NCBI RefSeq assembly: GCF_030848395.1
Contig: NZ_JAVDBT010000002.1
Span: 186,001 to 250,000 of the forward strand
Source: Pseudogemmobacter lacusdianii
GTDB taxonomy: Bacteria; Pseudomonadota; Alphaproteobacteria; Rhodobacterales; Rhodobacteraceae
Length of the DNA: 64,000 bases
Direction: 5' to 3'
Every line of letters starts with the position of its first letter. Position 1 is the stretch's first letter. Of the stretch, positions 1 through 64,000 are shown piece after piece. Below the pieces are notes generated by a model. It was not told the DNA's origin, did not search any database, and worked only from the letters and a program-made list of their open reading frames with translations. The translations under genes were made by a program, and so were the position numbers.

Positions 1-2
1 TG

Positions 3-197
3 ATCCAAGAGCTGAAGCGCCAAGGCTTGGGCATCTTCCTCATTGAACATGACATACACGCGGTTATGAACCTGTGCGACCGTGCCGTTGTGATGAAGAA
101 CGGCCAAAAGGTCGGCACGGTGAATGTCGGGGATGTTACAGATGACGACATCTTGGGCATGATCATCATGGGCAAGAAACCAGCGCAGGCGTATTGA
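3..197 (+). CDS. Sugar ABC transporter ATP-binding protein, C-terminal fragment
   Basis: The window opens inside this gene; only the last 64 residues and the stop are present. The visible part carries the switch-region histidine (FLIEHD), then VMKNGQKVG and the ending MIIMGKKP, which is typical of single-domain ATPases of the FrcA/XylG/RbsA sugar-transporter group. The stop TGA is one base before the xylB start, so it is almost certainly the upstream member of a xylose operon and energises pentose import at the inner membrane. The substrate is inferred only from the adjoining xylB and xylA. Walker A, Q-loop and signature motif lie outside the window. Confidence 0.85.
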
Positions 198-198
198 T

Positions 199-1632
199 AT
201 GTATATCGGATTGGACCTTGGCACCTCGGGCTTGAAGGGGGTGCTGATCGACGCAGAGCAGCGGGTGGTGGCCGAGGCGACAGCGCCTTTGACCGTCAGC
301 CGCCCGGCGGAGGGGTTCAGCGAACAGGCGCCGGCCGATTGGATTGGTGCGGCCGAGGCGGTGATGGACCGGCTGGCGGCGGCGGGTCTGGGCGAGCTGC
401 GCGGCATTGGCCTTTCGGGGCAGATGCATGGCTCGGTCCTGTTGGATGACAGCGATCAGGTGCTGCGGCCTTGCATCTTGTGGAATGACAGCCGCGCCCA
501 TGCCGAGGCTGCCGCGATGGACGGCGATCCGGCGTTCCGAGCGATCTCGGGCAATATCGTTTTTCCGGGCTTCACCGCGCCGAAACTGGCTTGGGTGGCC
601 AAGCATGAGCCTGACATCCGCGCGCGGGTGGCGAAGGTTCTGCTGCCGAAGGACTATCTGCGACTTTGGCTGACCGGCGAGCATGTCTCGGATATGTCGG
701 ATGCGGCGGGGACGGCGTGGTTCGATACCGCAAAGCGCGATTGGTCGGATGATCTGTTGGCGGCTACGGGTTTGGACCGCAGCCATATGCCGAGCTTGGT
801 CGAAGGGTCGGCAGTTTCGGGCCATGTTAGAGACGTTTTGGCGGATCGCTGGGGCCTGCCCAAAGGCGTGGTTGTGGCCGGTGGCGGCGGCGATAATGCG
901 GCCTCGGGTGTCGGGGTTGGCGTGGTGCGCGCGGGCGAGGCCTTTGTCTCGCTTGGCACCTCGGGCGTGCTCTTTGCGGCCAATGACGGCTATCAGCCGG
1001 ATCCGGCGACGGCGGTGCATACGTTCTGCCACGCTTTGCCCAACACTTGGCACCAGATGGGGGTGATCTTGGCCGCCACCGACGCGCTGAATTGGTATGC
1101 GCGGTTGGTGGGGGCGGAAGCGGCGGTGCTGACCGGCGAGCTTGGGCCTTTGCAAGCGCCGGGTAAGACGGTGTTCCTGCCTTACTTAGGCGGGGAGCGG
1201 ACGCCGCTGAATTCGGCCTCGGTCCGGGGGGCGTTCACCGGGCTTGAACATGCCACCGACCGAGCGGCGGCGACGCGGGCGGTGCTGGAGGGCGTGACCT
1301 TTGCCATTCGCGACAGCCGCGATGCTTTGGCGGCGACAGGCACGCAACTCCAGCAATTGCTGGCGGTCGGCGGCGGCACGCGCTCGGATTATTGGCTGCG
1401 GCTGATTGCGACGGCGCTGGATGTGCCGGTGCAACTGCCTGTTGCCGGTGATTTCGGCGGGGCCTTTGGCGCGGCGCGTTTGGCGCTGATGGCGGCCACC
1501 GGGGCGGGGGCGGAGATCGCGACCCTGCCGCAGATTGAACGTGTGGTCGAACCTGACCGCAGCCTGAAGGATGCGATGGATGCGGGGCATGCCCGCTTCC
1601 GCGCGGCACAAATGCAGCTAAAGGATCTCTAG
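199..1632 (+). CDS. xylB: Xylulokinase
   Basis: A 477-residue FGGY-family sugar kinase that phosphorylates D-xylulose to xylulose-5-phosphate, feeding the pentose phosphate pathway. The N-terminus has the phosphate-binding [11 protein letters not shown] (about residues 4-14). GQMHG near residue 74 and WNDSRAHAE near 95 are typical of xylulokinase substrate contacts, and [10 protein letters not shown] near 390 is the ATP-domain motif. Length is usual for XylB. It starts one base after the upstream ABC ATPase stop and ends two bases before xylA, so the three are co-transcribed. Another FGGY kinase specificity is possible but unlikely beside xylA. Confidence 0.95.
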
Positions 1633-1633
1633 C

Positions 1634-2935
1634 ATGACCAGCTTCTTCCACGGCATTGAGCAAATTCGCTACGAGGGGCCTGAGAGCCGCAGTGAATTTG
1701 CCTTTCGGTATTACAATCCGGAAGAGCCTGTGCTGGGGAAGACGATGGCCGAGCATCTGCGCTTTGCCGTGGCCTATTGGCATAGTTTCGCTTGGCCGGG
1801 GGGCGATCCGTTCGGGGGGCAAACCTTCGAGCGGCCCTGGTTTGGCGAGACGATGGCCTTGGCCCGCGCAAAGGCAGATGCGGCTTTTGAGCTTTTCACG
1901 ATCCTCGGCGCGCCGTTCTACTGCTTCCATGACGCGGATGTGCGCCCTGAGGGCGCGACTTTTGCGGAAAGCCTGCGGAACCTTGAGGAAATCACCGATT
2001 ATCTGGGGCAAAAGCAGGAAGCGAGCGGCGTGAAGCTGCTTTGGGGCACCGCCAATATGTTCAGCCATCGGCGCTGGATGGCAGGGGCGGCGACCAATCC
2101 GGACCCGGATGTCTATGCCTATGCGGCGGCTTCGGTGAAGGCGAATATGGATGCCACGCAACGGCTTGGTGGGGCGAATTATGTGCTTTGGGGCGGGCGC
2201 GAGGGCTATGAGACTTTGCTCAACACCGACCTTAGGGCCGAGCGCGCCCATGCCGGGCGGTTCTTGCAGCAAGTGGTCGAGTATAAGCACAAGATCGGCT
2301 TCAAAGGCGCGATTTTGATCGAGCCGAAGCCGCAAGAGCCGACCAAACATCAATATGATTACGATGTGGCCACAGTTTACGGCTTCCTGAAGGACTTTGG
2401 TCTGGAGGGTGAGGTGAAGGTGAACATCGAGCAGGGCCATGCCATACTGGCGGGCCACAGCTTTGAGCATGAGATCGCAACGGCCTCGGCCTTGGGGATC
2501 TTTGGTTCGATCGATATGAACCGCAACGATTATCAATCGGGTTGGGATACGGATCAGTTCCCGAACAATCATGCCGAGATGGCTTTGGCCTTTTATGAGA
2601 TCCTGCGGGCGGGCGGCTATACCACTGGGGGCACCAATTTTGACGCCAAGCTGCGGCGGCAATCCTTGGATGCAGGCGATTTGGTGCTGGCGCATGCCGG
2701 GGCGATGGACACCTGCGCGCGGGCGCTGAAGTCGGCGGCGGCTTTGCTGGAAAGTGGCGAGCTGGAAGCGGCGCGGGCCGAGCGCTATGCCGGTTGGCAG
2801 ACGCCTGCGGCCAAGGCCATGCTGAGCGGCGGGCTGGAAGCGGCGGCGGCGCGGGTCACGGCGGAAGGTTTGGAGCCGCAGCCACGCTCGGGCCGGCAAG
2901 AGCGGTTGGAAAACCTTTGGAACCGCTATGTTTGA
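1634..2935 (+). CDS. xylA: Xylose isomerase
   Basis: A 433-residue cytoplasmic isomerase that converts D-xylose to D-xylulose, the substrate of the adjoining xylB product. The family motifs are present: FHDADV with the catalytic histidine near residue 100, [24 protein letters not shown] with metal-binding glutamate and lysine, and the later metal ligands around DMNRNDYQ. The length matches the long (class II, about 430-440 residue) xylose isomerases. The start ATG follows the xylB stop by one base. The gene is the last in its operon and is convergent with the YihY-like gene. Confidence 0.96.
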
Positions 2936-2956
2936 GACGGTTTCGGCGGGGGCGGT

Positions 2957-3823
2957 CTAGTTGCGCCGCGCCCGCCCCATGCTGCGGAACAGGCGCGAGC
3001 GGTCGTCCAGCTCGGCATTGATCGCGCCGCCGACCAAGATGGCCCAGACCGAAAGGTAGAGCCAAGTCATCAGGATGATCACGGCACCGATCGACCCGTA
3101 AATCCGGTTGTAGCTGTTGAAGTTCGACAGATAGGTCGAGAAGCCCAGCGACACGCCCGCCCAAGCAAGGGCGGCAAAGATCACCCCGTAGGAGATCCAG
3201 CCTGCGCGCGCGTCTGGCGCGACATTGGGGCCGTAGTGGTAAAGGATCGACAGGCAGCTGAGGACCAAGACGAACATCGCAATCCAAGGCAGGATGCGCA
3301 GAAAGCTTGATTCGTATTTGCCTAGGCTAACGTAGTCGAAAAGCACTGGCACGATGACCACGGTGGCGAGCGCGATGATCAAAGCGCCGATCAGCAGCAG
3401 CGTCAGCCCAAGATCGACCAGCCAGCCCTTCACCCAAGAGCGCGGCGTGGCGCGATGCACCACGTCCAAGCCTTGCACCAGCGCCGCCACCCCGTTGCGC
3501 GCCGAGTAAAGCGCCAGCATCAATGAGACGAAAGTCGCCCAGCCCAGCGTGGTGGCGGGCGCGTTCAAAAGGCCCATCACCTGATCATGGATCAGTGCGC
3601 CAGCCTCGGGCGGCAGGAAGCGCTCGGCCACTTCGAGATAACCGGTGATGACTTGGCGATCGGCCATCAGGCTCCAGATCGCGACCACGGCGGCAAGGCC
3701 GGGGAAGACCGCAAACATGGCGTAGAAGGCCACGCCAGCAGCGATCAGGCCGAAATGGCCATCGCCCACGCGCAGCCATATCGCGCCGAGAAACCGAACA
3801 AAACTACGCCACGCTTTTACCAT
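2957..3823 (-). CDS. YihY/BrkB-family inner membrane protein
   Basis: A 288-residue polytopic membrane protein with roughly six hydrophobic segments, beginning with FGLIAAGVAFYAMFAVFPG near residue 24-42 and ending near residue 275 after ILVGGAINAEL. These are the hallmarks of the YihY/BrkB (formerly RNase BN-like) family, whose molecular function is not established; the old ribonuclease assignment is wrong. It stands alone on the minus strand between xylA and ubiG, 73 bp from the ubiG stop. No signal for regulation was seen. Confidence 0.85.
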   Translation of the reverse strand: MVKAWRSFVRFLGAIWLRVGDGHFGLIAAGVAFYAMFAVFPGLAAVVAIWSLMADRQVITGYLEVAERFLPPEAGALIHDQVMGLLNAPATTLGWATFVSLMLALYSARNGVAALVQGLDVVHRATPRSWVKGWLVDLGLTLLLIGALIIALATVVIVPVLFDYVSLGKYESSFLRILPWIAMFVLVLSCLSILYHYGPNVAPDARAGWISYGVIFAALAWAGVSLGFSTYLSNFNSYNRIYGSIGAVIILMTWLYLSVWAILVGGAINAELDDRSRLFRSMGRARRN

Positions 3824-3896
3824 TGCGGCAGAATGGCGGGTGCGTGGGTGGTGTCAACGCGATTCCCCAAAGGGTGTGGCGCAGGGGATGCAGGGC

Positions 3897-4634
3897 TTAG
3901 TCGCGGCGCAGGCTGGCGGTGACATAGTTGACCGAGAGATCGCGGTCCGAAAGGCTCCACCGCCAGCTGATTGGGTTGAAAATCATGCCCTTGCGGTCCA
4001 CGGGATCAAGGCCAGCGCGGCGGATCAGGTCGTAAAGCTCATCCGGGGTGATGAACTTGTTCCAATCATGCGTGCCTTTCGGCAGCCAGCACATCACCCA
4101 TTCGGCGCCGACAATCGCCATGGCGAAGCTTTTGGCGTTGCGGTTGAGGGTGGAGCAAAGCATCAACCCGCCGGTTTTGAGAAGGTCATGGCAGGCGGTC
4201 AGATAGACCAAAGGATCGGCGACATGCTCGACCACTTCCATGTTGAGCACGACATCGAAACGCTCACCGGCGGCGGCGAGGTCTTCGGCGGTGGTGTGGC
4301 GATAGTCGATTGTCAGCCCCGATTGCTCGGCATGGATGCGGGCCACGGGGATGTTGCGCGGGGCGGCATCGGCACCGACAACCTCGGCACCAAGGCGGGC
4401 CATAGGCTCGGAGAGGAGGCCGCCGCCGCAGCCGATGTCGAGAATCCGCAGGCCTGCAAAGGGTTTGTCAGTTTTCAGATCCCGGCCAAACTCGGCAGCG
4501 ATTTGACGGGTGATATAGTCAAGCCGGCAGGGGTTCATCTGATGCAACGGGCGGAATTTGCCATTGGGATCCCACCATTCGGCGGCCATCGCCTCAAACT
4601 TCGCCACTTCTGCGCTATCGACGGTCGTTTCCAT
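3897..4634 (-). CDS. ubiG: Ubiquinone O-methyltransferase
   Basis: A 245-residue class I SAM-dependent methyltransferase that performs both O-methylation steps of ubiquinone biosynthesis at the inner membrane face. The SAM motif [10 protein letters not shown] lies at about residues 64-73, with VVGADAA and LNMEVVEHV following as motifs II and post-I. The N-terminal [19 protein letters not shown] stretch is diagnostic for UbiG over other methyltransferases. Length is normal. It is divergent from the proline iminopeptidase gene, with a 55-bp shared upstream region. Two more ubiquinone genes (ubiE, ubiB) occur at 53-56 kb, so the pathway is scattered. Confidence 0.95.
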
Positions 4635-4689
4635 ATCCGGTTCCCTTTGCGCTTCGACTCGCGCCTTGCCTTGGGTATATAGGGTCTTG

Positions 4690-5679
4690 ATGGACCACAG
4701 ATCAGGCCAAAAGCGCGCAGTCGAGTATCTTTACCCGCCGATCGAGCCCTTCGATCAGCGCGTGATCGATATGGGCGATGGTCATTTGATCTATGTTGAG
4801 CAATGCGGCAACCCCGAAGGCGTGCCCGTGGTGGTGTTCCATGGCGGGCCGGGGGGCGGCTGCTCGCCCGCGATGCGGCGGTATTTTGACCCCGCGCATT
4901 ACCGGATTGTGCTGTTTGATCAACGCGGTTGCGGGCGGTCGCGGCCCTATGCCAGCGTGGAAAACAACACCACTTGGCATCTGGTGGCAGATGTTGAGCG
5001 GATCCGCGCGGATTTGGGCATTGAAAGCTTTGTGGCTTTCGGCGGCAGCTGGGGCGCAACTTTGGCGCTGGTCTATGCGCTCACGCACCCCGAGCGCGTG
5101 CGGCATCTGGTGCTGCGCGGCGTGTTTTTGATGACGCAAGCCGAGCTGGATTGGTTCTATGGCGGCGGGGCGGGGCAGTTCTTCCCCGATCTGTGGCAGC
5201 GGTTCATCTCGCTGATCCCCGAGGGCGAGCGCGGCGATCTGATCGCCGCCTATCACGAGCGGCTCTTCAGCGGCAATTACGCGGAAGAGGGTCGGTTTGG
5301 CAGGGCTTGGGCGCAATGGGAAAACGCATTGGCCTCGATCCAATCCGAGGGGTTTTATGGCGAAGGGCCGACGGATTACGCCCGCGCTTTTGCCCGGCTT
5401 GAGAACCATTATTTCGTGAATTCAGGCTTTCTAGAGACGGATGGCTGGATTTTGCAGAACCGTGCCCGGATCGAGCATATCGGGGCCACGGTGGTGCAAG
5501 GCCGCTATGATATGGTCTGCCCGCCGCTCTCGGCTTGGAAGCTGGCGGCAGGCTGGGCCAAGTGCCAGCTTCGTCTGGTGGGGATGGCGGGGCATGCCTT
5601 GTCAGAGCCGGGGATCAGCGAGGCTTTGGTGCAAGCGACCGATGGCTTGCGCGATAATATGTGGGATTATCGAAAATAG
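4690..5679 (+). CDS. pip: Proline iminopeptidase
   Basis: A 329-residue alpha/beta-hydrolase of peptidase family S33 that releases N-terminal proline from peptides. HGGPGGGC forms the oxyanion region near residue 56, GGSWGAT carries nucleophile Ser120, and the acid Asp274 (GRYDMVCPP) and base His302 (AGHAL) complete the triad. The open frame extends upstream to 4558, but the ATG at 4690 gives [20 protein letters not shown], the usual family N-terminus, and avoids running into ubiG. Monocistronic, divergent from ubiG. Confidence 0.93.
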
Positions 5680-5738
5680 CTTGCGGTTTTTGCTGGGGTC
5701 TTGGCAAATGCCGCTAAAGACAGCGCCGGAGGTCCGCC

Positions 5739-6365
5739 ATGCGTTACGATCTTGATCAAGTGGCGGAGCCGATCGCCTATAAGCTGTTGGCCGCCACCAC
5801 TGTGCCGCGCCCGATTGCTTGGGTGGTGACGCAAGATGCTGAAAACAAAGTAAATGCTGCGCCGTATAGTTTCTTCAACGTCATGGGCTCGGCACCTCCG
5901 ACGATCGCTTTGGGCCTGATGCGCGCAGCCGATCGCGGCTTCAAAGATACCGCGCAAAACATTCTCGATACCGGCGTTTTCGTGGTTAATCTGGTGCCCG
6001 AGCGGCTGGTGGAGGCAATGAACCTGACCTCGGCCGATGCGCCGCGAGGGGTAGATGAGCTGGCCTTTGCCGGGCTTGCGACGCTGCCTTCGGTGCATGT
6101 GGCGCCGCCTCGGATTGCTGAAAGCCCGGTGGCTTATGAGTGCCGCGCGCTTTCGACCGTGGTCACGGGGCCGAACCAAGTTGTGGTGATTGGCCGGGTG
6201 CTGGCGGTGCATATCGAGGATCGGTTCTTGCTGGATGCCGAGCGCGCGCATGTCGACACACCCGCGCTGGACCTTGTCGCGCGGTCTTTTGGCAGCGGCT
6301 ATATTCGCAGCCGCGACACATTTGAGCTGGCGCGGCCGACTTGGGCGGGGCTGAACAAGGGCTGA
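5739..6365 (+). CDS. Flavin reductase-like (FMN-binding split barrel) protein
   Basis: A 208-residue protein of the flavin-reductase-like split-barrel fold. The start of the barrel reads TTVPRPIAWVVTQD, followed by NAAPYSFFNVMGSAPP, the usual flavin-contact segment. This subgroup (DIM6/NTAB-like) is often annotated as a flavoredoxin or flavin reductase; true substrates are mostly unknown. A good ribosome site (GGAGG) sits just before the ATG. It lies directly upstream of the catabolic operon and might supply reduced flavin to it, but a separate palindrome-rich gap of 115 bp intervenes, so co-transcription is uncertain. Confidence 0.8.
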   Translation: MRYDLDQVAEPIAYKLLAATTVPRPIAWVVTQDAENKVNAAPYSFFNVMGSAPPTIALGLMRAADRGFKDTAQNILDTGVFVVNLVPERLVEAMNLTSADAPRGVDELAFAGLATLPSVHVAPPRIAESPVAYECRALSTVVTGPNQVVVIGRVLAVHIEDRFLLDAERAHVDTPALDLVARSFGSGYIRSRDTFELARPTWAGLNKG

Positions 6366-6380
6366 GCGGTCCCCGCACGG

Positions 6381-6392
6381 ATTATCGATAAT
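6381..6392. promoter_or_regulatory. Perfect 12-bp palindrome, candidate operator
   Basis: ATTATCGATAAT is its own reverse complement. It lies 88 bp before the NicX-like start and five bases ahead of a TTGACA hexamer at 6397-6402, so a bound protein could block a promoter. No known regulator motif was matched. Confidence 0.4.
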
Positions 6393-6423
6393 TCTGTTGA
6401 CAGCTGCGCTGCTGCGGTGAAGT

Positions 6424-6441
6424 CTTAACTCGATAGTTAAG
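6424..6441. promoter_or_regulatory. Inverted repeat operator upstream of the NicX-like gene
   Basis: Perfect 7-bp arms CTTAACT and AGTTAAG flank CGAT. The site is 39 bp before the start at 6481, just downstream of the TTGACA at 6397-6402, where a repressor would interfere with transcription. The TetR or a GntR protein encoded in the same region is the natural candidate binder; this is inference. The two TTAA units are 8 bp apart, not the 7 of a CtrA site. Confidence 0.45.
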
Positions 6442-6480
6442 AAATTCGCGCCAATGCGAATCATCAACAGGGATATTGCG

Positions 6481-7533
6481 ATGCTGCAAGAACGCATCGA
6501 AGGCAAATGGCTGGCCGCCTTTCGCCGGGTTTTCGCGCTGAACGGGATTGGCAAAGGCACGCGGATTGCGATCCTGCATGAGACGCAATCGCGCCCGGTT
6601 CTGGTGCATCTGTCGGAGCTTGCCGCCTATGATCTGGGGGCCGAGTTCTGCATGATCCAGATGCCGACGCCGCCCTTGTCGGCGCCGGTGCCGGTGAAAT
6701 CGACCGGCACCTCTTGGGCGATCCAAGGCAATCGCGCGGTGATCGAGGCGCTGAAGCTCTGCGAAGTGATCGTTGATTGCACGGTCGAGGGGCTGATCCA
6801 CGCCCCCGAATGGCCGGAGATCGAAGACGCGGGCAACACTCGGCTTTTGGTCATCACTAACGAACACCCTGAAATTCTTGAAAGAACCGAGCCGAAGGCC
6901 GAGCATCTGCCCGCTGTGCAAGCCGGTATTCAGATGCTGCGGGAGGCGTCGGAGATGCGCGTCACCTCGGCCCTCGGGACCGATCTGACGGTGGATCTGC
7001 GCGGCGCGCCTTGCGGTGGGACGGCGGGCTTTGCGACGCATCCGGGGGCCGTTGCACATTGGCCGGGCGGGCTGTGTCTGGCCTTCCCCGGCAAGAACGC
7101 GGTCAACGGGCGCATCGTCATGGGGGTTGGGGATATGAACCTGACCTTTAAGACGTATCTGACCAGCCAGATTGATTTCACCATCGAGAATGACTTCGTC
7201 ACCGCGATCAAAGGTGACGGCATCGATGCGCTGCATTTCCGCGAATATATGGAAGCTTGGAACGATCAGAACGCCTATGGGATGAGCCATGTCGGCTGGG
7301 GCATGCATCCGGGCGCGCGTTGGATCAGCGCGGCGATGTATGACAAGCGCGACATGCAGGCGGTGGAGTTCCGCGCGCTAGCGGGCTCGTTCCTGTGGTC
7401 CACCGGCGCCAACCAATATGCCGGCCGCTACACGCTTGGCCATTTTGACCTGCCGATGCGCAATTGCACCATCGCTTTGGACGGCAAGATCGTCGTCAAA
7501 GACGGTGTGCTGCAAGGCGAGCTGGCCCTCTGA
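6481..7533 (+). CDS. NicX-like Fe(II) dioxygenase / M29 aminopeptidase-fold protein
   Basis: A 350-residue protein resembling 2,5-dihydroxypyridine 5,6-dioxygenase (NicX), an extradiol-type ring-opening enzyme built on the aminopeptidase T fold. The family triad is visible as His270 (SHVGWG), His321 and Asp323 (GHFDLP), close in position to the iron ligands described for NicX. I chose ATG 6481 because AGGGAT lies just before it and the length then equals that of NicX proteins; an upstream ATG at 6454 is possible. It heads an operon with a flavoprotein, a hydrolase fusion and a TetR gene. An M29 metallopeptidase role is the main alternative. Confidence 0.72.
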   Translation: MLQERIEGKWLAAFRRVFALNGIGKGTRIAILHETQSRPVLVHLSELAAYDLGAEFCMIQMPTPPLSAPVPVKSTGTSWAIQGNRAVIEALKLCEVIVDCTVEGLIHAPEWPEIEDAGNTRLLVITNEHPEILERTEPKAEHLPAVQAGIQMLREASEMRVTSALGTDLTVDLRGAPCGGTAGFATHPGAVAHWPGGLCLAFPGKNAVNGRIVMGVGDMNLTFKTYLTSQIDFTIENDFVTAIKGDGIDALHFREYMEAWNDQNAYGMSHVGWGMHPGARWISAAMYDKRDMQAVEFRALAGSFLWSTGANQYAGRYTLGHFDLPMRNCTIALDGKIVVKDGVLQGELAL

Positions 7534-7553
7534 TTTTCGCAGAAAGACCTAAA

Positions 7554-8861
7554 ATGAGCGATATTAGTGACTATTATGACCTGAGCCGCATCCGCCCTGA
7601 GGTGCAAGCCGTGCTGCGCCGGGTGAATGAACTGGGACCCCGTTTCGCCGAACGCGCCAAGGCGGTGGATGATGAGGCGAGCTTCCCGGTCGAGAATTAT
7701 CGCGATCTGGCGGATGAAGGGTTTCTGACGCTCTGCATCCCGGAAGAGTTCGGCGGCATGGGCTTTAGCATGGGCGAATATGCTATGGTCGGGGCCGAGT
7801 TGGGCAAGTTTTGCGGCGCAACCGCGCTGACCTTCAACATGCATAACAGCTCGATGGCTTGGTCACGCTTCATGTTCGAGATGCCGAATCTGACGCCGGA
7901 AGAGCGCGCCGAATTCGCCACTCTGCGCGAACGCCAGTTCCGCCGCGCCATTGCCGAGCGGGCGATCTATTCGCAGCCGATCTCGGAAGGCGGGCAAAAC
8001 TGGACCTCGAAGCCGAACCAAACCCAATGCCGCGCGGTTGAGGGTGGCTGGAAGATCAATGGTTTCAAGAAGTTCGCCTCGCTGGCGGGCTATTGCGACT
8101 ATTACACCATCGTTTGCACCGAAGTCTTTGAGGGCCAAGAGCCGCGCCATGAGGACACGATGCTCTTCGTGGTGCATAAGGACACCCCCGGCCTGACGAT
8201 CAAGGGCGATTGGGATCCTTTGGGGATGCGCGGCACCAACAGCCGTGACTTGATTTTGCAGGATATTTTCGTCACCCGCGACGATCTCCTGATGCCGCGC
8301 GGGATCTTTGGCAAAACGCTGGCCAACTGGCCGCATATGATGGCGACGCTGTCGCCGACCTATATGGGCGTGGCGCAGGGGGCGTTCGATTTCACCGTCG
8401 CCTATTTGCAGGGCCGTATCCCGGGGCAACCTCCGATCGACCGGCGCATGTTTGCGACCAAACGCGTCGCCGTGTCGAAGATGTATGCGCGTCTGGCGAG
8501 CATGCGGGCGCTCTGGTGGCAGGCTTTTGGCGAGGCCAAGGGGTTTCCGACCAAGGGCGAGGTGATGCGGATGTATGCCGCGCAGTTTAACGTGATGGAG
8601 GGCGTGCAGGAGATTGCCGCGATGGCGATCCGCACCTGTGGTGGGCAGTCGATGCTGCGCTCTTTGCCCTTGGAGCGGATGTATCGCGACAGCCGCTGCG
8701 GGGCGCTGATGTTGCCCTATACCTCTGAAATCATGGAGGATTATATCGGCGTGCTGGCACTTTACGACATGGATGAGCTGGATGATGCGCCGGGTGATCT
8801 CGATGGCGCGCGCACCTCGCTCTGGCGCGGCGAAGGCTCGGCCGTGAAGGGGCTGCGCTGA
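7554..8861 (+). CDS. Acyl-CoA dehydrogenase-fold flavoprotein
   Basis: A 435-residue protein with the acyl-CoA dehydrogenase layout: N-terminal helical domain with GFLTLCIPEEFGGMG (about 54-68), middle barrel with LGMRGTNSRDL, and C-terminal helical domain with RMYRDSRCGAL. The position normally occupied by the catalytic Glu in YEGTSQI reads PYTSEI, so Pro388 replaces that base. This fits a relative that does something else, for example a flavin-dependent monooxygenase of the same fold using reduced flavin from the reductase at 12168. The true start ATG 7554 follows the NicX-like stop by 20 bp. The TGA shares bases with the next ATG. Confidence 0.8.
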   Translation: MSDISDYYDLSRIRPEVQAVLRRVNELGPRFAERAKAVDDEASFPVENYRDLADEGFLTLCIPEEFGGMGFSMGEYAMVGAELGKFCGATALTFNMHNSSMAWSRFMFEMPNLTPEERAEFATLRERQFRRAIAERAIYSQPISEGGQNWTSKPNQTQCRAVEGGWKINGFKKFASLAGYCDYYTIVCTEVFEGQEPRHEDTMLFVVHKDTPGLTIKGDWDPLGMRGTNSRDLILQDIFVTRDDLLMPRGIFGKTLANWPHMMATLSPTYMGVAQGAFDFTVAYLQGRIPGQPPIDRRMFATKRVAVSKMYARLASMRALWWQAFGEAKGFPTKGEVMRMYAAQFNVMEGVQEIAAMAIRTCGGQSMLRSLPLERMYRDSRCGALMLPYTSEIMEDYIGVLALYDMDELDDAPGDLDGARTSLWRGEGSAVKGLR

Positions 8862-10150
8862 TGGGACGCGACAGGGTTCAAGTCACCGGGCGCGTTGCGG
8901 CGGAGCCGGAAAAGGTTTGGGCCCTGTTGCGCGATTTCTGCGGGCTTTGGCACCCGTGGATGGAAAGCATCACGGCTGAGCGGGACCCGCGCGGGGCGTT
9001 GATCCGGGCCTTTACGGTGAAGGGTGAGGCGACGCTTTACCGCGAGCAGCTGACCTATTTCTCCGATACCGACCGGGTGCTGGGCTATACCCATCTGGAG
9101 GGGATCGCGGGCTGCGAGGCCTATGATGCGCGGGTTACGGTGACGGACGGCAGTGAAGGCGGCGCGATGGTGTCTTGGTCTGCCGTAGTGCGCGCCCCGG
9201 CGGCGCGGCTGGCGGAGATATGCGAAGGCACGAAGGCGGTGTTTGAGGCCGGAATCGCGGTGTTAGAGACTGTTTCCAACGCGGCGCGACCGCAGATGAG
9301 CAGGTTTGAGGTGATCCCCACGGCCGAGACGAAGGCGCTGTTGGTCGATGATCTGCCGCGCCTTGGGCTGACCACGGCGGGCGGGCCGGGCAAGCGGCTG
9401 TGCCTTTTCCTGCATGGCATTGGCGGCAATCGTGACAACTGGGATTTACAGCTGAACGCGGCGAGCGCGGTGATGCCCGCCGCCGCGCTGGATCTGCGGG
9501 GTTATGGCGAAAGCACTCTGGGGCCGCGGCAATCGACGGTGGACGATTATTGCGACGATATTCTGCGGGTGATGCAGGTCATAGGGGCCGAGCGACTGGT
9601 CCTGGTCGGGCTCTCCTATGGCTCGTGGATCGCCACCTCTTTCGCGATGCGCCACCCGCAGCTTTTGGACGGATTGGTGCTTTCAGGCGGCTGCACGGGC
9701 ATGTCCGAAGCGGGCCCGGATGAGCGTGAGGCGTTCCGGATCAGCCGTGAAGTGCCGCTGAACGCAGGCCAAACGCCGAAGGATTTCGCGCCTGCGGTGG
9801 TGAAGGTGCTGGCGGGGCCGAATGCCAGCGAGGCCATACGTCAGAAGCTTTATAACTCGATGGCGGCAATCCCGGCCGAGACCTATCGCGATGCTTTGGT
9901 CTGCTTCACCAACCCGCTGGAGCAGTTCGATTTCTCCAAACTGACCATGCCGGTTCTTATGATGACGGGTGAGCATGATCGGCTGGCGCCACCTGATGAG
10001 ATTCGCGGTGTGGCGGGGCGGATATGGGATGCGGCGCTGCATGCCGACGTGCGCTTTGAAGTGATTAAAGACGCAGGGCATCTTTGCAATGTTGAGCAGC
10101 CCGGAGCTTATAACCGCGTGCTGACCGACTTTTTGCGGAAGCTGCCATGA
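8861..10150 (+). CDS. SRPBCC domain / alpha-beta hydrolase fusion protein
   Basis: A 429-residue two-domain protein. Residues 1 to about 150 look like an SRPBCC (START/polyketide-cyclase-like) ligand pocket, with VQVTGRVAAEPEKVWALLRD at the start and a long C-terminal helix. Residues about 165-429 are an alpha/beta hydrolase with HGIGG oxyanion motif, nucleophile Ser252 in GLSYGS, acid Asp373 in TGEHD and base His407 in AGHL. Next to a NicX-like enzyme, the hydrolase half could act like the deformylase NicD on a ring-opening product; this is inference. The reading frame is continuous through the junction. It overlaps both neighbours by a few bases. Confidence 0.8.
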   Translation: MGRDRVQVTGRVAAEPEKVWALLRDFCGLWHPWMESITAERDPRGALIRAFTVKGEATLYREQLTYFSDTDRVLGYTHLEGIAGCEAYDARVTVTDGSEGGAMVSWSAVVRAPAARLAEICEGTKAVFEAGIAVLETVSNAARPQMSRFEVIPTAETKALLVDDLPRLGLTTAGGPGKRLCLFLHGIGGNRDNWDLQLNAASAVMPAAALDLRGYGESTLGPRQSTVDDYCDDILRVMQVIGAERLVLVGLSYGSWIATSFAMRHPQLLDGLVLSGGCTGMSEAGPDEREAFRISREVPLNAGQTPKDFAPAVVKVLAGPNASEAIRQKLYNSMAAIPAETYRDALVCFTNPLEQFDFSKLTMPVLMMTGEHDRLAPPDEIRGVAGRIWDAALHADVRFEVIKDAGHLCNVEQPGAYNRVLTDFLRKLP

Positions 10151-10833
10151 GCCAGCTGCCGCGCCGCCAACAGAACCGGCTGGATCGTGAAAAGCGCATT
10201 CTGGATGCGGCTTTGGTGACCTTTGCGGCACTGGGCTATTCCGGCACCACGATGGATGCGGTGGCGGCGGAGGCGAGGCTCACCAAGCCGACGCTTTACT
10301 CCTACTTCCCGTCCAAGGAATCGCTCTTTCAAGCCATGATGCTGGGCAAGCGCGACCGGATGCTGGATGTGTTTGAGCATCCCTCGCCCGATGGCATGGT
10401 GCAGGATCTTTATACCTTCGCCTGGGACTATGCCGATACGGTGATGCGGCCGGATCTTTTGTCTCTCGCAAGGCTGATCATTGGCGAGGTGCAGCGCTTT
10501 CCCGAGATCGGTCGCGCCTATCAAGCATCGGGCCCGGATCACCTTCTGCGCGGCATCATGCGCTACCTGGAAGAGCGGCGTGAGGCTGGCCAGTTGGCGT
10601 TCGACGAGGCCGAATTGGCGGCGCAGGATCTGTGGGGTTTGATCCTCTCGGCTCCGCGGACTCAGGCTCTATACATGCCGGATTCGCCCCCCGACCGGGC
10701 GGCGCTGGCGCGCTATATCCACAACGGCCTTCGGGTGTTCCTGAAGGCCTATTCAGCCGCCGCAAAGGCGGACATCGAAAAACTGAACGCGCTTATAAGC
10801 GCGCAGCCTCAACAGGTGGGACATGACGCTTGA
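10147..10833 (+). CDS. TetR-family transcriptional regulator
   Basis: A 228-residue regulator. The N-terminal TetR helix-turn-helix spans about residues 16-62 (ILDAALVTFAALGYSGTTMD then LTKPTLYSYFPSKESLFQAM). The C-terminal ligand domain is divergent, as usual. The start overlaps the hydrolase stop (ATGA) and the end overlaps the next gene, so it is embedded in the catabolic operon and likely autoregulates it. The palindromes upstream of 6481 are plausible binding sites. The effector is unknown. Confidence 0.92.
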   Translation: MSQLPRRQQNRLDREKRILDAALVTFAALGYSGTTMDAVAAEARLTKPTLYSYFPSKESLFQAMMLGKRDRMLDVFEHPSPDGMVQDLYTFAWDYADTVMRPDLLSLARLIIGEVQRFPEIGRAYQASGPDHLLRGIMRYLEERREAGQLAFDEAELAAQDLWGLILSAPRTQALYMPDSPPDRAALARYIHNGLRVFLKAYSAAAKADIEKLNALISAQPQQVGHDA

Positions 10834-12163
10834 CGACTTTCTTGCTGATCCAGCAAGCCGCTTTGCCACGGTGGCAATGGCCGATACCAACGGGCTTTTA
10901 CGCGGGCAGATGGTGTCGAAATCCAGCCTGAAGGGCATTGCGCAAAACGGCATGGGCATGGCCCCGGCGCAGCTGGCTTTGGATCCGACCGATGCGATGC
11001 TGACCATTCCGGGCGTGAATGACGACAGCGGCGATTTCCACGATGATCCGCTGGAACTGGACCCAACTTCGGTGCGGCAATTGCCGTGGTCAAAGCCCGG
11101 CCATGACCTTTTGGTCCTGTCGAATTACACCGGAAGTTCGGCTGAGATCTGCCCGCGCTCGCTGTTGAAGAAGGTGCTCGCAAGGGCGGATTCCGCAGGA
11201 TTAGTGCCGAAATACGGCATGGAGTTGGAATATACTCTGTTCGACGAGACGCCCGAGACGGCCAAGGCCAAGGGCTATCGCAATCTAAAGGCCGCGACCC
11301 AGCATGCCAGCCATGACCTGATCCTGTATCAAGTCGTGCAGACTGAATGGTATGAGGCGCTGTCAGCGATGTGTGAGCCGCTGAAGATCGACCTTGCCAA
11401 GATGCATGAAGAGATTGGCGCAGGCTTTATGGAGGCTTGCATCGGCGCAGGCACCGGGGTTGAGCCTGCTGACCAATTGGTTTTGCTAAAGAATTTTATC
11501 CGCGCCTTGGCGTTGCGGCAGGGCCGCTCGGTCACTTTCATGCCGCGTTGGAATGAGAATGCCGACAGCCAGTCGATCCATCTGCATATCTCGATGAAGG
11601 AAAAGGCGGGGACGTCGCTCTTTTGGGATAGAGACCAAAAGAACGGTGTGAGCCAAACCTTCCGCTGGTTCCTTGGTGGTTTGCAGGCCTATATCGGCGA
11701 TATGACCTTGATCTTCCAACCCACGGTGAACAGCTATCGCCGCTTTGCGCCGGGCACCTTTGCGCCGCCGGGCCTGACGTGGGGCTATGAGAACCGAACC
11801 ACCTGTTTCCGCCTTGTTGGTCACGATTCCGGATCGCTTCGGGTTGAAAATCGGCTGCCGGGCGCGGACTGCAATCCCTATCTTTCGGCGGCTGCCACCA
11901 TCGCCGCAGGGGTTGCCGGGATCCTCAATAAGATTGAGCCGGATGATGAGGTCATCGGTTCGGGCTATGCGCAGGAACCGACCCGCGACTTCGCCCGTTC
12001 TATGCCCGAGGCGATTGAGCGGCTTCGCGGGTCGGACTTTGCCAAGGATTGGCTGGGGCCGCGCTTTGTTGAGGCTTTCACCGCCACGCGCCAATGCCAA
12101 TATGATGAGTTCCGCCGCCGGGTGCCGGATGTGGAGCTGGAACGTTTCTTCGATCTGGGATGA
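10823..12163 (+). CDS. Glutamine synthetase-like gamma-glutamyl ligase (first copy)
   Basis: A 446-residue member of the glutamine synthetase superfamily. The metal/ATP motifs are visible: YGMELEYTLF (about 132-141), SIHLHIS (about 252-258) and RVENRLPGADCNPYL (about 347-361). Sequence and setting argue against primary ammonia assimilation: it sits inside a catabolic operon after a TetR gene. Relatives of this kind ligate glutamate to amines, as in aniline, isopropylamine or putrescine breakdown. The ribosome site AGGTGGG lies within the end of the TetR gene. The amine substrate cannot be read from sequence. Confidence 0.85.
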   Translation: MTLDDFLADPASRFATVAMADTNGLLRGQMVSKSSLKGIAQNGMGMAPAQLALDPTDAMLTIPGVNDDSGDFHDDPLELDPTSVRQLPWSKPGHDLLVLSNYTGSSAEICPRSLLKKVLARADSAGLVPKYGMELEYTLFDETPETAKAKGYRNLKAATQHASHDLILYQVVQTEWYEALSAMCEPLKIDLAKMHEEIGAGFMEACIGAGTGVEPADQLVLLKNFIRALALRQGRSVTFMPRWNENADSQSIHLHISMKEKAGTSLFWDRDQKNGVSQTFRWFLGGLQAYIGDMTLIFQPTVNSYRRFAPGTFAPPGLTWGYENRTTCFRLVGHDSGSLRVENRLPGADCNPYLSAAATIAAGVAGILNKIEPDDEVIGSGYAQEPTRDFARSMPEAIERLRGSDFAKDWLGPRFVEAFTATRQCQYDEFRRRVPDVELERFFDLG

Positions 12164-12167
12164 GCTG

Positions 12168-12674
12168 ATGGATCTGCGCACCGCATTTGTGGAAGGCATG
12201 AGCCGGGCCGCGACTTTTGTCGCGGTCGTGACCACCGATGGGCCGGGGGGGCGTGCGGGGGTGACGATTTCCTCGCTGACCTCGGTCTCGGCGGACGGCG
12301 ATCAGCCCTCGCTTCTGGCCTGCATCCATCATCTCTCGCCCGCCGCGGCCGCGATCATGAAGAACCGCGCCTTCACTGCAAACCTTCTGGCCGAGGATCA
12401 GCAGCCCTTGTCTGACCTTTTCGCCGGGCGCGGGGGGGAGGATCGTGGCGCAAGGTTTGACCGGGTGAACTGGCAGCCGGGCGCCTTGGGACAGCCCTTG
12501 CTTCAAGGCGCGACGGTGACCTTTGAATGCCGTTTGGCGACCTCGCTTTTGTGGGAGTCGCATCACATCATGGTGGGCCGCGTGGCCCAAGTGACCTTGG
12601 CTGAGACGCCGCATGCTTTGCTTTACGGCCAGCGCGGATACCGCCGGGCAGTGGGGTTCAACCCCGAGGGTTAA
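12168..12674 (+). CDS. Flavin reductase (HpaC/RutF-like)
   Basis: A 168-residue flavin-reductase-domain protein that should reduce free FMN or FAD with NAD(P)H. Typical segments are FVAVVTTDGPGGRAGVTISS near residues 14-33, LLACIHH near 46 and KNRAFTANLL near 62-71. The frame is open far upstream inside the ligase gene, but ATG 12168, five bases past that gene's stop, gives the standard N-terminus. As last gene of the operon it could feed reduced flavin to the acyl-CoA-dehydrogenase-fold protein at 7554. It is convergent with the GntR gene and overlaps it by 4 bp. Confidence 0.88.
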   Translation: MDLRTAFVEGMSRAATFVAVVTTDGPGGRAGVTISSLTSVSADGDQPSLLACIHHLSPAAAAIMKNRAFTANLLAEDQQPLSDLFAGRGGEDRGARFDRVNWQPGALGQPLLQGATVTFECRLATSLLWESHHIMVGRVAQVTLAETPHALLYGQRGYRRAVGFNPEG

Positions 12675-13339
12675 GCGGTTCTCAGAAAGCCTGCTTCAAC
12701 CCGTACGGCCGTGTCGCGGTAGTGCTGGGCCAAAAGCGCGGATGCCTTCGCAAAGTCGCGCGCCAAGGTGGCATCGGCGATCGCGCGATGCTCGGCCTGC
12801 ACGTCGCGTTTGGCGCCTTGGGCCATGTTAGGGATGCGGTAGCGTTCGCATTCGGCGTAAAGCCGGTCGAATTGCTCCAACATCCGAGGTGATTTGCAGC
12901 CCGCAATCAGCGCATGGTGAAAGGCGTGGTGGCGGGCTTCAAAGGCGTCTTGATCGGCCTCACTCGGGCTGTCTTCCAGTCGGCGGGCCTGCAAGACCAA
13001 AGCGTGCAAAGCGGCGACGATCTCCGATTCCCAAGCGTCATCGCCGTCGCGGATTGAAAGGCGCAGGGCCTCGGCCTCCAAGAGGATGCGGAAGTTGATC
13101 GCGTCCCACATCTCAACCGGGGTCAGCGGTGCGACGGTGAAGCCGCGCAGGGGCATGAGGACGACCAGACGCTCGGCTTGCAAGCGGCTGAGGGCTTCGC
13201 GCAAGGGCGATTGACCCATGCCGTAGCGATCCGAGAGTTGGTGCATGCGCAAAGGCTCTTGCGGCTTCCAATGGCCGCGCAGGATGTCGCGGCGCAGCAG
13301 GCGGTAGGCGTCTTCGGTCAGGGTGGTGCTGCGCGCCAT
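12671..13339 (-). CDS. GntR-family regulator (FCD type)
   Basis: A 222-residue regulator with an N-terminal winged helix (AYRLLRRDILRGHWKP, then SDRYGMGQSPLREALSRLQ at about 34-52) and an all-helical FCD ligand domain with conserved His residues (ARHHAFHHAL). Start ATG 13339 is chosen because AAGGA lies eight bases upstream; an in-frame TTG at 13363 would add eight residues. FCD regulators usually respond to carboxylic acids, so a catabolic intermediate is a likely effector. It faces the catabolic operon from the opposite strand. Confidence 0.9.
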   Translation of the reverse strand: MARSTTLTEDAYRLLRRDILRGHWKPQEPLRMHQLSDRYGMGQSPLREALSRLQAERLVVLMPLRGFTVAPLTPVEMWDAINFRILLEAEALRLSIRDGDDAWESEIVAALHALVLQARRLEDSPSEADQDAFEARHHAFHHALIAGCKSPRMLEQFDRLYAECERYRIPNMAQGAKRDVQAEHRAIADATLARDFAKASALLAQHYRDTAVRVEAGFLRTA

Positions 13340-13507
13340 GCGATGTCCTTGTGTTTGATTCAAGGATTAGCGAACCCAAGCCTGACTGTCGAGAATCCTA
13401 GCGCTTTCGCAGCAACCGGCGCGCTTGCCATTGAGCGGGCAGGGCCAGTCTGATAGACAAAACCCGATGAATTGAGGGCGGTGCGCCGCCAGAGGCAGGA
13501 GTTCCCG

Positions 13508-14011
13508 ATGACCGAAGAAACCGCTGGCACCAACGGTGCGGCCGCCCCGGCTCCGCAACTGCGCATGCAGGTTGTGGCGCAATATGTCCGCGATATGAGC
13601 TTTGAAAATATCGTGGCGCAGAAAGGGCTTACCACCTCGGAAGTGCAACCCGACATTCAGGTTGGCGTTTCCTTGGATGCGCGCAAACGCTCGGTGGAAA
13701 ACCAGTATGACGTGATCACCAAGTTCAAGATCACCTCGAAGAACAAGCTGAACGGCGATACCCTGTTCCTGATGGAGCTGGAATACGGCGGCACGTTCCA
13801 CATCGAGGGCGTGCCGGAAGACCAACTGCACCCGTTCTTGATGATCGAATGCCCGCGTCTGTTGTTCCCCTTCGTGCGCCGCATCATCTCGGATGTGACG
13901 CGTGACGGTGGCTTCCCGCCGCTGAACGTCGACAATGTCGATTTCTTGGCCTTGTATCGCCAAGAGCTGGCGCGTCGCGCGCAGCAAGCTCCGGCGACCG
14001 CTCCGAACTGA
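13508..14011 (+). CDS. secB: Protein-export chaperone SecB
   Basis: A 167-residue cytoplasmic chaperone that holds preproteins unfolded and hands them to SecA. The core motifs are VVAQYVRDMSFENI, VGVSLDARKR, FHIEGVPEDQLHPFLMIECP and FPFVRRIISDVTRDGGFPP, all SecB signatures. ATG 13508 has AGGAG upstream; the longer frame from 13472 is not needed. This core gene separates the two catabolic blocks, which suggests that the flanking accessory genes inserted around it or were assembled there. A hairpin follows at 14021. Confidence 0.96.
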   Translation: MTEETAGTNGAAAPAPQLRMQVVAQYVRDMSFENIVAQKGLTTSEVQPDIQVGVSLDARKRSVENQYDVITKFKITSKNKLNGDTLFLMELEYGGTFHIEGVPEDQLHPFLMIECPRLLFPFVRRIISDVTRDGGFPPLNVDNVDFLALYRQELARRAQQAPATAPN

Positions 14012-14020
14012 GATTTTGTA

Positions 14021-14044
14021 TGGCCCGAACCCAGGTTTGGGCCA
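14021..14044 (+). terminator. Hairpin after secB, candidate terminator
   Basis: TGGCCCGAACC and GGTTTGGGCCA pair with one G-T wobble around CA, giving a strong stem 10 bp after the secB stop. It is followed by TGTTAG rather than a clean T-run, so termination may be partial. It could also serve the ferredoxin operon coming from the other strand, whose stop is at 14073. Confidence 0.55.
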
Positions 14045-14072
14045 TGTTAGACTAGGTTTTCGTGCCTCGGCC

Positions 14073-14387
14073 TTAGGGCTGGGGCACGATCAACACCAGC
14101 CCGTCCAAAGCGGGTGACATCTTGATCTGGCACGACAGCCGCGAGGTCGGACGCCGCTCAGCCTCGGCCACGTCGAGCATCGGGTCTTCGAAATCCCCCA
14201 CATCGCCGGTCTTGGCCGCCCAAGCCTCATCCACATAGACATGGCAGGTGGCACAGCTGAGATTGCCGCCGCATTCGCCCACCACATTGGGAATGTTATT
14301 GGCGACCGCGGCCTGCATCATATTCAGCCCCTCGGGGACTTCGGCCGAGATTTCGTGCCCGTCGGGCAGGATCCAAGTGGCTTTCAT
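14073..14387 (-). CDS. 2Fe-2S ferredoxin, putidaredoxin type
   Basis: A 104-residue ferredoxin of the adrenodoxin/putidaredoxin class. The cluster cysteines are CGGNLSCATC (spacing Cys-x5-Cys-x2-Cys) and a fourth in RLSCQI about 35 residues later. It should pass single electrons to the P450 encoded in the same operon. The frame is open further upstream, but ATG 14387 (MKATWILPDG) has a correctly spaced GAGG and gives the normal length. It starts seven bases after the upstream ligase stop. No ferredoxin reductase is in the window, so that partner must be encoded elsewhere. Confidence 0.93.
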   Translation of the reverse strand: MKATWILPDGHEISAEVPEGLNMMQAAVANNIPNVVGECGGNLSCATCHVYVDEAWAAKTGDVGDFEDPMLDVAEAERRPTSRLSCQIKMSPALDGLVLIVPQP

Positions 14388-14394
14388 CATATCC

Positions 14395-15687
14395 TCAGAT
14401 GTACCAGATATACCAATCGCGCAAAGCATCGCCTTCCAGTCCGGCGGTCTTCTCCACCTCGGCGCGCTTCATGAAAATGTGATTGTCGACAAGGCCTTGG
14501 CCGACAGCTGCGCCAAGGGCGGTATCAGCGGCAAGGTCGTCGATCGCCTCCGATAGGCTGGCGGCGGTCCCGTGGGGCGCATCGTTGCAGGTAAAGCCGT
14601 CGCCGGTTTCGCGCGGGGGCAAATCATACTTGCCCTCATAGCCCAGAAGCGCCGCCTGAAGGATCGTGGCCACCGACGTATAGGGATTGGCGGCGGCATC
14701 GGGCATGCGGTGTTCAAGCCGGGCCTTCTTGCCACCCTCGGCGCTGACGCGGGCGGTCACGTTGCGATTGTCGCCGCCCCAATTGCACCAATAGCCCGAC
14801 AGGCTGGCCGGTTGCAGCCGCGCATAGGAGAGCGCGTTCGGCGCCACCAGGCCGGCGATTGCCTTGTGGTGCTGCATCCAGCCCGAGATGCAGCCGCGCG
14901 CAAGATCCGAGAGGTCATCGGGGTCGCCCCGCTCGCCCTTTGCGAGTGCGTTTTGGCCTTTTGCATCGGTGAATGACAGATTCACATGCAGGCCGGACCC
15001 ACCCTTTCCCGCGATGGGCTTGGGTAGGAAGGAGAGGATAACCCCATGATCCAGCGCGATTTCACGGGCCATTTGCCGGAAGAGCACCACTGAATCGACA
15101 TGGGCCACGGCAGTGTCGAAGGTCAGGGTGAATTCAAACTGCGGCGTGTCATATTCGGCGGTGATCAGGTCCAAAGGTAGGCCAATTTCATGCGCCTTGT
15201 TCCAGATCGCATCGGTAAAGCGGCGCGGATCGGTGAAATTTCCGGTGCCGTAAACCACGCCGCCGGGGTTGTCATAGGGCACGATCTGCCCGTCGGCGTT
15301 GCGGATAAAGGCGAAGGCTTCCAGCTCAATCCCAATCTTGGGCGTCAGGCCATGCTTCCCCCAAGCCGCAACCGCCCGCTTCAAAGCGCCGCGTGGGCAC
15401 ATCGGCAAGGGGCCACCTTCGGCGTCGTAAAGATCGCCCAGAACCACCTTGGTTGCAGGCTCCCATCCGGGGCGCACTTCGTCACCAATCCAGCGCAAAA
15501 CCATATCTGGAAGGCCCTGAAGGCAGCGGCTGCCCGGCGCTTCCAAGAGCAAATCTTTGTCGTAATGCACAGAAAAATTCGGCTGAGCAAAGCGGCTTTC
15601 ATCATTGCCTATCTTTGAGGCCGGCAGATATTTGCCCCGCATGATCGACAGATGATCGCAGAACATAGCGCGAAGGCGCTCGGACAT
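14395..15687 (-). CDS. Glutamine synthetase-like gamma-glutamyl ligase (second copy)
   Basis: A 430-residue glutamine synthetase superfamily protein, clearly different from the copy at 10823. IGIELEAFAFI (about 117-127), GSGLHVNLSF (about 232-241) and RLEHRMPDAAANPY (about 335-348) correspond to the metal, ATP and glutamate sites. It lies between the P450 and ferredoxin genes on the minus strand, with GGGAG before its ATG. Known P450 clusters for cyclic amines (piperidine, pyrrolidine, morpholine in mycobacteria) also carry such a gene. The likely role is gamma-glutamylation of an amine; the substrate is unproven. Confidence 0.85.
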   Translation of the reverse strand: MSERLRAMFCDHLSIMRGKYLPASKIGNDESRFAQPNFSVHYDKDLLLEAPGSRCLQGLPDMVLRWIGDEVRPGWEPATKVVLGDLYDAEGGPLPMCPRGALKRAVAAWGKHGLTPKIGIELEAFAFIRNADGQIVPYDNPGGVVYGTGNFTDPRRFTDAIWNKAHEIGLPLDLITAEYDTPQFEFTLTFDTAVAHVDSVVLFRQMAREIALDHGVILSFLPKPIAGKGGSGLHVNLSFTDAKGQNALAKGERGDPDDLSDLARGCISGWMQHHKAIAGLVAPNALSYARLQPASLSGYWCNWGGDNRNVTARVSAEGGKKARLEHRMPDAAANPYTSVATILQAALLGYEGKYDLPPRETGDGFTCNDAPHGTAASLSEAIDDLAADTALGAAVGQGLVDNHIFMKRAEVEKTAGLEGDALRDWYIWYI

Positions 15688-15729
15688 TGTAATCTCCCTG
15701 GGATCGCGGTCTTGTGCCGCTTTGAAAAT

Positions 15730-16986
15730 TTATTGAAGCGTGACGCGCACCGGCAGTTCTTTGACGCCGCCGATGAAATTCGAGCGGAGGAATTTTTGCT
15801 CGCCCGCAGGTTCAATACTGCGCAGGCGTTTGGCAAGTTCTTCGAACAGCACCCGCACCTCAAGCCGCGCGAGCCACATCCCCAAGCAGACATGCGGACC
15901 GCCCTGCCCGAAAGAGATGTGGCGGTTCGGATTGCGGGTCAGATCGACCTTAAACGGCTCTAAGAAGGCGGAATCGTCACGATTCCCGCTGGCGAACCAG
16001 TAGAGGACTTTGTCCCCCGCCCGGACCTGCTTGCCGTGATAGTCAAAATCCCGCGTCGCGGTGCGGCGGAAATAGGTGGTGGGGCTGGCCCAGCGGATGA
16101 TCTCATCCGCCATGGTCTCATTCACCTCACCGCGCTGGATTTGGCCCAAAAGCTCGGGCTGATGACAGAGCGCCTGAATACCGGCGGCGATCGAATAGCG
16201 GGTGGTGTCATTGCCAGCGGCGACGAGCAGGCAGAAGAAATTGCGAAACTCATGTTCAGGCATGACCGAGCCATCCGGCCCCGGCTGCAACAGAAGATGC
16301 AAGATGCCCGAGGTGTCGCCCGAGGCCGCCTTTTTCTCCATCATTTCCTTGGCATAGACGAAGAGCTCTGCACCGGCCGGAGAGTTGAACGGCATCATCC
16401 GAAACTCATCCGTCGTCATCTTATCAAGGACGTGCTGGGTGAAATCGGGGTCGGTATTGGCGATCAGCGCATCGCCTTTTTCCACGAGCCAAGCCAGATC
16501 CTCATCCGGCAGGCCAACGATGCGGCCAAGCATCCGCATCGGCAGCTGTCGCGCGATCTCTTTGGTCGCATCAAAGCGGCCCTTGGCAAAGGCATCGTCC
16601 AAAATCGGGCCGCAAAGGTCGCGGATCACCTTCTCAAACTGCGCAATCACTGGCTTGGAGAAGGCTTTGGCGACCTTCACCCGCGTCATCATATGGTCGG
16701 GCGCGTCGGTCTCTTGGAAGGTGCGGCGGGCGAGATATTCCTCATAGGTCTGATCCTCCATCCGGATGCCGCGCGCGCTGGAAAGGAGATCAGGCTTGCC
16801 GTTCAGCTCAAGAATATCGGCGTGGCGGGTGACCGACCAAAAGCCTTGCCCAGCGGAATAATCGGTCCAATGCACCGGATCGTCGCGCCGCAGCCGGGCA
16901 AAAGTGTTGTGGGGCGGGCCGTTCAGGAAGGTGTCATGGCTGGTCAGATCGGCGTGGCCGTCGTCGCTGGGGGTCCAGACCGTCAT
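15730..16986 (-). CDS. Cytochrome P450 monooxygenase
   Basis: A 418-residue soluble bacterial P450. The heme ligand is Cys367 in FGQGGPHVCLG, the I-helix oxygen motif is AAGNDTT near residue 253, and the K-helix ExxR is EIIR near 290. N-terminal LNGPPHNTFARLRRDDPVHW is typical of class I bacterial P450s, which take electrons from a 2Fe-2S ferredoxin such as the one encoded two genes downstream. It is the first gene of the minus-strand operon, with GGGAGAG upstream. Substrate is unknown; context points to an amine or N-heterocycle. Confidence 0.95.
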   Translation of the reverse strand: MTVWTPSDDGHADLTSHDTFLNGPPHNTFARLRRDDPVHWTDYSAGQGFWSVTRHADILELNGKPDLLSSARGIRMEDQTYEEYLARRTFQETDAPDHMMTRVKVAKAFSKPVIAQFEKVIRDLCGPILDDAFAKGRFDATKEIARQLPMRMLGRIVGLPDEDLAWLVEKGDALIANTDPDFTQHVLDKMTTDEFRMMPFNSPAGAELFVYAKEMMEKKAASGDTSGILHLLLQPGPDGSVMPEHEFRNFFCLLVAAGNDTTRYSIAAGIQALCHQPELLGQIQRGEVNETMADEIIRWASPTTYFRRTATRDFDYHGKQVRAGDKVLYWFASGNRDDSAFLEPFKVDLTRNPNRHISFGQGGPHVCLGMWLARLEVRVLFEELAKRLRSIEPAGEQKFLRSNFIGGVKELPVRVTLQ

Positions 16987-17014
16987 TCAGCTCTCCCTTG
17001 CCGGACGTCTCTTT

Positions 17015-17043
17015 ATAAATATACTAAATGCGTGCATAAATAT
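17015..17043. promoter_or_regulatory. Direct repeats in the P450/amidotransferase divergent promoter
   Basis: ATAAATAT occurs at 17015-17022 and again at 17036-17043, a period of 21 bp or two helical turns. Between them lies ATGC-GT-GCAT (17028-17037), an imperfect palindrome. The 73-bp gap is the only place where the two divergent transcripts can start and is far more AT-rich than its surroundings, so an operator for a local GntR protein is likely. Confidence 0.45.
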
Positions 17044-17059
17044 GTAAAGGCTGCAGACC

Positions 17060-17737
17060 ATGCATATCGCGATCCTTATGGCGAACACGGATGAAAGTGC
17101 TTTTGCGCAAAGGCATCCAAAGGATGGCGAAAAATTCCGCAATCTTTTGGCACCTTTAAGGCCAGATTGGCGGTTCACCACGCTTTCTGTGAAGGATGGC
17201 ACCTTCCCCAGTGACCTGTCGGATTACGACGGGTTCATCATCACAGGCAGTCCGGCTTCGGTGCATGATGATGCGCCTTGGGTGCATCGGCTGATGCAGC
17301 TGATTCGCGATATTCGGACGGCTAAACTGCCGCTTTATGGCGCCTGTTTTGGGCATCAGGCGATCGCTTTGGCGCTGGGTGGGCGGGTTGAGAAAAACCC
17401 CGGCGGCTGGGTCTTTGGTCTGACCGAGACGCAGATGGAAGGCGCGCCGATCCACCTTTACGCCGCGCATGTCGAACAGGTGACCAATTTGCCGCAAGGG
17501 GCCGAGCCTTTGGGCGGCAATGCCGATTGCGCGATTGGAGCTTATCGGATCGGCGGGCAGGTTTTGACCACGCAATACCACCCCGAGATCACCGAGAGCT
17601 TCGCGACAGCTTTGGTTGAGGAATATTATGAAAAGCTACCACCCGAGGTCGCAAAGCGGGCAAAACAGTCTCTAACACGGCCCGCCGAGACAGAACGTAT
17701 GGCGCAACGCATCGTGGATTTCTTTGAAAGCGCCTAG
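17060..17737 (+). CDS. Class I glutamine amidotransferase-like hydrolase
   Basis: A 225-residue stand-alone glutaminase domain of the GMP-synthase-like class. The triad is Cys96 in YGACFGHQ, His174 and Glu176 in QYHPEIT. Such free-standing proteins often hydrolyse gamma-glutamyl amides (as PuuD does in putrescine use, or AtdA2 is thought to do in aniline use), which would pair with the gamma-glutamyl ligases here. It is divergent from the P450 operon across a 73-bp gap and overlaps the end of the convergent GntR gene by 4 bp. Substrate not established. Confidence 0.88.
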   Translation: MHIAILMANTDESAFAQRHPKDGEKFRNLLAPLRPDWRFTTLSVKDGTFPSDLSDYDGFIITGSPASVHDDAPWVHRLMQLIRDIRTAKLPLYGACFGHQAIALALGGRVEKNPGGWVFGLTETQMEGAPIHLYAAHVEQVTNLPQGAEPLGGNADCAIGAYRIGGQVLTTQYHPEITESFATALVEEYYEKLPPEVAKRAKQSLTRPAETERMAQRIVDFFESA

Positions 17738-18384
17738 GACAGCGCCGCCAGCAAATCCATCGCGGTGATCTGGTCAAAGGACACATGGCGCTGCATCAAC
17801 GCCTCGGCCCCTGTGGAATCGCGATCAAACATCAAGTTTGCCAAATGCCGATGCTCGGCCGCGGATAGGGCGATTGCACCGGCATAACGGTAGCGGGCGC
17901 GGTAATAAGCCAGCAATTTCCGAGCGTTGGTCTTGATCATCTCGGTCAGGAATGGATTGCCTGCCGCTATGGCCACTGTCTCGTGGAACTTTAGGTTCAG
18001 CTGGTAATAGCCATCGGGATCCGCGTCGCCCTTTTGGCTGGCATGCGCCTCGCAGCGAGCGACGATATCTTCCAGCGCCGCGGCCCCCGCCTTGGACAGC
18101 CGGCGTGCGGCAAGGCCCGCCGCTTGCCCTTCCAGCCGCGAATGCACCTCGAGGATCGCGAGGAACTCTTCAAGCGAGGGGCGAAAGAGGCTTGCCCCTT
18201 TGCGGGGGTGGCGGCGGATCAGGCCCATCGCCTCAAGCTTCAGGATCGCCTCACGGATCGGGGTGCGCGAGGTGCCAAATTCGGCCGCGATCAGGGATTC
18301 ATCGATTGGATCGCCCGGATTAAGCCGGCCAATGTCGATCCATTGCAAAATCGCCGCAATGAGCGTGTCAGTTTGTCCCGCCAT
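17734..18384 (-). CDS. GntR-family regulator (FCD type)
   Basis: A 216-residue regulator. The winged helix shows DPIDESLIAAEFGTSRTPIREAI at about 23-45, followed by GLIRRHPRKGASLF for the wing and then a helical FCD ligand domain ending with HRHLANLMFDRD and a conserved His. The cyclic-amine clusters of mycobacteria also encode a GntR regulator (PipR), so this is the best candidate controller of the P450/amidotransferase promoter at 16987-17059. It is distinct in sequence from the GntR at 12671. Confidence 0.9.
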   Translation of the reverse strand: MAGQTDTLIAAILQWIDIGRLNPGDPIDESLIAAEFGTSRTPIREAILKLEAMGLIRRHPRKGASLFRPSLEEFLAILEVHSRLEGQAAGLAARRLSKAGAAALEDIVARCEAHASQKGDADPDGYYQLNLKFHETVAIAAGNPFLTEMIKTNARKLLAYYRARYRYAGAIALSAAEHRHLANLMFDRDSTGAEALMQRHVSFDQITAMDLLAALS

Positions 18385-18396
18385 AATCGCATGCTA

Positions 18397-18414
18397 AGCC
18401 GCAGATAAGCGGCT
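18397..18414. promoter_or_regulatory. Inverted repeat between nagA and the GntR gene
   Basis: Perfect 6-bp arms AGCCGC and GCGGCT flank AGATAA. It lies 16 bp beyond the nagA stop and 13 bp upstream of the GntR start on the same strand. It might terminate nagA transcripts or be a GntR operator. There is no T-run on either side, so the choice is open. Confidence 0.35.
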
Positions 18415-18429
18415 CTGTAAAGGCCGAAA

Positions 18430-19539
18430 TCAGAAAATCTGCCGGCCCGCGCGCCATACGGATTGCAGGGTAAAATCCTCATCAAGGTGAATGAAATCTG
18501 CCGCTGCACCGGGCCGCAGATGGCCAAGATCGCTGCGTCCGAGCACCGCGGCAGGGCGCGAGCTGGCCATTGCGAAGGCGGTTTCATGGGAAACGCCGAC
18601 ACGCCTAACCATGATCTTCATGGCCTGCGGCAGCGTCAGATCGGCACCCGCGAGAGTGCCATCCTCAAGCGTCAGCCGGCCGTCTTGGCGCAGGATGCGG
18701 CGCCCGCCCAAGGAGAACTCACGGGCATCGGTGCCCGCAGGTGACATGCAATCGCTGACCAAAAACAGCCCTTCGGGCCGTGCCGCTACGGCAATCTGCA
18801 TCGCCTCGGTCGAGACGTGGTGGCCATCGGCGATCAGCCCACACCAGGCAGTGTCCGTCAGTGCCGCCCCAACAAGCCCAGGCTCGCGGTGGCCCAACTG
18901 GCTCATCGCGTTGAACAGGTGGGTGACGCAGGTCGCGCCTGCCGCAAAGCCGGCGCGCGCGGCACTCAGAGTGCAATCGCTATGGCCAAGGCTGACCACC
19001 ACGCCAGCCGCGGCTAGCTCAGCGATCTGCGCCGGGGTGGCGCTTTCCGGGGCCAGAGTGACCATCAGCGCCGGAAGGCCTTTTCTGCCTTCACAGAGAC
19101 GGTTCAGGTCGGCATCGGTCATCGGGCGGATCAGATTTGCATCATGCGCCCCCTTGCGACGCGGATCGAGATGGGGACCTTCAAGATGCAGGCCAAGAAA
19201 ACCGGGGACTGCCGCTTGCGTGGCTTCAATCCCGGCCTTGATGACCGAAGCGGTTGCTTCAGGGGTATCCGTGATGAGGGTCGGGAGAACGCCTGTCGCG
19301 CCAAGTTTGGCCTGCACCGTGCAAATCAGCGCGAGATCAGAGGCGGTACTTTGTCCCGATACCAAATGCCCGCCGCTGCCGTTCACCTGCAGATCCAAGA
19401 GGCCCGGCAGCAAATAGCCGCCCTGAAGCTGCACAACTTGGCCCGAGGCGCCGTCAGAAATGGTCTGACCATCGACATGCAGCGGGCCGTCACTGAGCGA
19501 GGTGCCATCAAAGACGGATGCGCCGGTGTAGCTGGTCAT
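18430..19539 (-). CDS. nagA: N-acetylglucosamine-6-phosphate deacetylase
   Basis: A 369-residue amidohydrolase that deacetylates GlcNAc-6-phosphate to GlcN-6-phosphate. The metal and active-site motifs are in order: HLEGPHLDPRRKGAH (about 123-137) with the metal Glu, SLGHSD, THLFNAMSQ, ADGHHVS and the catalytic Asp in LVSDCMSP near 261. Its ATG shares a base with the upstream deaminase TAA, so the two are translationally coupled. It is the last gene of the minus-strand amino-sugar operon. Confidence 0.95.
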   Translation of the reverse strand: MTSYTGASVFDGTSLSDGPLHVDGQTISDGASGQVVQLQGGYLLPGLLDLQVNGSGGHLVSGQSTASDLALICTVQAKLGATGVLPTLITDTPEATASVIKAGIEATQAAVPGFLGLHLEGPHLDPRRKGAHDANLIRPMTDADLNRLCEGRKGLPALMVTLAPESATPAQIAELAAAGVVVSLGHSDCTLSAARAGFAAGATCVTHLFNAMSQLGHREPGLVGAALTDTAWCGLIADGHHVSTEAMQIAVAARPEGLFLVSDCMSPAGTDAREFSLGGRRILRQDGRLTLEDGTLAGADLTLPQAMKIMVRRVGVSHETAFAMASSRPAAVLGRSDLGHLRPGAAADFIHLDEDFTLQSVWRAGRQIF

Positions 19540-20561
19540 TACAGGGTCTCCGTCACCTTACGCAGATGCGGCGGGCGGTCAGGGTCAAGGCCGCGACGGC
19601 GCGAAAGCGTCTCTACAAAGGCATAAAAGCTGGTCGCCATCACCAAAGGCGCGACCAGCGGGTGCAATCCAGTGACCATCGGAAGCGGGGTCACATCTTT
19701 GAGTGAATCGCCGGTTAGGAACACGTCGGCGCCTTGAGCGCTCAGCCGCTCGGCCGTGGTGACAACATGGGGGCGGGCCTCATCCTCGGTCGCCAAGGCA
19801 AGGACGGGGAAGCCCGCTTGCACGATGGCCGAGGGACCATGCAGAACTTCAGCGGCCGAATAGGCCTCGGCGTGCAATCCGCAGGTCTCTTTCATTTTCA
19901 GGGCCGCTTCGGCAGCAATGCCGATGGATGGGCCGCGACCCAAGACAAACGCCGATTGCGCCCGCGACAGCCGCGCGGCGAGGGGCGACCAATCCAGCGT
20001 CAGAGCCTTCGTCATGGCTTTCGGAGCTTCGGCCAAGGCTTGCTGCAATGCGGCGTCTTCTTGCCAATCTGCAAGCAAGCACAGGCCAGCGAGGACCGAG
20101 TTGATAAAGGTTTTCGTGGCAGCGACAGCTTTTTCTTCGCCAGCATGCAAAGGCAAGCAATGGCTGGCCCCGCGCCCCATTGGGCTATCTGCGTGGTTTG
20201 TGATCGCCAAGGTGACAGCGCCGCCTTGATGGGCGGTCTGCATCATCTGAACAATGTCAGGGCTTTGACCTGACTGGGAAATGCCGATGCAAGCGGCCGA
20301 GCCCAGGGACATGGATCGCCCATAGATAGACGCCACCGAAGGCCCGATCGAAGCGACAGGACGGCCGGTCAAAAGCTCGGCTGCGTATTTAAGATAGGTT
20401 GCCGCATGGTCCGAGGAGCCGCGCGCCACGGTCAGCAAGATCTGTGGGTCGCGTTGCTGCAGTGCGGCAGCAGCGGTGGCGCGTTGGTCGGCCGATGCGT
20501 CTAAAAAGCGCTGCGCTGCTGCCGGAATCTCTGCCACTTCAAGGGCCATTTGCGTCGTCAT
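19539..20561 (-). CDS. SIS-domain glucosamine-6-phosphate deaminase (NagB-II type)
   Basis: A 340-residue protein with two SIS (sugar isomerase) domains, like the isomerase half of glucosamine-6-phosphate synthase but lacking the glutaminase half. ARGSSDHAATYLKY (about 46-59), GISQSGQSPDIVQ (about 94-106) and HAEAYSAAEVLHGP (about 226-239) are the sugar-phosphate sites. Proteins of this kind act as GlcN-6-P deaminases in place of classical NagB, yielding fructose-6-phosphate and ammonia. Placement directly before nagA supports this. AgaS-type activity on galactosamine is the alternative. Confidence 0.85.
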   Translation of the reverse strand: MTTQMALEVAEIPAAAQRFLDASADQRATAAAALQQRDPQILLTVARGSSDHAATYLKYAAELLTGRPVASIGPSVASIYGRSMSLGSAACIGISQSGQSPDIVQMMQTAHQGGAVTLAITNHADSPMGRGASHCLPLHAGEEKAVAATKTFINSVLAGLCLLADWQEDAALQQALAEAPKAMTKALTLDWSPLAARLSRAQSAFVLGRGPSIGIAAEAALKMKETCGLHAEAYSAAEVLHGPSAIVQAGFPVLALATEDEARPHVVTTAERLSAQGADVFLTGDSLKDVTPLPMVTGLHPLVAPLVMATSFYAFVETLSRRRGLDPDRPPHLRKVTETL

Positions 20562-21322
20562 TTTGCCTGTCCTTCCGGTGCCAGCTTCAGCTCCACGGCG
20601 AAATCATAGGCGTCGCCGCGGTAAAGTGATCTTGTGAATTCCACCACCCGACCGGTGGCGAGATAGCCGATCCGCTCGATCCGCAGCCCGGCTACACCGG
20701 GGGAGACGCCCAACAGCTCGGCGTCGCGCGGGCCAAGATTGGCGGCGGAGATGCGCTGGACGGCGCGGACCGGGCGCATGCCAAGCGTGTCGAGCGTCAG
20801 GTAGAGCGAACCTTCGACCAAGCCGGGGTCTGGCAGCACTGTGGTGGGGAGTGAGGCGCGCTCGATCGCCAGTGGCAGCCCGTCAGAGCGTCGAACGCGT
20901 TCAAGACGGACGACATGTTCGTCGGCGCCAAGGCCAAGCGCCATGACCTCTTCAGGGGCGGGCGCGCCAATCATGCGCGAAATCCATTGCGAATCCACGG
21001 ACTTACCGCGCCGCGACATATCTTCGGTGAAAGAGGTCAGCAGCGAAAGCGCCTGCTCGAGCCGCTCAACTTTTTGGGCCACGAAGGTGCCAGAGCCGCG
21101 GCGCTGCACCAGTTGACCACTGGCAACCAGCGCTTGGATGGCGTTGCGGATGGTGACGCGCGACAGGCCGGTCATCGCGGCCATGTCACGTTCGGCCGGA
21201 AGGCTGCTGCCGGGGCTGAGGCGGCCGCTGGCAATGGCCTCGGCGATGCGGCGTTGCAGTTGCAGGTAAAGCGGGCCAGAGCCGGGATCATCAAAGCCGG
21301 TGGCGGTGAAAAGCTGATCCAT
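20558..21322 (-). CDS. GntR/HutC-family regulator (UTRA domain), NagR/NagQ-like
   Basis: A 254-residue regulator. The winged helix spans about residues 15-80 (YLQLQRRIAEAIASGRLSPG, then MTGLSRVTIRNAIQALVASG, then RRGSGTFVA). The UTRA ligand domain runs from about 100 to 250. This subfamily binds amino-sugar phosphates. It sits in the nag operon between kinase and deaminase genes with ATGA-type overlaps at both ends, so it very likely controls both divergent operons through the TGGTAT repeats at 22189 and 22279. Whether it represses or activates cannot be read from sequence. Confidence 0.9.
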   Translation of the reverse strand: MDQLFTATGFDDPGSGPLYLQLQRRIAEAIASGRLSPGSSLPAERDMAAMTGLSRVTIRNAIQALVASGQLVQRRGSGTFVAQKVERLEQALSLLTSFTEDMSRRGKSVDSQWISRMIGAPAPEEVMALGLGADEHVVRLERVRRSDGLPLAIERASLPTTVLPDPGLVEGSLYLTLDTLGMRPVRAVQRISAANLGPRDAELLGVSPGVAGLRIERIGYLATGRVVEFTRSLYRGDAYDFAVELKLAPEGQAK

Positions 21323-22164
21323 CAGGCCAATCCTCTTGCGAGGAGAAGCGCGCCATCCAGCGAGCTGCCAAGCGCTGGGCGCTGCGGCAGATCGGACAAT
21401 GCGCGGCTGTAAGCGGCACCTAGACCGCCGTTAAAGCTGGCAGGAAGCTCCGCTCCGCAGCCCAAAGCGCGCAAGATTTCAGCAATGTTAGAGACGCTTT
21501 CCGACCAAACCTCCGCCGCGGCGGGGTCGCTTGAGGCCAAGATTTCGGGTGCAAATTTGGCCAGATCTGCAGGGCGCGCGGTGAGCGAGAAGGCGATGAC
21601 CCCTTCGGGGCCATCATGGCGCTGCAGCACGGATGCAAGGTAGGGCGTCATCGGGCGGAAACTCTCGGCGGCGCGCATGGCTTGGATCAGGATGGCTTGG
21701 CCAAGGCGTGCGCCCGAGCCTTCGTCACCCAAGACGATCCCCCAGCCGCCGAATTGTTGCAGTTGTCCCGCGCGCTGGCGCACGAAGACCGATCCGGTGC
21801 CGATCGCGGCAAGGATGCCGTCTGCCTCGCCCAATGCACCACGGGCCGCGGTGATCGCATCGGTCTCAATCCGGCAGCGGGCAAAGGGCAAAGCGGCGGC
21901 AAGGCGTTCGGAGGCGCCTTTGGCATTGGCTCCGGCAAGGCCCAGTCCGGCATAGGCGTGGCGCAATTCGCTTAGCGCGGCGGAGCCGCAGGCGGAGCGT
22001 ACGGCGGTTTCGCTGCAAGCAAGGATCGCGCGCAAGGCGCCTTCGGGATCGGTGGCGATATTGGCGGGGCCGCCGGTCGCGCGGGCCAGAATTTGGCCCG
22101 TGGCATCGGCCACCAGCACACGGCAGCCACTGCCACCTCCGTCCACTGCGATCATAAGGCTCAT
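21322..22164 (-). CDS. BadF/BadG/BcrA-type amino-sugar kinase
   Basis: A 280-residue ASKHA kinase with phosphate-1 motif IAVDGGGSGCRVLVAD at the N-terminus and IGTGS (about 115) as the phosphate-2 motif. This is the family of N-acetylglucosamine kinases and of MurK, which phosphorylates both MurNAc and GlcNAc at C6. With murQ divergent and nagA downstream, a MurNAc/GlcNAc kinase role is the simplest reading. ATG 22164 follows a well-spaced GGAGG; the frame open to 22245 would run through the operator region. The stop overlaps the GntR start. Confidence 0.85.
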   Translation of the reverse strand: MSLMIAVDGGGSGCRVLVADATGQILARATGGPANIATDPEGALRAILACSETAVRSACGSAALSELRHAYAGLGLAGANAKGASERLAAALPFARCRIETDAITAARGALGEADGILAAIGTGSVFVRQRAGQLQQFGGWGIVLGDEGSGARLGQAILIQAMRAAESFRPMTPYLASVLQRHDGPEGVIAFSLTARPADLAKFAPEILASSDPAAAEVWSESVSNIAEILRALGCGAELPASFNGGLGAAYSRALSDLPQRPALGSSLDGALLLARGLA

Positions 22165-22188
22165 GCCGAATCCTCCGCCTGCAAGATG

Positions 22189-22205
22189 ATACCAAGATAA
22201 TACCA
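22189..22205 (-). promoter_or_regulatory. Operator-like repeat for the kinase-gntR-deaminase-nagA operon
   Basis: On the minus strand the site reads TGGTATTATCTTGGTAT, two TGGTAT units one helical turn (11 bp) apart. Fourteen of 17 positions match the site at 22279-22295, which faces the other operon. The first 14 bases of the motif end 27 bp before the kinase ATG, almost the same distance as its partner from murQ. TGGTAT is also the core of NagR-type sites in Bacillus. Confidence 0.6.
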
Positions 22206-22278
22206 TTTGCAAGCCAAGCCTGTTTTTCTTGGGAATAAATCGCAATATTCTCGGCTATTGTCGCAAAGGCTTTACAGG

Positions 22279-22295
22279 TGGTATTGTTTTGGCAT
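22279..22295 (+). promoter_or_regulatory. Operator-like repeat for the murQ-ABC operon
   Basis: TGGTATTGTTTTGGCAT mirrors the site at 22189-22205 in the opposite orientation. The first 14 bases end 27 bp before the murQ ATG. It lies just after a possible -35 (TTTACA, 22271-22276) and covers the spacer up to the possible -10 region (ATTAAT, 22294-22299), as expected for repression. A perfect palindrome GCATTAATGC (22292-22301) overlaps its end. Confidence 0.6.
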
Positions 22296-22319
22296 TAATG
22301 CGAGCCAGGGAGGAATCAT

Positions 22320-23204
22320 ATGGTTCAGCGGTCGACAGAAGCGCGCCACCCGGCATCCGAGGGTTTGCATAAGGCGCCCGCCGATGCCGTGATGTCGGCT
22401 TTGCTTGAGGCGCAGACCGCCGCCCTTCACTCTGTCCGCCTTGCTTTTCCCGCGCTGGAAGAGGCCGGTGTGCGCGCGGCCAAGGCGCTGCAGGCGGGCG
22501 GCAAGCTTGCCTATGTCGGCGCTGGCTCTTCGGGCTTGATGGCTTTGTCAGATTGTCTTGAGCTGGCAGGCACTTTTGGCATCCCGCCCGAGCGCACGCC
22601 GATGCTGTTTGCCGGGGGGGCTGCGGCGCTTTTGCATATGACCGGCGCGGTCGAGGATGACCCGGCTTTAGCGCAGGCGGATTTCATCCGCGCCAATCTG
22701 ACCAAAGGCGATGTGGCTTTGTGCCTTTCCGCCTCGGGGACGACACCTTACACGCTTGAAATCACACGGCTTTGCAAAGAGGCCGGCGTGTTCACCGTTG
22801 GGATCGCGAATGTCGCAGATGCCGCTTTGTTACGCGCGGCTGATCTGGCGGTTCTTTTGGACACCGGGCCCGAGGTCGTGAGCGGCTCGACCCGGATGGG
22901 GGCGGCTACGGCGCAGAAACTGGCCTTGAACATGATCTCGGTGCAAGCCGGGCTGCTGCTTGGCCATGTGCATGACGGATATATGGTTAATGTCATTGCG
23001 GATAATGCCAAGCTGCGAGACCGCGCGGCGCGGATCGTTGCGGCGGTGTCGGGGCAAAGCGAGACCGCATCCCGGGCGGCGCTTGAGGCGACCAAAGGGG
23101 CTGTGAAGCCCGCGATTTTGGTGGCGCGCGGCCGTTCGACGGCTGCAGCGGTGGAAAATTTGGAGCAAAGCTATGGGCATTTGGAGCCTTGGCTGAAAGA
23201 CTGA
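22320..23204 (+). CDS. murQ: N-acetylmuramic acid 6-phosphate etherase
   Basis: A 294-residue SIS-domain lyase that splits the lactyl ether of MurNAc-6-phosphate to give GlcNAc-6-phosphate and lactate. Characteristic pieces are STEARHP at the N-terminus, YVGAGSSGLMAL (about 63-74), IPPERTPML with the catalytic Glu, and SGTTPYTLEITRLCKEAG. GPEVVSGSTRMGAATAQK near 190 matches the family signature. A ribosome site AGGGAGGA precedes the ATG. Its product is the substrate of NagA in the divergent operon. A sugar ABC importer follows on the same strand. Confidence 0.94.
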   Translation: MVQRSTEARHPASEGLHKAPADAVMSALLEAQTAALHSVRLAFPALEEAGVRAAKALQAGGKLAYVGAGSSGLMALSDCLELAGTFGIPPERTPMLFAGGAAALLHMTGAVEDDPALAQADFIRANLTKGDVALCLSASGTTPYTLEITRLCKEAGVFTVGIANVADAALLRAADLAVLLDTGPEVVSGSTRMGAATAQKLALNMISVQAGLLLGHVHDGYMVNVIADNAKLRDRAARIVAAVSGQSETASRAALEATKGAVKPAILVARGRSTAAAVENLEQSYGHLEPWLKD

Positions 23205-23210
23205 AACCAA

Positions 23211-23225
23211 GGGGGGGCGGCCCCC
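23211..23225 (+). other. GC-rich hairpin between murQ and the binding-protein gene
   Basis: A run of G residues and a matching run of C residues separated by GGCGG can form a short, very stable stem right after the murQ stop and 19 bp before the next ATG. It may set different mRNA levels for murQ and the binding protein. Evidence is only the pairing. Confidence 0.3.
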
Positions 23226-23243
23226 GAAACAGGGAGAAAACAG

Positions 23244-24491
23244 ATGTCCAACACGTTCCGCATGGCGTTGCTGACCAGCACGCTGCTCGCGGGTCCGGCC
23301 CTGGCCGAGACCACGCTGACCATTGAAAGCTGGCGCAATGATGACCTGACCATCTGGCAGGACACGCTGATCCCGGCGTTTGAGGCCAAACATCCCGATA
23401 TCAAAGTGGTTTTCGCGCCTTCGGCTCCGGCGGAATACAACGCTGTGCTGAACTCGAAACTGGCTGCGGGTTCGGCCGGTGATCTGATCACCTGCCGTCC
23501 GTTTGATGCCAGCCTTGAGCTTTACAACCAAGGCAATCTGGCAGACCTGACCGATCTGGGCGCGATGGCCAATTTCTCGCCGGTGGCGAAATCGGCTTGG
23601 CAGACCGATGATGGCGCGGCGACTTTCTGCGTGCCGATGGCCTCGGTGATCCACGGCTTCATCTATAACGCCGACGCTTTTGCCGAGCTGGGCATCGAAG
23701 TGCCGCAGACCCGCGATCAGTTCTTCGCGGCCTTGGACAAGATCAAGGAAGACGGCACCTATATCCCGATGGCGATGGGCACCAATGACCAATGGGAAGC
23801 CGCGACCATGGCTTACCAGAACATCGGTCCGAACTATTGGAAGGGCGAAGAGGGGCGTCTGGCGCTGATCAAGGGTGAGCAAAAGCTGACCGATGCCGGC
23901 TGGGTTGAGCCCTTTGCCGAGCTGGCGCGCTGGAAGGACTATCTGGGCGACGGGTTTGAAGCGCAAACCTACCCGGACAGCCAGAACCTCTTCACCCTTG
24001 GCCGTGCGGCGATCTATCCGGCCGGTTCGTGGGAGATCTCGGGCTTCAACACCCAAGCTGGTTTCAAGATGGGTGCCTTTGCGCCGCCGGTCGGGGCTGA
24101 GGGTGACACCTGCTATATTTCGGACCACACCGATATTGCGATGGGTCTGAACGCCAAATCGCCCAATCTGGAAGCTGGTAAGGTATTCCTTGACTGGGTT
24201 GGCTCGGCCGAGTTTGCAACACTTTACGCCAATGCTCTGCCCGGCTTCTTCAGCCTGAACTCGACCCCGGTGGCGATGGAAGACCCGCTGGCGCAAGAGT
24301 TCGTTTCCTGGCGTGAGAAGTGCCAGCCGACGATCCGCTCGACCTATCAGATCCTGTCGCGCGGCACGCCGAACCTGGAAAACGAGACCTGGAATGCCTC
24401 GGCGAACGTGATCCGCGGCAGCGAGACCCCGGAAGATGCAGGCAAGCGCCTGCAAGAGGGGCTGGCTTCGTGGTATGAACCGCAGAAGTGA
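23244..24491 (+). CDS. Extracellular sugar-binding protein of a CUT1 ABC importer
   Basis: A 415-residue periplasmic solute-binding protein. The N-terminus is a clear Sec signal peptide (basic start, LLTSTLLAGPALA, cleavage after ALA around residue 21). The mature protein begins TTLTIESWRNDD, as in family 1 carbohydrate-binding proteins, and LAAGSAGDLITCRPFDAS near 75 is a usual ligand-loop region. It is followed after 85 bp, including a strong hairpin, by two permeases. In this operon the ligand is probably an amino sugar or muropeptide-derived sugar; that is inferred from murQ and nagA. Confidence 0.92.
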   Translation: MSNTFRMALLTSTLLAGPALAETTLTIESWRNDDLTIWQDTLIPAFEAKHPDIKVVFAPSAPAEYNAVLNSKLAAGSAGDLITCRPFDASLELYNQGNLADLTDLGAMANFSPVAKSAWQTDDGAATFCVPMASVIHGFIYNADAFAELGIEVPQTRDQFFAALDKIKEDGTYIPMAMGTNDQWEAATMAYQNIGPNYWKGEEGRLALIKGEQKLTDAGWVEPFAELARWKDYLGDGFEAQTYPDSQNLFTLGRAAIYPAGSWEISGFNTQAGFKMGAFAPPVGAEGDTCYISDHTDIAMGLNAKSPNLEAGKVFLDWVGSAEFATLYANALPGFFSLNSTPVAMEDPLAQEFVSWREKCQPTIRSTYQILSRGTPNLENETWNASANVIRGSETPEDAGKRLQEGLASWYEPQK

Positions 24492-24509
24492 TGTGACACG
24501 CGGCTAAGG

Positions 24510-24532
24510 CTGGGGGGCTTCGCGCCCCCCAG
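24510..24532 (+). repeat. Intercistronic stem-loop, REP-like, between binding protein and permeases
   Basis: Perfect 9-bp arms CTGGGGGGC and GCCCCCCAG enclose TTCGC. The stem is followed by CCCCCTGCGGGATATTT, giving the look of short interspersed GC-rich elements common in Rhodobacterales intergenic DNA. Placed after the binding-protein gene, it probably protects that mRNA from 3' decay and lowers permease levels, as at malE-malF. No T-run follows, so it is not a full terminator. Confidence 0.6.
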
Positions 24533-24576
24533 ACCCCCTGCGGGATATTTAAAGACAGAAAATGAGGAGTTGAGGG

Positions 24577-25497
24577 ATGGCAGCGCGCAGGCAGGTGCGA
24601 TGGCATATTGCCGTCTTTCTGGCTCCGGCGGTGGCGATTTACACCGCTTTGATGATCATTCCTTTGTTTGGCACTTTGGTGCAGTCGTTGATGAACAGCG
24701 ACGGGCAGGGCGGGCATATGTTCGTGGGCCTGCGCAATTTCTCGACGCTGTTTGGCGATGCTTTGTGGTCGAAGCAGTTCTGGAATGCTTTGGGCAATAA
24801 CGCCTGGTTCTTCGTGGTGCATATGCTGGTGCAGAACCCGATTGGGGTGGCACTGGCGGCGATCCTTTCGACGCCGAAGCTCCGGATGGCGGCCTTCTAC
24901 CGGACGGCGATTTTCATCCCGACGATCCTGAGTTTCGTGATCGTGGGCTTTGTGTGGAAGCTGATCCTGTCGCCGATCTGGGGCATTGCGCCGGGCATGT
25001 TGGATATGGTCGGGCTGAAGAGCCTGTTCACACCTTGGCTGGGCAAAGAGGCCTATGCATTGACGACTTTGGCTTTGATCTCGGTCTGGCAGTTCGTCGG
25101 CATCCCGATGATGCTGATCTATGCGGCATTGCTGTCGATCCCGGATGAGGTGATCGAGGCGGCTGAGATGGACGGGATCACTGGCATGAGCCAGTTCTGG
25201 AAGATCAAGCTGCCGCTCATTTTGCCTTCGATCGGGATCATCTCGATCCTGACCTTTGTGGGCAATTTCAATGCCTTCGATCTGATCTATGTGGCGCAAG
25301 GTGCTTTGGCGGGGCCGGATTTCTCGACCGATATCTTGGGCACCTTCCTTTACCGGACCTTCTTTGGCTTCCAGCTGCAGCTTGGCGATCCCTATATGGG
25401 CTCGGCCATTGCGGGGGCGATGTTCGGCATCATTCTGGTGGGCGTCTGCATCTATCTCTTCGGCATCCAGACCCGTCTGCGGAGGTATCAATTCTAA
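24577..25497 (+). CDS. Sugar ABC transporter permease (MalF/UgpA type)
   Basis: A 306-residue inner-membrane permease with six predicted helices, beginning at HIAVFLAPAVAIYTALMII. The cytoplasmic EAA loop is EAAEMDGITGMSQFWKIKLPLI at about 203-224, the contact site for the ATPase. Length and helix count fit CUT1 permeases of the MalF/UgpA side. AGGAG and GAGGG lie before the ATG. Its stop overlaps the start of the second permease. It serves the binding protein at 23244. Confidence 0.92.
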   Translation: MAARRQVRWHIAVFLAPAVAIYTALMIIPLFGTLVQSLMNSDGQGGHMFVGLRNFSTLFGDALWSKQFWNALGNNAWFFVVHMLVQNPIGVALAAILSTPKLRMAAFYRTAIFIPTILSFVIVGFVWKLILSPIWGIAPGMLDMVGLKSLFTPWLGKEAYALTTLALISVWQFVGIPMMLIYAALLSIPDEVIEAAEMDGITGMSQFWKIKLPLILPSIGIISILTFVGNFNAFDLIYVAQGALAGPDFSTDILGTFLYRTFFGFQLQLGDPYMGSAIAGAMFGIILVGVCIYLFGIQTRLRRYQF

Positions 25498-26333
25498 TGA
25501 GCGCGCGGATGTCGAAGGGGCGGACCATTGCAGCCCATGCGGTGTTGCTGACCTATACGCTGATTGCTTTGTTCCCGGTCTTTGTGATTGTGATCAACAG
25601 CTTCAAAAGCCGCAAAGCGATCTTTGCAGATCCTTTGGCGCTGCCGATGCCAGGGACTTTTGACGCGGTTGGCTATGCGACGGTGATGAAGCAGGGGGAC
25701 TTCTTCCTTTACTTCCAAAACAGTCTGATCGTCACCTGTGCAAGCCTGTTCTGCGTGCTTCTCTTCGGTGCGATGGCGGCCTTTGCGCTGAGCGAATATC
25801 GCTTTCGCGGCAATACTTTGATGGGGCTTTATCTGGCCTTGGGGATCATGATCCCGATCCGCCTTGGCACCGTCGCCATCCTTGAGATGATGGTGGCAAG
25901 CGGGTTGGTGAACACGCTGACGGCGCTGATCTTGGTCTATTCGGCGCAAGGCTTGCCCTTGGCGATCTTCATCCTGTCGGAGTTTATGAAGACCGTCTCG
26001 GATGATCTAAAGAACGCCGGCCGCATCGACGGGCTGTCGGAATACCGCATCTTCTTCAGCCTTGTGCTGCCTCTTGTACGCCCGGCGATGGCGACAGTTG
26101 CGGTCTTTACCATGATCCCGATCTGGAACGATCTGTGGTTCCCGCTGATCTTGGCCCCGGCCGAGAGCACCAAGACCGTGACCTTGGGCGCACAGGTCTT
26201 CATCGGCCAGTTCGTGACCAACTGGAACGCGGTGCTGGCGGCGCTGAGCCTTGCCATCGTTCCGGTGCTTGTCCTTTACCTTATCTTCTCGCGGCAATTG
26301 ATCCGCGGCATCACTGCAGGAGCCGTCAAATGA
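25497..26333 (+). CDS. Sugar ABC transporter permease (MalG/UgpE type)
   Basis: A 278-residue partner permease with six helices. The EAA loop is NAGRIDGLSEYRIFFSLVLP near residues 170-189. SYALAxF-like content is seen as MAAFALSEYRFRGN. Its ATG overlaps the previous stop (TAATGA) and its own stop overlaps the next start (ATGA), so the operon is translationally coupled. Together with 24577 it forms the membrane channel. Confidence 0.92.
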   Translation: MSARMSKGRTIAAHAVLLTYTLIALFPVFVIVINSFKSRKAIFADPLALPMPGTFDAVGYATVMKQGDFFLYFQNSLIVTCASLFCVLLFGAMAAFALSEYRFRGNTLMGLYLALGIMIPIRLGTVAILEMMVASGLVNTLTALILVYSAQGLPLAIFILSEFMKTVSDDLKNAGRIDGLSEYRIFFSLVLPLVRPAMATVAVFTMIPIWNDLWFPLILAPAESTKTVTLGAQVFIGQFVTNWNAVLAALSLAIVPVLVLYLIFSRQLIRGITAGAVK

Positions 26334-27352
26334 TCCGAGTTCTTATTGCTGGCCTCGGCACCATGGGGCGGAGCCATGCTTTGGCCTATCACCGCAATCC
26401 GGCCTTTGAGCTGGTGGGGATGGTCAATCGCTCGACCCCGAAATTGGACCCGGAACTGGCGGGCTATAGTGTTGAGCCGGACTTCAAAGCGGCGCTCACT
26501 CGGCTGAAACCGGATCTGGTCAATGTCTCGACCTATTCCGACAGCCATGCTGATTTTGCGGTGGCGGCGATGGAAGCCGGCGCGCATGTCTTTGTGGAAA
26601 AGCCGCTGGCGACCACGGTGGCGGATGCGCGGCGGGTGGTCGATTGTGCCAAGGCCAATGGCAAGAAACTGGTCGTGGGCTATATCCTGCGTCATCACCC
26701 CAGCTGGCAGACCTTGATCGCCGAAGCGCGGGCTTTGGGCGGGCCCTATGTTTTCCGGCTGAACCTGAACCAGCAAAGCTCGGGCCCGACATGGGAGGTT
26801 CATAAAACGCTGATGCAGACCACGCCGCCGATTGTGGATTGCGGGGTGCATTATGTGGATGTGATGTGCCAGATCACCGATGCGAAACCTGTGGAAGTGC
26901 GTGGCATGGGGCTGCGGCTTTCCAATGAAATCGCGCCGGACATGTATAATTACGGCCATTTCCAAGTGATTTTCGAAGATGGCAGTCTGGGTTGGTATGA
27001 GGCCGGATGGGGCCCGATGATGTCGGACACCGCCTTTTTCGTGAAGGACGTGGTCAGCCCCAATGGCGCGGTCTCGATCCGGATGCCGGAAAATGCGCGT
27101 TCGGACGATCACGACACCCATACCAAGACCTCGCTTTTGCGGGTGCATAAGGTGGGTCAGCCCGATCAGGATCTGAGCATGGCCGATGAGCCGGGCCACC
27201 AGGATCTTTGTGAGCGTGAACAGGCGTTTATGGCGCGTGCGATTAATGAAGATCTCGATCTGACGCGGCATATGGAAGATGCCGTGCAGTCGCTGGCCAT
27301 TTGCCTTGCCGCGGATGAAAGCGTCCGCACTGGCAAGCCTGTCAAATTGTGA
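26330..27352 (+). CDS. Gfo/Idh/MocA-family oxidoreductase
   Basis: A 340-residue NAD(P)-dependent sugar oxidoreductase. The Rossmann motif is VLIAGLGTMGRSHALAY (residues 4-20), EKPLATT near 90 carries the conserved lysine, and DCGVHYVDV near 178 is the C-terminal catalytic/substrate motif with His. ATG 26330 overlaps the permease stop; the longer frame from 26135 is a shadow. Position inside the importer operon means it acts on the imported sugar or a derivative, for example oxidising or epimerising it. The exact reaction is unknown. Confidence 0.9.
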   Translation: MIRVLIAGLGTMGRSHALAYHRNPAFELVGMVNRSTPKLDPELAGYSVEPDFKAALTRLKPDLVNVSTYSDSHADFAVAAMEAGAHVFVEKPLATTVADARRVVDCAKANGKKLVVGYILRHHPSWQTLIAEARALGGPYVFRLNLNQQSSGPTWEVHKTLMQTTPPIVDCGVHYVDVMCQITDAKPVEVRGMGLRLSNEIAPDMYNYGHFQVIFEDGSLGWYEAGWGPMMSDTAFFVKDVVSPNGAVSIRMPENARSDDHDTHTKTSLLRVHKVGQPDQDLSMADEPGHQDLCEREQAFMARAINEDLDLTRHMEDAVQSLAICLAADESVRTGKPVKL

Positions 27353-27359
27353 GGGCCGC

Positions 27360-28358
27360 ATGGGCGCGCTAGAGCTTAAGAACATCACCAAATCCTTCGG
27401 CGCGACCGATGTCATTAAAGGCGTCGACCTGACGGTCAAGGATGGCGAGTTTTGCGTTTTCGTTGGTCCCTCGGGCTGCGGGAAATCCACGCTTTTGCGG
27501 ATCATTGCCGGGCTCGAGGATGCAAGCGCGGGCGATATCTTGCTTGATGGCAAGCGGGTGAACGAGCTGGCCCCGGCCAAGCGCGAGCTGGCGATGGTGT
27601 TCCAAAGCTACGCGCTTTATCCGCATCTGACCGTGCGCGATAACATGGGGTTGGCGCTGAAACAGGCGGGCGTCTCCAAGGCAGAGACCCGCGCGGCCAC
27701 CGATAGAGCGGCCGAGATGCTGTCTTTGGGGCCATTGATGGAGCGCCGCCCGGCTGAACTTTCGGGCGGGCAGCGCCAGCGCGTTGCGATTGGCCGTGCT
27801 ATCGTGCGGCGGCCGAAATTGTTCTTGTTTGATGAGCCTTTATCGAACCTAGACGCCGCATTGCGGGTGGCCACCCGGATCGAGATTGCGCGTCTGCACC
27901 GCGAGCTCTCGGCCACGATGATCTATGTGACGCATGATCAGGTCGAGGCGATGACGCTGGCCGACCGGATTGTCGTGCTGCGCGGCGGTGTGGTGGAGCA
28001 AGTCGGCGCGCCGATGGAGCTTTATAACGACCCGGCCAATACATTTGTCGCGGGCTTCATCGGTTCGCCGCAGATGAATTTCCTGAAGTCAGGTGCATTG
28101 GGGCAGCGTGGGGAAACCACCGGGATCCGGCCTGAGCATCTGGAGATCTCCCGCGAGAGCGGCAGCTTTGAGGGGCGCGTCAGCCATGTCGAAAAGCTGG
28201 GCGGCGAGACGTTGGTCTATGTGCGCAGCGAGATTCACGGCTTGCTGACGGTGCGCCTGTTTGGGGAACACAGCTATTCGGTGGATGAGGCGGTTTGGCT
28301 TTCCCCTGACATGGGGCGCGCGTTCCATTTTGACAGCGCTGGTCTGCGGCTGCGCTGA
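27360..28358 (+). CDS. Sugar ABC transporter ATP-binding protein (MalK/UgpC type)
   Basis: A 332-residue ATPase. GPSGCGKST (about 38-46) is Walker A, QSYALYPH the Q-loop, LSGGQRQRVAIGRA the signature and LFLFDEPLSNLD Walker B, with the switch His in THDQVEAM. A C-terminal TOBE-type regulatory domain (about 240-332) follows, as in MalK and UgpC. The ATG is seven bases after the oxidoreductase stop. It ends four bases from the convergent fliP stop, marking the edge of the flagellar cluster. Confidence 0.95.
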   Translation: MGALELKNITKSFGATDVIKGVDLTVKDGEFCVFVGPSGCGKSTLLRIIAGLEDASAGDILLDGKRVNELAPAKRELAMVFQSYALYPHLTVRDNMGLALKQAGVSKAETRAATDRAAEMLSLGPLMERRPAELSGGQRQRVAIGRAIVRRPKLFLFDEPLSNLDAALRVATRIEIARLHRELSATMIYVTHDQVEAMTLADRIVVLRGGVVEQVGAPMELYNDPANTFVAGFIGSPQMNFLKSGALGQRGETTGIRPEHLEISRESGSFEGRVSHVEKLGGETLVYVRSEIHGLLTVRLFGEHSYSVDEAVWLSPDMGRAFHFDSAGLRLR

Positions 28359-28362
28359 AGCC

Positions 28363-29097
28363 TCACATATAGCTGCGCACCAAGGCGCTGGCGATCAGCC
28401 CCCAGCCGTCGGCCACCACGAAGAATGCCAGCTTGAACGGCAGCGAGACCACCGCTGGCGGCACCATCATCATGCCCATCGACATCAGGATCGCCGAGAC
28501 GACGAGGTCGATGATCAAGAAGGGCAGGAAGATGAGAAAGCCGATCTCAAACGCGCGCTGCATCTCGGAAAGCAGGAACGAGGGCACCAGCAGCGATAGG
28601 GGCGCGTCTGGGATGCCCGTCGCCTCACGCGGGCGTAGGGCGTCGAGGTATGCGAAGGTATCTGGATTGGTGCGGTTTGACATAAATTCGCGGAATGGGG
28701 CCGAGGTGCGGGCAAAGGCCGTGGCGAGGTCGATCTCTTCGGCGGTGAAGGGCTCTACCCCTTGGGTCCAAGCTGCGATCAGGACCGGCTCCATCACGAA
28801 CCAAGTGAGGAACATCGCAAGGCTGATGATCAGCATATTGGGGGGGGCCTGTTGCAGCCCGATGCCTTGGCGCAGGATCGAAAGCACGGTGACAATAAAG
28901 GGAAAGCAAGTGACCATGATCGCAAGGCCGGGCACGATGCTGAGTACGGTGACCAAGACCAAAAGTTGAACTGATCGGCTGGCGAGACCGGGGCCTTCGC
29001 CCAGATCCAGCGTCAGTTGTTGGGCTGAAGCGGGCAAGCTAAGGAGCAGCAGAAGCCCACAAAGTCCAGCGAGGCGCAGAGTTTGGCGGGCCTTCAC
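28363..29097 (-). CDS. fliP: Flagellar export apparatus protein FliP
   Basis: A 244-residue core subunit of the flagellar type III export gate. It begins with a cleavable signal peptide (LLLLLSLPASAQ), as usual for FliP, followed by four hydrophobic segments. FPFIVTVLSILRQGIGLQQAPPN near 65-87 and FLIFLPFLIIDLVVSAILMSMGMMM near 190-214 are FliP signature regions. Its ATG overlaps the fliN stop. It is the last gene of the fliF-fliH-fliN-fliP operon, adjoining an unrelated ABC operon. Confidence 0.96.
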   Translation of the reverse strand: MKARQTLRLAGLCGLLLLLSLPASAQQLTLDLGEGPGLASRSVQLLVLVTVLSIVPGLAIMVTCFPFIVTVLSILRQGIGLQQAPPNMLIISLAMFLTWFVMEPVLIAAWTQGVEPFTAEEIDLATAFARTSAPFREFMSNRTNPDTFAYLDALRPREATGIPDAPLSLLVPSFLLSEMQRAFEIGFLIFLPFLIIDLVVSAILMSMGMMMVPPAVVSLPFKLAFFVVADGWGLIASALVRSYM

Positions 29098-29363
29098 AAC
29101 CCGCCCCGAAGATTGGCAACCTCGGTCAGGCGCACGCCCAATTGACCGGCGGCTTCGCCCTCTAGCTCGGTCAATTCGCCCCGAGCGATCAGCCGGTCAC
29201 CGACGTAAAGCTCCACCGGGTCATCGACACGCCGGTCGAGCGGCAGGACGGCATCGCGTGAAAGTCGCAGCAAGTCTTTCACCAGCGGCCGCGCCCGACC
29301 GACCGAGATGGTGATTTCGATCGGGACTTGCGCGAAAGGGTTGTTGTCAGTGGTGTCATCCAT
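29094..29363 (-). CDS. fliN: Flagellar motor switch protein FliN (short form)
   Basis: An 89-residue protein holding essentially only the SpoA (surface presentation of antigens) domain. IEITISVGRARPLVKDLLRL, then LPLDRRVDDPVELYVGDRLIARGEL match the C-ring FliN fold. Alphaproteobacterial FliN proteins are often this short. It forms the lower C-ring with FliM, which is not in this window, and docks FliH. It overlaps fliH by 8 bp and fliP by 4 bp. Confidence 0.92.
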   Translation of the reverse strand: MDDTTDNNPFAQVPIEITISVGRARPLVKDLLRLSRDAVLPLDRRVDDPVELYVGDRLIARGELTELEGEAAGQLGVRLTEVANLRGGL

Positions 29364-29958
29364 CCGACGGGGGCTCCTCGGCTAGTGTGAAAAAGCCGTG
29401 CACGGCTTGGGCAATCTCGGCAGTGACACGGCTCAGATCGACTTGGGCTTCGCGGGAGCCAAGGCGGATGTAGACCTGACCCTCGGGTAAGGTCGGCTCT
29501 TCCTCGATCACCATCGGAAGGCCGGTGGCCTGCGTGATCAAGCTGGCCACGGCTTGGCGAACGCTGGGGTTCAGCACCAATGTCACCGGCTGATCGGTCA
29601 GCTCTTCCGCCATCGGGGTTACCTGCTCAAGCACCAGCGGCGCCAGCGTCTCACGCGCGGTGGCGGGCAGGAGGCGGTTGACCATCTCTTCGAAAAGCGG
29701 CTTCACCGCTTGCAGCATATGGGCGCGCGCCTCTTGGTAGGTGAAGGCGAGTTGCTGCAAATTGCGGGCGAGATCCGCCTTGATCTGGTTTTGATCTTGG
29801 CTCTGCGCCGCGGCGGCATCATCCCAGCCAGCCTTGTAGCCTTGCTCATATGCGGCCAGCCGGGCCTCTTCCAACGCGCCGACTTGCGTGACAACGACGC
29901 CAGAGGGCTGTCGTGCGGCGGGTTCAACATCGAAGACTTCCAGCTTAGGCATCACCAT
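29356..29958 (-). CDS. fliH: Flagellar export ATPase regulator FliH
   Basis: A 200-residue FliH-like stator of the FliI export ATPase. The middle shows EARLAAYEQGYKAGWDDAAAA (alanine/glycine-rich helix typical of FliH), then a C-terminal domain from about 90. ATG 29958 lies one base after the fliF stop; the frame open to 30006 would overlap fliF. FliH is poorly conserved, so the call rests on position between fliF and fliN as well as the Gly-rich helix. Confidence 0.82.
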   Translation of the reverse strand: MVMPKLEVFDVEPAARQPSGVVVTQVGALEEARLAAYEQGYKAGWDDAAAAQSQDQNQIKADLARNLQQLAFTYQEARAHMLQAVKPLFEEMVNRLLPATARETLAPLVLEQVTPMAEELTDQPVTLVLNPSVRQAVASLITQATGLPMVIEEEPTLPEGQVYIRLGSREAQVDLSRVTAEIAQAVHGFFTLAEEPPSDG

Positions 29959-29959
29959 G

Positions 29960-31549
29960 TCAGGCGCGCTCCTCTTCTGGCTCCAGCCAGCCGCGTAGGA
30001 TCTCAAGAGATTCGACCTGCCGTTCTTCGATCAGCCGACGCAGGCGGGTTGCGGCGTCCTCGGCGGGCGGATCTTCAAGGCCGGACATGAAATCCATCAC
30101 CGGCAGATCGGGGAGTTGGAAACCGTCATCAATTTCGCCGGTGAGGGCGGGTTCAGCATTGACCCGCGAAAGCGCAAGGGGCGGCGCAGGTGCTGGCAAG
30201 GCCGCAAGGCTGCCCGATTTCAGCACCGGGCGGATCACGAACAGGCCCAGCACCAGAGCGACCAGCGTCAACGCAGCGATTTGGATTGCAGCCATCAGAT
30301 CCAATTGGCCAAGCGTCGAAAGGACGCCCGTTTCGGCCTGCACCCCTAGCGGGGTAACGGCCTGAAATTCCAAAGATTTCAATGTGAGGACATCGCCCCT
30401 TGCCTCCTCAAGGCCCACGGCTGAGGCGACGAGTTCGCGCAAAACCTCAAGCTCTTCTGGGGGGCGGGGGGCCCAGATCTGGCTGCCGTCGGGCTGTGGG
30501 GTCATCTGGCCGTCCACCAACACCGCAACTGTCATTCGCCGCACGCCGCCGGGGCCGCGCATCACCTCTCGCTGGGTTTCGGAGACTTCGTAATTCACCC
30601 GCTCGGTGGTTTCGCTGGACTGAGACTGGCCCGGACTGCCGCCGCCCGCATCGCCTTCGGGCAGATTAGAGGCGACAGTGACGGCCCCGCCGGGCTGTTG
30701 CGCGGTCTCACTGCGTTCTTGCGTTTCCGAAGAAATTGGCACCCGGCTTTGCGGGTCAAACGTCCGTTCGGTGATCTGCTCACTTTCGGTGATGAGATCA
30801 AGCGAGACCTCAACCACAGCCTTGCCGGGCCCAACCCGCGCTTCCAGTAAGCGTTGGACATTGTGCCTTATTTCTTCGGCTCGCTCCTGTGCTGCCCCAG
30901 TGCTGGCGTCCGCCTCAGGCCCTGCAATGAGCCCGGCGACGGTGTCGATGATCTGCACATCGGCGGGCTTCATCCCCGCCACCGCCGAGGCGACCAGATG
31001 GCGCAACGCATCGGCCTGCCCCTTGCTCAGCGTGCCCATCGTCGTGGTTAAAGTGACGCTGGCGCTTGGCTGTTGATCACGGCGAAAAACGCTGTCGGGG
31101 GCTTGCCCAAGATGTACCCTTGCGGCCTTCACCTCGGGCACGGCAAGGATTGTGCGAGCCAGCTCTCCCTCTTTGGCGCGCCAATAGGCGGCGTCAAACA
31201 TCTGGCTGGTTGCGCCAAAACCGGTGAGCTGATCCAAAAGCTCATACCCGGCGCTGCTGGCGGCTGGCAGGCCTTGGGCTGCCAGAGCCATGCGCAGGCT
31301 GTCGCGCTGACCTTGGTCGACATAGATCGAATCGCCACGCACCTGATGCGCAATACCGCGTTGCTCAAGCGCGGCGACAATCTCACCAGCATTGGCGGCT
31401 TCAAGCCCGGCATAAAGCAACTCGAATCGGGGGGTGTTTGCGATGCGCGCAAGGCCCAGGATGGCCAAGAACATCGCCAAGGTCGCCCCAAGGATGATGG
31501 CCTTTTTGCGCAGCTCTAGCGCCAACCAGATCGAGACCAAATTCTGCAC
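29960..31549 (-). CDS. fliF: Flagellar MS-ring protein FliF
   Basis: A 529-residue MS-ring protein. The first transmembrane helix is at about 16-34 (KKAIILGATLAMFLAILGL), the second near 415-440 (IAALTLVALVLGLFVIRPVL). RFELLYAGLEAANAGEIVAAL and the large periplasmic domain match YscJ/FliF folds, and the acidic C-terminal tail binds FliG. The start codon is GTG. It leads the minus-strand fliF-H-N-P operon and is divergent from fliL across a 112-bp gap with a CtrA-like site. Confidence 0.95.
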   Translation of the reverse strand: MQNLVSIWLALELRKKAIILGATLAMFLAILGLARIANTPRFELLYAGLEAANAGEIVAALEQRGIAHQVRGDSIYVDQGQRDSLRMALAAQGLPAASSAGYELLDQLTGFGATSQMFDAAYWRAKEGELARTILAVPEVKAARVHLGQAPDSVFRRDQQPSASVTLTTTMGTLSKGQADALRHLVASAVAGMKPADVQIIDTVAGLIAGPEADASTGAAQERAEEIRHNVQRLLEARVGPGKAVVEVSLDLITESEQITERTFDPQSRVPISSETQERSETAQQPGGAVTVASNLPEGDAGGGSPGQSQSSETTERVNYEVSETQREVMRGPGGVRRMTVAVLVDGQMTPQPDGSQIWAPRPPEELEVLRELVASAVGLEEARGDVLTLKSLEFQAVTPLGVQAETGVLSTLGQLDLMAAIQIAALTLVALVLGLFVIRPVLKSGSLAALPAPAPPLALSRVNAEPALTGEIDDGFQLPDLPVMDFMSGLEDPPAEDAATRLRRLIEERQVESLEILRGWLEPEEERA

Positions 31550-31603
31550 GACACCACTGCTCCGCCAGGGTTCTCCCTGATCCGCAGCATGAAGCGATCC
31601 AGC

Positions 31604-31618
31604 TTAACAATCGGTTAG
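31604..31618. promoter_or_regulatory. CtrA-like site between fliF and fliL
   Basis: TTAA, seven bases, then TTAG: one mismatch from the CtrA consensus TTAA-N7-TTAA. It lies 55 bp upstream of fliF and 44 bp upstream of fliL, so one bound regulator could serve both divergent operons. CtrA control of flagellar genes is established in alphaproteobacteria including the Fla2 system of Rhodobacter. Confidence 0.5.
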
Positions 31619-31661
31619 TGACCTGAAGCTATTTTCTCTGCAGCAGCGGAGGAAGACGGAT

Positions 31662-32147
31662 TTGGCAAAGACGGAGAAGCCACAAGAGGCCGAGCCCAAG
31701 ACAAAGCGCTCAAAGCTGCCGCTTTTGCTGGGCTTGATGCTGGGGTGTGTGCTGGGGGGCGGGGGGTTCTACGCAACCTGGACCGGGCTGATTCTTGGGC
31801 CGAAAGAAGTGGCAGAAACGGCCGGGCCAGCGCCGGGCGCGCTGCCCGATATTGCGTTTTTGCCGGTTGATTCGGTGGTGATCTCATTGGGGCCGGCTTC
31901 TTCAAGCAGGCACCTGCGTTTCACTGCGCAGCTTGAGGTGGCCAACCCTCATGCCGCAGAGGTCGCGGCCGTAATGCCGCGGATTTTGGACGTGCTGAAC
32001 AGCTATTTGCGGGCCGTCTCCATCTCGGAGCTGGAAGAGCCGTCGTCAATGGCGCGGCTGCGAGCCCAGATGTTGCGACGCGTGCAGATTGTTACTGGTG
32101 AGGGGCGGGTGCGCGATCTGCTGGTGACTGAATTTGTGTTGAACTAG
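31662..32147 (+). CDS. fliL: Flagellar basal-body protein FliL
   Basis: A 161-residue protein with a cytoplasmic basic start (about 1-18), one membrane helix (LPLLLGLMLGCVLGGGGFY) and a periplasmic FliL domain ending in LVTEFVLN, the typical FliL ending. It supports stator function around the MS ring. The start is TTG with GGAGG nine bases upstream; no better ATG exists. It opens the plus-strand operon continuing to flhB. A second FliL-family gene lies at 41327. Confidence 0.85.
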   Translation: MAKTEKPQEAEPKTKRSKLPLLLGLMLGCVLGGGGFYATWTGLILGPKEVAETAGPAPGALPDIAFLPVDSVVISLGPASSSRHLRFTAQLEVANPHAAEVAAVMPRILDVLNSYLRAVSISELEEPSSMARLRAQMLRRVQIVTGEGRVRDLLVTEFVLN

Positions 32148-32158
32148 GGGGGCGGCGC

Positions 32159-32542
32159 GTGAATCTGATCGCCGATATGTTGATGACTGCGGCGGCCTTG
32201 GGGGCGGCCATTTACTGCTTTGTTCTTGCGGCCAGATTGCGACGTTTCACCACTTTGGAAACCGGCATGGGCGGGGCGATAGCCGTGCTTTCGGCGCAAG
32301 TGGATGATATGACCCGCGCGCTGGATGAGGCGCGGGGCATCGCCGGCTCGGCCGAGCAAAATCTGGCCGATCTGACCAGCCGTGCGGATAAAATTGCACG
32401 TCGGCTTGAGTTGCTGATGGCCTCCTTACATGACCTGCCTGAGCCCCAGGAGGGGGCTGGGCAGGGAGCTCCGGAAGATGACGCGCGTCGGTTGCGGTTC
32501 GTGCGCAGGCGCGCGGCGCGGGATCTGGAGGACGTCGAATGA
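32159..32542 (+). CDS. Membrane-anchored coiled-coil protein in the flagellar operon
   Basis: A 127-residue protein not assigned to a named family here. It has one N-terminal helix (ADMLMTAAALGAAIYCFVLAA) and then a cytoplasmic heptad-rich region (VDDMTRALDEARGIAGSAE through ADKIARRLELLM) likely to form a coiled coil. The tail is charged (RRLRFVRRRAARDLEDVE). Start is GTG. It sits between fliL and motE and overlaps motE by 4 bp, so a motor-associated role is probable. Similar small proteins occur at this place in other alphaproteobacterial flagellar clusters. Confidence 0.7.
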   Translation: MNLIADMLMTAAALGAAIYCFVLAARLRRFTTLETGMGGAIAVLSAQVDDMTRALDEARGIAGSAEQNLADLTSRADKIARRLELLMASLHDLPEPQEGAGQGAPEDDARRLRFVRRRAARDLEDVE

Positions 32543-33126
32543 GAAGGCGCGCCGGGCGGGGCGCCCTTCTGATTATTGCGCTGATGTTCGCCTCGTCCGG
32601 GGCGTTGCGATTGGGCAGCTCGCTGGGCACGGCATTGGCTGAGAATGCGAAGGCAGAGGCTGGATCCAAAGCCGCAGAGCCCCTGCAAGAGGCCGTGGTC
32701 GTGGGTGCCGAATGCCCCCTGCCCCCTGCGGCATTGGCCGCGGCACTGTCTGAGCGAGAGGGCAGGTTGCGCGCGCGTGAGGCCGCCTTGGCCGACCGCG
32801 AAGCCGCGCTTGCTCTGGCGGACGAGGCGGTTTCGTCCCGGCTTACGGCGCTTGAGGCGGCTGAGCTGGAGCTGCGTAAGACCTTGGCCTTGGCCGATGG
32901 CGCGGCCGAGGCCGACATCACGAGGCTTGTCGCCGTTTATGAGACGATGAAACCCAAAGATGCCGCCCGATTGTTCGATGCGATGGACCCCGATTTCGCG
33001 TCTGGTTTCATGGGGCGGATGCGGCCCGACGCAGCGGCGGCCGTGTTGTCGGGCATGCAGGCCGAAAAGGCCTATGCAGTCAGCGCCATCCTCGCCGGGC
33101 GTAACAGCGCGGCGCCCAAGGATTGA
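32539..33126 (+). CDS. motE: MotE-like motility protein (MgtE N-domain)
   Basis: A 195-residue protein with an N-terminal helix/signal anchor, a long coiled coil (EREGRLRAREAALADREAAL and onward, about 75-125) and a C-terminal domain resembling the MgtE intracellular N domain and FliG: VYETMKPKDAARLFDAMDP near 139-157. This is the MotE layout known from rhizobia, where the protein helps fold or stabilise the periplasmic motility protein MotC. Placement right before motA supports the call. Confidence 0.8.
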   Translation: MRRRAGRGALLIIALMFASSGALRLGSSLGTALAENAKAEAGSKAAEPLQEAVVVGAECPLPPAALAAALSEREGRLRAREAALADREAALALADEAVSSRLTALEAAELELRKTLALADGAAEADITRLVAVYETMKPKDAARLFDAMDPDFASGFMGRMRPDAAAAVLSGMQAEKAYAVSAILAGRNSAAPKD

Positions 33127-33190
33127 GTTTGCGACTTCTTAACCGCAGCCCGCCAAACTGTGGGTGCAAGAGCAGCCGGGGGGGCCGCCT

Positions 33191-34060
33191 ATGTTCGGTA
33201 TGATCGGTATCGTTGTCATTATCCTGATGGTCTTCGGCGGCTTCGTTCTGCACGGTGGCCATCTTGAGCCGATCCTACATGCGCTGCCGTTTGAGATGAT
33301 CATCATCGGTGGTGCCGCTGTGGGCGCTTTTTTGATTTCAAATGACTTCGCTTCGGTCAAAGGCACGGTGCGCGATATCGGCATGGTCTTTAAGGGGCCG
33401 AAATGGGCGATCGCCGATTATCGCGACCTGTTGTGTCTGTTGTTCGAACTGGTGCGCTTGGCACGCGCGAACCCGGTCGGTCTTGAGGAGCATGTTGAAA
33501 ACCCTGAAGGGTCTTCGATTTTTGCGCGCTACCCAAAGATTCAGCGCGACCATGCCGCCGTCGATCTGATCTGCGATACTTTGCGTGTCGCTTCGATGAA
33601 CTATGACGACCCGCATCAGGTGGAAGAGGTGCTCGACAAAAGGATGGAGGCGCAGTTGAATCACGCCTTGCACTCCAGCCACGCGCTGCAAACCGTGGCC
33701 GATGGCCTGCCAGCGCTCGGCATTGTTGCGGCGGTCTTGGGGGTGATCAAGACGATGGGCTCGATTGATCAGCCACCAGAGGTTCTGGGGGCCATGATCG
33801 GTTCGGCCTTGGTGGGCACGTTCTTGGGGGTGTTTCTGGCATATGGCTTGGTCGGCCCCTTCGCCGCCCGAGTGAAGCAAGTTGTTGAAGAGGATGCGCA
33901 TTTTTTTCAACTCATTCGCGAAGTTTTGGTGGCAAACCTGCACCATCACCCCGCCAACATTTGCATCGAGGTCGGCCGCCAAAACACGCCGCATCACATG
34001 CGCCCCGGCTTTGGCGATCTTGAAGAGGCCCTGCGCGCCTTAAAGCAGGAGGCGGCCTGA
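33191..34060 (+). CDS. motA: Flagellar stator protein MotA
   Basis: A 289-residue proton-channel stator subunit with four membrane helices, two N-terminal (GIVVIILMVFGGFVLHGG and MIIIGGAAVGAFLIS) and two C-terminal (LPALGIVAAVLGVIKTMGSI and GTFLGVFLAYGLVGPF). The charged cytoplasmic loop between them contacts FliG. ATG 33191 gives the standard MFGMIGIVV start; the longer frame from 33164 is unlikely. The next gene overlaps by one base. A motB gene, which should partner it, is absent from this window. Confidence 0.95.
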   Translation: MFGMIGIVVIILMVFGGFVLHGGHLEPILHALPFEMIIIGGAAVGAFLISNDFASVKGTVRDIGMVFKGPKWAIADYRDLLCLLFELVRLARANPVGLEEHVENPEGSSIFARYPKIQRDHAAVDLICDTLRVASMNYDDPHQVEEVLDKRMEAQLNHALHSSHALQTVADGLPALGIVAAVLGVIKTMGSIDQPPEVLGAMIGSALVGTFLGVFLAYGLVGPFAARVKQVVEEDAHFFQLIREVLVANLHHHPANICIEVGRQNTPHHMRPGFGDLEEALRALKQEAA

Positions 34061-36240
34061 TGCTAAAAATCTGCCAACCCCCTCGCGTGAGCTATATATT
34101 CTTCATCGGACTCGTTTGGCTTTGCGCTTTTGTCCCTTCTGCGATGGCCGAAACGGCCCGCGTCACCGGCGGCGAACACGCGGATTTCACGCGCATCGTG
34201 GTTGAGGCAAAGGGCATTGGCGATTGGCGCTTTGGTCGCGCGAATGATGGTTATGAACTTGAGCTGCCGCCCGAGGTGACGGGCTATGACGTCACCGCAG
34301 CCTTTCATAAGATCCCCCGCGATCGCGTCACGGCACTATGGCGCGCGCCGGAGAATGGTCGTCTGCGCATAGGTTTGGCCTGTCCCTGTCACGCCATCGC
34401 CTTTGAGTTTCGCGCCGGGATTGTCGTGATTGACATTCACTCAGGCGCGCCGCCGCAAGGCTCGGCCTTTGAAGCACCGCTCGATCCGCCATCGCCTGAG
34501 GGGGGGCAAGATCCACCTCCGCCAACTGCAGGCTATGATTGGCGCGCCGCCGTGCGGGCCGAGAAGGCGCAAGGGCCTGAGCCTGGGGTGCCGCTGCCTT
34601 TGCCAACGGGGGAAATCTCCTTGGATCCGCTGCGCGATGCGCTGTTGGCGCAGATCAGCCGGGGTTCCGCTGAAGGCGTCGTTGATGTGGTTGAGACTTT
34701 GCCCAAGCCTGCGGCCGAGGCGCCGGTGATCGCAGAAAGCCCGTGGTCACGGGTTGCAGTGGGGGAGTTGCCGGGCCTTCGGGTCGCGGGCGAACGAGAT
34801 GGCTTGGGGGCGATGACGGCAGATGGCGGTCGTTGCACCACTGATGCAGAACTTGATCTGGCGAACTGGGGCCTTGATGGCCCGGTTGTCGGCCAAATTG
34901 GCCCCGGCCGATCCGGTCTGCTGTCAGAGTTCGATGATCCGCAGCCCGAGGCAATCCTGCGTGCTGCAAGGTTGCACCTTCACCTCGGTTTCGGTGCCGA
35001 GGCGCGACAAATCTTGCAGATGCTGCAAGGCCATGAGGCCCAAGATGCCGCGATTCTGACGGCTCTGTCCTATCTGGTGGACCAAGCACCTTTGGCCCAT
35101 TCGCCTTTTGCGGAGCAAGAGGCCTGTGACACCGCCGCAGCACTTTGGGCAACGCTCGCGCGCCTGCCCGATCCGCTGCCTCGACACACCAATGCGGATG
35201 CTGTCGCGCGCAGCTTCGCCTCTTTGCCGCCGCATCTGCGCAGCTATTTGGGGCCGCCCTTGGTCGATGCCTTTCTTGCTGCAGGCCAAGAAGAGCCGGC
35301 CCGTGTCATGCGCGATGCCATTCAGCGCCTGCCCGGGCCGTCGGCACATGAGGTAGCGATGATGGAGGCGCGCTTCAACCTTGCCGAAGGTGGGGCTGAC
35401 CGGGCCCAGGCCATCGCATCGGCAGTTTTGGCCGAAGGTGGCGCCGCCGGAGGAGAGGCAATCGTTACCATCGTAGAAGCTGCGTTCCAAGGCAGTCAAA
35501 CACTCGACCCGGCCGTGCCGGCCCTGCTCGAGACCTATTTGCAGGAAGCGAAAGCGACACCGCTCGAAGCTGATTTGCTGCGTGCTAGAGTGCTGGCCGC
35601 GGCCATGGCAGGGGATTATGCAAGCGCTTTTCTTTATCTGCCGCAGGCGCCTGACACGTTTGCCGATCTTTGGTCTATGGCGGCACTTAATGCCTCGGAT
35701 GAGGTGTTCTTGGCCGAAGCCGCAGCCTCGGCGGGACAGCGCCCCTATGTGAATTGGGTCCTTACAGAGCAAGTGGCGCGTCGCTTGCTGGCGCTTGGCT
35801 TTCCCGATCTGGGCCTGAAATGGTTGGGCAAAGTTGATGCCAGTTCGGATCCCGATCTGCGGCTTTTGGCAGCGGCATCTCAACTGGCGCTGGGCGATGC
35901 CACCGCGGTGCTGCTGACGCTCGATGGGCTCAGCTCGACCGATGCCGATGGCTTGCGCGCTCAAGCCAGCCAGCAGTTGGGCGACATTGAAAAAGCACGG
36001 CAATTCTCTCTCGCGGCGGGCCAGATTGAGACCGGTCAGCGACTGCTGACATGGACGCAGGATTGGCCCTTGGTTGAGGCTGAAGGGCCAAGCAATTGGC
36101 AGGGTGCAGCAGCCCTTGCCCCGCCTTTGGCTGATCCGCCCGGCGGCTCTATCAGCCGTGGTCAAGCTCAGGCTGAAGAAAGTGCTGCCGCTCGGGCGGT
36201 GATAGATAACTTGTTGCAATCCGTGGCGGTCCCAGGTTGA
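34060..36240 (+). CDS. Periplasmic AMIN-like/helical-repeat motility protein (MotC-like by position)
   Basis: A 726-residue exported protein. A signal peptide (IFFIGLVWLCAFVPSAMA, cleavage near 31) is followed by an AMIN-like beta domain (HADFTRIVVEAKGIGDWRFG, about 40-130), a Pro/Gly-rich linker (about 130-250) and a long alanine/leucine-rich region to the end that looks like TPR or similar helical repeats. It starts inside the motA stop, so it is translationally coupled to the stator gene. In rhizobia this operon position holds periplasmic MotC. AMIN domains bind peptidoglycan or envelope partners, so it may anchor the motor to the wall. Function unproven. Confidence 0.7.
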   Translation: MLKICQPPRVSYIFFIGLVWLCAFVPSAMAETARVTGGEHADFTRIVVEAKGIGDWRFGRANDGYELELPPEVTGYDVTAAFHKIPRDRVTALWRAPENGRLRIGLACPCHAIAFEFRAGIVVIDIHSGAPPQGSAFEAPLDPPSPEGGQDPPPPTAGYDWRAAVRAEKAQGPEPGVPLPLPTGEISLDPLRDALLAQISRGSAEGVVDVVETLPKPAAEAPVIAESPWSRVAVGELPGLRVAGERDGLGAMTADGGRCTTDAELDLANWGLDGPVVGQIGPGRSGLLSEFDDPQPEAILRAARLHLHLGFGAEARQILQMLQGHEAQDAAILTALSYLVDQAPLAHSPFAEQEACDTAAALWATLARLPDPLPRHTNADAVARSFASLPPHLRSYLGPPLVDAFLAAGQEEPARVMRDAIQRLPGPSAHEVAMMEARFNLAEGGADRAQAIASAVLAEGGAAGGEAIVTIVEAAFQGSQTLDPAVPALLETYLQEAKATPLEADLLRARVLAAAMAGDYASAFLYLPQAPDTFADLWSMAALNASDEVFLAEAAASAGQRPYVNWVLTEQVARRLLALGFPDLGLKWLGKVDASSDPDLRLLAAASQLALGDATAVLLTLDGLSSTDADGLRAQASQQLGDIEKARQFSLAAGQIETGQRLLTWTQDWPLVEAEGPSNWQGAAALAPPLADPPGGSISRGQAQAEESAAARAVIDNLLQSVAVPG

Positions 36241-36325
36241 GCCGCCCTTAACCATCCAGCAAGGTCTGCAGGCTTATCGTAAGTCCGATCGCAACACAGA
36301 TGGCAGAAGCCAGACTGGATCTTCT

Positions 36326-37045
36326 ATGAAGCCTTGTCGCCTCTTGGGTAATCTCCGCCTGTTCGTAGCGGTTTTGACGGGCGTAATGGTGTCGATCACG
36401 GGCCTGTCGGTGGCCCAGGCACAGGATCTGTCGGTGCGTGAAACGGCCGCCCTCTGCCTGCGCGCTGCAAAAGAAGCAGCGCATGAGACCGGGGTTCCGC
36501 TGCAACTGCTTCAGGCCCTTACCCTGACCGAGACGGGACGCCGGGGGGAGGCTGGTTTGCAACCTTGGCCTTGGACACTCAATCTGGCCGGCGAAGGCCA
36601 GTGGTTCGCCACGCAAAGTGATGCTTTGACGGCCCTGTCAGAGGCTATCGCCGCAGGCCAGACCAACGTCGATATCGGCTGTTTTCAACTGAATTATCAC
36701 TGGCATAGCGCCGCATTTTCCTCGCTTGAGGATATGTTGGACCCACAACGCAATGCCCATTACGCGGCAAAATTTGTGGCCCGCCATGCCGTCGAACAAG
36801 GCGATTGGGTTGCCGCGGCGGGGGCCTTTCATTCGGCGACGCCGGAGCGGGCCGAGATCTATCTGGCCCGGTTCGAGCCGATCTATGCGGCGCTGGGATC
36901 AGCGGGCGCATCTGCTGGGCTAAGGGATGAAACACGAAGAACGCGCAATAACCGCTTCCCGCTGTTGCTGGCAGGAAGCGCGGGCTCGCCTGGGTCTGTG
37001 GTGCCACTGCGCCCTGGCGGGCAGGCGCTGATTGGAGGGCCGTGA
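36326..37045 (+). CDS. Flagellar lytic transglycosylase (SltF-like)
   Basis: A 239-residue exported muramidase-type protein. Signal peptide ends near AQAQ (about 33). The catalytic Glu69 lies in LTLTETGR, the SLT-domain ES/ET position, and NVDIGCFQLNYHWH (about 113-126) is the second SLT motif. It should open peptidoglycan for the rod, replacing the C-terminal muramidase that enteric FlgJ carries; the FlgJ-like protein at 50604 is a rod-binding domain alone. In Rhodobacter sphaeroides the separate enzyme is SltF; orthology is inferred. Confidence 0.82.
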   Translation: MKPCRLLGNLRLFVAVLTGVMVSITGLSVAQAQDLSVRETAALCLRAAKEAAHETGVPLQLLQALTLTETGRRGEAGLQPWPWTLNLAGEGQWFATQSDALTALSEAIAAGQTNVDIGCFQLNYHWHSAAFSSLEDMLDPQRNAHYAAKFVARHAVEQGDWVAAAGAFHSATPERAEIYLARFEPIYAALGSAGASAGLRDETRRTRNNRFPLLLAGSAGSPGSVVPLRPGGQALIGGP

Positions 37046-37046
37046 C

Positions 37047-39119
37047 ATGAGGCTGGAGCACTCAACCCTGTTGTTCCGACCTACGGTCCTGCTTGCGCTG
37101 GCGCTTATGGCTGTGATCGCCATGATGGTTTTGCCGGTGCCAGCGGTCGTGGTCGATATCGGTCTCGCCATCAGCTTCGCTCTGGCGATTCTCATGCTTA
37201 CCGTCACACTTTTCATCGAACGGCCGTTGGACTTCTCGGCCTTCCCAACAATCCTTTTGGCCTCATTGCTGTTGCGGCTGTCGCTCAATGTCTCCTCGAC
37301 CAAACTGATCATCGGGCAGGGCCACACCGGCACCGATGCAGCTGGCCATGTCATTGAAGGATTTGCCAATTTCATCATGGGCGGAAATTTGATTCTGGGG
37401 CTGGTGATCTTCGTCGTTCTGATGATCGTCAATTTCATCGTGATCACCAAAGGCGCCGGCCGCATGGCCGAGGTGGGTGCGCGCTTCGCATTGGACGGCA
37501 TGCCGGGCAAGCAACTGGCGATTGACGCGGATATGTCTGCTGGCGCGATCACACATGAAGAGGCTAAGCGCCGACGTGAAACGGAGCTGGCCGAGACGAA
37601 TTTCTTTGGTTCGCTTGATGGGGCGTCTAAATTCGTCAAAGGCGATGCAATTGCTGGGCTTTTGGTTACGGCATTGAATCTGATCGTGGGTCTGGCCGTC
37701 GGAATTTTCATGCATGGGCTGGCGATTGGGCAGGCGTTTCAAACCTATTCGATCCTCACCATCGGTGACGGCCTGGTTGGGCAAATCCCAAGCGTCATCA
37801 CCTCCGTCGCCGCGGCACTTTTGCTCTCTCGCGGGGGCGGAAAAGGTGCGGCAGATGTCAGCTTTTTCGCTCAGCTGGGCCGCTTTCCGGCAGCATTGGG
37901 GACGGTTGCGGCCCTCATGGCTCTATTCGCGGTCGTTCCCGGAATGCCATTCCTTCCTTTCATTTCCGCAGCGATCATTCTGGCCATCGCTGCTTCGGCC
38001 GGTCTGCGCCGGCTCAAAACCCCCATTGCCGAGGTTGTCAAACCGGCTGCGCAAAATGCGCGACGGCCCATCGGCGACCTTTTGGATTTTGACGAAATTC
38101 ATATCGAGTTTGCGCCCGATTTGGTGGCGATGGCTCTGGACCCTGCCACTGGCTTGGACGGCAGAATCTCCAATATGCGAAATCACATAGCGGCTGGCTT
38201 TGGGGTGATTCTGCCTGAGGTTCGATTGACCGATGAGCCGGTCTTGTCGCCCGGACAATATCGCATCCGCATCCAAGGGGTTGAGCGCGTGTCGGACCAA
38301 CTTCGGACAGATCGGGTGTTGGTGCTGCTTGCCGATGGCATTGCCGCGCCGCCCGGCGATGACGTGCGCGAGCCTGTCTATGGCGCTCCGGCGCGGTGGA
38401 TCAGACATGATCTGCAAGAGGATGCTGCCCTTGCAGGTTTGACAGTGGTCTCAGCGGCCGAGGTTCTCGCGACGCATCTGCTTGAGGTGATTAAAAATTC
38501 ACTGGCGCGACTTCTCTCCCTGCGGGGCCTGCGCCGACTTTTAGACGAATTTACCAACCTCTCAGACCAACCCCGCGCCGAGGCGAACCGGCGCCTGATT
38601 GACGAGCTTATCCCTGATAAGGTGCCGCTGGACCTGCTGCATTCGGTGCTCAGAATGCTTCTTGATGAGCAGGTCTCCATCCGCAATTTGCCGCTGATCC
38701 TTGAGTCGATTGCCGAGGCGCGGTCCCTTGGCAGTCCTGAAGCGGTTTGTGAGCATGTTCGCCAAAGGCTTGGTTTCCAGATCGTCGCCGGGCTCAAGCG
38801 GCCCGATGGAAGCATCCCCTTGATCCAGCTGGATCCCGATTGGGAACGCACCTTTGCCGCACATCAGATGGATGGCGAGCGTGGCCCGCGCGATGTCGCG
38901 CTGCCACCTGACATTTTCGCAAAACTGGCCAATGGAATCGGCGACAAAGTCAGCCGCGCGATGGAAAGCGGCACGCAGGCCGCCCTGGTCACCTCTGCAG
39001 TGCGACGGCGCTTTTTGCGAACGGTTGTTCAGGCCAAAGGCATCCAAGCGCCGGTACTTTCTTATGAGGAGATCGGTCTTGAGGTGCGCCCAGCCCTTCT
39101 GGGACAGGTCGCGGCATGA
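37047..39119 (+). CDS. flhA: Flagellar export gate protein FlhA
   Basis: A 690-residue export gate with about eight N-terminal helices (to about 320) and a cytoplasmic domain that binds chaperone-substrate complexes. The FHIPEP signature GRMAEVGARFALDGMPGKQ lies at residues 138-156, and RLSLNVSSTKLIIGQ at 77-91 is also conserved. ATG 37047 is preferred because GGAGGG lies just before it; a TTG at 37032 would place that site inside the gene. The stop overlaps the fliR start. Confidence 0.97.
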   Translation: MRLEHSTLLFRPTVLLALALMAVIAMMVLPVPAVVVDIGLAISFALAILMLTVTLFIERPLDFSAFPTILLASLLLRLSLNVSSTKLIIGQGHTGTDAAGHVIEGFANFIMGGNLILGLVIFVVLMIVNFIVITKGAGRMAEVGARFALDGMPGKQLAIDADMSAGAITHEEAKRRRETELAETNFFGSLDGASKFVKGDAIAGLLVTALNLIVGLAVGIFMHGLAIGQAFQTYSILTIGDGLVGQIPSVITSVAAALLLSRGGGKGAADVSFFAQLGRFPAALGTVAALMALFAVVPGMPFLPFISAAIILAIAASAGLRRLKTPIAEVVKPAAQNARRPIGDLLDFDEIHIEFAPDLVAMALDPATGLDGRISNMRNHIAAGFGVILPEVRLTDEPVLSPGQYRIRIQGVERVSDQLRTDRVLVLLADGIAAPPGDDVREPVYGAPARWIRHDLQEDAALAGLTVVSAAEVLATHLLEVIKNSLARLLSLRGLRRLLDEFTNLSDQPRAEANRRLIDELIPDKVPLDLLHSVLRMLLDEQVSIRNLPLILESIAEARSLGSPEAVCEHVRQRLGFQIVAGLKRPDGSIPLIQLDPDWERTFAAHQMDGERGPRDVALPPDIFAKLANGIGDKVSRAMESGTQAALVTSAVRRRFLRTVVQAKGIQAPVLSYEEIGLEVRPALLGQVAA

Positions 39120-39886
39120 CCGAGCTGATGCCACTTCTCTCCGAAATTTCTGGCATGACAGAAGCTTACCTGTGGCAGGTCGCGCTGGTTTTCCTGCGGG
39201 TTGGTGCGGCGGTAGCGCTTTTCCCCGGCTTGGGTGAGCAGATGGTGCCGCAGCGCGTGAAGCTCGCGGTGAGTTTGGGCATCACCATGCTCGTCGCGCC
39301 TGCCGTTGCCATGCCAGTCGCTGCGCCAGCGGGCATTCTCCAACCTCTGACGATAGAAGCCGCGGCGGGATTGGTGTTGGGGTTTTCTTTGCGGGTCTTA
39401 ATCCTCGCCCTTCAAACGGCCGGAACTATCGCGGCGCAATCAAGCAACCTTGCCCAAATGTTTGCAGGCGCTGGAGCTGAGCCACAACCCATTGTGTCTA
39501 ACCTGCTCATTCTGACTGGAATCGCAGTTTTTGTTGCAATGGGTGGTTTGGCGCAGAGCGTGGCTTTGCTGATCCTATCGTATGAGTTGATACCGATAGG
39601 CGCATTGCCTGACGCAACCATGCTGGCGGAATGGGGGCTTGGCCGGATCAGCAAAAGCTTTGCACTGGCGCTTTCTTTGGCTGCGCCTTTCGTATTGGCG
39701 GCTCTGCTTTACAATTTGGCGCTAGGGGCGATCAACCGCGCGATGCCGCAGCTTATGGTCAGCTTCATTGGCGCACCGGCCCTGACACTCGGGGCTCTGA
39801 TCCTGCTCGCCCTCTCGGGCCCGATGATACTGACGGTGTGGCAGGGCGCGCTGCAATCGGCGCTGGCGCATCCCTTCAAGGGTTAG
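39116..39886 (+). CDS. fliR: Flagellar export protein FliR
   Basis: A 256-residue membrane subunit of the export gate with six or so helices. VALVFLRVGAAVALFPGLGEQMVPQRVKLAVSL near residues 22-54 is the typical FliR start, and GLVLGFSLRVLILALQTAGTIAAQ the central segment. It overlaps flhA by 4 bp and is three bases from flhB, the usual order of these gate genes. Length is normal. Confidence 0.94.
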   Translation: MTELMPLLSEISGMTEAYLWQVALVFLRVGAAVALFPGLGEQMVPQRVKLAVSLGITMLVAPAVAMPVAAPAGILQPLTIEAAAGLVLGFSLRVLILALQTAGTIAAQSSNLAQMFAGAGAEPQPIVSNLLILTGIAVFVAMGGLAQSVALLILSYELIPIGALPDATMLAEWGLGRISKSFALALSLAAPFVLAALLYNLALGAINRAMPQLMVSFIGAPALTLGALILLALSGPMILTVWQGALQSALAHPFKG

Positions 39887-39889
39887 GCG

Positions 39890-40972
39890 ATGGCAGCAGG
39901 TACCGAGGATGAGGGTGAAAAGGAATACGACCCCAGCGAGCGTAAGCTTTCGCGCGCGCGCGAAGAAGGCGATGTGCTGCGCTCAGAGGACCTGCAAGCT
40001 GCGGCCGGATTGGCTGGGTTGGTGCTTGGGCTGATCTTGATGGGCGGATGGGCGGTCACGACCGCTGGCCAAGCCGGCATGCAGCTTTTGGCACAGCCGG
40101 ACCGGCTAGCAGGTCTCGTCGGCAAGGGGGCGATGCCGCAATTGGGCGGAATTATCCTGCAAATGGTGGCGCCTTTCGTGGGGATCCTTCTGACCTCTGC
40201 CGGTGGGGTGGTCCTTTGGTTGCTGGCGAGCCGATCGTTGATCTTCACGCCGACGAAACTGTCTTTTAAAACCTCGCGGATCTCGATCGTTAGCCACGCC
40301 AAGCAAAAGTTTGGCCGTTCTGGCATGGTCGAGTTCGCCAAGCGCTTTGCCAAGATGATGGCTGTCGCGGCGTTGCTCAGTTGGTTTTTGCAGCGCTCTT
40401 TGCCCGAGGTCATAATGGCGTCTTGGCTTGAGCCTGGGCTCTTTGCTCGCCTCATGGCCGAAGAAGTGCAGCGCTTCCTGATCTTGTTCTTTGTCATTTC
40501 CACCTGCTTTGGCTTGGCAGATTATCTGTGGCAGCGGCTGGAATTTGCCCGTCGTAATCGGATGACACGCAAGGAATTGCTCGATGAGATGAAGGAAAGC
40601 GAAGGCGATCCGCATCTGCGCGCGGATCGGCGACGCCGTGCCCAAGAAATTGCCACGCGGCAAATGTTGGCCGAGGTGCCCAAGGCTGACGTGGTGATCG
40701 TGAATCCAACGCATTACGCGGTGGCTTTGAGCTGGGCGCGCGGCAAAGATGCGGCGCCGCGTTGTGTGGCCAAAGGCTGCGATGAAATCGCCGTTCGGAT
40801 TAGGGCGCGTGCTCAGGAAAATGGGGTGCCGATCCGGCGCGATCCGCCCACAGCTCGTGCGATCTTTGCGACGGTCGAGTTGGGACGTCAGATTAAGCGC
40901 GAGCATTATGCAGCTGTGGCCGCAGCAATCCGCTTTGCCGAAGCGATGCGTAAGAAGGCACGTCGTAGATGA
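39890..40972 (+). CDS. flhB: Flagellar export switch protein FlhB
   Basis: A 360-residue export protein that switches substrate class from rod/hook to filament after self-cleavage. The autocleavage site NPTH is at residues 272-275 (VIVNPTHYAVAL). Four helices precede it, and the N-terminus EKTEEPT-like region reads EYDPSERKLSRAREEGDV. All key parts are intact. Its stop overlaps the next small gene by 4 bp. Confidence 0.96.
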   Translation: MAAGTEDEGEKEYDPSERKLSRAREEGDVLRSEDLQAAAGLAGLVLGLILMGGWAVTTAGQAGMQLLAQPDRLAGLVGKGAMPQLGGIILQMVAPFVGILLTSAGGVVLWLLASRSLIFTPTKLSFKTSRISIVSHAKQKFGRSGMVEFAKRFAKMMAVAALLSWFLQRSLPEVIMASWLEPGLFARLMAEEVQRFLILFFVISTCFGLADYLWQRLEFARRNRMTRKELLDEMKESEGDPHLRADRRRRAQEIATRQMLAEVPKADVVIVNPTHYAVALSWARGKDAAPRCVAKGCDEIAVRIRARAQENGVPIRRDPPTARAIFATVELGRQIKREHYAAVAAAIRFAEAMRKKARRR

Positions 40973-41313
40973 ATGTGGAGCGCGCCCGCCTGCGGCAGTT
41001 GCAAGACATGGCCAGTTTGGTGCTGGACAGCCGCAGCCAGAAGCTGCGTCAAGAGAATGCGGTCAAAGATGCGCTTCTGCGCCAATTGGCAGATTTAGAG
41101 CCGCGGGCGGCAGATCTGGGCCTTCTTTGGTCGGCTCAGGAGCAGGCGCAATTTGCCTATCAGCAATGGGCCGCCCAGCGTCGTGCAGTGCTTAATCAGC
41201 AATTGGCTGCGCAAACTGCCTTATGCCTGAAGGCGGCTGAGGAGGGCCGCCAGGCGTTTGGAAAAGTTCATGTTTTAGAAGTGCTTACGCAAAGGTTACC
41301 CGATCGTCGATAG
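40969..41313 (+). CDS. Small coiled-coil flagellar protein, FliJ-like
   Basis: A 114-residue, mostly helical, charged protein (RARLRQLQDMASLVLDSRSQKLRQEN at the start, AQFAYQQWAAQRRAVLNQQLAAQ in the middle). It has no membrane segment. FliJ, the coiled-coil stalk of the export ATPase, is about 145 residues and similarly poor in conserved motifs, so a shortened FliJ is a fair guess; no other FliJ candidate is in the window. It is last in the plus-strand operon and convergent with the fliL-like gene. Confidence 0.55.
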   Translation: MNVERARLRQLQDMASLVLDSRSQKLRQENAVKDALLRQLADLEPRAADLGLLWSAQEQAQFAYQQWAAQRRAVLNQQLAAQTALCLKAAEEGRQAFGKVHVLEVLTQRLPDRR

Positions 41314-41326
41314 TGGGGCGTTGCGT

Positions 41327-41797
41327 TTAACTGTCTTGGCGCGCGATATCGGTGATGAGGACATCCGTCACCGTTGGCCCTATGATTTGCGAAGCTTTTT
41401 CGCGCAAAGCTTGGCGCAGCAACACGAGATTTGACCCATCGGTGAAAGAGCCGCGAAAACCGCCGGTATTGGCGTGGTCAAACATGACTTGCAGGAAAGC
41501 GTCGCGCAGCTTGGGCTCACGCGCATAGATCGCTTCGCTCTGCCCCGCCGCGACCTCAAGGCTAAGTGAGAGCACCACCATCGACGCGACCCTGCCGCCT
41601 TCGACCACGGGCACGATGAACTGATTGTTCAGTTTGACATAATCGGGCGGCACAGTGGATTGCGGCGCTGCGCCAGAGAGGCCTTCGGCTTCGTCGCTGG
41701 TGACCGGGTCTGGGACCGGCCGCAAGGCCAGCCCAGCGCCAATACCGCCAGCAAGACCGATGAGCGCTAAGATAAGGGGGAGAAGCTTTCGCATCAT
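41327..41797 (-). CDS. Second FliL-family protein
   Basis: A 156-residue protein with one N-terminal helix (LLPLILALIGLAGGIGAGLAL) and a periplasmic domain with YVKLNNQFIVPVVEGGRVASMV and VTDVLITDIARQ, resembling FliL (beta-rich start, C-terminal VxxVLxTD/E). It overlaps the flgH stop by one base and ends the long minus-strand rod operon. It differs from the FliL at 31662, so the motor encodes two FliL-type proteins. Its role next to the L-ring gene is unknown. Confidence 0.75.
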   Translation of the reverse strand: MMRKLLPLILALIGLAGGIGAGLALRPVPDPVTSDEAEGLSGAAPQSTVPPDYVKLNNQFIVPVVEGGRVASMVVLSLSLEVAAGQSEAIYAREPKLRDAFLQVMFDHANTGGFRGSFTDGSNLVLLRQALREKASQIIGPTVTDVLITDIARQDS

Positions 41798-42519
41798 TAG
41801 AACGGCAACACGATATCGGCGATTTGTTGGCCGTAAGCAGGTTGCTGAACCTCAGTGATCTGGCCGCGCCCGCCATATGACACCCGCGCTCCGGCGATTT
41901 TGTCATAGGTGATCTCATTCTGCCGTGAGATGTCCGCTGGTCGCACATAACCGGTGACAATCAGCTCACGCAGCTCATTGTTGACGCGCACCTCTTGCTG
42001 GCCCTCGATCCGCAGAACGCCATTCGGCAGTTCCTCAACCACGGTTGCCGCGATCCGCAGTGTAAGTTTCTCTTTGCGCGATACGCGCCCCTCGCCGTCA
42101 AAACTTGTACTCGATTTGGTGCGCGCGGCCTCGGCCATTGAGGCCCCTTCGGGCAGGGCGCCGTCAAGGCGCTGGGGGATTCCCAGCATATGCGGCATCC
42201 CCATGCTGATGGCACCACTGCGCGACCGATCGCTTGAGTTTGAAATCTCGGCCTTGTCGTCGATCTGCACCACCACGGTCAGGATGTCGCCGCGCTGCGC
42301 TGCCCGACGATCACCCAAAAGCGAGGTGTTTTGTCCCGACCAGAGCGATGAGGCCTCACCGGGTGTATCTGAATCTGCGCTGAGGGGGAGTTTTGCTGAA
42401 TAAAGCGAGTGATGTTGGTACCCCCCCTCAAGCGGGCTGAAATCGGGCGTTTTGCCAACTTGTGACAGATCACCACATCCCGCCAGCATCAGCGACAGAG
42501 CAAGAAACATTCGTCTCAT
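41797..42519 (-). CDS. flgH: Flagellar L-ring protein FlgH
   Basis: A 240-residue outer-membrane lipoprotein forming the L ring. The lipobox LAGC places the acylated cysteine at residue 15. SLWSGQNTSLLGDRRAAQRGDILTVVVQIDDKAEISN is the core FlgH region (about 57-95), and LRIEGQQEVRVNNELRELIVTGYVRPADI the C-terminal signature. It overlaps flgA by 4 bp. Confidence 0.95.
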   Translation of the reverse strand: MRRMFLALSLMLAGCGDLSQVGKTPDFSPLEGGYQHHSLYSAKLPLSADSDTPGEASSLWSGQNTSLLGDRRAAQRGDILTVVVQIDDKAEISNSSDRSRSGAISMGMPHMLGIPQRLDGALPEGASMAEAARTKSSTSFDGEGRVSRKEKLTLRIAATVVEELPNGVLRIEGQQEVRVNNELRELIVTGYVRPADISRQNEITYDKIAGARVSYGGRGQITEVQQPAYGQQIADIVLPF

Positions 42520-42938
42520 GGAGCGGCTCCGACAATAAGGCGGCCCAGCGCATCGACGCGGCCCGATATGGTTGTTTTTGAAGCAATATTCATGGCGCGG
42601 ATGACGGCGCCCTCGGGGCCACGCTCAAGCGCGCGTCCTTCGGCAAGGATGGTTAATCCAGCCATGTGATAGACCAGCTGGACGGTCTGATTGCGGTCGA
42701 TCAGCGCCGCCGGGCCAATGTCCGCAGCGCGCAGCGGGCGTCCGGCGTAGACTGTGATCTTTACTTCTTGCCCGAGGGCGGGTGTTAAAGCTGTCAGAGC
42801 GCCGTCGATTTTGGCATCAACCAATGCGACATCGGCTTCGGTGATCACAGTGCGGGCCGGCAGCGTGCGCAGAGCGACGAGGCTTTCCGCCGATGCGGAT
42901 ATGGGCATAGCCAGGACGAGGATTACCGCCCTGAGCAT
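42516..42938 (-). CDS. flgA: Flagellar P-ring assembly chaperone FlgA
   Basis: A 140-residue periplasmic SAF-domain protein that helps assemble the P ring. It has a signal peptide (VILVLAMPISASA) and the SAF segment VALRTLPARTVITEADVALVD. It is shorter than enteric FlgA (about 220) and consists mostly of the C-terminal SAF part, which is common in alphaproteobacteria. Its partner flgI (P ring) is not in this window. Overlaps flgG by one base and flgH by four. Confidence 0.9.
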   Translation of the reverse strand: MLRAVILVLAMPISASAESLVALRTLPARTVITEADVALVDAKIDGALTALTPALGQEVKITVYAGRPLRAADIGPAALIDRNQTVQLVYHMAGLTILAEGRALERGPEGAVIRAMNIASKTTISGRVDALGRLIVGAAP

Positions 42939-43723
42939 CAGCGCACCTGCGTCGTGGCTGACAACATCTGATCGACGGCTGTGATGACTTTGGCATTCAG
43001 CTCATAACCGCGCTGGGCCTTGATCAGTTCGGTGACCTCGCGCACCGCATCGACCGAGCTTTCTTCAAGATAGCCTTGCCTCAATGTGCCAAGTCCGTCG
43101 ATCCCCGGCGCCCCAACCATCGGCGCGCCAGAGGCAACGGTTTCTACAAAGAGGTTCGAGCCAATCGCCTCAAGCCCCTTTTCATTGCTGAAACGGGTGA
43201 GGGTCAGCTGGCCGAGGAGTTCAGGTTCCACTTGGGTTTCAAAGTAAGCATAGACCTCGCCCGCTGCATTGATTGCAATGCTGGTGGTCTCATCCGGTAT
43301 TGTCACGCCTGGCACAACGGCATGGCCGTCCGCGGTGACAATCAGCCCATCGGGTGAGCGCTTCAACGCGCCATCGCGGGTATAACCTGATGCGCCCGAG
43401 GGCAGCGTCACCTCCAAATACCCCGCGCCTTCGATGGCGAGATCAAGGTCTCCGTTGGTTTGCGACAAAGAGCCCTGCGCCAAAACCACCGAAACCGAGG
43501 CGGGCCGCACGCCGAGGCCGATCTGTATCCCTGTGGGCAGCATTGAGCCATCTGCCGCGGTGATCGTGCCCGGCCGTGCCATCTGTTGGTAATGCAGATC
43601 GGCGAAATCGGCGCGGCGGGCGTTGTAGCCCGTGGTCGACATATTGGCGAGGTTGTTGGAGACAACATCGACCTTCATCTGCTGCGCCGCCATGCCGGTT
43701 GCCGCGATGTGCAGTGCTTTCAT
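42938..43723 (-). CDS. flgG: Distal rod protein FlgG
   Basis: A 261-residue rod protein. The N-terminal rod motif MKALHIAATGMAAQQ and SNNLANMSTTGYNARRADF (about 22-40) and the C-terminal ESSVDAVREVTELIKAQRGYELNAKVI are conserved among rod/hook proteins. Length 261 is exactly usual for FlgG. It lies between flgF and flgA in the order found in many alphaproteobacteria. Confidence 0.97.
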   Translation of the reverse strand: MKALHIAATGMAAQQMKVDVVSNNLANMSTTGYNARRADFADLHYQQMARPGTITAADGSMLPTGIQIGLGVRPASVSVVLAQGSLSQTNGDLDLAIEGAGYLEVTLPSGASGYTRDGALKRSPDGLIVTADGHAVVPGVTIPDETTSIAINAAGEVYAYFETQVEPELLGQLTLTRFSNEKGLEAIGSNLFVETVASGAPMVGAPGIDGLGTLRQGYLEESSVDAVREVTELIKAQRGYELNAKVITAVDQMLSATTQVR

Positions 43724-43731
43724 CTTCGACC

Positions 43732-44442
43732 TCAGCGACCAAGGGTTTCAATCACGCCGCGCATTCGGGCATCTTCAGCCTCAAGAAACCTTTGGCCCTG
43801 CTCATAGGCGCGCTGAACCTCGATCATCCGGGCAATCTCTGAGATGGGATTTACGTTGCTCTCTTCGAGGAAGCCCTGAAGGATTGTGGGATTTTCAACG
43901 GTTTCTATCTCATCGGCTGAAAACATCGTGCCCGATTGGTGCCGAAGGGTGAGCGGATCCACCGGTTGCCAGAGGCCGGCTTGCGCCAAAGGCTGGCCCT
44001 GAACAGAGATCGAGCCGTCGCGGGCCATTGCGACGGGGCCCGCACCCGCAGGGACAAAAATTGGCGCGCCGCCGGCGTCCAAAAGCCGGTGGCCGTCTGG
44101 CGTGACAAGCTCACCCGCCTCATTGGGCGTGAAGCTGCCTGCGCGGGTCAGCTGGTTTCCCTGAGGCGTCTCAATCAAAAAGAAGCCGTCGCCTTGGATG
44201 GCGAAATCATAGGCACCTCCGGTCTGAGTGATCGCAGCTTGCGTGAGATCAACCACCCTGCCGGTGGCATGCGGCACAGAAAGCGAAGGCTCACTTTGCA
44301 GGTAAAACACATGTTCAGCGAAGACTGTGCCCTCTCGGCGGAAGCCCGAAGTGGCGATGTTGGCGACGTTATTGGCCACGATCTGCATTTCACGCATCAG
44401 GCCGGATTGGCGAGACAAAGTGGTGTAGCCGGCGGCATCCAT
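43732..44442 (-). CDS. flgF: Proximal rod protein FlgF
   Basis: A 236-residue rod protein. MDAAGYTTLSRQSGLMREMQ at the start and NNVANIATSGFRREGTVF (about 24-41) are typical of FlgF, and the end ESNVNPISEIARMIEVQRAYEQ resembles other rod proteins. It is eight bases from flgG and three from fliQ. Confidence 0.94.
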   Translation of the reverse strand: MDAAGYTTLSRQSGLMREMQIVANNVANIATSGFRREGTVFAEHVFYLQSEPSLSVPHATGRVVDLTQAAITQTGGAYDFAIQGDGFFLIETPQGNQLTRAGSFTPNEAGELVTPDGHRLLDAGGAPIFVPAGAGPVAMARDGSISVQGQPLAQAGLWQPVDPLTLRHQSGTMFSADEIETVENPTILQGFLEESNVNPISEIARMIEVQRAYEQGQRFLEAEDARMRGVIETLGR

Positions 44443-44445
44443 CCT

Positions 44446-44712
44446 TTATTCCCCCGCAATTTTGGGGAGGATGACATCGGTGAAAAAGCCCACCAGTGTC
44501 GTGGTCATAAAGCTCATCGTGACCCAAAAGACCGCCAGCATTGCAGCGACTTTGGGCACGAAGGTGAGCGTCATCTCTTGAACCGAGGTCAGCGCCTGCA
44601 GCAACCCGATCGTCACCCCGGCAACCAAAGCGACGACCAGCAGCGGGGTCGAGATGATCACAGCCACCCAAAGCCCCTGCCGCATCACATCGAAAATTGC
44701 GGATTCGGTCAT
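44446..44712 (-). CDS. fliQ: Flagellar export protein FliQ
   Basis: An 88-residue membrane subunit of the export gate with two helices (VAVIISTPLLVVALVAGVTIG and VAAMLAVFWVTMSFMTTTLVGFF). ALTSVQEMTLTFVPK between them is the FliQ signature loop. Length is normal. It overlaps fliE by 4 bp. Confidence 0.95.
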   Translation of the reverse strand: MTESAIFDVMRQGLWVAVIISTPLLVVALVAGVTIGLLQALTSVQEMTLTFVPKVAAMLAVFWVTMSFMTTTLVGFFTDVILPKIAGE

Positions 44713-44999
44713 ATCGGCATCCTTAGGATTTCTTGATAAGCCTCGACCACGCGGTCGCGGACCGTGGCGACGGTTTCGACCGCCAATTGGGATGAGGCCA
44801 ATGCCTCAACCAAAGCATGCGGATCCGCGCCGCCGGTCATGGCGGCGCGGGCCGTGCTTTCAGCCTTCGCCAAAGCCTCGGTGAAGGTATTGGCGAATTG
44901 TCCCACGACCGTGCCGCTTTCTGCGGCGACGGGCTTCGGCGCTGCGGCCGTTCTGGCCTGCGCATAGGTTTGTGCGGCGAAGGAACTTCTCACATCCAT
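44709..44999 (-). CDS. fliE: Flagellar MS-ring/rod junction protein FliE
   Basis: A 96-residue junction protein that links MS ring and rod. The C-terminal half VEALASSQLAVETVATVRDRVVEAYQEILRMPI is the family signature. The N-terminal part is low-complexity as usual. It follows flgC by 12 bp and overlaps fliQ. Confidence 0.93.
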   Translation of the reverse strand: MDVRSSFAAQTYAQARTAAAPKPVAAESGTVVGQFANTFTEALAKAESTARAAMTGGADPHALVEALASSQLAVETVATVRDRVVEAYQEILRMPI

Positions 45000-45011
45000 T
45001 TCTAATGCCCC

Positions 45012-45392
45012 TTACCGCCGCAGCAGATCAAAAAGGCTTTGGGTCATTTGCCGCGCCTGATCGAAAAGCTTAAGATTGGCTTCGTAGCTGCGCTGGGCCT
45101 CTCGGGCGTCCGCGATCTCAATCACAATATCGACGTTCGAGCCGTCGTAGTAACCGGCATCATCTGCCAATGGGTGGCTTGGCGCGTAGACCCGCGGCAG
45201 TTGGCTTTGGTCCAGCCGCACCGGGCCGGGGATTACAAGCCCGCTGCCCAATGCCGTCTCAAAGGCCAATGTTTTGCGGTGATATCCAGGTGTATCGGCA
45301 TTCGCGATATTCTCGGAAACATGGCGCAATCTGGTGGCTTGTGCCTCCATCCCTGAAGCGGCGAAAGCCAGTGAGTTCAAAAGATCAGCCAC
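45012..45392 (-). CDS. flgC: Proximal rod protein FlgC
   Basis: A 126-residue rod protein. LAFAASGMEAQATRLRHVSENIANADTPGY (about 8-37) is the rod-protein N-terminal motif, and YYDGSNVDIVIEIADAREAQRSYEANLKLF the C-terminal one. Length is slightly shorter than enteric FlgC. It lies 11 bases from flgB. Confidence 0.95.
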   Translation of the reverse strand: MADLLNSLAFAASGMEAQATRLRHVSENIANADTPGYHRKTLAFETALGSGLVIPGPVRLDQSQLPRVYAPSHPLADDAGYYDGSNVDIVIEIADAREAQRSYEANLKLFDQARQMTQSLFDLLRR

Positions 45393-45403
45393 CGATCTGC
45401 CCC

Positions 45404-45787
45404 CTATCTTTGCCGGCCAAGCGCGGTGCGCATGACGTCAGAGGTGTTGCGATAGATGGCGAGCGCCATTTCGTGGTCCTGCCGAGTTTCGGCCATTTTG
45501 ACCATTTCCCGCTCCAGAGAGACGGAATTGCCGTTCGGCGCCTCGCTTCCCCCACTGGCGAAGCTGCGTAAGACCGCGGGCGCCGAAGGCGCCTGCAAGT
45601 GACCGGGCCGTGTGGCCCGCAGAGTGCCGCTGCTTTGCGCCCAGATCCGCGCAAAATCCGGCAGATCTTGTGCCTTGTACCCGGGCGTATCGGAATGTGC
45701 GATATTCTGCGCAATCAGCCCCAACCGCGCCCCAGCTTGGGCGGCAAGCGACTGCGCCATGCGCGTGATCTCAAGCTTTTCGAACAT
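45404..45787 (-). CDS. flgB: Proximal rod protein FlgB
   Basis: A 127-residue rod protein with the N-terminal motif AQNIAHSDTPGYKAQDLPDF (about 27-46) and C-terminal SLEREMVKMAETRQDHEMALAIYR. It is first gene of the minus-strand operon flgB-flgC-fliE-fliQ-flgF-flgG-flgA-flgH-fliL2 and is divergent from fliI across 83 bp with a CtrA-like site. Confidence 0.95.
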   Translation of the reverse strand: MFEKLEITRMAQSLAAQAGARLGLIAQNIAHSDTPGYKAQDLPDFARIWAQSSGTLRATRPGHLQAPSAPAVLRSFASGGSEAPNGNSVSLEREMVKMAETRQDHEMALAIYRNTSDVMRTALGRQR

Positions 45788-45810
45788 CTCGGGCTTCTCC
45801 CTCGACCTGC

Positions 45811-45825
45811 TTCACCAAGACTTAA
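45811..45825. promoter_or_regulatory. CtrA-like site between flgB and fliI
   Basis: TTCA, seven bases, then TTAA, one mismatch from TTAA-N7-TTAA. It lies 23 bp from the flgB start and 45 bp from the fliI start, in a short divergent gap, in the same layout as the site between fliF and fliL. Confidence 0.45.
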
Positions 45826-45870
45826 GGGTGATTCCTTTAGAAAGGGTAATCGCGAACAAAGAGGGATCAG

Positions 45871-47181
45871 ATGCTGGGCGTTTTTGACGGCCTGCAGGCC
45901 GAAATCGCCGATCTCGAGGTGACACGACCGGTGGGGCGCGTGGTCGAAATCGGTCGCGGCACCTTTATGGTCACGGGCCTTCCGACGGCGGCATTGGGCG
46001 ACAGGATCTTGGCTGACACAGGGGCCGGCCCTTTGGGCGGAGAGATTATTCGACTGACTTCGGCGGGGGCCACTGTGCTGCCCGAGGATGATCCCGAAGG
46101 GTTGACGATCGGCGCTCGGGCCTGCCTGCTTGGGCCTGTCACGATCGCGCCGGACAGCTCTTGGTTGGGCCGCATCGTGGATCCTACGGGGCAGCCGCTC
46201 GATGGGCGGCCGTTGATGCGTGGATTGCAGCGGCGCGCGCTGGTCAGCAGTCCGCCGCCCGCCGCGATCCGCCGGCCTTTGGGCGAGCGAATGGCAACAG
46301 GGGTGGCGGTGTTCGACACGCTCTTGCCGATGGTCCGTGGGCAAAGAATAGGGCTTTTTGCCGGGTCAGGGGTTGGAAAGTCGTCGTTGCTGGCGCGCTT
46401 TGCCCGCGGTTTGGCGGCCGATGTCGTGGTGATTGGCCTGGTGGGGGAACGTGGCCGTGAGTTGCGCGAATTTACCGAGCGGGTTTTGGGGCGCCAGGGC
46501 ATGCGTCGCTCGGTCGTGGTGACGGCGACCTCGGACCAATCTCCGCTGATGCGCCGTCGTTGCGCCCTTGCTGCGATGGCGGTGGCCGAAGCGTTTCGTG
46601 ATCAAGGCATGCATGTGCTTTTGCTGCTGGATTCGGTGACTCGCTTTGCCGAGGCCCATCGCGAGGTGGCTTTGGCGGCTGGAGAGACGGCCTCGCTGCG
46701 GGGCTATCCGCCCTCAACCGCGCATGCGATCATGGGCTTGGCAGAGCGGGCCGGCCCCGGGGCTGCAGGGGCCGGCGATATATCGGCGGTGTTGTCGGTC
46801 TTGGTGGCGGGCTCAGACATGGAGGAGCCGGTGGCTGATATCATTCGCGGGACACTAGATGGCCATGTCGTGCTGGATCGAAAAATTGCAGAGCGCGGTC
46901 GATATCCCGCAATTGATTTGTTGCGATCAGTCTCTCGCAGTCTGCCGCATGCCGCAAGCGCCGAGGAGAATGTGTTGATCTCGGAAGCGCGACGCAGCCT
47001 TGGAGCTTATGATCGGGCCGAAATGATGGTGCAGGCGGGGCTTTATGTTCAAGGCAGTGATCCTGCCGTGGATCGGGCCATTCGCCTTTGGCCCGCCTTG
47101 GACGGCTTTTTGGCCGAGGACGCTCCACCCGGAGGTCCGCAGGCCAGCTTTGCCCGGTTGCAGGCTTGTTTGAGGGCGTGA
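45871..47181 (+). CDS. fliI: Flagellar export ATPase FliI
   Basis: A 436-residue hexameric ATPase of the flagellar type III export system. Walker A is GSGVGKSS at residues 165-172, VIGLVGERGREL follows at about 188-199, and LLLLDSVTRFAEAHREV holds Walker B. The end SxEEN...ARRSLGAYDRAEMM is typical. It is a single-gene plus-strand transcript between the divergent flgB operon and the convergent DUF1217 gene. Confidence 0.96.
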   Translation: MLGVFDGLQAEIADLEVTRPVGRVVEIGRGTFMVTGLPTAALGDRILADTGAGPLGGEIIRLTSAGATVLPEDDPEGLTIGARACLLGPVTIAPDSSWLGRIVDPTGQPLDGRPLMRGLQRRALVSSPPPAAIRRPLGERMATGVAVFDTLLPMVRGQRIGLFAGSGVGKSSLLARFARGLAADVVVIGLVGERGRELREFTERVLGRQGMRRSVVVTATSDQSPLMRRRCALAAMAVAEAFRDQGMHVLLLLDSVTRFAEAHREVALAAGETASLRGYPPSTAHAIMGLAERAGPGAAGAGDISAVLSVLVAGSDMEEPVADIIRGTLDGHVVLDRKIAERGRYPAIDLLRSVSRSLPHAASAEENVLISEARRSLGAYDRAEMMVQAGLYVQGSDPAVDRAIRLWPALDGFLAEDAPPGGPQASFARLQACLRA

Positions 47182-47200
47182 TTGCCGGCGTCGTTTCACC

Positions 47201-48001
47201 CTAACGGCGCCCTGCGGACAGCAGTTGAAGGGCGATCGAGCCTGCGTATGAACTTTGGCTCTGTCCCGCAATCTCCGCACGGACCAAATAAGTCCGAACG
47301 AGCTTTTCGACTTTCGTTGGATCCGTGAACTGGCTGATCGTATCGCTGCCAAAAGCGGCTCGGGTCTTGGCTTTGATGACGGCCAGTTGCTGGTCAAGAT
47401 TGATGCCGGCAAAGCCACTTGGTAGGCCCAGCGCCGTTTGAAAGGCTTCGCGCAAAGGTGGGTTGCCCAGAATCGTGAACCATTTCAGATTCTCGGTGCC
47501 GGGTTTCGCTGCCAGTTGGGCCAAATCGCGCTCAGCATTTAGCGCAATCCTAAAGTTGTTATTCTGCGCGCCAACAGCCGTTTCGAAGCTGCGGCTGTTG
47601 TATTGCGAAATAATCTGATCGGCAAAATCCGAGATCTTGTTGCGAGGAACCCCCAAGTCACCAAAACCGAAGGCCGCCGAAAGCTGATGGTACTGCTTGT
47701 TGGCAAGCCTGTTCGCTAAGCTTGCGGGGTTTAACGTGCCGTCCTCCAGAACTTTTCGGATGAAAGCTTTGTTCTTCAGGTCCCCTTCCAGCCCAAATGC
47801 AGTAAGCGCGACAGAAAGGAGGCGTCGGTCGTCGACAAGCTCAGCAGCCGAGTTGATCTTGCCAATATTGGCGCGGAAGTAGGCCTCTTCACGCTTGGCA
47901 GAAGCTGTGTTTTGTTGCGCGGTTTGCTGGTTGGCCATTGTTCTTTTGAGGAAGGCCCAGCCAGAATACCCGCTGAAGGGTAGAATTGGGCTAAAGCTCA
48001 T
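47201..48001 (-). CDS. DUF1217-family flagellar protein
   Basis: A 266-residue protein of the DUF1217 family, found mainly in alphaproteobacterial flagellar clusters. Repeated features are FRANIGKINSAAELVDDRRLLSVALTAFGL (about 43-72), FIRKVLEDG and LVRTYLVRAEIAGQ near the end. No signal peptide or membrane helix is evident. It is coupled to flbT (overlap 4 bp) in the flagellin operon, so it may help flagellin regulation or export. Biochemical function is unknown. Confidence 0.85.
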   Translation of the reverse strand: MSFSPILPFSGYSGWAFLKRTMANQQTAQQNTASAKREEAYFRANIGKINSAAELVDDRRLLSVALTAFGLEGDLKNKAFIRKVLEDGTLNPASLANRLANKQYHQLSAAFGFGDLGVPRNKISDFADQIISQYNSRSFETAVGAQNNNFRIALNAERDLAQLAAKPGTENLKWFTILGNPPLREAFQTALGLPSGFAGINLDQQLAVIKAKTRAAFGSDTISQFTDPTKVEKLVRTYLVRAEIAGQSQSSYAGSIALQLLSAGRR

Positions 48002-48402
48002 GCCCGGGCCGCCGCAAGCAGCCGCTCTTCGCGTGGAAGCAGCCCTCGAAGAGCCTTAAGAGCTTGGTAATGCTCATTCTCCATCACCGCAGCGCCTGCC
48101 TGAGCCAGCAGCGAGCGGCTGTCGGGATCGACCAGAACTTGGCTTAACTGCTCGATCCCACGCAGCAATTGGTGACGTGTGTCGCCAGCGACGGCATCAC
48201 CAGAGAGCACCAGTTGCGCGATATAGCAGACCCGGCGCACTGGCGTTGTTGCCTCTTCCGGGTGGATCGCATCCCGCAGACGTAAGATATTGGCATGCGG
48301 GGTCATGATCGAGAGTTTGGAGCGTTTGTCGCCATTCTCAATCACCGCGCCGTTGATCAAGACGCGCTCATGCGGCCCAAGTTTAAGAACGAGACCGCTC
48401 AT
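47998..48402 (-). CDS. flbT: Flagellin translation repressor FlbT
   Basis: A 134-residue post-transcriptional regulator. In Caulobacter FlbT binds the 5' leader of flagellin mRNA and destabilises it until the hook is complete. LKLGPHERVLINGAVIENGDKRSKL (about 6-30) is the conserved N-terminal region. It lies between flaF and the DUF1217 gene, overlapping both by 4 bp. The flagellin leader at 50072-50284 has hairpins that could be its target. Confidence 0.92.
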   Translation of the reverse strand: MSGLVLKLGPHERVLINGAVIENGDKRSKLSIMTPHANILRLRDAIHPEEATTPVRRVCYIAQLVLSGDAVAGDTRHQLLRGIEQLSQVLVDPDSRSLLAQAGAAVMENEHYQALKALRGLLPREERLLAAARA

Positions 48403-48770
48403 GTGCCACCTCCGGTGCCGCGCAGGCCGCGTAGAACGGCGGTATTGATTTCGACCAAAACCTCGGCGCTCGCGTTGCCCAAACGGACCTTGCGGCTGTG
48501 ATCCGAGGTAAAGCGATAAAGGTAGTAAAGCCGGGCGCGCAGCTGTGTCGGCAGACCGTTGCCCTCATCCGCCACATCCGCGGCCAGTGTCGACCAAAGA
48601 CGCTCATTCTCAGACAAAGCTTTGATAAAATTAGGGTAATCCAATGTTCGGCGTTGGGTTGCGGCTGCCAGTCGACGTGTCACCTGGGCGATCACCTCAT
48701 ATTCGGCAGACCGTGCGGTGCGCGCGGGTGCCGAGGCACTGACATAGGCAAGAGAGGGATAGGCGGTCAT
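48399..48770 (-). CDS. flaF: Flagellin secretion/synthesis regulator FlaF
   Basis: A 123-residue helical protein required for flagellin synthesis and export in alphaproteobacteria. TARSAEYEVIAQVTRRLAAA near 18-37 and FIKALSENERLWSTLAADVADEGNGLP near 48-74 are conserved FlaF segments. It lies 71 bp downstream of the flagellin gene, in the usual fliC-flaF-flbT order. Confidence 0.93.
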   Translation of the reverse strand: MTAYPSLAYVSASAPARTARSAEYEVIAQVTRRLAAATQRRTLDYPNFIKALSENERLWSTLAADVADEGNGLPTQLRARLYYLYRFTSDHSRKVRLGNASAEVLVEINTAVLRGLRGTGGGT

Positions 48771-48841
48771 AGGTTTCTTCTCCGGTTGCGGGAGATGTCA
48801 GGGCGAGGTTAGGCCGGGGCCCTTAGACCCCGGCCGCGTCC

Positions 48842-50071
48842 TTACCGGAACAGTGCCAACAGGTTCTGCGGCTGCTGGTTGGCGATCGAAAGCGCTTGGA
48901 TGCCCAGCTGCTGTTGGACCTGCAGCGCCTGCAACCTTGCGCTGGCCTCCTCCATATCGGCATCCACCAGCGTACCGATGCCCGAGGTCATGGCATCTGA
49001 GAGCTTGTTCACGAAATCCGACTGGATCTCGATCCGCTTTTGTGCTGAACCAAATTCCGCTGCGGCGTCGATCGACAGTCTCAGCAGGGACTCGATCTGG
49101 GCCAAAGCCGTGGTTGCACCAGGGGCGGTCGAGACGTCCACGCTCGAGAGCGCCGCAAGGCCGCCTGAGCCTGCATTCTTATACTGCCCGGTGACCGTAA
49201 GGTCGGTATCGCCGTCGTTGATGAATGCCAGTTGGCCAGCATCCGTGCTGTCGTAGTTCACCGTAAGGCCAGCAATCCCCAGCGCATCAATCGCATTCTT
49301 CAGCCCGACTGCGATCAGATCCGGCACGGTTGAGACGAGCGCGGCATTGTCGGCATCAATGTCAAACTGAGTGACAGTATATGAGGCTTCGCGATTGCCG
49401 ATGCGCACAGAAATTCGATCGCCAGCAACCCAATCTTCCGGGCCGTCCTCGATGGTGATGGTGTCTTCGCCACCAGCAGTACTGAGCGACAGGACAAAGG
49501 TGTCCCCAGCTTCAGAGATCACCCCGTCTGTCGTATCGGTAAAGACCTCATTCGCGACATATTCGCCGGTCGACAGGTTTTGCGCCTCGATCCCGATCGA
49601 AGAGGCATTGACCGCGGTGCCGCTGCGATCCAGTGACGCCAAGATCGCGACCGTCGTCTGAGAGCCATTCACCAAGTTCAGCCCGTTGAACTGTGCGGCG
49701 CTGACGACGGAGTTGATCTGATCGACGTATTTCGAAATATCGGCCTGAATCTTAGCGCGGTCGACATTGCCTTCTTGCGCGGCGACGACCTTTTTCTTCA
49801 TCTCTGTCAGCAGGTTGGTCACAGATTCTGCAGCCTCGCGCGCGACCGCGATGGTCGAGGAGCCTAGCGACAGACTGTCCGAGATGCCCCGGAAGCCCTT
49901 CACATCTGATTCCATCACTTTGGATATGGCCCAGACCGCGGCGTTGTCCTTGGCAGAACCTACTGTTTTCCCCGTAGAAATCTCAGCTTGTACTTTGCCC
50001 ATGCTGGCGTTGACACCCTTCAACGTTTGCAGGGCGACCATGGCGCTGGTATTGGTCAGGATCGACGACAT
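48842..50071 (-). CDS. fliC: Flagellin
   Basis: A 409-residue filament subunit. N-terminal D0/D1 begins SSILTNTSAMVALQTLKGVN and includes ISTGKTVGSAKDNAAVWAIS; the C-terminal D0 ends SARLQALQVQQQLGIQALSIA and LLALFR. The variable middle (about 170-310) is acidic and Asp/Thr/Gly-rich. ATG 50071 has AAGGA nine bases upstream; an in-frame GTG six bases earlier is less likely. It heads the flagellin-flaF-flbT-DUF1217 operon. Only one flagellin gene is present here. Confidence 0.96.
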   Translation of the reverse strand: MSSILTNTSAMVALQTLKGVNASMGKVQAEISTGKTVGSAKDNAAVWAISKVMESDVKGFRGISDSLSLGSSTIAVAREAAESVTNLLTEMKKKVVAAQEGNVDRAKIQADISKYVDQINSVVSAAQFNGLNLVNGSQTTVAILASLDRSGTAVNASSIGIEAQNLSTGEYVANEVFTDTTDGVISEAGDTFVLSLSTAGGEDTITIEDGPEDWVAGDRISVRIGNREASYTVTQFDIDADNAALVSTVPDLIAVGLKNAIDALGIAGLTVNYDSTDAGQLAFINDGDTDLTVTGQYKNAGSGGLAALSSVDVSTAPGATTALAQIESLLRLSIDAAAEFGSAQKRIEIQSDFVNKLSDAMTSGIGTLVDADMEEASARLQALQVQQQLGIQALSIANQQPQNLLALFR

Positions 50072-50119
50072 TTTCACGTTCCTTCTTCAGCTTCCGGCGC
50101 TTTGCGCGGAGCAATCGGA

Positions 50120-50135
50120 GCCGCCCACGGGCGGC
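50120..50135 (-). other. Perfect hairpin in the flagellin leader
   Basis: GCCGCCC and GGGCGGC pair perfectly around AC, 49 bp upstream of the flagellin ATG. It lies in the likely 5' leader, where it could act in FlbT-type control of flagellin mRNA stability. With only two loop bases the innermost pair must open in RNA. Confidence 0.45.
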
Positions 50136-50177
50136 AGTTCCGGCATTCTGGTCCGTGCCGACGGGACGCGGCGGCGC

Positions 50178-50194
50178 CATCCCGGCATGGGATG
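50178..50194 (-). other. Second hairpin upstream of flagellin
   Basis: CATCCC and GGGATG are perfect arms with a five-base loop, 107 bp upstream of the flagellin ATG. Whether it is transcribed depends on the unknown start site. The 213-bp gap holds no gene; a 10-bp direct repeat GGCTAAAGGC also occurs at 50228 and 50283. Confidence 0.35.
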
Positions 50195-50284
50195 CGGTCC
50201 TAGCTTTGCCGCATCTGGGTTACCAAAGGCTAAAGGCCAGCCTTGCCCAGGTCGGAAGATTGCGACGGATTTGAGCCAAATAGG

Positions 50285-50611
50285 CTAAAGGCGGCGCGCC
50301 GCGAGGGAGAGCGACAGCCCGGGCTGTACTCTTTGACCGCCAGATTGATACGTCGAGAAGCGGCCTTGATCGGTCAGTTCATTCGCACGTTGCCTGGCGG
50401 ATGAGACGCCCTTTAGGGCGGCCCCAATTAGTGCGTTACTCAACGCAGCTTTCGTAACCAATCGGTCAGCTCGCTCTTTGTCAAACGGACCGGTTGCAGA
50501 AAGTGCTGCCTCAGTCTGTTCCGCAAGACCGTGTAACTGCGCAAGGTTGGCGCTGGCCAGCGACTGAATGCTTTTATCCAAAATCATCTCTAATGCCGCG
50601 TAATCAACCAT
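50285..50611 (-). CDS. Small helical flagellar protein, possibly FlgN-like chaperone
   Basis: A 108-residue protein without membrane segments, mostly helical (LEMILDKSIQSLASANLAQLHGLAEQTEAAL, then ALIGAALKGVSSARQRANEL). The C-terminus is Gln/Ser/Leu-rich. Size, helical content and linkage to the flgJ-like gene (8-bp overlap) resemble FlgN, the chaperone for hook-associated proteins, but no firm motif supports it. flgK and flgL, its expected clients, are not in the window. Confidence 0.55.
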   Translation of the reverse strand: MVDYAALEMILDKSIQSLASANLAQLHGLAEQTEAALSATGPFDKERADRLVTKAALSNALIGAALKGVSSARQRANELTDQGRFSTYQSGGQRVQPGLSLSLAARRL

Positions 50612-50900
50612 CGCCTTTGCCGCCTCCCATCGCGCGGAAGAGAGATTCGGCCAGCCCTATCCCGCCATGTTCGACCAGCATCTGCGCTTGCTCTTGGCGC
50701 AAGAAGGAGGCGAATTGCTCTTCGCCAATACCGCCGCCAAAGGCGCTATCTGGGGATGTATCTAGCCCCGCATGTCCCAGCATTTCCGTCAAAAAGGCAG
50801 CCTCAAGCGCCTTGGCCTGCACCATTAAGGCCGCATCTTTTGGCCTCCATTGGGCAGGGGCGGCAGCCGCACTTGCAGGGAACTGCATGGCATTCTCCAT
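50604..50900 (-). CDS. FlgJ-like rod-binding protein
   Basis: A 98-residue protein equivalent to the N-terminal rod-binding (rod-capping) domain of FlgJ: AKALEAAFLTEMLGHAGLD (about 29-47), then FASFLRQEQAQMLVEHGGIGLAESLF. It lacks the muramidase domain of enteric FlgJ; that job is probably done by the transglycosylase at 36326. It is divergent from fliK. Confidence 0.85.
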   Translation of the reverse strand: MENAMQFPASAAAAPAQWRPKDAALMVQAKALEAAFLTEMLGHAGLDTSPDSAFGGGIGEEQFASFLRQEQAQMLVEHGGIGLAESLFRAMGGGKGDG

Positions 50901-50933
50901 CGCTTCAGATTGTTCGGACTATTCATTGAAGCG

Positions 50934-50948
50934 GTAAAGAATCAGTAA
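50934..50948. promoter_or_regulatory. Weak CtrA-like pair between flgJ-like gene and fliK
   Basis: GTAA, seven bases, GTAA on the plus strand. Spacing matches CtrA sites but each half has one mismatch. It is noted because it lies in the third divergent flagellar gap and at a similar distance from both starts. Confidence 0.25.
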
Positions 50949-50994
50949 CTGCTTGTCGGCTAGTGAGGTGCGTCCCGACAGAAATCGTAGAAAG

Positions 50995-52791
50995 ATGATG
51001 CAGGTTCAGCCTCTCCCTCCGCTTCCCGGTTCAATGATGCTCGCGGCAGAGCCCCGCCCCCAGCAGGCGGAGGTGTCGGGCTTTCCCATGCTTTTGTGGG
51101 AGGCAGAAACGACTCCAGACCAGACTGTGGCTGTTGACGGCACAAAGCGAGAGAGTGATTGGCCCAGCGCGCAGGCCCCTCAGCCGCACAACGTCACTGT
51201 AGTTTTAAACTTCGATCAGGCGGCCGCCGGTTTCGGGATGGCTGATTTTGCCATGTCTGCCACGCCCTTGGTGATACAGCTCACAACCGAACGTGCAGGG
51301 GAGGAGATTGGGTCTAAGCAGGCGATCCCTGCATCTTCGGATGAGCCTTTGGATGTATTCGCCGACGAGCACCATCGCGATGGTGAGCTCCCGCTGCTAA
51401 CCGCCCAGATAATTCCGGTGCCAAATGGCAAAGAGGAGTGGTCTGCATCTCTTGCTGCCTCGTTTGTGCCAGCGCGCCTTCCCGCGACATCAACCAGTGA
51501 AGAGGCGGGAGAAACTGCACCGGTGCCGCCTTCCTTCACCCCGGTCGTTTGGCCAGATAAGGCTGTTCAAAGCTCCCATTTGCATCAGGATGCCGAGGTC
51601 TTGCCGAGCAAGGTAATGGCTCAAGCTGCGCCGGTGGCAAAAGTCAGCCCCCCCGAAATGCCTCGTCCTGCGGTCATGCAGGCGCAGTTCACTGGCAGAT
51701 TGGCCGATGCCGCAGCGCCTTTGCCTTTTGCGCCTCAAGATGTGGTTGATCCGGCCATATTGGAAACCTCCAAGGTAGAGCGCTTCGCTATAAATGCGCC
51801 GAGTGACCGTTCTGGTGGCAGCGCTGCAAAAGCTGTTGCCGCGGAACCTATGCGCCAGATTAAGGTGTTGGCTGGTATATCCGGTAGCGCAGGGTCGCAG
51901 AGTGATGTGCTCGATTTTCCGCCCCTTCGGCAGAAAGATAGCTTGGCGCCAGAGCACGAAGGCGCGGGCGCCGGGATGATGCCTCAGGAGGAACGGATCT
52001 GGCGTGCGGTATGGCCTTTAGCTTTAGCGCCCCTGGTTGTGGCGCCCGAGGCTCCTTCGGGCCCTGCTCTTGGCTTGGCGCAAGGGAAGGCTAATTCTAA
52101 CGAGACAGAGCCGCTGCCAGATGCGGCTGGGCGCGAACCGGTGCAATTCTTTGAGGCGGCGGTGAGCAAGGTTTCGGTGACCACGCCTCTGCTGGTGGGG
52201 ACGCCGGTGCCCTTTTTGGCTGAAATTCAGGCCATCGCCAGACCCTCTGGAATGGGCGTTATGCAACCTGTTCCCGATCAGGCTGCCGGTCTTACTGTCA
52301 CTGCAGCCCCGCCGCCCGATATGGGCACCATTCTGTCGATGACCACTGCCCCTTCAGCAAGCGCGCCACATTTCGCCGAACGTTCCCCGCCCGTCCTGCC
52401 GGTTCATCTGCAGGTGAGCCAAGCCTTGGCGGGTATGCCCTTGGTCACCGAGTTGCAGCTGTCTCCGCAAGAGCTGGGCCATGTGCGAATCGAGATGCAG
52501 CAAGACGGGGAGCGTCTTATGGTCTTGGTCACTGCTGAGCGCCCTGAAACGCTTGAGTTGCTGCGCCGCCACGCGCCCGATTTGTCGGCAGAATTGCGCA
52601 ATGCGGGCCATTCCACGCTGGATCTCAGCTTCGGGCGCTGGGCTGGTCCAGGCCACGATGGGGCGCAAGATGGTGTGTTTGAACCACAATTGGGCAGCCC
52701 TGAACCTCAAGGAGAGGTCGCTGTTGTAACCAAAGACGTGCCCCCAGCGCGCCAATCCAGCGCGTTGGGCGGGTTATATTTGCGCATCTGA
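50995..52791 (+). CDS. fliK: Flagellar hook-length control protein FliK
   Basis: A protein of about 598 residues. The first 470 are low-complexity, Pro/Ala-rich and variable, the ruler part. The C-terminal Flg_hook domain is clear: LVTELQLSPQELGHVRIEMQ, then LELLRRHAPDLSAELRNAGH and LDLSF. ATG 50995 follows AGAAAG; a TTG at 50953 would add 14 residues and cannot be excluded. It is followed eight bases later by flgD, a functional pair in hook building. Confidence 0.85.
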   Translation: MMQVQPLPPLPGSMMLAAEPRPQQAEVSGFPMLLWEAETTPDQTVAVDGTKRESDWPSAQAPQPHNVTVVLNFDQAAAGFGMADFAMSATPLVIQLTTERAGEEIGSKQAIPASSDEPLDVFADEHHRDGELPLLTAQIIPVPNGKEEWSASLAASFVPARLPATSTSEEAGETAPVPPSFTPVVWPDKAVQSSHLHQDAEVLPSKVMAQAAPVAKVSPPEMPRPAVMQAQFTGRLADAAAPLPFAPQDVVDPAILETSKVERFAINAPSDRSGGSAAKAVAAEPMRQIKVLAGISGSAGSQSDVLDFPPLRQKDSLAPEHEGAGAGMMPQEERIWRAVWPLALAPLVVAPEAPSGPALGLAQGKANSNETEPLPDAAGREPVQFFEAAVSKVSVTTPLLVGTPVPFLAEIQAIARPSGMGVMQPVPDQAAGLTVTAAPPPDMGTILSMTTAPSASAPHFAERSPPVLPVHLQVSQALAGMPLVTELQLSPQELGHVRIEMQQDGERLMVLVTAERPETLELLRRHAPDLSAELRNAGHSTLDLSFGRWAGPGHDGAQDGVFEPQLGSPEPQGEVAVVTKDVPPARQSSALGGLYLRI

Positions 52792-52799
52792 GGGATCCC

Positions 52800-53462
52800 A
52801 TGAACGTTAATGAAACGGCTTCTTATCCCAGCCCGGCCAAATCCAGCTCTGGCGGGTCCTCATCAGGCTTAAGTGCTGATTTCACGACGTTTTTGAAAAT
52901 GCTGACGGTTCAGATGCAGAATCAAGATCCGATGAACCCGATAGAATCCTCGGATTATGCCGTGCAATTGGCCACCTTTTCGGGGGTCGAGCAGCAAGTG
53001 CGATCAAACCAACTGCTTGAGGCATTGGCGGCGCAATTCTCGTTGGTTGGGATGTCTCAGCTGGCCGGTTGGGTCGGGCAAGAGGCGCGGGCGGCGGCGG
53101 ATGTTTGGTATAGCGGCATGCCGGTGACGCTGGCGCCCAATCCGGTGGCAAATGCTGATAGCGCGGTTCTCGTGGTAAAAGACCAAACGGGCGCAGTGGT
53201 GTCGCGCGAGGGGATCCCGGTCTCGACCGAGCTTTATCAATGGTTTGGCGGTGATGCGGCGGGCAACCCATTGCCGGAAGGCCGCTACTCTCTTTCGCTG
53301 GAAAGCGTGCGAGCCGGTGAGGTGATCCAGACCGACCCGATGGAATATTACGGCCGCGTCATCGAAGCGCGGGGCGGGGCAGGCGGTGTTCGGCTGGTCT
53401 TTGCGGGCGGGATTGAAGTGCTTGCGTCGGATATCACCGCGCTTAGGGCGCCGCCAAGCTGA
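52800..53462 (+). CDS. flgD: Hook-cap (hook assembly scaffold) protein FlgD
   Basis: A 220-residue capping protein for hook growth. The conserved N-terminal export/assembly motif is DFTTFLKMLTVQMQNQDPMNPIESSDYAVQLATFSGVEQQ (about 27-66). The remainder shows the beta-rich domain. The hook gene flgE that usually follows is absent; the next gene is convergent ubiB 18 bp away. Confidence 0.94.
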   Translation: MNVNETASYPSPAKSSSGGSSSGLSADFTTFLKMLTVQMQNQDPMNPIESSDYAVQLATFSGVEQQVRSNQLLEALAAQFSLVGMSQLAGWVGQEARAAADVWYSGMPVTLAPNPVANADSAVLVVKDQTGAVVSREGIPVSTELYQWFGGDAAGNPLPEGRYSLSLESVRAGEVIQTDPMEYYGRVIEARGGAGGVRLVFAGGIEVLASDITALRAPPS

Positions 53463-53480
53463 CGTTTGACGAAAGCCCCA

Positions 53481-55013
53481 TTAGAGCAGATGGGCCATCG
53501 CCGCCCCGGCAGCCGCAGCGACCATAACCGCAGGCAGCGGCCACCACCGCCAAGCGCGGTCGCGCGGCAGCTTCACAACCACCGTCGAATGGCCTGCGTT
53601 GATCAGCTGCGCTTCCACCATCGCGGGCAGTTTGGGGCCAAACCGGGCCAGAACGCGGATTGTGCGCATCAAATCGCGCGCCATCGCTTGGGGGCCAAGG
53701 TTCTTGCGGATATAGCCCTCGACCACCGGCCGCGCGACCTGCCAGATGTTGATATGCGGGTCCAGCGAGCGGGCCACGCCTTCCACCACGACCATGGTGC
53801 GCTGAAGTAGGATCAGCTCGGTCCGGGTTTCCATGCCGAAGCGCTCGGTGACCTCAAAGAGGTATGAGAGCAGTCGGGCCATCGAAATCCGGCTCGCCTC
53901 CATGCCGAAAATCGGCTCGCCCACGGCACGCAAGGCGCGGGCGAATTCGTCGATGTCGCGGTCGGCAGGGACATAGCCCGCCTCGAAATGCACCTCGGCG
54001 ACGCGGCGATAATCCTTGGCGATGAAGCCCATAAGGATCTCGGCATAGACCTTGCGGGTATATTCATCGATCCGGCCCATGATGCCGAAATCATAGGTGA
54101 TCAGCTCGCCCGCGGGGGTGACCTTCAGGTTGCCCTGATGCATGTCGCCGTGGAAAAAACCGTCGCGCAATGCATGGGACAGGAACATTTGCAGCACCCG
54201 CGCGCCCAAAGCGGGGCGGTCGATGCCCGCCGCATCCATCGCGGCAAGGTCGTTGAGCCCGATCCCCTCGGCCCAGCCGATGGTCATCACGGTGCGCCCC
54301 GAGAGATGCCAAACTGGCTGAGGCACAATCAGCCCGACGTCATTCTTCGTATTGTCGCCAAATTCCGAGGCGGCCGAGCTTTCAAGGCGCAGGTCCAGCT
54401 CACCCAGAACCACACCTTCAAAGTGTCGCACCACATCCAAAGGCCGCAGGCGGCGCGAGAAGGGCGCAAGCCGCTCGATCCAAGCGGCGGCAAAGAAGAA
54501 AGCGTCAATGTCCTTGCGGAAGGCGCGTTCGATATTGGGACGCAGCACTTTGACCGCAACGATCTGCCCGGTGCCAGCGACTTCGGCCTTATGCACCTGC
54601 GCGATCGAGGCAGCGGCAACCGGCTCGGAGAAGGCGGAAAACGCCTCATCCACCCGCACGCCAAGCTCCGCCTCGATCATCGCTTTGGCGGTATCTGTGG
54701 AGAAGGGCGGCAGTTGGTCTTGTAGATAGGTCAGTTGCCTTGCAAGCTCGGCACCGACGATATCGGGACGGGTCGAAAGGATCTGACCGAATTTGATATA
54801 GGCCGGGCCCAGTGCGGTCAGCGCGCGGGTCAAAGGCGGCAGCGAGGGGTCGCCAGCAAGGCCCAACCATTTGAACGGCCAACCTAAAATCCGCGCCGCA
54901 GCGCGCACCCGCGGTGGCGCCTCAACCGCGGTCAGCACTTGGCTAATAGCCCCTGTCCGCTCCATCGTGGCAAGGGTTCGGATCAGCCGAAAGATATTAT
55001 GCGGACCGCGCAT
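53481..55013 (-). CDS. ubiB: Ubiquinone biosynthesis protein UbiB (ABC1/ADCK kinase-like)
   Basis: A 510-residue atypical protein-kinase-like ATPase needed for ubiquinone biosynthesis. KFGQILSTRPDIVG (about 72-85) is the KxGQ motif, AAASIAQVHKAEV (about 128-140) the Ala-rich nucleotide loop, and HGDMHQGNLKVTPAGELITYDFGIMG the catalytic/metal region. Two hydrophobic segments close the C-terminus (AWRWWPLPAVMVAAAAGAAMAHLL). It starts three bases after ubiE and is co-transcribed with it. Confidence 0.95.
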   Translation of the reverse strand: MRGPHNIFRLIRTLATMERTGAISQVLTAVEAPPRVRAAARILGWPFKWLGLAGDPSLPPLTRALTALGPAYIKFGQILSTRPDIVGAELARQLTYLQDQLPPFSTDTAKAMIEAELGVRVDEAFSAFSEPVAAASIAQVHKAEVAGTGQIVAVKVLRPNIERAFRKDIDAFFFAAAWIERLAPFSRRLRPLDVVRHFEGVVLGELDLRLESSAASEFGDNTKNDVGLIVPQPVWHLSGRTVMTIGWAEGIGLNDLAAMDAAGIDRPALGARVLQMFLSHALRDGFFHGDMHQGNLKVTPAGELITYDFGIMGRIDEYTRKVYAEILMGFIAKDYRRVAEVHFEAGYVPADRDIDEFARALRAVGEPIFGMEASRISMARLLSYLFEVTERFGMETRTELILLQRTMVVVEGVARSLDPHINIWQVARPVVEGYIRKNLGPQAMARDLMRTIRVLARFGPKLPAMVEAQLINAGHSTVVVKLPRDRAWRWWPLPAVMVAAAAGAAMAHLL

Positions 55014-55016
55014 GCG

Positions 55017-55766
55017 TTAGATTTTCCAGCCGGAATGCAGGGCGGCGATGCCCAAAGACAGATTGCGGTACTTCACCTGACCGAATCCCGCCTGCCGGAT
55101 CATTTGGGCAAAGGTTTCTTGGTCGGGGAATTTGCGGATTGATTCTACCAGATATTGATAGCTGTCGCGGTCGCCCGCCACGATCTGGCCCATCACCGGA
55201 ATGACATTGAAAGAATAAAGGTCATAGGCCTTTTGCATCATGTCATTGGGAATATGGCTGAATTCCAAAACCATCAGTCGACCGCCGGGCTTTAGCACCC
55301 GGTAAGCCTCGGCCAAAGCATCGGGGATTCGGGTCACGTTCCGAATGCCAAAGCTGATCGTGTAAGTGTCGAAAGTATTGGATTCAAAGGGCAATGCCAT
55401 TGCATCGCCCACAACCCAATCCAAGCTTGAGGCCATCTTTTCGGCATCAGCACGCTTGCGGCCTTCGATCAGCATCTGCTCGGTCATATCGCAGACCACG
55501 GCCGAGCCGCTGCGGGCGCGCTTCAAGAACCGAAACGCCACATCGCCAGTGCCGCCCGCCACGTCGAGCAGGCGCTGACCGGGGCGCGGGGCCAGCCAGT
55601 CCATCATCGCATCCTTCCAGATGCGGTGAATGCCGACCGACATCAGGTCGTTCATCACGTCATATTTGCTGGCAACCTTGGAAAAGACGCCATGCACCAT
55701 GCCGGCCTTTTCGGATTCCGGAACGTCACGATAGCCGAAATGGGTGGTTTTTTGGTCTTCGGTCAT
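55017..55766 (-). CDS. ubiE: Ubiquinone/menaquinone C-methyltransferase UbiE
   Basis: A 249-residue SAM methyltransferase for the C-methylation step of ubiquinone synthesis. [16 protein letters not shown] (about 65-80) is the SAM loop, [28 protein letters not shown] near 139-166 is the UbiE signature, and [31 protein letters not shown] the N-terminal one. ATG 55766 gives the standard N-terminus; the frame continues open to 55883. Divergent from mutM. Confidence 0.96.
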
Positions 55767-55894
55767 GCCAAGGCCCTTGGGATGCTGTCTGCCGGGGTAT
55801 AACGCTCGGCGGCGGACAAGGGAAACCGCAATCTGCCGCAACCCCGGTGTGGTGACGCGCGGAAAGCTGTAAGATGCCGTCAAAGGAGTGCGTG

Positions 55895-56746
55895 ATGCCC
55901 GAATTGCCCGAGGTTGAGACCGTCCGGCGTGGTCTTTTGCCGGTGATGGAGGGGCAACAGATCCTGCAAGCGGCAGTGAACCGGCCCGATCTGCGCTGGC
56001 CTTTGCCCGACCGCATGGCCGAGCGGCTGACCGGCGCGCGGGTTTTGGCGCTGCGGCGGCGGTCGAAATACATCCTTGCTGACCTCTCCACCGATGAGAC
56101 TCTGATCATCCATCTCGGCATGTCGGGGCGGATGCTGATCTCGGGTGGAGTGGTGGGGGCCTTCCATCATGAACATCCCGCGCCGGGCAAACATGACCAT
56201 GTGGTGCTTGAGATGGAGGGCGGCGCGCGCGTCACCTTCAACGATGCGCGGCGTTTTGGCGCGATGGATCTGATCGCGACGGCGGGGGCCGATGCGCATC
56301 CCTTGCTGGCAGCCTTGGGCCCTGAGCCTTTTGGCAATGATTTCGACGAAATCTACCTTGCGGGCGTCTTGGCGGGACGACGCACGCCGATCAAATCGGC
56401 GCTGCTGGATCAGCGGCTCATTGCGGGTCTGGGCAATATCTACGTCTGCGAGGTCTTGTTCCGCGCCGGTCTTGCGCCGCAAAGACTGGCGGGCGCGTTG
56501 ACCCAACTTCAGACCGCTCAACTGGTGCCGATCATCCGCGACGTGCTGGCCGAGGCGATTGAGGCGGGTGGCTCTTCCTTGCGCGATCACCGCCAGACCA
56601 ATGGCGAGCTGGGCTATTTTCAGCATAATTTCCGGGTCTATGGCCGCGAAGGCCAGCCCTGTGCCACGCCCGGCTGCGATGCTATGATCGCGCGGGTGGT
56701 GCAATCTGGTCGCTCCAGCTTCTACTGCCCCTCGTGCCAGCGGTGA
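55895..56746 (+). CDS. mutM: Formamidopyrimidine-DNA glycosylase
   Basis: A 283-residue base-excision repair enzyme removing 8-oxoguanine. The N-terminus [13 protein letters not shown] provides the catalytic Pro2 and Glu3; the C-terminal zinc finger is CATPGC and [24 protein letters not shown] near 170-185 is the helix-two-turn-helix. ATG 55895 is required to expose Pro2, so the longer frame from 55874 is rejected. Divergent from ubiE with 128 bp between starts. Confidence 0.97.
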
Positions 56747-56804
56747 CTTGCCTATCCTGCCACCTCTGATAGGAGTCCGCGCCACTTTGCCCGGGGATTG
56801 AGAC

Positions 56805-57581
56805 ATGGCCTACGAGACGCTGATCGTTGAAACCGAGGACTACACGACCCTCATCCGCCTCAATCGCCCTGATGCGATGAATGCGCTGAACACCACGCTG
56901 ATGCGCGAATTGTCCGAGGCGCTGACGCAAGCCGATTCCAATGACAAAGTGCGTTGCATTGTCATTACCGGCTCGGAAAAGGCCTTTGCGGCGGGCGCTG
57001 ATGTCAAGGAGATGGCGGGAAAGAGCTTCTCGGATGTCTTCGTGGACAACCTTTTCGGCCCCGAGACCGCGGCGATTCAAGCCGTGCGTAAGCCGATTAT
57101 TGCCGCAGTTTCAGGCTATTGCCTGGGGGGCGGCTGCGAGCTTGCGATGATGTGCGACTTCATCCTTGCCGGTGATAATGCGAAATTTGGCCAGCCCGAG
57201 ATCAACCTTGGCATCGTGGCTGGCATGGGCGGCACGCAGCGTCTGACCCGTCTCGTCGGCAAATCGAAGTCGATGGATATGCATCTGACCGGCCGCTTCA
57301 TGGAAGCAGCCGAGGCCGAGCGCGCGGGTCTGGTGAGCCGCGTCTTCCCGGTAAAAACCCTGGTAGAAGAAGCACTTAAGGTTGCGGCAAAGATCAGCGA
57401 GAAGTCGATGATTACCGCGATGCTGGTCAAAGAGGCCGTCAATCGGGCCGAAGAAACCTCGCTTTCCGAAGGGCTTTTGCACGAGCGCCGGCTTTTCCAC
57501 GCGGCCTTCGCCACCAGCGATCAGAAAGAGGGCATGGCAGCCTTCTTGGAAAAGCGTCAGCCGCAATTCCGCGACCGCTGA
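56805..57581 (+). CDS. Enoyl-CoA hydratase
   Basis: A 258-residue crotonase-fold enzyme for fatty-acid beta-oxidation. The oxyanion-hole segments [13 protein letters not shown] (about 63-75) and [17 protein letters not shown] (about 103-119) are present, and the catalytic glutamates are expected at ELAMM and in [20 protein letters not shown] (about 128-147). Length is exactly typical. The gene has its own 58-bp upstream gap and precedes rpsT, an order often seen in Rhodobacterales near dnaA. Confidence 0.93.
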
Positions 57582-57632
57582 GCGGCAGGCTGGTTAAGCC
57601 GAGCATCGACCTCGGCCAAAGACTCGGGGCGG

Positions 57633-57665
57633 GCGATTCGCTGTTTCCTTTCGATAAGGAATCGC
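57633..57665 (+). other. Alternative stem-loops upstream of rpsT
   Basis: GCGATTC (57633-57639) pairs with GAATCGC (57659-57665), while TTCCTT (57645-57650) pairs with AAGGAA (57656-57661). The two stems share bases 57659-57661 and so exclude each other. They lie in the 201-bp gap between the hydratase and rpsT, which otherwise shows no gene. No T-run follows, so a simple terminator is not supported. Confidence 0.3.
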
Positions 57666-57782
57666 TTATAGGCCGCCCTACATGCGCGTGGGCCCGCTTA
57701 GGCAGTAATAGATCTCGATCCTCGATCGGGACCTTCGGTCTTTCGTGCAATTGACATTTGAATAGACCGTAAGGAGCCAATC

Positions 57783-58055
57783 ATGGCCAATACCGACCAG
57801 TCCAAAAAACGCGCCCGCCAGTCGGAAGCGCGCTTTGCCGTTAACAAAGCCCGCCGTTCGCGCATCCGCACTTTCCTGCGTAAAGTGGAAGAAGCCATCG
57901 CTTCCGGCGATCAGGCTGTTGCTGCTGAAGCCCTGAAAAACGCCCAGCCCGAGCTGGCTCGTGGCGTCACCAAAGGCGTGCTGCACAAGAACACCGTTTC
58001 GCGCAAAATGTCGCGCCTTGCTTCGCGTGTGAAGGCCTTGGCCGCTAAAGCCTGA
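57783..58055 (+). CDS. rpsT: 30S ribosomal protein S20
   Basis: A 90-residue basic helical ribosomal protein that binds 16S r[24 protein letters not shown] and [14 protein letters not shown] are typical, and [18 protein letters not shown] closes the protein. TAAGGAG lies seven bases before the ATG. Expression is usually limited by S20 itself at translation. A strong terminator follows at 58080. Confidence 0.97.
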
Positions 58056-58079
58056 ATCTAGGTTTAGACTGACTTTATT

Positions 58080-58113
58080 AAGGGGGCGCAATCTATTGGG
58101 TTGCGCCCCCTTT
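58080..58113 (+). terminator. Rho-independent terminator after rpsT
   Basis: AAGGGGGCGCAA and TTGCGCCCCCTT are perfect 12-bp arms around a nine-base loop, followed by TTTCT. It begins 25 bp after the rpsT stop and should separate rpsT from dnaA transcription. Confidence 0.9.
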
Positions 58114-58574
58114 CTCGTAGATTCGGCCCTTTAATTGGTTAAATTTGGCTTCGTGACCAATTTGTCAGGCCTCTCGGGATTCGATTGAATTGAATCTCTG
58201 TCAAGCTCGTTGTTCGGTTGCGGACCCCCTCCGGGAAGGGCTAGCGTCTCTTTGCGATTCACTTCGTCTTGGGGGACAAGCTGTGATCGCAAATGAGATT
58301 CGCGCTGCCAAGCAAGAGCGGGCCGACGGCCTGTAAACACGAATTTCGTTTGTGATCAGAGTGTTAACCGGATGCCATTGGCATCTCGGACCGAAGAACT
58401 GTTGACTGCTGCTTTGCGGCTTAAATAGTTGTTCTTGTTCTCTGGATATAAATGTCGGCTTGCCCAAAGCTTATGCGATGGGTCTGTCATATTATGCGTG
58501 TGAATCGTGTGTGGGGGCAACTTACGGTGCCGGGTCATTTATGGCCCGCAGAATCGGTGCAGGTCGGGCTAAAT
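58114..58574 (+). other. Non-coding region upstream of dnaA
   Basis: A 461-bp gap without a credible gene. It contains AT-rich stretches (about 58130-58150 and 58178-58197), an inverted repeat TTTGCGAT/ATCGCAAA at 58251-58293 enclosing a smaller CTTG/CAAG stem, and a perfect palindrome GATGCCA-T-TGGCATC at 58371-58385. TTGACT at 58402 and TATAAA at 58447 look like promoter elements but are not well spaced to each other. No TTATCCACA-type DnaA box was seen, so an origin is not supported. Confidence 0.5.
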
Positions 58575-59957
58575 ATGACGAACGAAACTTGGGGACAGGT
58601 CCGCGAATCGCTGATGCAGCGTGTGGGCAAGAATAACTACACGACCTGGATTGAACCGCTCCGGCTGAATCGGCTGACGAATGGTGTCGCGCATTTCGAA
58701 GTGCCGACCAGCTTTTTTGGTGATTGGGTGCAGCGTAACTATGCCGACCATATCCGCAGCCAGCTGGTGAATGCCGGGGCTGAGGTGCATCGCATTGAAT
58801 TTGCTGTGGCAAGCGCGGCGCCGAAATCCGCTCCGGTGAAATCTGCTGCTGCCGCGGCTGCCCCTGCGGCGGCTCCGGCCCGTCCGGCCCGGGCGCGTGC
58901 CGGACAAGACGAAGAGCTGCCCGGCGCACCGCTGGATGCGCGTTTCACCTTTGACAGCTTCGTCGTCGGCAAGCCCAACGAGCTGGCCCATGCCGCCGCC
59001 CGCCGTGTCGCTGAGGGCGGCCCGGTGACCTTCAACCCGCTCTTCCTTTATGGCGGCGTGGGGCTGGGTAAGACCCACCTTATGCATGCGATCGCGCATG
59101 AGCTTCAGCTGCGCCGTCCCGATCTGCGGGTGCTTTATCTTTCGGCCGAGCAGTTCATGTACCGCTTCATCCAAGCCCTGCGCGACAAGCAGGTGATGGA
59201 TTTCAAACAGCTTTTCCGCTCGGTTGATGTGCTGATGGTCGATGACGTACAGTTCATCGCCGGCAAGGATTCGACGCAAGAAGAGTTCTTCCACACCTTC
59301 AACGCTTTGGTGGATCAGAACAAACAGATCGTCATCTCGGCCGACCGCGCGCCGGGGGAGATCAAGGATCTTGAAGATCGCATCCGCAGCCGCCTGCAAT
59401 GCGGTCTGGTGGTGGACCTGCATCCCACCGATTACGAGCTGCGCCTTGGCATCTTGCAGCAAAAGGTTGAGGCCTATCGCGCCCAATACAAAGGCTTGCA
59501 GATCACTCCGGGCGTTTTGGAGTTCCTCGCGCATCGCATCACCACCAACGTGCGTGTGCTGGAAGGCGCTTTGACCCGGCTCTTCGCCTTCGCCTCGCTC
59601 GTCGGGCGTGAGATCACGCTTGATCTGGCCCAAGACTGCTTGGCCGACATTCTGCGCGCCTCGGATCGCAAGCTGACCATTGAAGAGATCCAGCGCAAAG
59701 TGGCCGAGCATTACAACATTCGCCTTGCCGATATGATCGGCCCGAAGCGGCTGCGCACCATTGCCCGGCCGCGTCAGGTGGCAATGTATCTGGCCAAACA
59801 ACTGACCGCCCGGTCGCTGCCCGAGATCGGCCGCCGCTTTGGTGGGCGCGATCACACCACGATCATGCATGGCGTGCGCAAGATAGAAGAGCTGATGGCG
59901 ATGGACAGCCAACTCTCTGATGATCTTCAACTTCTGAAGCGGATGCTGCAGGGCTGA
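58575..59957 (+). CDS. dnaA: Chromosomal replication initiator DnaA
   Basis: A 460-residue initiator AAA+ ATPase. Domain I starts TWGQVRESLMQRVGKNNYTTW; a short Ala/Pro linker (about 90-115) is domain II; GGVGLGKTHL (about 160-169) is Walker A and LMVDDVQFIAGK Walker B; domain IV ends with GGRDHTTIMHGVRKIEEL, the DNA-binding signature. ATG 58575 is chosen by homology; the frame is open to 58452 but the extra 41 residues do not resemble DnaA. It leads dnaA-dnaN-recF. Confidence 0.97.
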   Translation: MTNETWGQVRESLMQRVGKNNYTTWIEPLRLNRLTNGVAHFEVPTSFFGDWVQRNYADHIRSQLVNAGAEVHRIEFAVASAAPKSAPVKSAAAAAAPAAAPARPARARAGQDEELPGAPLDARFTFDSFVVGKPNELAHAAARRVAEGGPVTFNPLFLYGGVGLGKTHLMHAIAHELQLRRPDLRVLYLSAEQFMYRFIQALRDKQVMDFKQLFRSVDVLMVDDVQFIAGKDSTQEEFFHTFNALVDQNKQIVISADRAPGEIKDLEDRIRSRLQCGLVVDLHPTDYELRLGILQQKVEAYRAQYKGLQITPGVLEFLAHRITTNVRVLEGALTRLFAFASLVGREITLDLAQDCLADILRASDRKLTIEEIQRKVAEHYNIRLADMIGPKRLRTIARPRQVAMYLAKQLTARSLPEIGRRFGGRDHTTIMHGVRKIEELMAMDSQLSDDLQLLKRMLQG

Positions 59958-60079
59958 CGGGCCGGCGGCCTTGACGGGCTTGGGAAAGCCTTACAAAGTC
60001 AGCGGTAATTTGTTGCGCCCCGGCAGTATCCGGGTAATGTCAGCGTCCCCGAATCGGGGCGCCGGCAGGGGGATGATGG

Positions 60080-61198
60080 ATGAAACTTTCGATCGAACGC
60101 GGGACTTTGCTGAAAGCATTGGCGCAGGCCCAATCCGTTGTTGAGCGGCGCAACACGATTCCGATCCTTGCCAACGTGCTGATTGAAGCCGATGGCGCGC
60201 AGGCTTCGTTCCGCGCGACTGACTTGGACATCGAAGTGGTCGATCGCGCGCCGGCGATGGTCGAACGTGCCGGGGCCACCACGGTTTCGGCCGTCATGCT
60301 GCATGAGATCATCCGCAAACTGCCCGATGGCTCCTTGGTCAATCTGACCGAAGATGGCGCGGCGGGGCGCTTGACCATTGCGGCGGGCCGTTCGGTCTTC
60401 AGTTTGGCCACGCTGCCGAAAGAAGATTTCCCGGTGATGGCCTCGTCGGAATACGCTACCAATTTCACCGCCAAGGCTCCGGCCTTGCGGCGGCTGTTCG
60501 ATAAGGCGAAATTCGCCATCTCGACCGAAGAGACCCGCTATTATCTGAACGGCGTCTATATGCATGTGGCGACCGGCGAAGAGGGCCAGGTTCTGCGCTG
60601 CGTTGCGACCGATGGTCACCGTCTGGCCCGGATCGATGCCGAGCTGCCCGCAGGGGCCGAAGGCATGCCCGGCGTGATCGTGCCGCGCAAAACCGTGGGC
60701 GAGTTGCGGAAGCTCTTGGACGATGATGAGGCGCAGATCGCGGTTTCGGTCTCGGAAACCAAGGTGCGTTTCGCCACTCCGGCGATCACTTTGACCTCGA
60801 AAGTCATCGACGGCACCTTCCCCGATTACAGCCGCGTTATCCCGACCGGCAACACCCGCCGCTTGGAAGTGGACGCCAGCGAGTTTGCCAAGGCCGTCGA
60901 CCGGGTGGCGACTGTGTCGTCCGAGCGGTCGCGCGCCGTGAAGCTGTCCTTGGATGAAGACCGGCTGATCTTGTCGGTCAACGCCCCGGATTCGGGTGCG
61001 GCGGAAGAAGAGCTGGCCGTGGCCTATTCCGACGAGCGTTTGGAAATCGGCTTTAACGCCAAGTATTTGCTGGAGATTGCCAGCCAAGTGGACCGTGAAA
61101 ACGCGGTCTTCCTCTTCAACTCCTCGGGCGATCCGACCTTGATGCGCGAGGGCAATGACGCCTCGGCCGTCTATGTCGTGATGCCGATGCGCGTCTAA
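60080..61198 (+). CDS. dnaN: DNA polymerase III beta subunit (sliding clamp)
   Basis: A 372-residue clamp of three tandem domains. MKLSIERGTLLKALAQAQSVVERRNTIPIL at the start and EGNDASAVYVVMPMRV at the end are characteristic, with the conserved VMPMR C-terminus. The 122-bp gap from dnaA has no gene. It is followed by recF 65 bp away. Confidence 0.97.
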   Translation: MKLSIERGTLLKALAQAQSVVERRNTIPILANVLIEADGAQASFRATDLDIEVVDRAPAMVERAGATTVSAVMLHEIIRKLPDGSLVNLTEDGAAGRLTIAAGRSVFSLATLPKEDFPVMASSEYATNFTAKAPALRRLFDKAKFAISTEETRYYLNGVYMHVATGEEGQVLRCVATDGHRLARIDAELPAGAEGMPGVIVPRKTVGELRKLLDDDEAQIAVSVSETKVRFATPAITLTSKVIDGTFPDYSRVIPTGNTRRLEVDASEFAKAVDRVATVSSERSRAVKLSLDEDRLILSVNAPDSGAAEEELAVAYSDERLEIGFNAKYLLEIASQVDRENAVFLFNSSGDPTLMREGNDASAVYVVMPMRV

Positions 61199-61263
61199 AC
61201 CGGCGGCGGGGGCTGCGGCCTCCGACCTCGTGTTGCGACGTCACTTTTGGGAAGGGTCAGGTT

Positions 61264-62352
61264 ATGGGCGGTCTTGCGATCACCAACCTGACCCTTTCGC
61301 ATTTCCGCAGCCACCGTGCGACGAAACTGGCCTTTGATGGTCGTCCTGTGGCGATCGTTGGCCCGAATGGCGCTGGCAAAACCAATATTCTCGAGGCGGT
61401 TTCCTTGCTCTCGCCCGGCCGTGGCATGCGCCGGGCTGCGAGTGATGAGCTGGGGCGTAGGCCAGAAGCGCTTGGCTGGAAGATCACCGCCGAGATCGAC
61501 GGCATCGGCGGCGCGCATCAGCTTGAGGCTTGGGCCGAGGCGAATGAGACCCGGCAAACCCGGATTGATGGCAAGGCAGCCACCCAAACCGCCCTTGGTC
61601 GGGTGCTGCGGGTGCTCTGGCTGGTGCCGGCGATGGACCGGCTTTGGATTGAAGCGGCTGAAGGGCGGCGGCGCTTCCTTGATCGGATGACCTTAAGTTT
61701 CACGCCAGATCATGGCGAAGTGGTTCTGGCCTATGAAAAGGCGATGCGCGACCGCAACCGGCTTTTGAAGGATCAGGTGCAAGACCCGCATTGGTATGGC
61801 GCGCTTGAGGCGCGGATGGATGATGCGGGCCGCCAGATCACGGCCAATCGGCAGGCGGCTTTGGACCGAATTTCCGTCGCCCAAACCAATGCGCAGACGC
61901 AGTTCCCGCGCGCTGACCTCTCGATCCTTGCGCCGGAAGGTGCGCCCGAGGATTTGGCCCAAGCCTTGGCCGAGAACCGGCGCCGCGACATGGCCGCTGG
62001 GCGCACGCTGATCGGCCCGCACCGCGTTGATCTTGCAGCGGTCTATAGTGCGAAGGGCGTGCCAGCGGGGCAATGTTCGACCGGAGAGCAAAAGGCTTTG
62101 CTGATCAGTTTGATCCTTGCGAATGCGCGCGCGATTGAGGTTGAGCTTGGCCATGCGCCGGTGCTTTTGCTCGACGAAGTCGCGGCCCATCTCGACGTTG
62201 ACCGGCGTGCTGCGCTGTATCACGAGATCTGCGCCTTGGGCGCGCAGGCCTTGATGACGGGGACCGAGGCCGCCTTGTTTGACAGCTTGGGAAATCGCGG
62301 GCAAACCATCGAGATCTTTGAGGAAGGCGGGCTTAGTCAGTTGCGCACCTGA
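61264..62352 (+). CDS. recF: DNA replication and repair protein RecF
   Basis: A 362-residue SMC-like ATPase that loads RecA at gaps. The Walker A is GPNGAGKTN (about 34-42), STGEQKALLISLILA near 273-287 is the signature motif and PVLLLDEVAAHLD near 299-311 Walker B. FRSHRATKLAF precedes as usual. Start 61264 fits the family. Confidence 0.95.
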   Translation: MGGLAITNLTLSHFRSHRATKLAFDGRPVAIVGPNGAGKTNILEAVSLLSPGRGMRRAASDELGRRPEALGWKITAEIDGIGGAHQLEAWAEANETRQTRIDGKAATQTALGRVLRVLWLVPAMDRLWIEAAEGRRRFLDRMTLSFTPDHGEVVLAYEKAMRDRNRLLKDQVQDPHWYGALEARMDDAGRQITANRQAALDRISVAQTNAQTQFPRADLSILAPEGAPEDLAQALAENRRRDMAAGRTLIGPHRVDLAAVYSAKGVPAGQCSTGEQKALLISLILANARAIEVELGHAPVLLLDEVAAHLDVDRRAALYHEICALGAQALMTGTEAALFDSLGNRGQTIEIFEEGGLSQLRT

Positions 62353-62408
62353 CCGCCGCCCTCTCCGCTCCTCACAACCATTCTGACGATGAAAGCCGAG
62401 TGCCCAGC

Positions 62409-63029
62409 ATGACCATCACCCTGCATCAAATGTTGCTTTATGCGCTTGCGATGGCAGGGCTTTGGGCGGTGCCCGGCCCGGTTTGGGTGGCGCTGACCGC
62501 GCGGTCCTTGTCGGGCGGCATGCGCGCGGCATGGCCCTTGGCGGTTGGCGTCGCGATTGGCGATCTCCTCTGGCCGCTTTGCGCGATCTTGGGCCTCACT
62601 TGGGTGCTCTCGGTCTATGGCGAGGCGCTGACCTTGCTGCGCTGGCTGGCGGCCTTGGTCTTCATCGTGATGGGCGTTCTGTTGCTGCGCAAAAAGCCGG
62701 ATGCGCCCGGCACTGACAGCCGGTTGACCCGGCCGGGGATCTGGGCGGGCTTTTCCGTCGGTGTTGCGGCTGTGATCGGCAACCCCAAGGCGATCCTTTT
62801 CTACATGGGCTTCCTGCCCGGCTTCTTCGATCTGACGCAGGTTAACGGGATCGATATTGCAGTGATCCTTGCGATCTCTTGCATCCTGCCCATGCTTGGC
62901 AACCTGACTTTGGCCCTGTTCCTGACTTGGGCGCGGCAGCTTTTGTCCAGCCCTGCGGCCCTTCGCAGGATGAACATCGGCTCAGGGGTCTTGCTTATTC
63001 TTGTGGGGCTGGTAATCCCTCTTACCTGA
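62409..63029 (+). CDS. LysE/RhtB-family exporter
   Basis: A 206-residue inner-membrane protein with about five to six helices, typical of LysE/RhtB amino-acid exporters: [46 protein letters not shown] at about 9-54 with the PGP motif, and [18 protein letters not shown] near 124-141. It sits between recF and gyrB, which are usually adjacent, and is the only non-replication gene in that block. ATG 62409 is preferred to a GTG at 62400. Substrate unknown. Confidence 0.88.
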
Positions 63030-63108
63030 CACAAAATCTGGTGTGCTGGCCGTGACATTCCCGGCCCGAACCGCTATAAATGGCGGGCAATCTGGAAGGT
63101 TCCGATAC

Positions 63109-64000
63109 ATGGCCGATGCGCCCAAGAAACCCGCCGAATACGGCGCTGATTCTATCAAGGTTCTCAAAGGCTTGGAGGCTGTGCGCAAGCGGCCCGGCAT
63201 GTATATCGGCGATACCGATGATGGCTCGGGCCTGCACCACATGGTCTATGAAGTCGTCGATAACGGCATCGACGAAGCCTTGGCAGGTCACGCCACCGAG
63301 GTGGTGGTGACGATCCATGATGATGACTCGGTTTCGGTGCGCGACAACGGTCGTGGCATCCCGGTCGACATCCACCCCGAAGAGGGCGTCTCCGCGGCCG
63401 AGGTCATCATGACCCAGTTGCACGCAGGCGGCAAATTCAACAACACCGATGAGGGCGGCAACGCCTATAAGGTCTCGGGCGGTCTGCACGGCGTGGGCGT
63501 GTCGGTGGTGAACGCGCTGTCGGAATGGCTGGTCCTGACCGTTTGGCGCGACGACAAAGAATATCAGGCGCGGTTCGAATTCGGCGATTGCGTCGAGCAT
63601 GTGAGCGTCATCGGCGATGCGCCGGGCCGGAAGGGCACTCAGGTGCGGTTCTTGGCCAGCGCCAAGACCAACCGCGAAGATGGCACCTTCTCGAACCTCG
63701 ACTACAGCTTCAAAACGCTGGAAAACCGGCTGCGCGAGCTTGCGTTTCTGAATTCGGGCGTGCGCATCATTCTGGCGGATGAGCGGATCGCTGATCCACA
63801 GCGCACCGAGCTTTACTATGACGGCGGCGTGCGCGAATTCGTGAAATTCGTCGACCGTTCAAAAACTTCGGTGATGCCCGAGCCGATCTATATGACCGGC
63901 GAAAAGAACGGCATCGGCGTGGAAGTGGCGATGTGGTGGAACGACAGCTACCATGAAAACGTGCTGCCCTTCACCAACAACATCCCGCAGCGCGACGGTG
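63109..64000 (+). CDS. gyrB: DNA gyrase subunit B, N-terminal part
   Basis: The first 297 residues of GyrB; the gene runs off the window. The GHKL ATPase motifs are present: [14 protein letters not shown] (about 44-57) with the ATP-coordinating Glu/Asn, [11 protein letters not shown] (about 78-88), and [33 protein letters not shown] (about 107-139). [22 protein letters not shown] is the standard start. DNA-gate TOPRIM and C-terminal domains lie beyond 64000. RBS GGAAGG is close before the ATG. Confidence 0.97.

Follow-up and report, generated by a model that had tools for sequence, protein, structure and literature searches.

Two gene modules flanking secB

Searches of a 64,000-nucleotide window of the Pseudogemmobacter lacusdianii genome (contig NZ_JAVDBT010000002.1, positions 186,001 to 250,000) against Pfam, NCBIfam and the PDB delineate two gene modules, A (5739-13363) and B (14073-18384), with a secB gene (13505-14011), which scores above its own NCBIfam cut-off, lying between them. 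A first-pass annotation had treated the region as a single contiguous 12-kb island; as secB splits the two arms, they constitute two modules and not one unbroken island. The searches recovered the entire inventory of that annotation, namely the two glutamine-synthetase (GS)-like ligases, the NicX-like protein, a hydrolase, flavin reductases, regulators, P450, ferredoxin and amidotransferase. To this, they add an omitted acyl-CoA-dehydrogenase (ACAD)-fold protein, and they move the start of module A further upstream, to a second flavin reductase (FR1). Nine GS-family matches are found in the whole genome, so GS-like genes per se are not rare here. Promoter- and terminator-like sites are no more numerous than in shuffled sequences. 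The order found in the window recurs in a relative locus (L104).

FR1, the flavin-reductase-like first gene of module A (5739..6365, + strand; PF01613, E = 1.1e-25), belongs to a cluster present in 38 of the 96 NicX rows of our comparison. It is followed on the same strand by the NicX-like non-heme Fe(II) ring-cleaving dioxygenase (6481..7533; PDB 7cn3, E = 1.3e-56), which has no match in Pfam or NCBIfam and belongs to a subfamily with a Glu177-to-Thr replacement (see below), and by the ACAD-fold protein (7554..8861, +; PF02770, PF02771, PF00441). The top NCBIfam matches of the latter are dehydrogenases (109 bits), ahead of the oxygenase families HsaA (72 bits) and HPA 3-hydroxylase (45 bits), all below cut-off; its PDB matches include the nitrososynthase 3mxl, flavin reductases adjoin the gene, and we propose that it is a two-component flavin monooxygenase, with a plain dehydrogenase as the alternative. 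It does not match the IacA-like protein of Sagittula. Next on the + strand come a single-chain protein with SRPBCC-like and alpha/beta hydrolase domains (8861..10150; PF10604, PF00561), for which we propose deformylase, amide hydrolase or C-C hydrolase activity and whose gene is fused with the TetR gene in one relative locus (L098); the TetR-family regulator itself (10147..10833; PF00440, PF14246); the predicted gamma-glutamyl ligase GS1 (10823..12163; PF00120, E = 7.7e-82); and a RutF-like flavin reductase, FR2 (12165..12674; TIGR03615 at 116 bits, short of the cut-off of 255), at whose place two relatives (L039, L135) display a flavin reductase with a fused LysR substrate-binding domain. The module closes on the - strand with the GntR/FCD regulator GntR1 (12671..13363; PF00392, PF07729), whose cluster is found in 26 of the 96 NicX rows.

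Module B features a 2Fe-2S ferredoxin (14073..14429, -; PF00111, E = 1.9e-9, with CX5CX2C in its translation), the second predicted gamma-glutamyl ligase GS2 (14395..15687, -; PF00120, E = 7.4e-68), a cytochrome P450 (15730..16986, -; PF00067), a class I amidotransferase-like hydrolase (17060..17737, +; PF00117) and the GntR/FCD regulator GntR2 (17734..18384, -; PF00392, PF07729); none of the genes of 14073-18384 codes for a ferredoxin reductase. The P450 has a heme loop of the form FxxGxxxCxG (FGQGGPHVCLG) with C367 as the heme ligand and a helix-I acid-alcohol pair in AGNDTT, and the amidotransferase has a Cys-His-Glu triad, C96/H174/E176, C367 and this triad being just the residues named in the first-pass annotation. 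The top PDB match of the amidotransferase is gamma-glutamyl peptidase 1 (9k7i, E = 1.6e-13).

The ligases and the conserved P450 neighborhood

Both ligases retain the GS metal-ligand blocks, as judged by eye in the alignment, and replace the ammonium-site Glu327, by Phe in GS1 and by Leu in GS2, whereas the organism's own GlnA-like protein (L001) keeps the Glu; the DGSS/Asp50 motif of L001 finds no aligned counterpart in either, in a region where the alignment is uncertain. Loss of the GS ammonium-site residues marks organic-amine ligases in the account excerpted from PMC11335346. GS1 and GS2 conform to such a GoaS-like pattern, with metal ligands kept and ammonium-site residues lost, and depart from the GlnA pattern at Glu327 and in the Asp50 region. 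They appear, from these residues, to be organic-amine gamma-glutamyl ligases, a prediction against which it counts that the top PDB matches of GS2 are plain glutamine synthetases. GS2 also matches PDB 4hpp (6.5e-33), which we take to be PA5508, acting on monoamines.

Homologs of the P450 are found at E <= 1e-80 in 45 of 292 genomes of the order, and in the best 30 of these 45 matches (own included; 4 kb read) GS2 and the amidotransferase accompany it in 30 of 30; the P450-GS2-amidotransferase set is conserved beyond chance. Across 59 P450 loci, we counted GS2 at 57, the amidotransferase at 55, GntR2 at 34, the ferredoxin at 33, a class III aminotransferase at 25, a TTT transporter at 24, which suggests a carboxylated substrate in some relatives, and an aromatic-amino-acid-type decarboxylase at 12. 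Arylacetate ring pathways lie at 20 of the 59 loci (homoprotocatechuate 8, paa 6, homogentisate-type 6), and a decarboxylase or such a pathway at only 25. The one decarboxylase put to a PDB search (L048) has DOPA (1.3e-103) and tyrosine decarboxylase (3.6e-101) as top matches; in NCBIfam, the top match is L-2,4-diaminobutyrate decarboxylase, far under cut-off. In the P. lacusdianii genome itself, an aminotransferase (82%), IclR, an aldehyde dehydrogenase and HpaE/D/G/H lie together on contig C47, and a decarboxylase (60%) on contig C23.

Starting from the computed gene content, catalytic residues, Glu327 loss, conserved gene sets and co-occurrence, we infer each substrate, the position of P450 attack, the sequence of reactions and how the two modules pair. 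The reading to which we give a probability of about one half is that A and B are related modules for the catabolism of aromatic biogenic amines, each working through a removable gamma-glutamyl tag, with a substrate of the phenylethylamine type the likelier one for module B and one of the indole type a tentative assignment for module A. In module B, GS2 would tag an arylethylamine of the tyramine, dopamine or phenylethylamine kind with glutamate, the amine being derived in some relatives from an aromatic amino acid via the neighboring decarboxylase; the ferredoxin-fed P450 would oxidize the gamma-glutamyl amide on its ring or on a substituent of that ring; the glutamate would be taken off by the amidotransferase-like hydrolase; and the class III aminotransferase and aldehyde dehydrogenase of contig C47 would yield an arylacetate for the homoprotocatechuate pathway, whose genes adjoin there. 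The paa neighbors (6/59) fit poorly with ring hydroxylation. Also counting against this reading are the decarboxylase-or-arylacetate count of only 25/59, the diaminobutyrate decarboxylase match, the dehydrogenase matches of the ACAD-fold protein and its lack of a match to the Sagittula IacA-like protein, and the carboxylated substrate to which the TTT transporters point in some relatives.

The isopropylamine (Ipu) pathway, as outlined in PMC6776027, comprises the IpuC ligase, a P450, a ferredoxin and an amidotransferase, and module B clusters enzymes of the same kinds (GS-like ligase, P450, ferredoxin, class I amidotransferase) with the tag-hydroxylate-untag logic of that outline. Residues, conserved gene sets and this published precedent together back the earlier proposal that amines are broken down via gamma-glutamyl ligases, a P450, a ferredoxin and an amidotransferase. 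The identity of these enzyme kinds with those of the A. aurescens TC1 Ipu clusters, along with the 4hpp match of GS2, would also fit an Ipu-type module B that acts on a small amine, either aliphatic or cyclic (isopropylamine, piperidine, pyrrolidine): the P450 would hydroxylate the gamma-glutamyl amide, and hydrolysis would give an amino alcohol. We hold this to be quite improbable, because the set comes without a ferredoxin reductase gene and, unlike in Ipu, its neighbors are decarboxylase (12/59), class III aminotransferase and homoprotocatechuate genes, with arylacetate ring pathways at 20/59; moreover, a distant P450-GS pair of Streptomyces canus adjoins a gene annotated as 3,4-dihydroxyphenylacetate 2,3-dioxygenase. 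The substrate of module B is probably other than isopropylamine, and the gene neighbors point to arylethylamines and indoles over piperidine-type amines. A different P450 chemistry, hydroxylation at the carbon adjoining the amide nitrogen, would split the gamma-glutamyl amide into glutamine and an aldehyde, leaving the amidotransferase-like enzyme as a glutaminase or as a means of clearing excess gamma-glutamyl amide. This would make the arylacetaldehyde directly and suit the varied lower pathways; however, it leaves the class III aminotransferase (25/59) with no role, and the Ipu scheme, in the portion of PMC6776027 that presents it, arrives at gamma-glutamyl-L-alaninol and not at a dealkylated amide, and we consider it unlikely.

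The NicX-like dioxygenase and the fate of the module A amine

The dioxygenase of module A has the Fe ligands His265, Ser302, His318 and Asp320 (conserved in 89, 89, 89 and 88 of the 89 members of its clade) and also keeps His189 and His105 of NicX. The position of Glu177, which in NicX bonds N1 and O1 of the dihydroxypyridine substrate (PMC7910607, in part), holds Thr in the window dioxygenase, as in 88 of the 89 proteins of the clade; three NicX homologs from nic-like operons have the Glu. Because of this replacement, the window dioxygenase is probably not a nicotinate enzyme, and a nicotinate-type substrate, as the first-pass annotation had entertained, is unlikely. The resemblance to the nicotinate nic operon extends to the NicX fold, the Fe ligands and a nearby alpha/beta hydrolase (PDB 7cn3; PMC7910607, in part); the differences, besides Glu177, are a gamma-glutamyl ligase, an ACAD-fold protein and flavin reductases in place of the typical partners. 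An FAD monooxygenase, an Asp/Glu racemase and an isochorismatase/amidohydrolase are all missing from the window operon, and such genes occur in L203, L204 and L205. These kinds presumably correspond to NicC, NicE and NicF. The fold and its retained residues, together with the alpha/beta hydrolase gene that comes next, which we take to be NicD-like, leave some room for the breakdown of a pyridine-type amine via a 2,5-dihydroxypyridine-like intermediate, but the Thr at position 177, the missing partners and neighbors of the anthranilate and gentisate types instead make it doubtful.

Module-A relatives adjoin gentisate-dioxygenase-like or anthraniloyl-CoA-type genes, including a benzoate-CoA-ligase-like gene in 10/96 rows and PRK08255 in L098/L099. 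Contig C9 of P. lacusdianii holds cupin (84%), FAH (82%), nitrilase-like (83%) and APC (54%) genes joined with PRK08255 (66%) and a CoA ligase that is 76% identical to a Sagittula ligase whose operon also encodes kynureninase and tryptophan 2,3-dioxygenase; near that operon lies a GS1-like (54%)-amidotransferase-P450 set. In the aromatic-amine reading, GS1 would tag a second amine, possibly of the indole type (tryptamine- or serotonin-like); its hydroxylation would fall to the ACAD-fold protein and flavin reductase, opening of the N-ring to the NicX-like dioxygenase, and release of a formyl or acyl group to the alpha/beta hydrolase. The resulting compound, of the anthranilate type, would then enter the gentisate-dioxygenase-like/FAH/nitrilase-like or the anthraniloyl-CoA-type route, both on C9. 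An amidotransferase of either of the two recognized clusters occurs in only 7/96 module-A rows, a weak point of this reading as regards removal of the tag. More speculatively, module A might represent a new route in which gamma-glutamyl indolethylamines (tryptamine, serotonin) are ring-opened by the NicX-type enzyme to (5-hydroxy)anthranilate, with gentisate-dioxygenase-like cleavage giving an amide from the amine-bearing carbon for nitrilase-like hydrolysis; together with module B, it would make up a joint catabolic system in which glutamate serves as a detachable handle on trace amines derived from tryptophan and tyrosine. Against an indole substrate, the N-CH=C(OH) motif cleaved by NicX is absent from indoles substituted at position 3.

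Linkage of the modules and relation to known systems

The P450 is present in 34 of 80 module-A genomes, versus 45 of 292 order and 11 of 385 class genomes (co-occurrence by Fisher test, uncorrected for phylogeny, 6e-4 in the order sample and 1.6e-4 in the relatives sample), and absent from 46; it is wanting in all 21 genomes titled Mesorhizobium, Rhizobium, Shinella, Metarhizobium or Rhizobiales in the first module-A genome set and in five of six with rhizobial titles in the second. Chance alone could have placed two unrelated modules side by side near the replication origin: secB lies between them, each is mostly found by itself, the window alone among 37 order-sample P450 stretches has NicX in reach (as do 0/11 P450 stretches from other module-A genomes), and in one genome (G762) they lie 3.5 Mb apart on one contig. 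We nevertheless regard chance as an unlikely explanation, since both modules share one locus in 4/80 cases (L104, L141, L172, L174; <=0.36 expected, P ~5e-4 if independent) in three arrangements (window and L104; L141 and L174, which may share one event; L172), and the same three of 13 genomes of the genus hold both. The link between the arms that the first-pass annotation had drawn thus has moderate support; its further suggestion of one complete pathway in the locus is not supported, as each arm also occurs alone and partner genes lie on other contigs.

The aniline and 1-naphthylamine pathways, in the portion of PMC11335346 describing them, pair a ligase (AtdA1/NpaA1) with a hydrolase (AtdA2/NpaA2), akin to the GS-like amine ligases without GS ammonium-site residues and the amidotransferase-like partner seen here. 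They differ in the oxidation step, which here would fall to the P450 (B) or to the ACAD-fold protein and NicX-like enzyme (A). The oxygenase of the aniline and 1-naphthylamine systems is a dioxygenase. The substrates and lower pathway proposed for module B resemble the catabolism of tyramine and dopamine via 3,4-dihydroxyphenylacetate in Pseudomonas putida U, as cited in PMC10606097. Use of a gamma-glutamyl handle for amine oxidation is known for a few substrates. To our knowledge, gamma-glutamylation and a P450 are no part of the P. putida U scheme.

The Glu177 replacement defines a NicX subfamily with a changed substrate site, present in Rhodobacterales and rhizobia. As the modules comprise a pair of ligases plus a single P450 and a single dioxygenase, the question of substrates is directly open to testing. 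The occurrence in 45 of 292 sampled genomes suggests that the P450-ligase-hydrolase set is common in Rhodobacterales, where it may serve aromatic biogenic amines.

Gene layout and the two ligases

The genes fall into two sets on either side of secB (13505-14011). Module A carries, on the forward strand, the flavin reductase FR1 (5739-6365), a NicX-like dioxygenase (6481-7533), an acyl-CoA-dehydrogenase-fold protein (7554-8861), an SRPBCC-alpha/beta hydrolase (8861-10150), a TetR regulator (10147-10833), the glutamine-synthetase (GS)-like protein GS1 (10823-12163) and the RutF-like flavin reductase FR2 (12165-12674), with GntR1 (12671-13363) on the reverse strand. Module B comprises a ferredoxin (14073-14429), a second GS-like protein, GS2 (14395-15687), a P450 (15730-16986) and GntR2 (17734-18384), all on the reverse strand, and an amidotransferase on the forward strand (17060-17737). 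The catalytic residues named in the first-pass annotation all proved correct on residue check. Further along, dnaA, dnaN and a RecF-type gene (58575-62352) place the window's end near the probable replication origin (the label gyrB is presumptive), a FHIPEP flagellar export gene (37047-39119) lies in surroundings (~28-53 kb) that read like a flagellar cluster, and the 64-kb window has no tRNA genes.

The 3.78-Mb genome has nine GS-family matches. In alignments, GS1 and GS2 share 21% identity with each other and 27% and 25%, respectively, with the genome's own GlnA-like protein. The alignment blocks inspected retain the metal-ligand positions in both proteins; Glu327 is replaced by Phe in GS1 and Leu in GS2, and the Asp50 motif aligns in neither. 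This residue numbering is presumptive, as is the label PA5508. Loss of such residues is given as a mark of organic-amine ligases in PMC11335346. Because the metal ligands are kept and Glu327 is lost, GS1 and GS2 are, by that published criterion, likely gamma-glutamyl ligases acting on an organic amine. The nearest PDB sequences for both are glutamine synthetases; that they are ordinary members of that family is argued against by the loss of Glu327.

The NicX-like dioxygenase and its neighbors

According to PMC7910607, NicX binds Fe through His265, Ser302, His318 and Asp320, and its substrate through Glu177 and His189. Across 89 clade members, the aligned Fe ligands are His, Ser and His in all 89 and Asp in 88, and His189 is retained throughout (89/89). 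The Glu177 position is Thr in 88 members and Val in one; Glu177 is kept in three homologues from nic-like operons. His105 of NicX is retained in 89/89 and is Phe in two of those three homologues. These residues point to probable ring cleavage by NicX-type iron chemistry, with 2,5-dihydroxypyridine probably not the substrate. The Glu177 replacement and the lack of nic partner genes in the operon (Nic gene names being presumptive) led us to reject membership in the nicotinate pathway. A molybdenum hydroxylase upstream of the dioxygenase was also considered and rejected: two gene clusters (c17 and c18) fit by size, and the members inspected, one each, look to us like a copper ATPase and a MerR-type regulator.

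The NicX-like gene is present in 12/292 Rhodobacterales genomes (E <= 1e-100), and the closest named relatives of the window's copy include those of Tabrizicola sp. SY72 (94%) and Rhodobacter sp. SGA-6-6 (93%). A scan of genome contigs found 331 NicX relatives, of which 80 were retained. In a table of 96 module-A rows, where at least two genomes are entered twice (L092 = L115; L094 = L176) and automatic ORF picking overlooks some genes, we counted the acyl-CoA-dehydrogenase-fold protein in 94 rows, NicX in 90, the hydrolase in 87, GS1 in 80, TetR in 60, an APC permease in 57, FR1 and FAH in 38 each, FR2 in 37 (plus 16 of an FR2-LysR kind), a gentisate-dioxygenase-like cupin in 36, GntR1 in 26, a nitrilase-like gene in 22 and a CoA ligase in 10. 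The names of the cupin, nitrilase-like protein and CoA ligase are approximate, since their NCBIfam scores fall below cut-off (305 vs 442, 176 vs 503 and 362 vs 375 bits); PRK08255 of locus L098 exceeds its own (1269 vs 1078). Amidotransferase and TTT genes are present in L098, L099 and L101.

Two domain fusions were observed in these loci. The hydrolase and TetR form one 668-residue protein at L098:10804-12810, and L096 and L099-L101 have ORFs of 665-675 residues at the equivalent position, which suggests that they carry it too. In the place of FR2, a flavin reductase domain is fused to a LysR substrate-binding domain (L135:15702-16868; L039:17746-18924, the two checked of 16 rows), which looks like a ligand-sensing reductase.

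The window's own genome encodes, on another contig (C9), the cupin (84%), FAH (82%), nitrilase-like (83%) and APC (54%) genes, adjoining PRK08255 (66%) and a CoA ligase (74% to that of L135). As a proposal from general chemistry that fits the cupin, FAH and nitrilase-like genes, cutting 5-hydroxyanthranilate between C1 and C2 would produce an amide on which the nitrilase-like enzyme could act. In a Sagittula stellata operon that also encodes kynureninase and tryptophan 2,3-dioxygenase, one CoA ligase shares 76% identity with that of C9. A set of GS1-like (54%), amidotransferase and P450 (38%) genes separates this operon from another, judged iac-like by gene order (NCBIfam giving related families only, below cut-off). 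Because of this context, an indole-type amine is favored as the GS1 substrate, the weaker of our two substrate assignments. On the S. stellata plasmid, the tryptophan-kynurenine genes, PRK08255, the GS1-like set and the iac-like operon all fall within 25 kb (L235:1-25204). A Novosphingobium humi plasmid carries a trio of GS1-like (55%), amidotransferase and P450 (37%) genes (L199:7883-11227), a second instance of GS1 kin next to a P450.

The P450 module and a predicted arylethylamine route

The P450 is present in 45/292 Rhodobacterales genomes (E <= 1e-80) and 11/385 Alphaproteobacteria genomes (E <= 1e-100), the window's own included in both; among the best 30 of the 45 matches, P450, GS2 and amidotransferase occur together in all 30 (4-kb stretches). 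For neighbor counts, 36 of the 44 other P450 genomes in the order sample were inspected in stretches of up to 18 kb, and 66 rows were merged into 62 loci, or 59 once the distant P450 loci L045, L198 and L199 were left out. With identity cut-offs that we chose for each gene (decarboxylase >= 38%), these contain GS2 (57/59; missing in L070 and L223), amidotransferase (55/59; missing in L044, L220, L221 and L223, the last a 4.4-kb contig), GntR2 (34/59), ferredoxin (33/59), a class III aminotransferase (25/59), IclR (24/59), a TTT transporter (24/59) and a PF00282 decarboxylase (12/59). Homoprotocatechuate genes are found in eight loci, paa in six and homogentisate-type genes in six; 20 have any of the three, and 25/59 have any of these ring pathways or the decarboxylase.

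The one decarboxylase tested (L048) has DOPA, tyrosine and aromatic amino acid decarboxylases as best PDB matches and weak NCBIfam matches only, the top being diaminobutyrate decarboxylase; the HpaD and HpaH representatives tested score above NCBIfam cut-offs. Streptomyces canus has a more distantly related P450-GS pair near a gene annotated as 3,4-dihydroxyphenylacetate 2,3-dioxygenase. The window's own genome has the aminotransferase (82%), IclR (48%), aldehyde dehydrogenase and HpaE/D/G/H genes within ~9 kb on contig C47, and the decarboxylase (60%) on C23. The neighboring genes suggest a route from amino acid through arylethylamine and arylacetaldehyde to arylacetate, in which the ligase, P450 and hydrolase would modify the amine midway. 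A UPF0261 protein (L072:2330-3574; L231:6809-8041) recurs beside the aldehyde dehydrogenase and aminotransferase genes that accompany the module, including in the window's own genome.

In the Ipu clusters described in PMC6776027, an amidotransferase, P450, ferredoxin, ferredoxin reductase and IpuC are combined, and the pathway hydroxylates the gamma-glutamyl amide before hydrolyzing it. Module B appears to work on the same plan but has other neighbors and no reductase gene in its set. Among the open-access papers listed, titles and abstracts yielded no description of this P450-GS-amidotransferase-decarboxylase set or of a NicX-GS operon.

Possible linkage between the two modules

Modules A and B lie within one locus (11-21 kb) in 4/80 module-A genomes: L104 has the window's gene order, secB included, a second arrangement is common to L141 and L174, and L172 has a third. 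The L141 contig additionally has aminotransferase, decarboxylase and HpaE/D/G/H genes. The first-pass annotation had proposed that both arms may form one complete pathway. That they are adjacent by chance would agree with the absence of the P450 from 46/80 module-A genomes, including 21/21 rhizobial-titled ones in a 50-genome subset and 5/6 in a 30-genome subset (the exception being L134, a MAG titled Rhizobium); L157 also lacks it, and L172, titled Hyphomicrobiales, has it. NicX is within reach of the P450 only in the window among 37 P450 stretches of the order sample, and in 0/11 from other module-A genomes; it is in 5/59 P450 loci, yet four of these entered through the NicX scan.

Chance is nevertheless an unlikely explanation: at most 0.36 neighboring cases would be expected even with a P450 in all 80 genomes, giving P of about 5e-4 for four co-localized cases and 6e-3 for three, if cases are treated as independent. 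This figure covers all 80 genomes, the 50-genome subset having been chosen to include the four co-localized ones. The P450 is found in 34/80 module-A genomes (17/50 and 17/30 in the two subsets), and within the genus, it and the NicX-like gene occur in the same 3/13 genomes. Fisher tests, which ignore phylogeny and use overlapping samples, give 6e-4 for the order sample (7/12 vs 38/280, counting a partial 238-residue match at a contig edge in G289; 2e-3 without the own genome) and 1.6e-4 for the relatives sample (5/6 vs 15/140). Weighing co-localization and co-occurrence against the P450-less and NicX-less cases, we conclude that modules A and B are separate units, occasionally brought together, and that they are probably functionally related.
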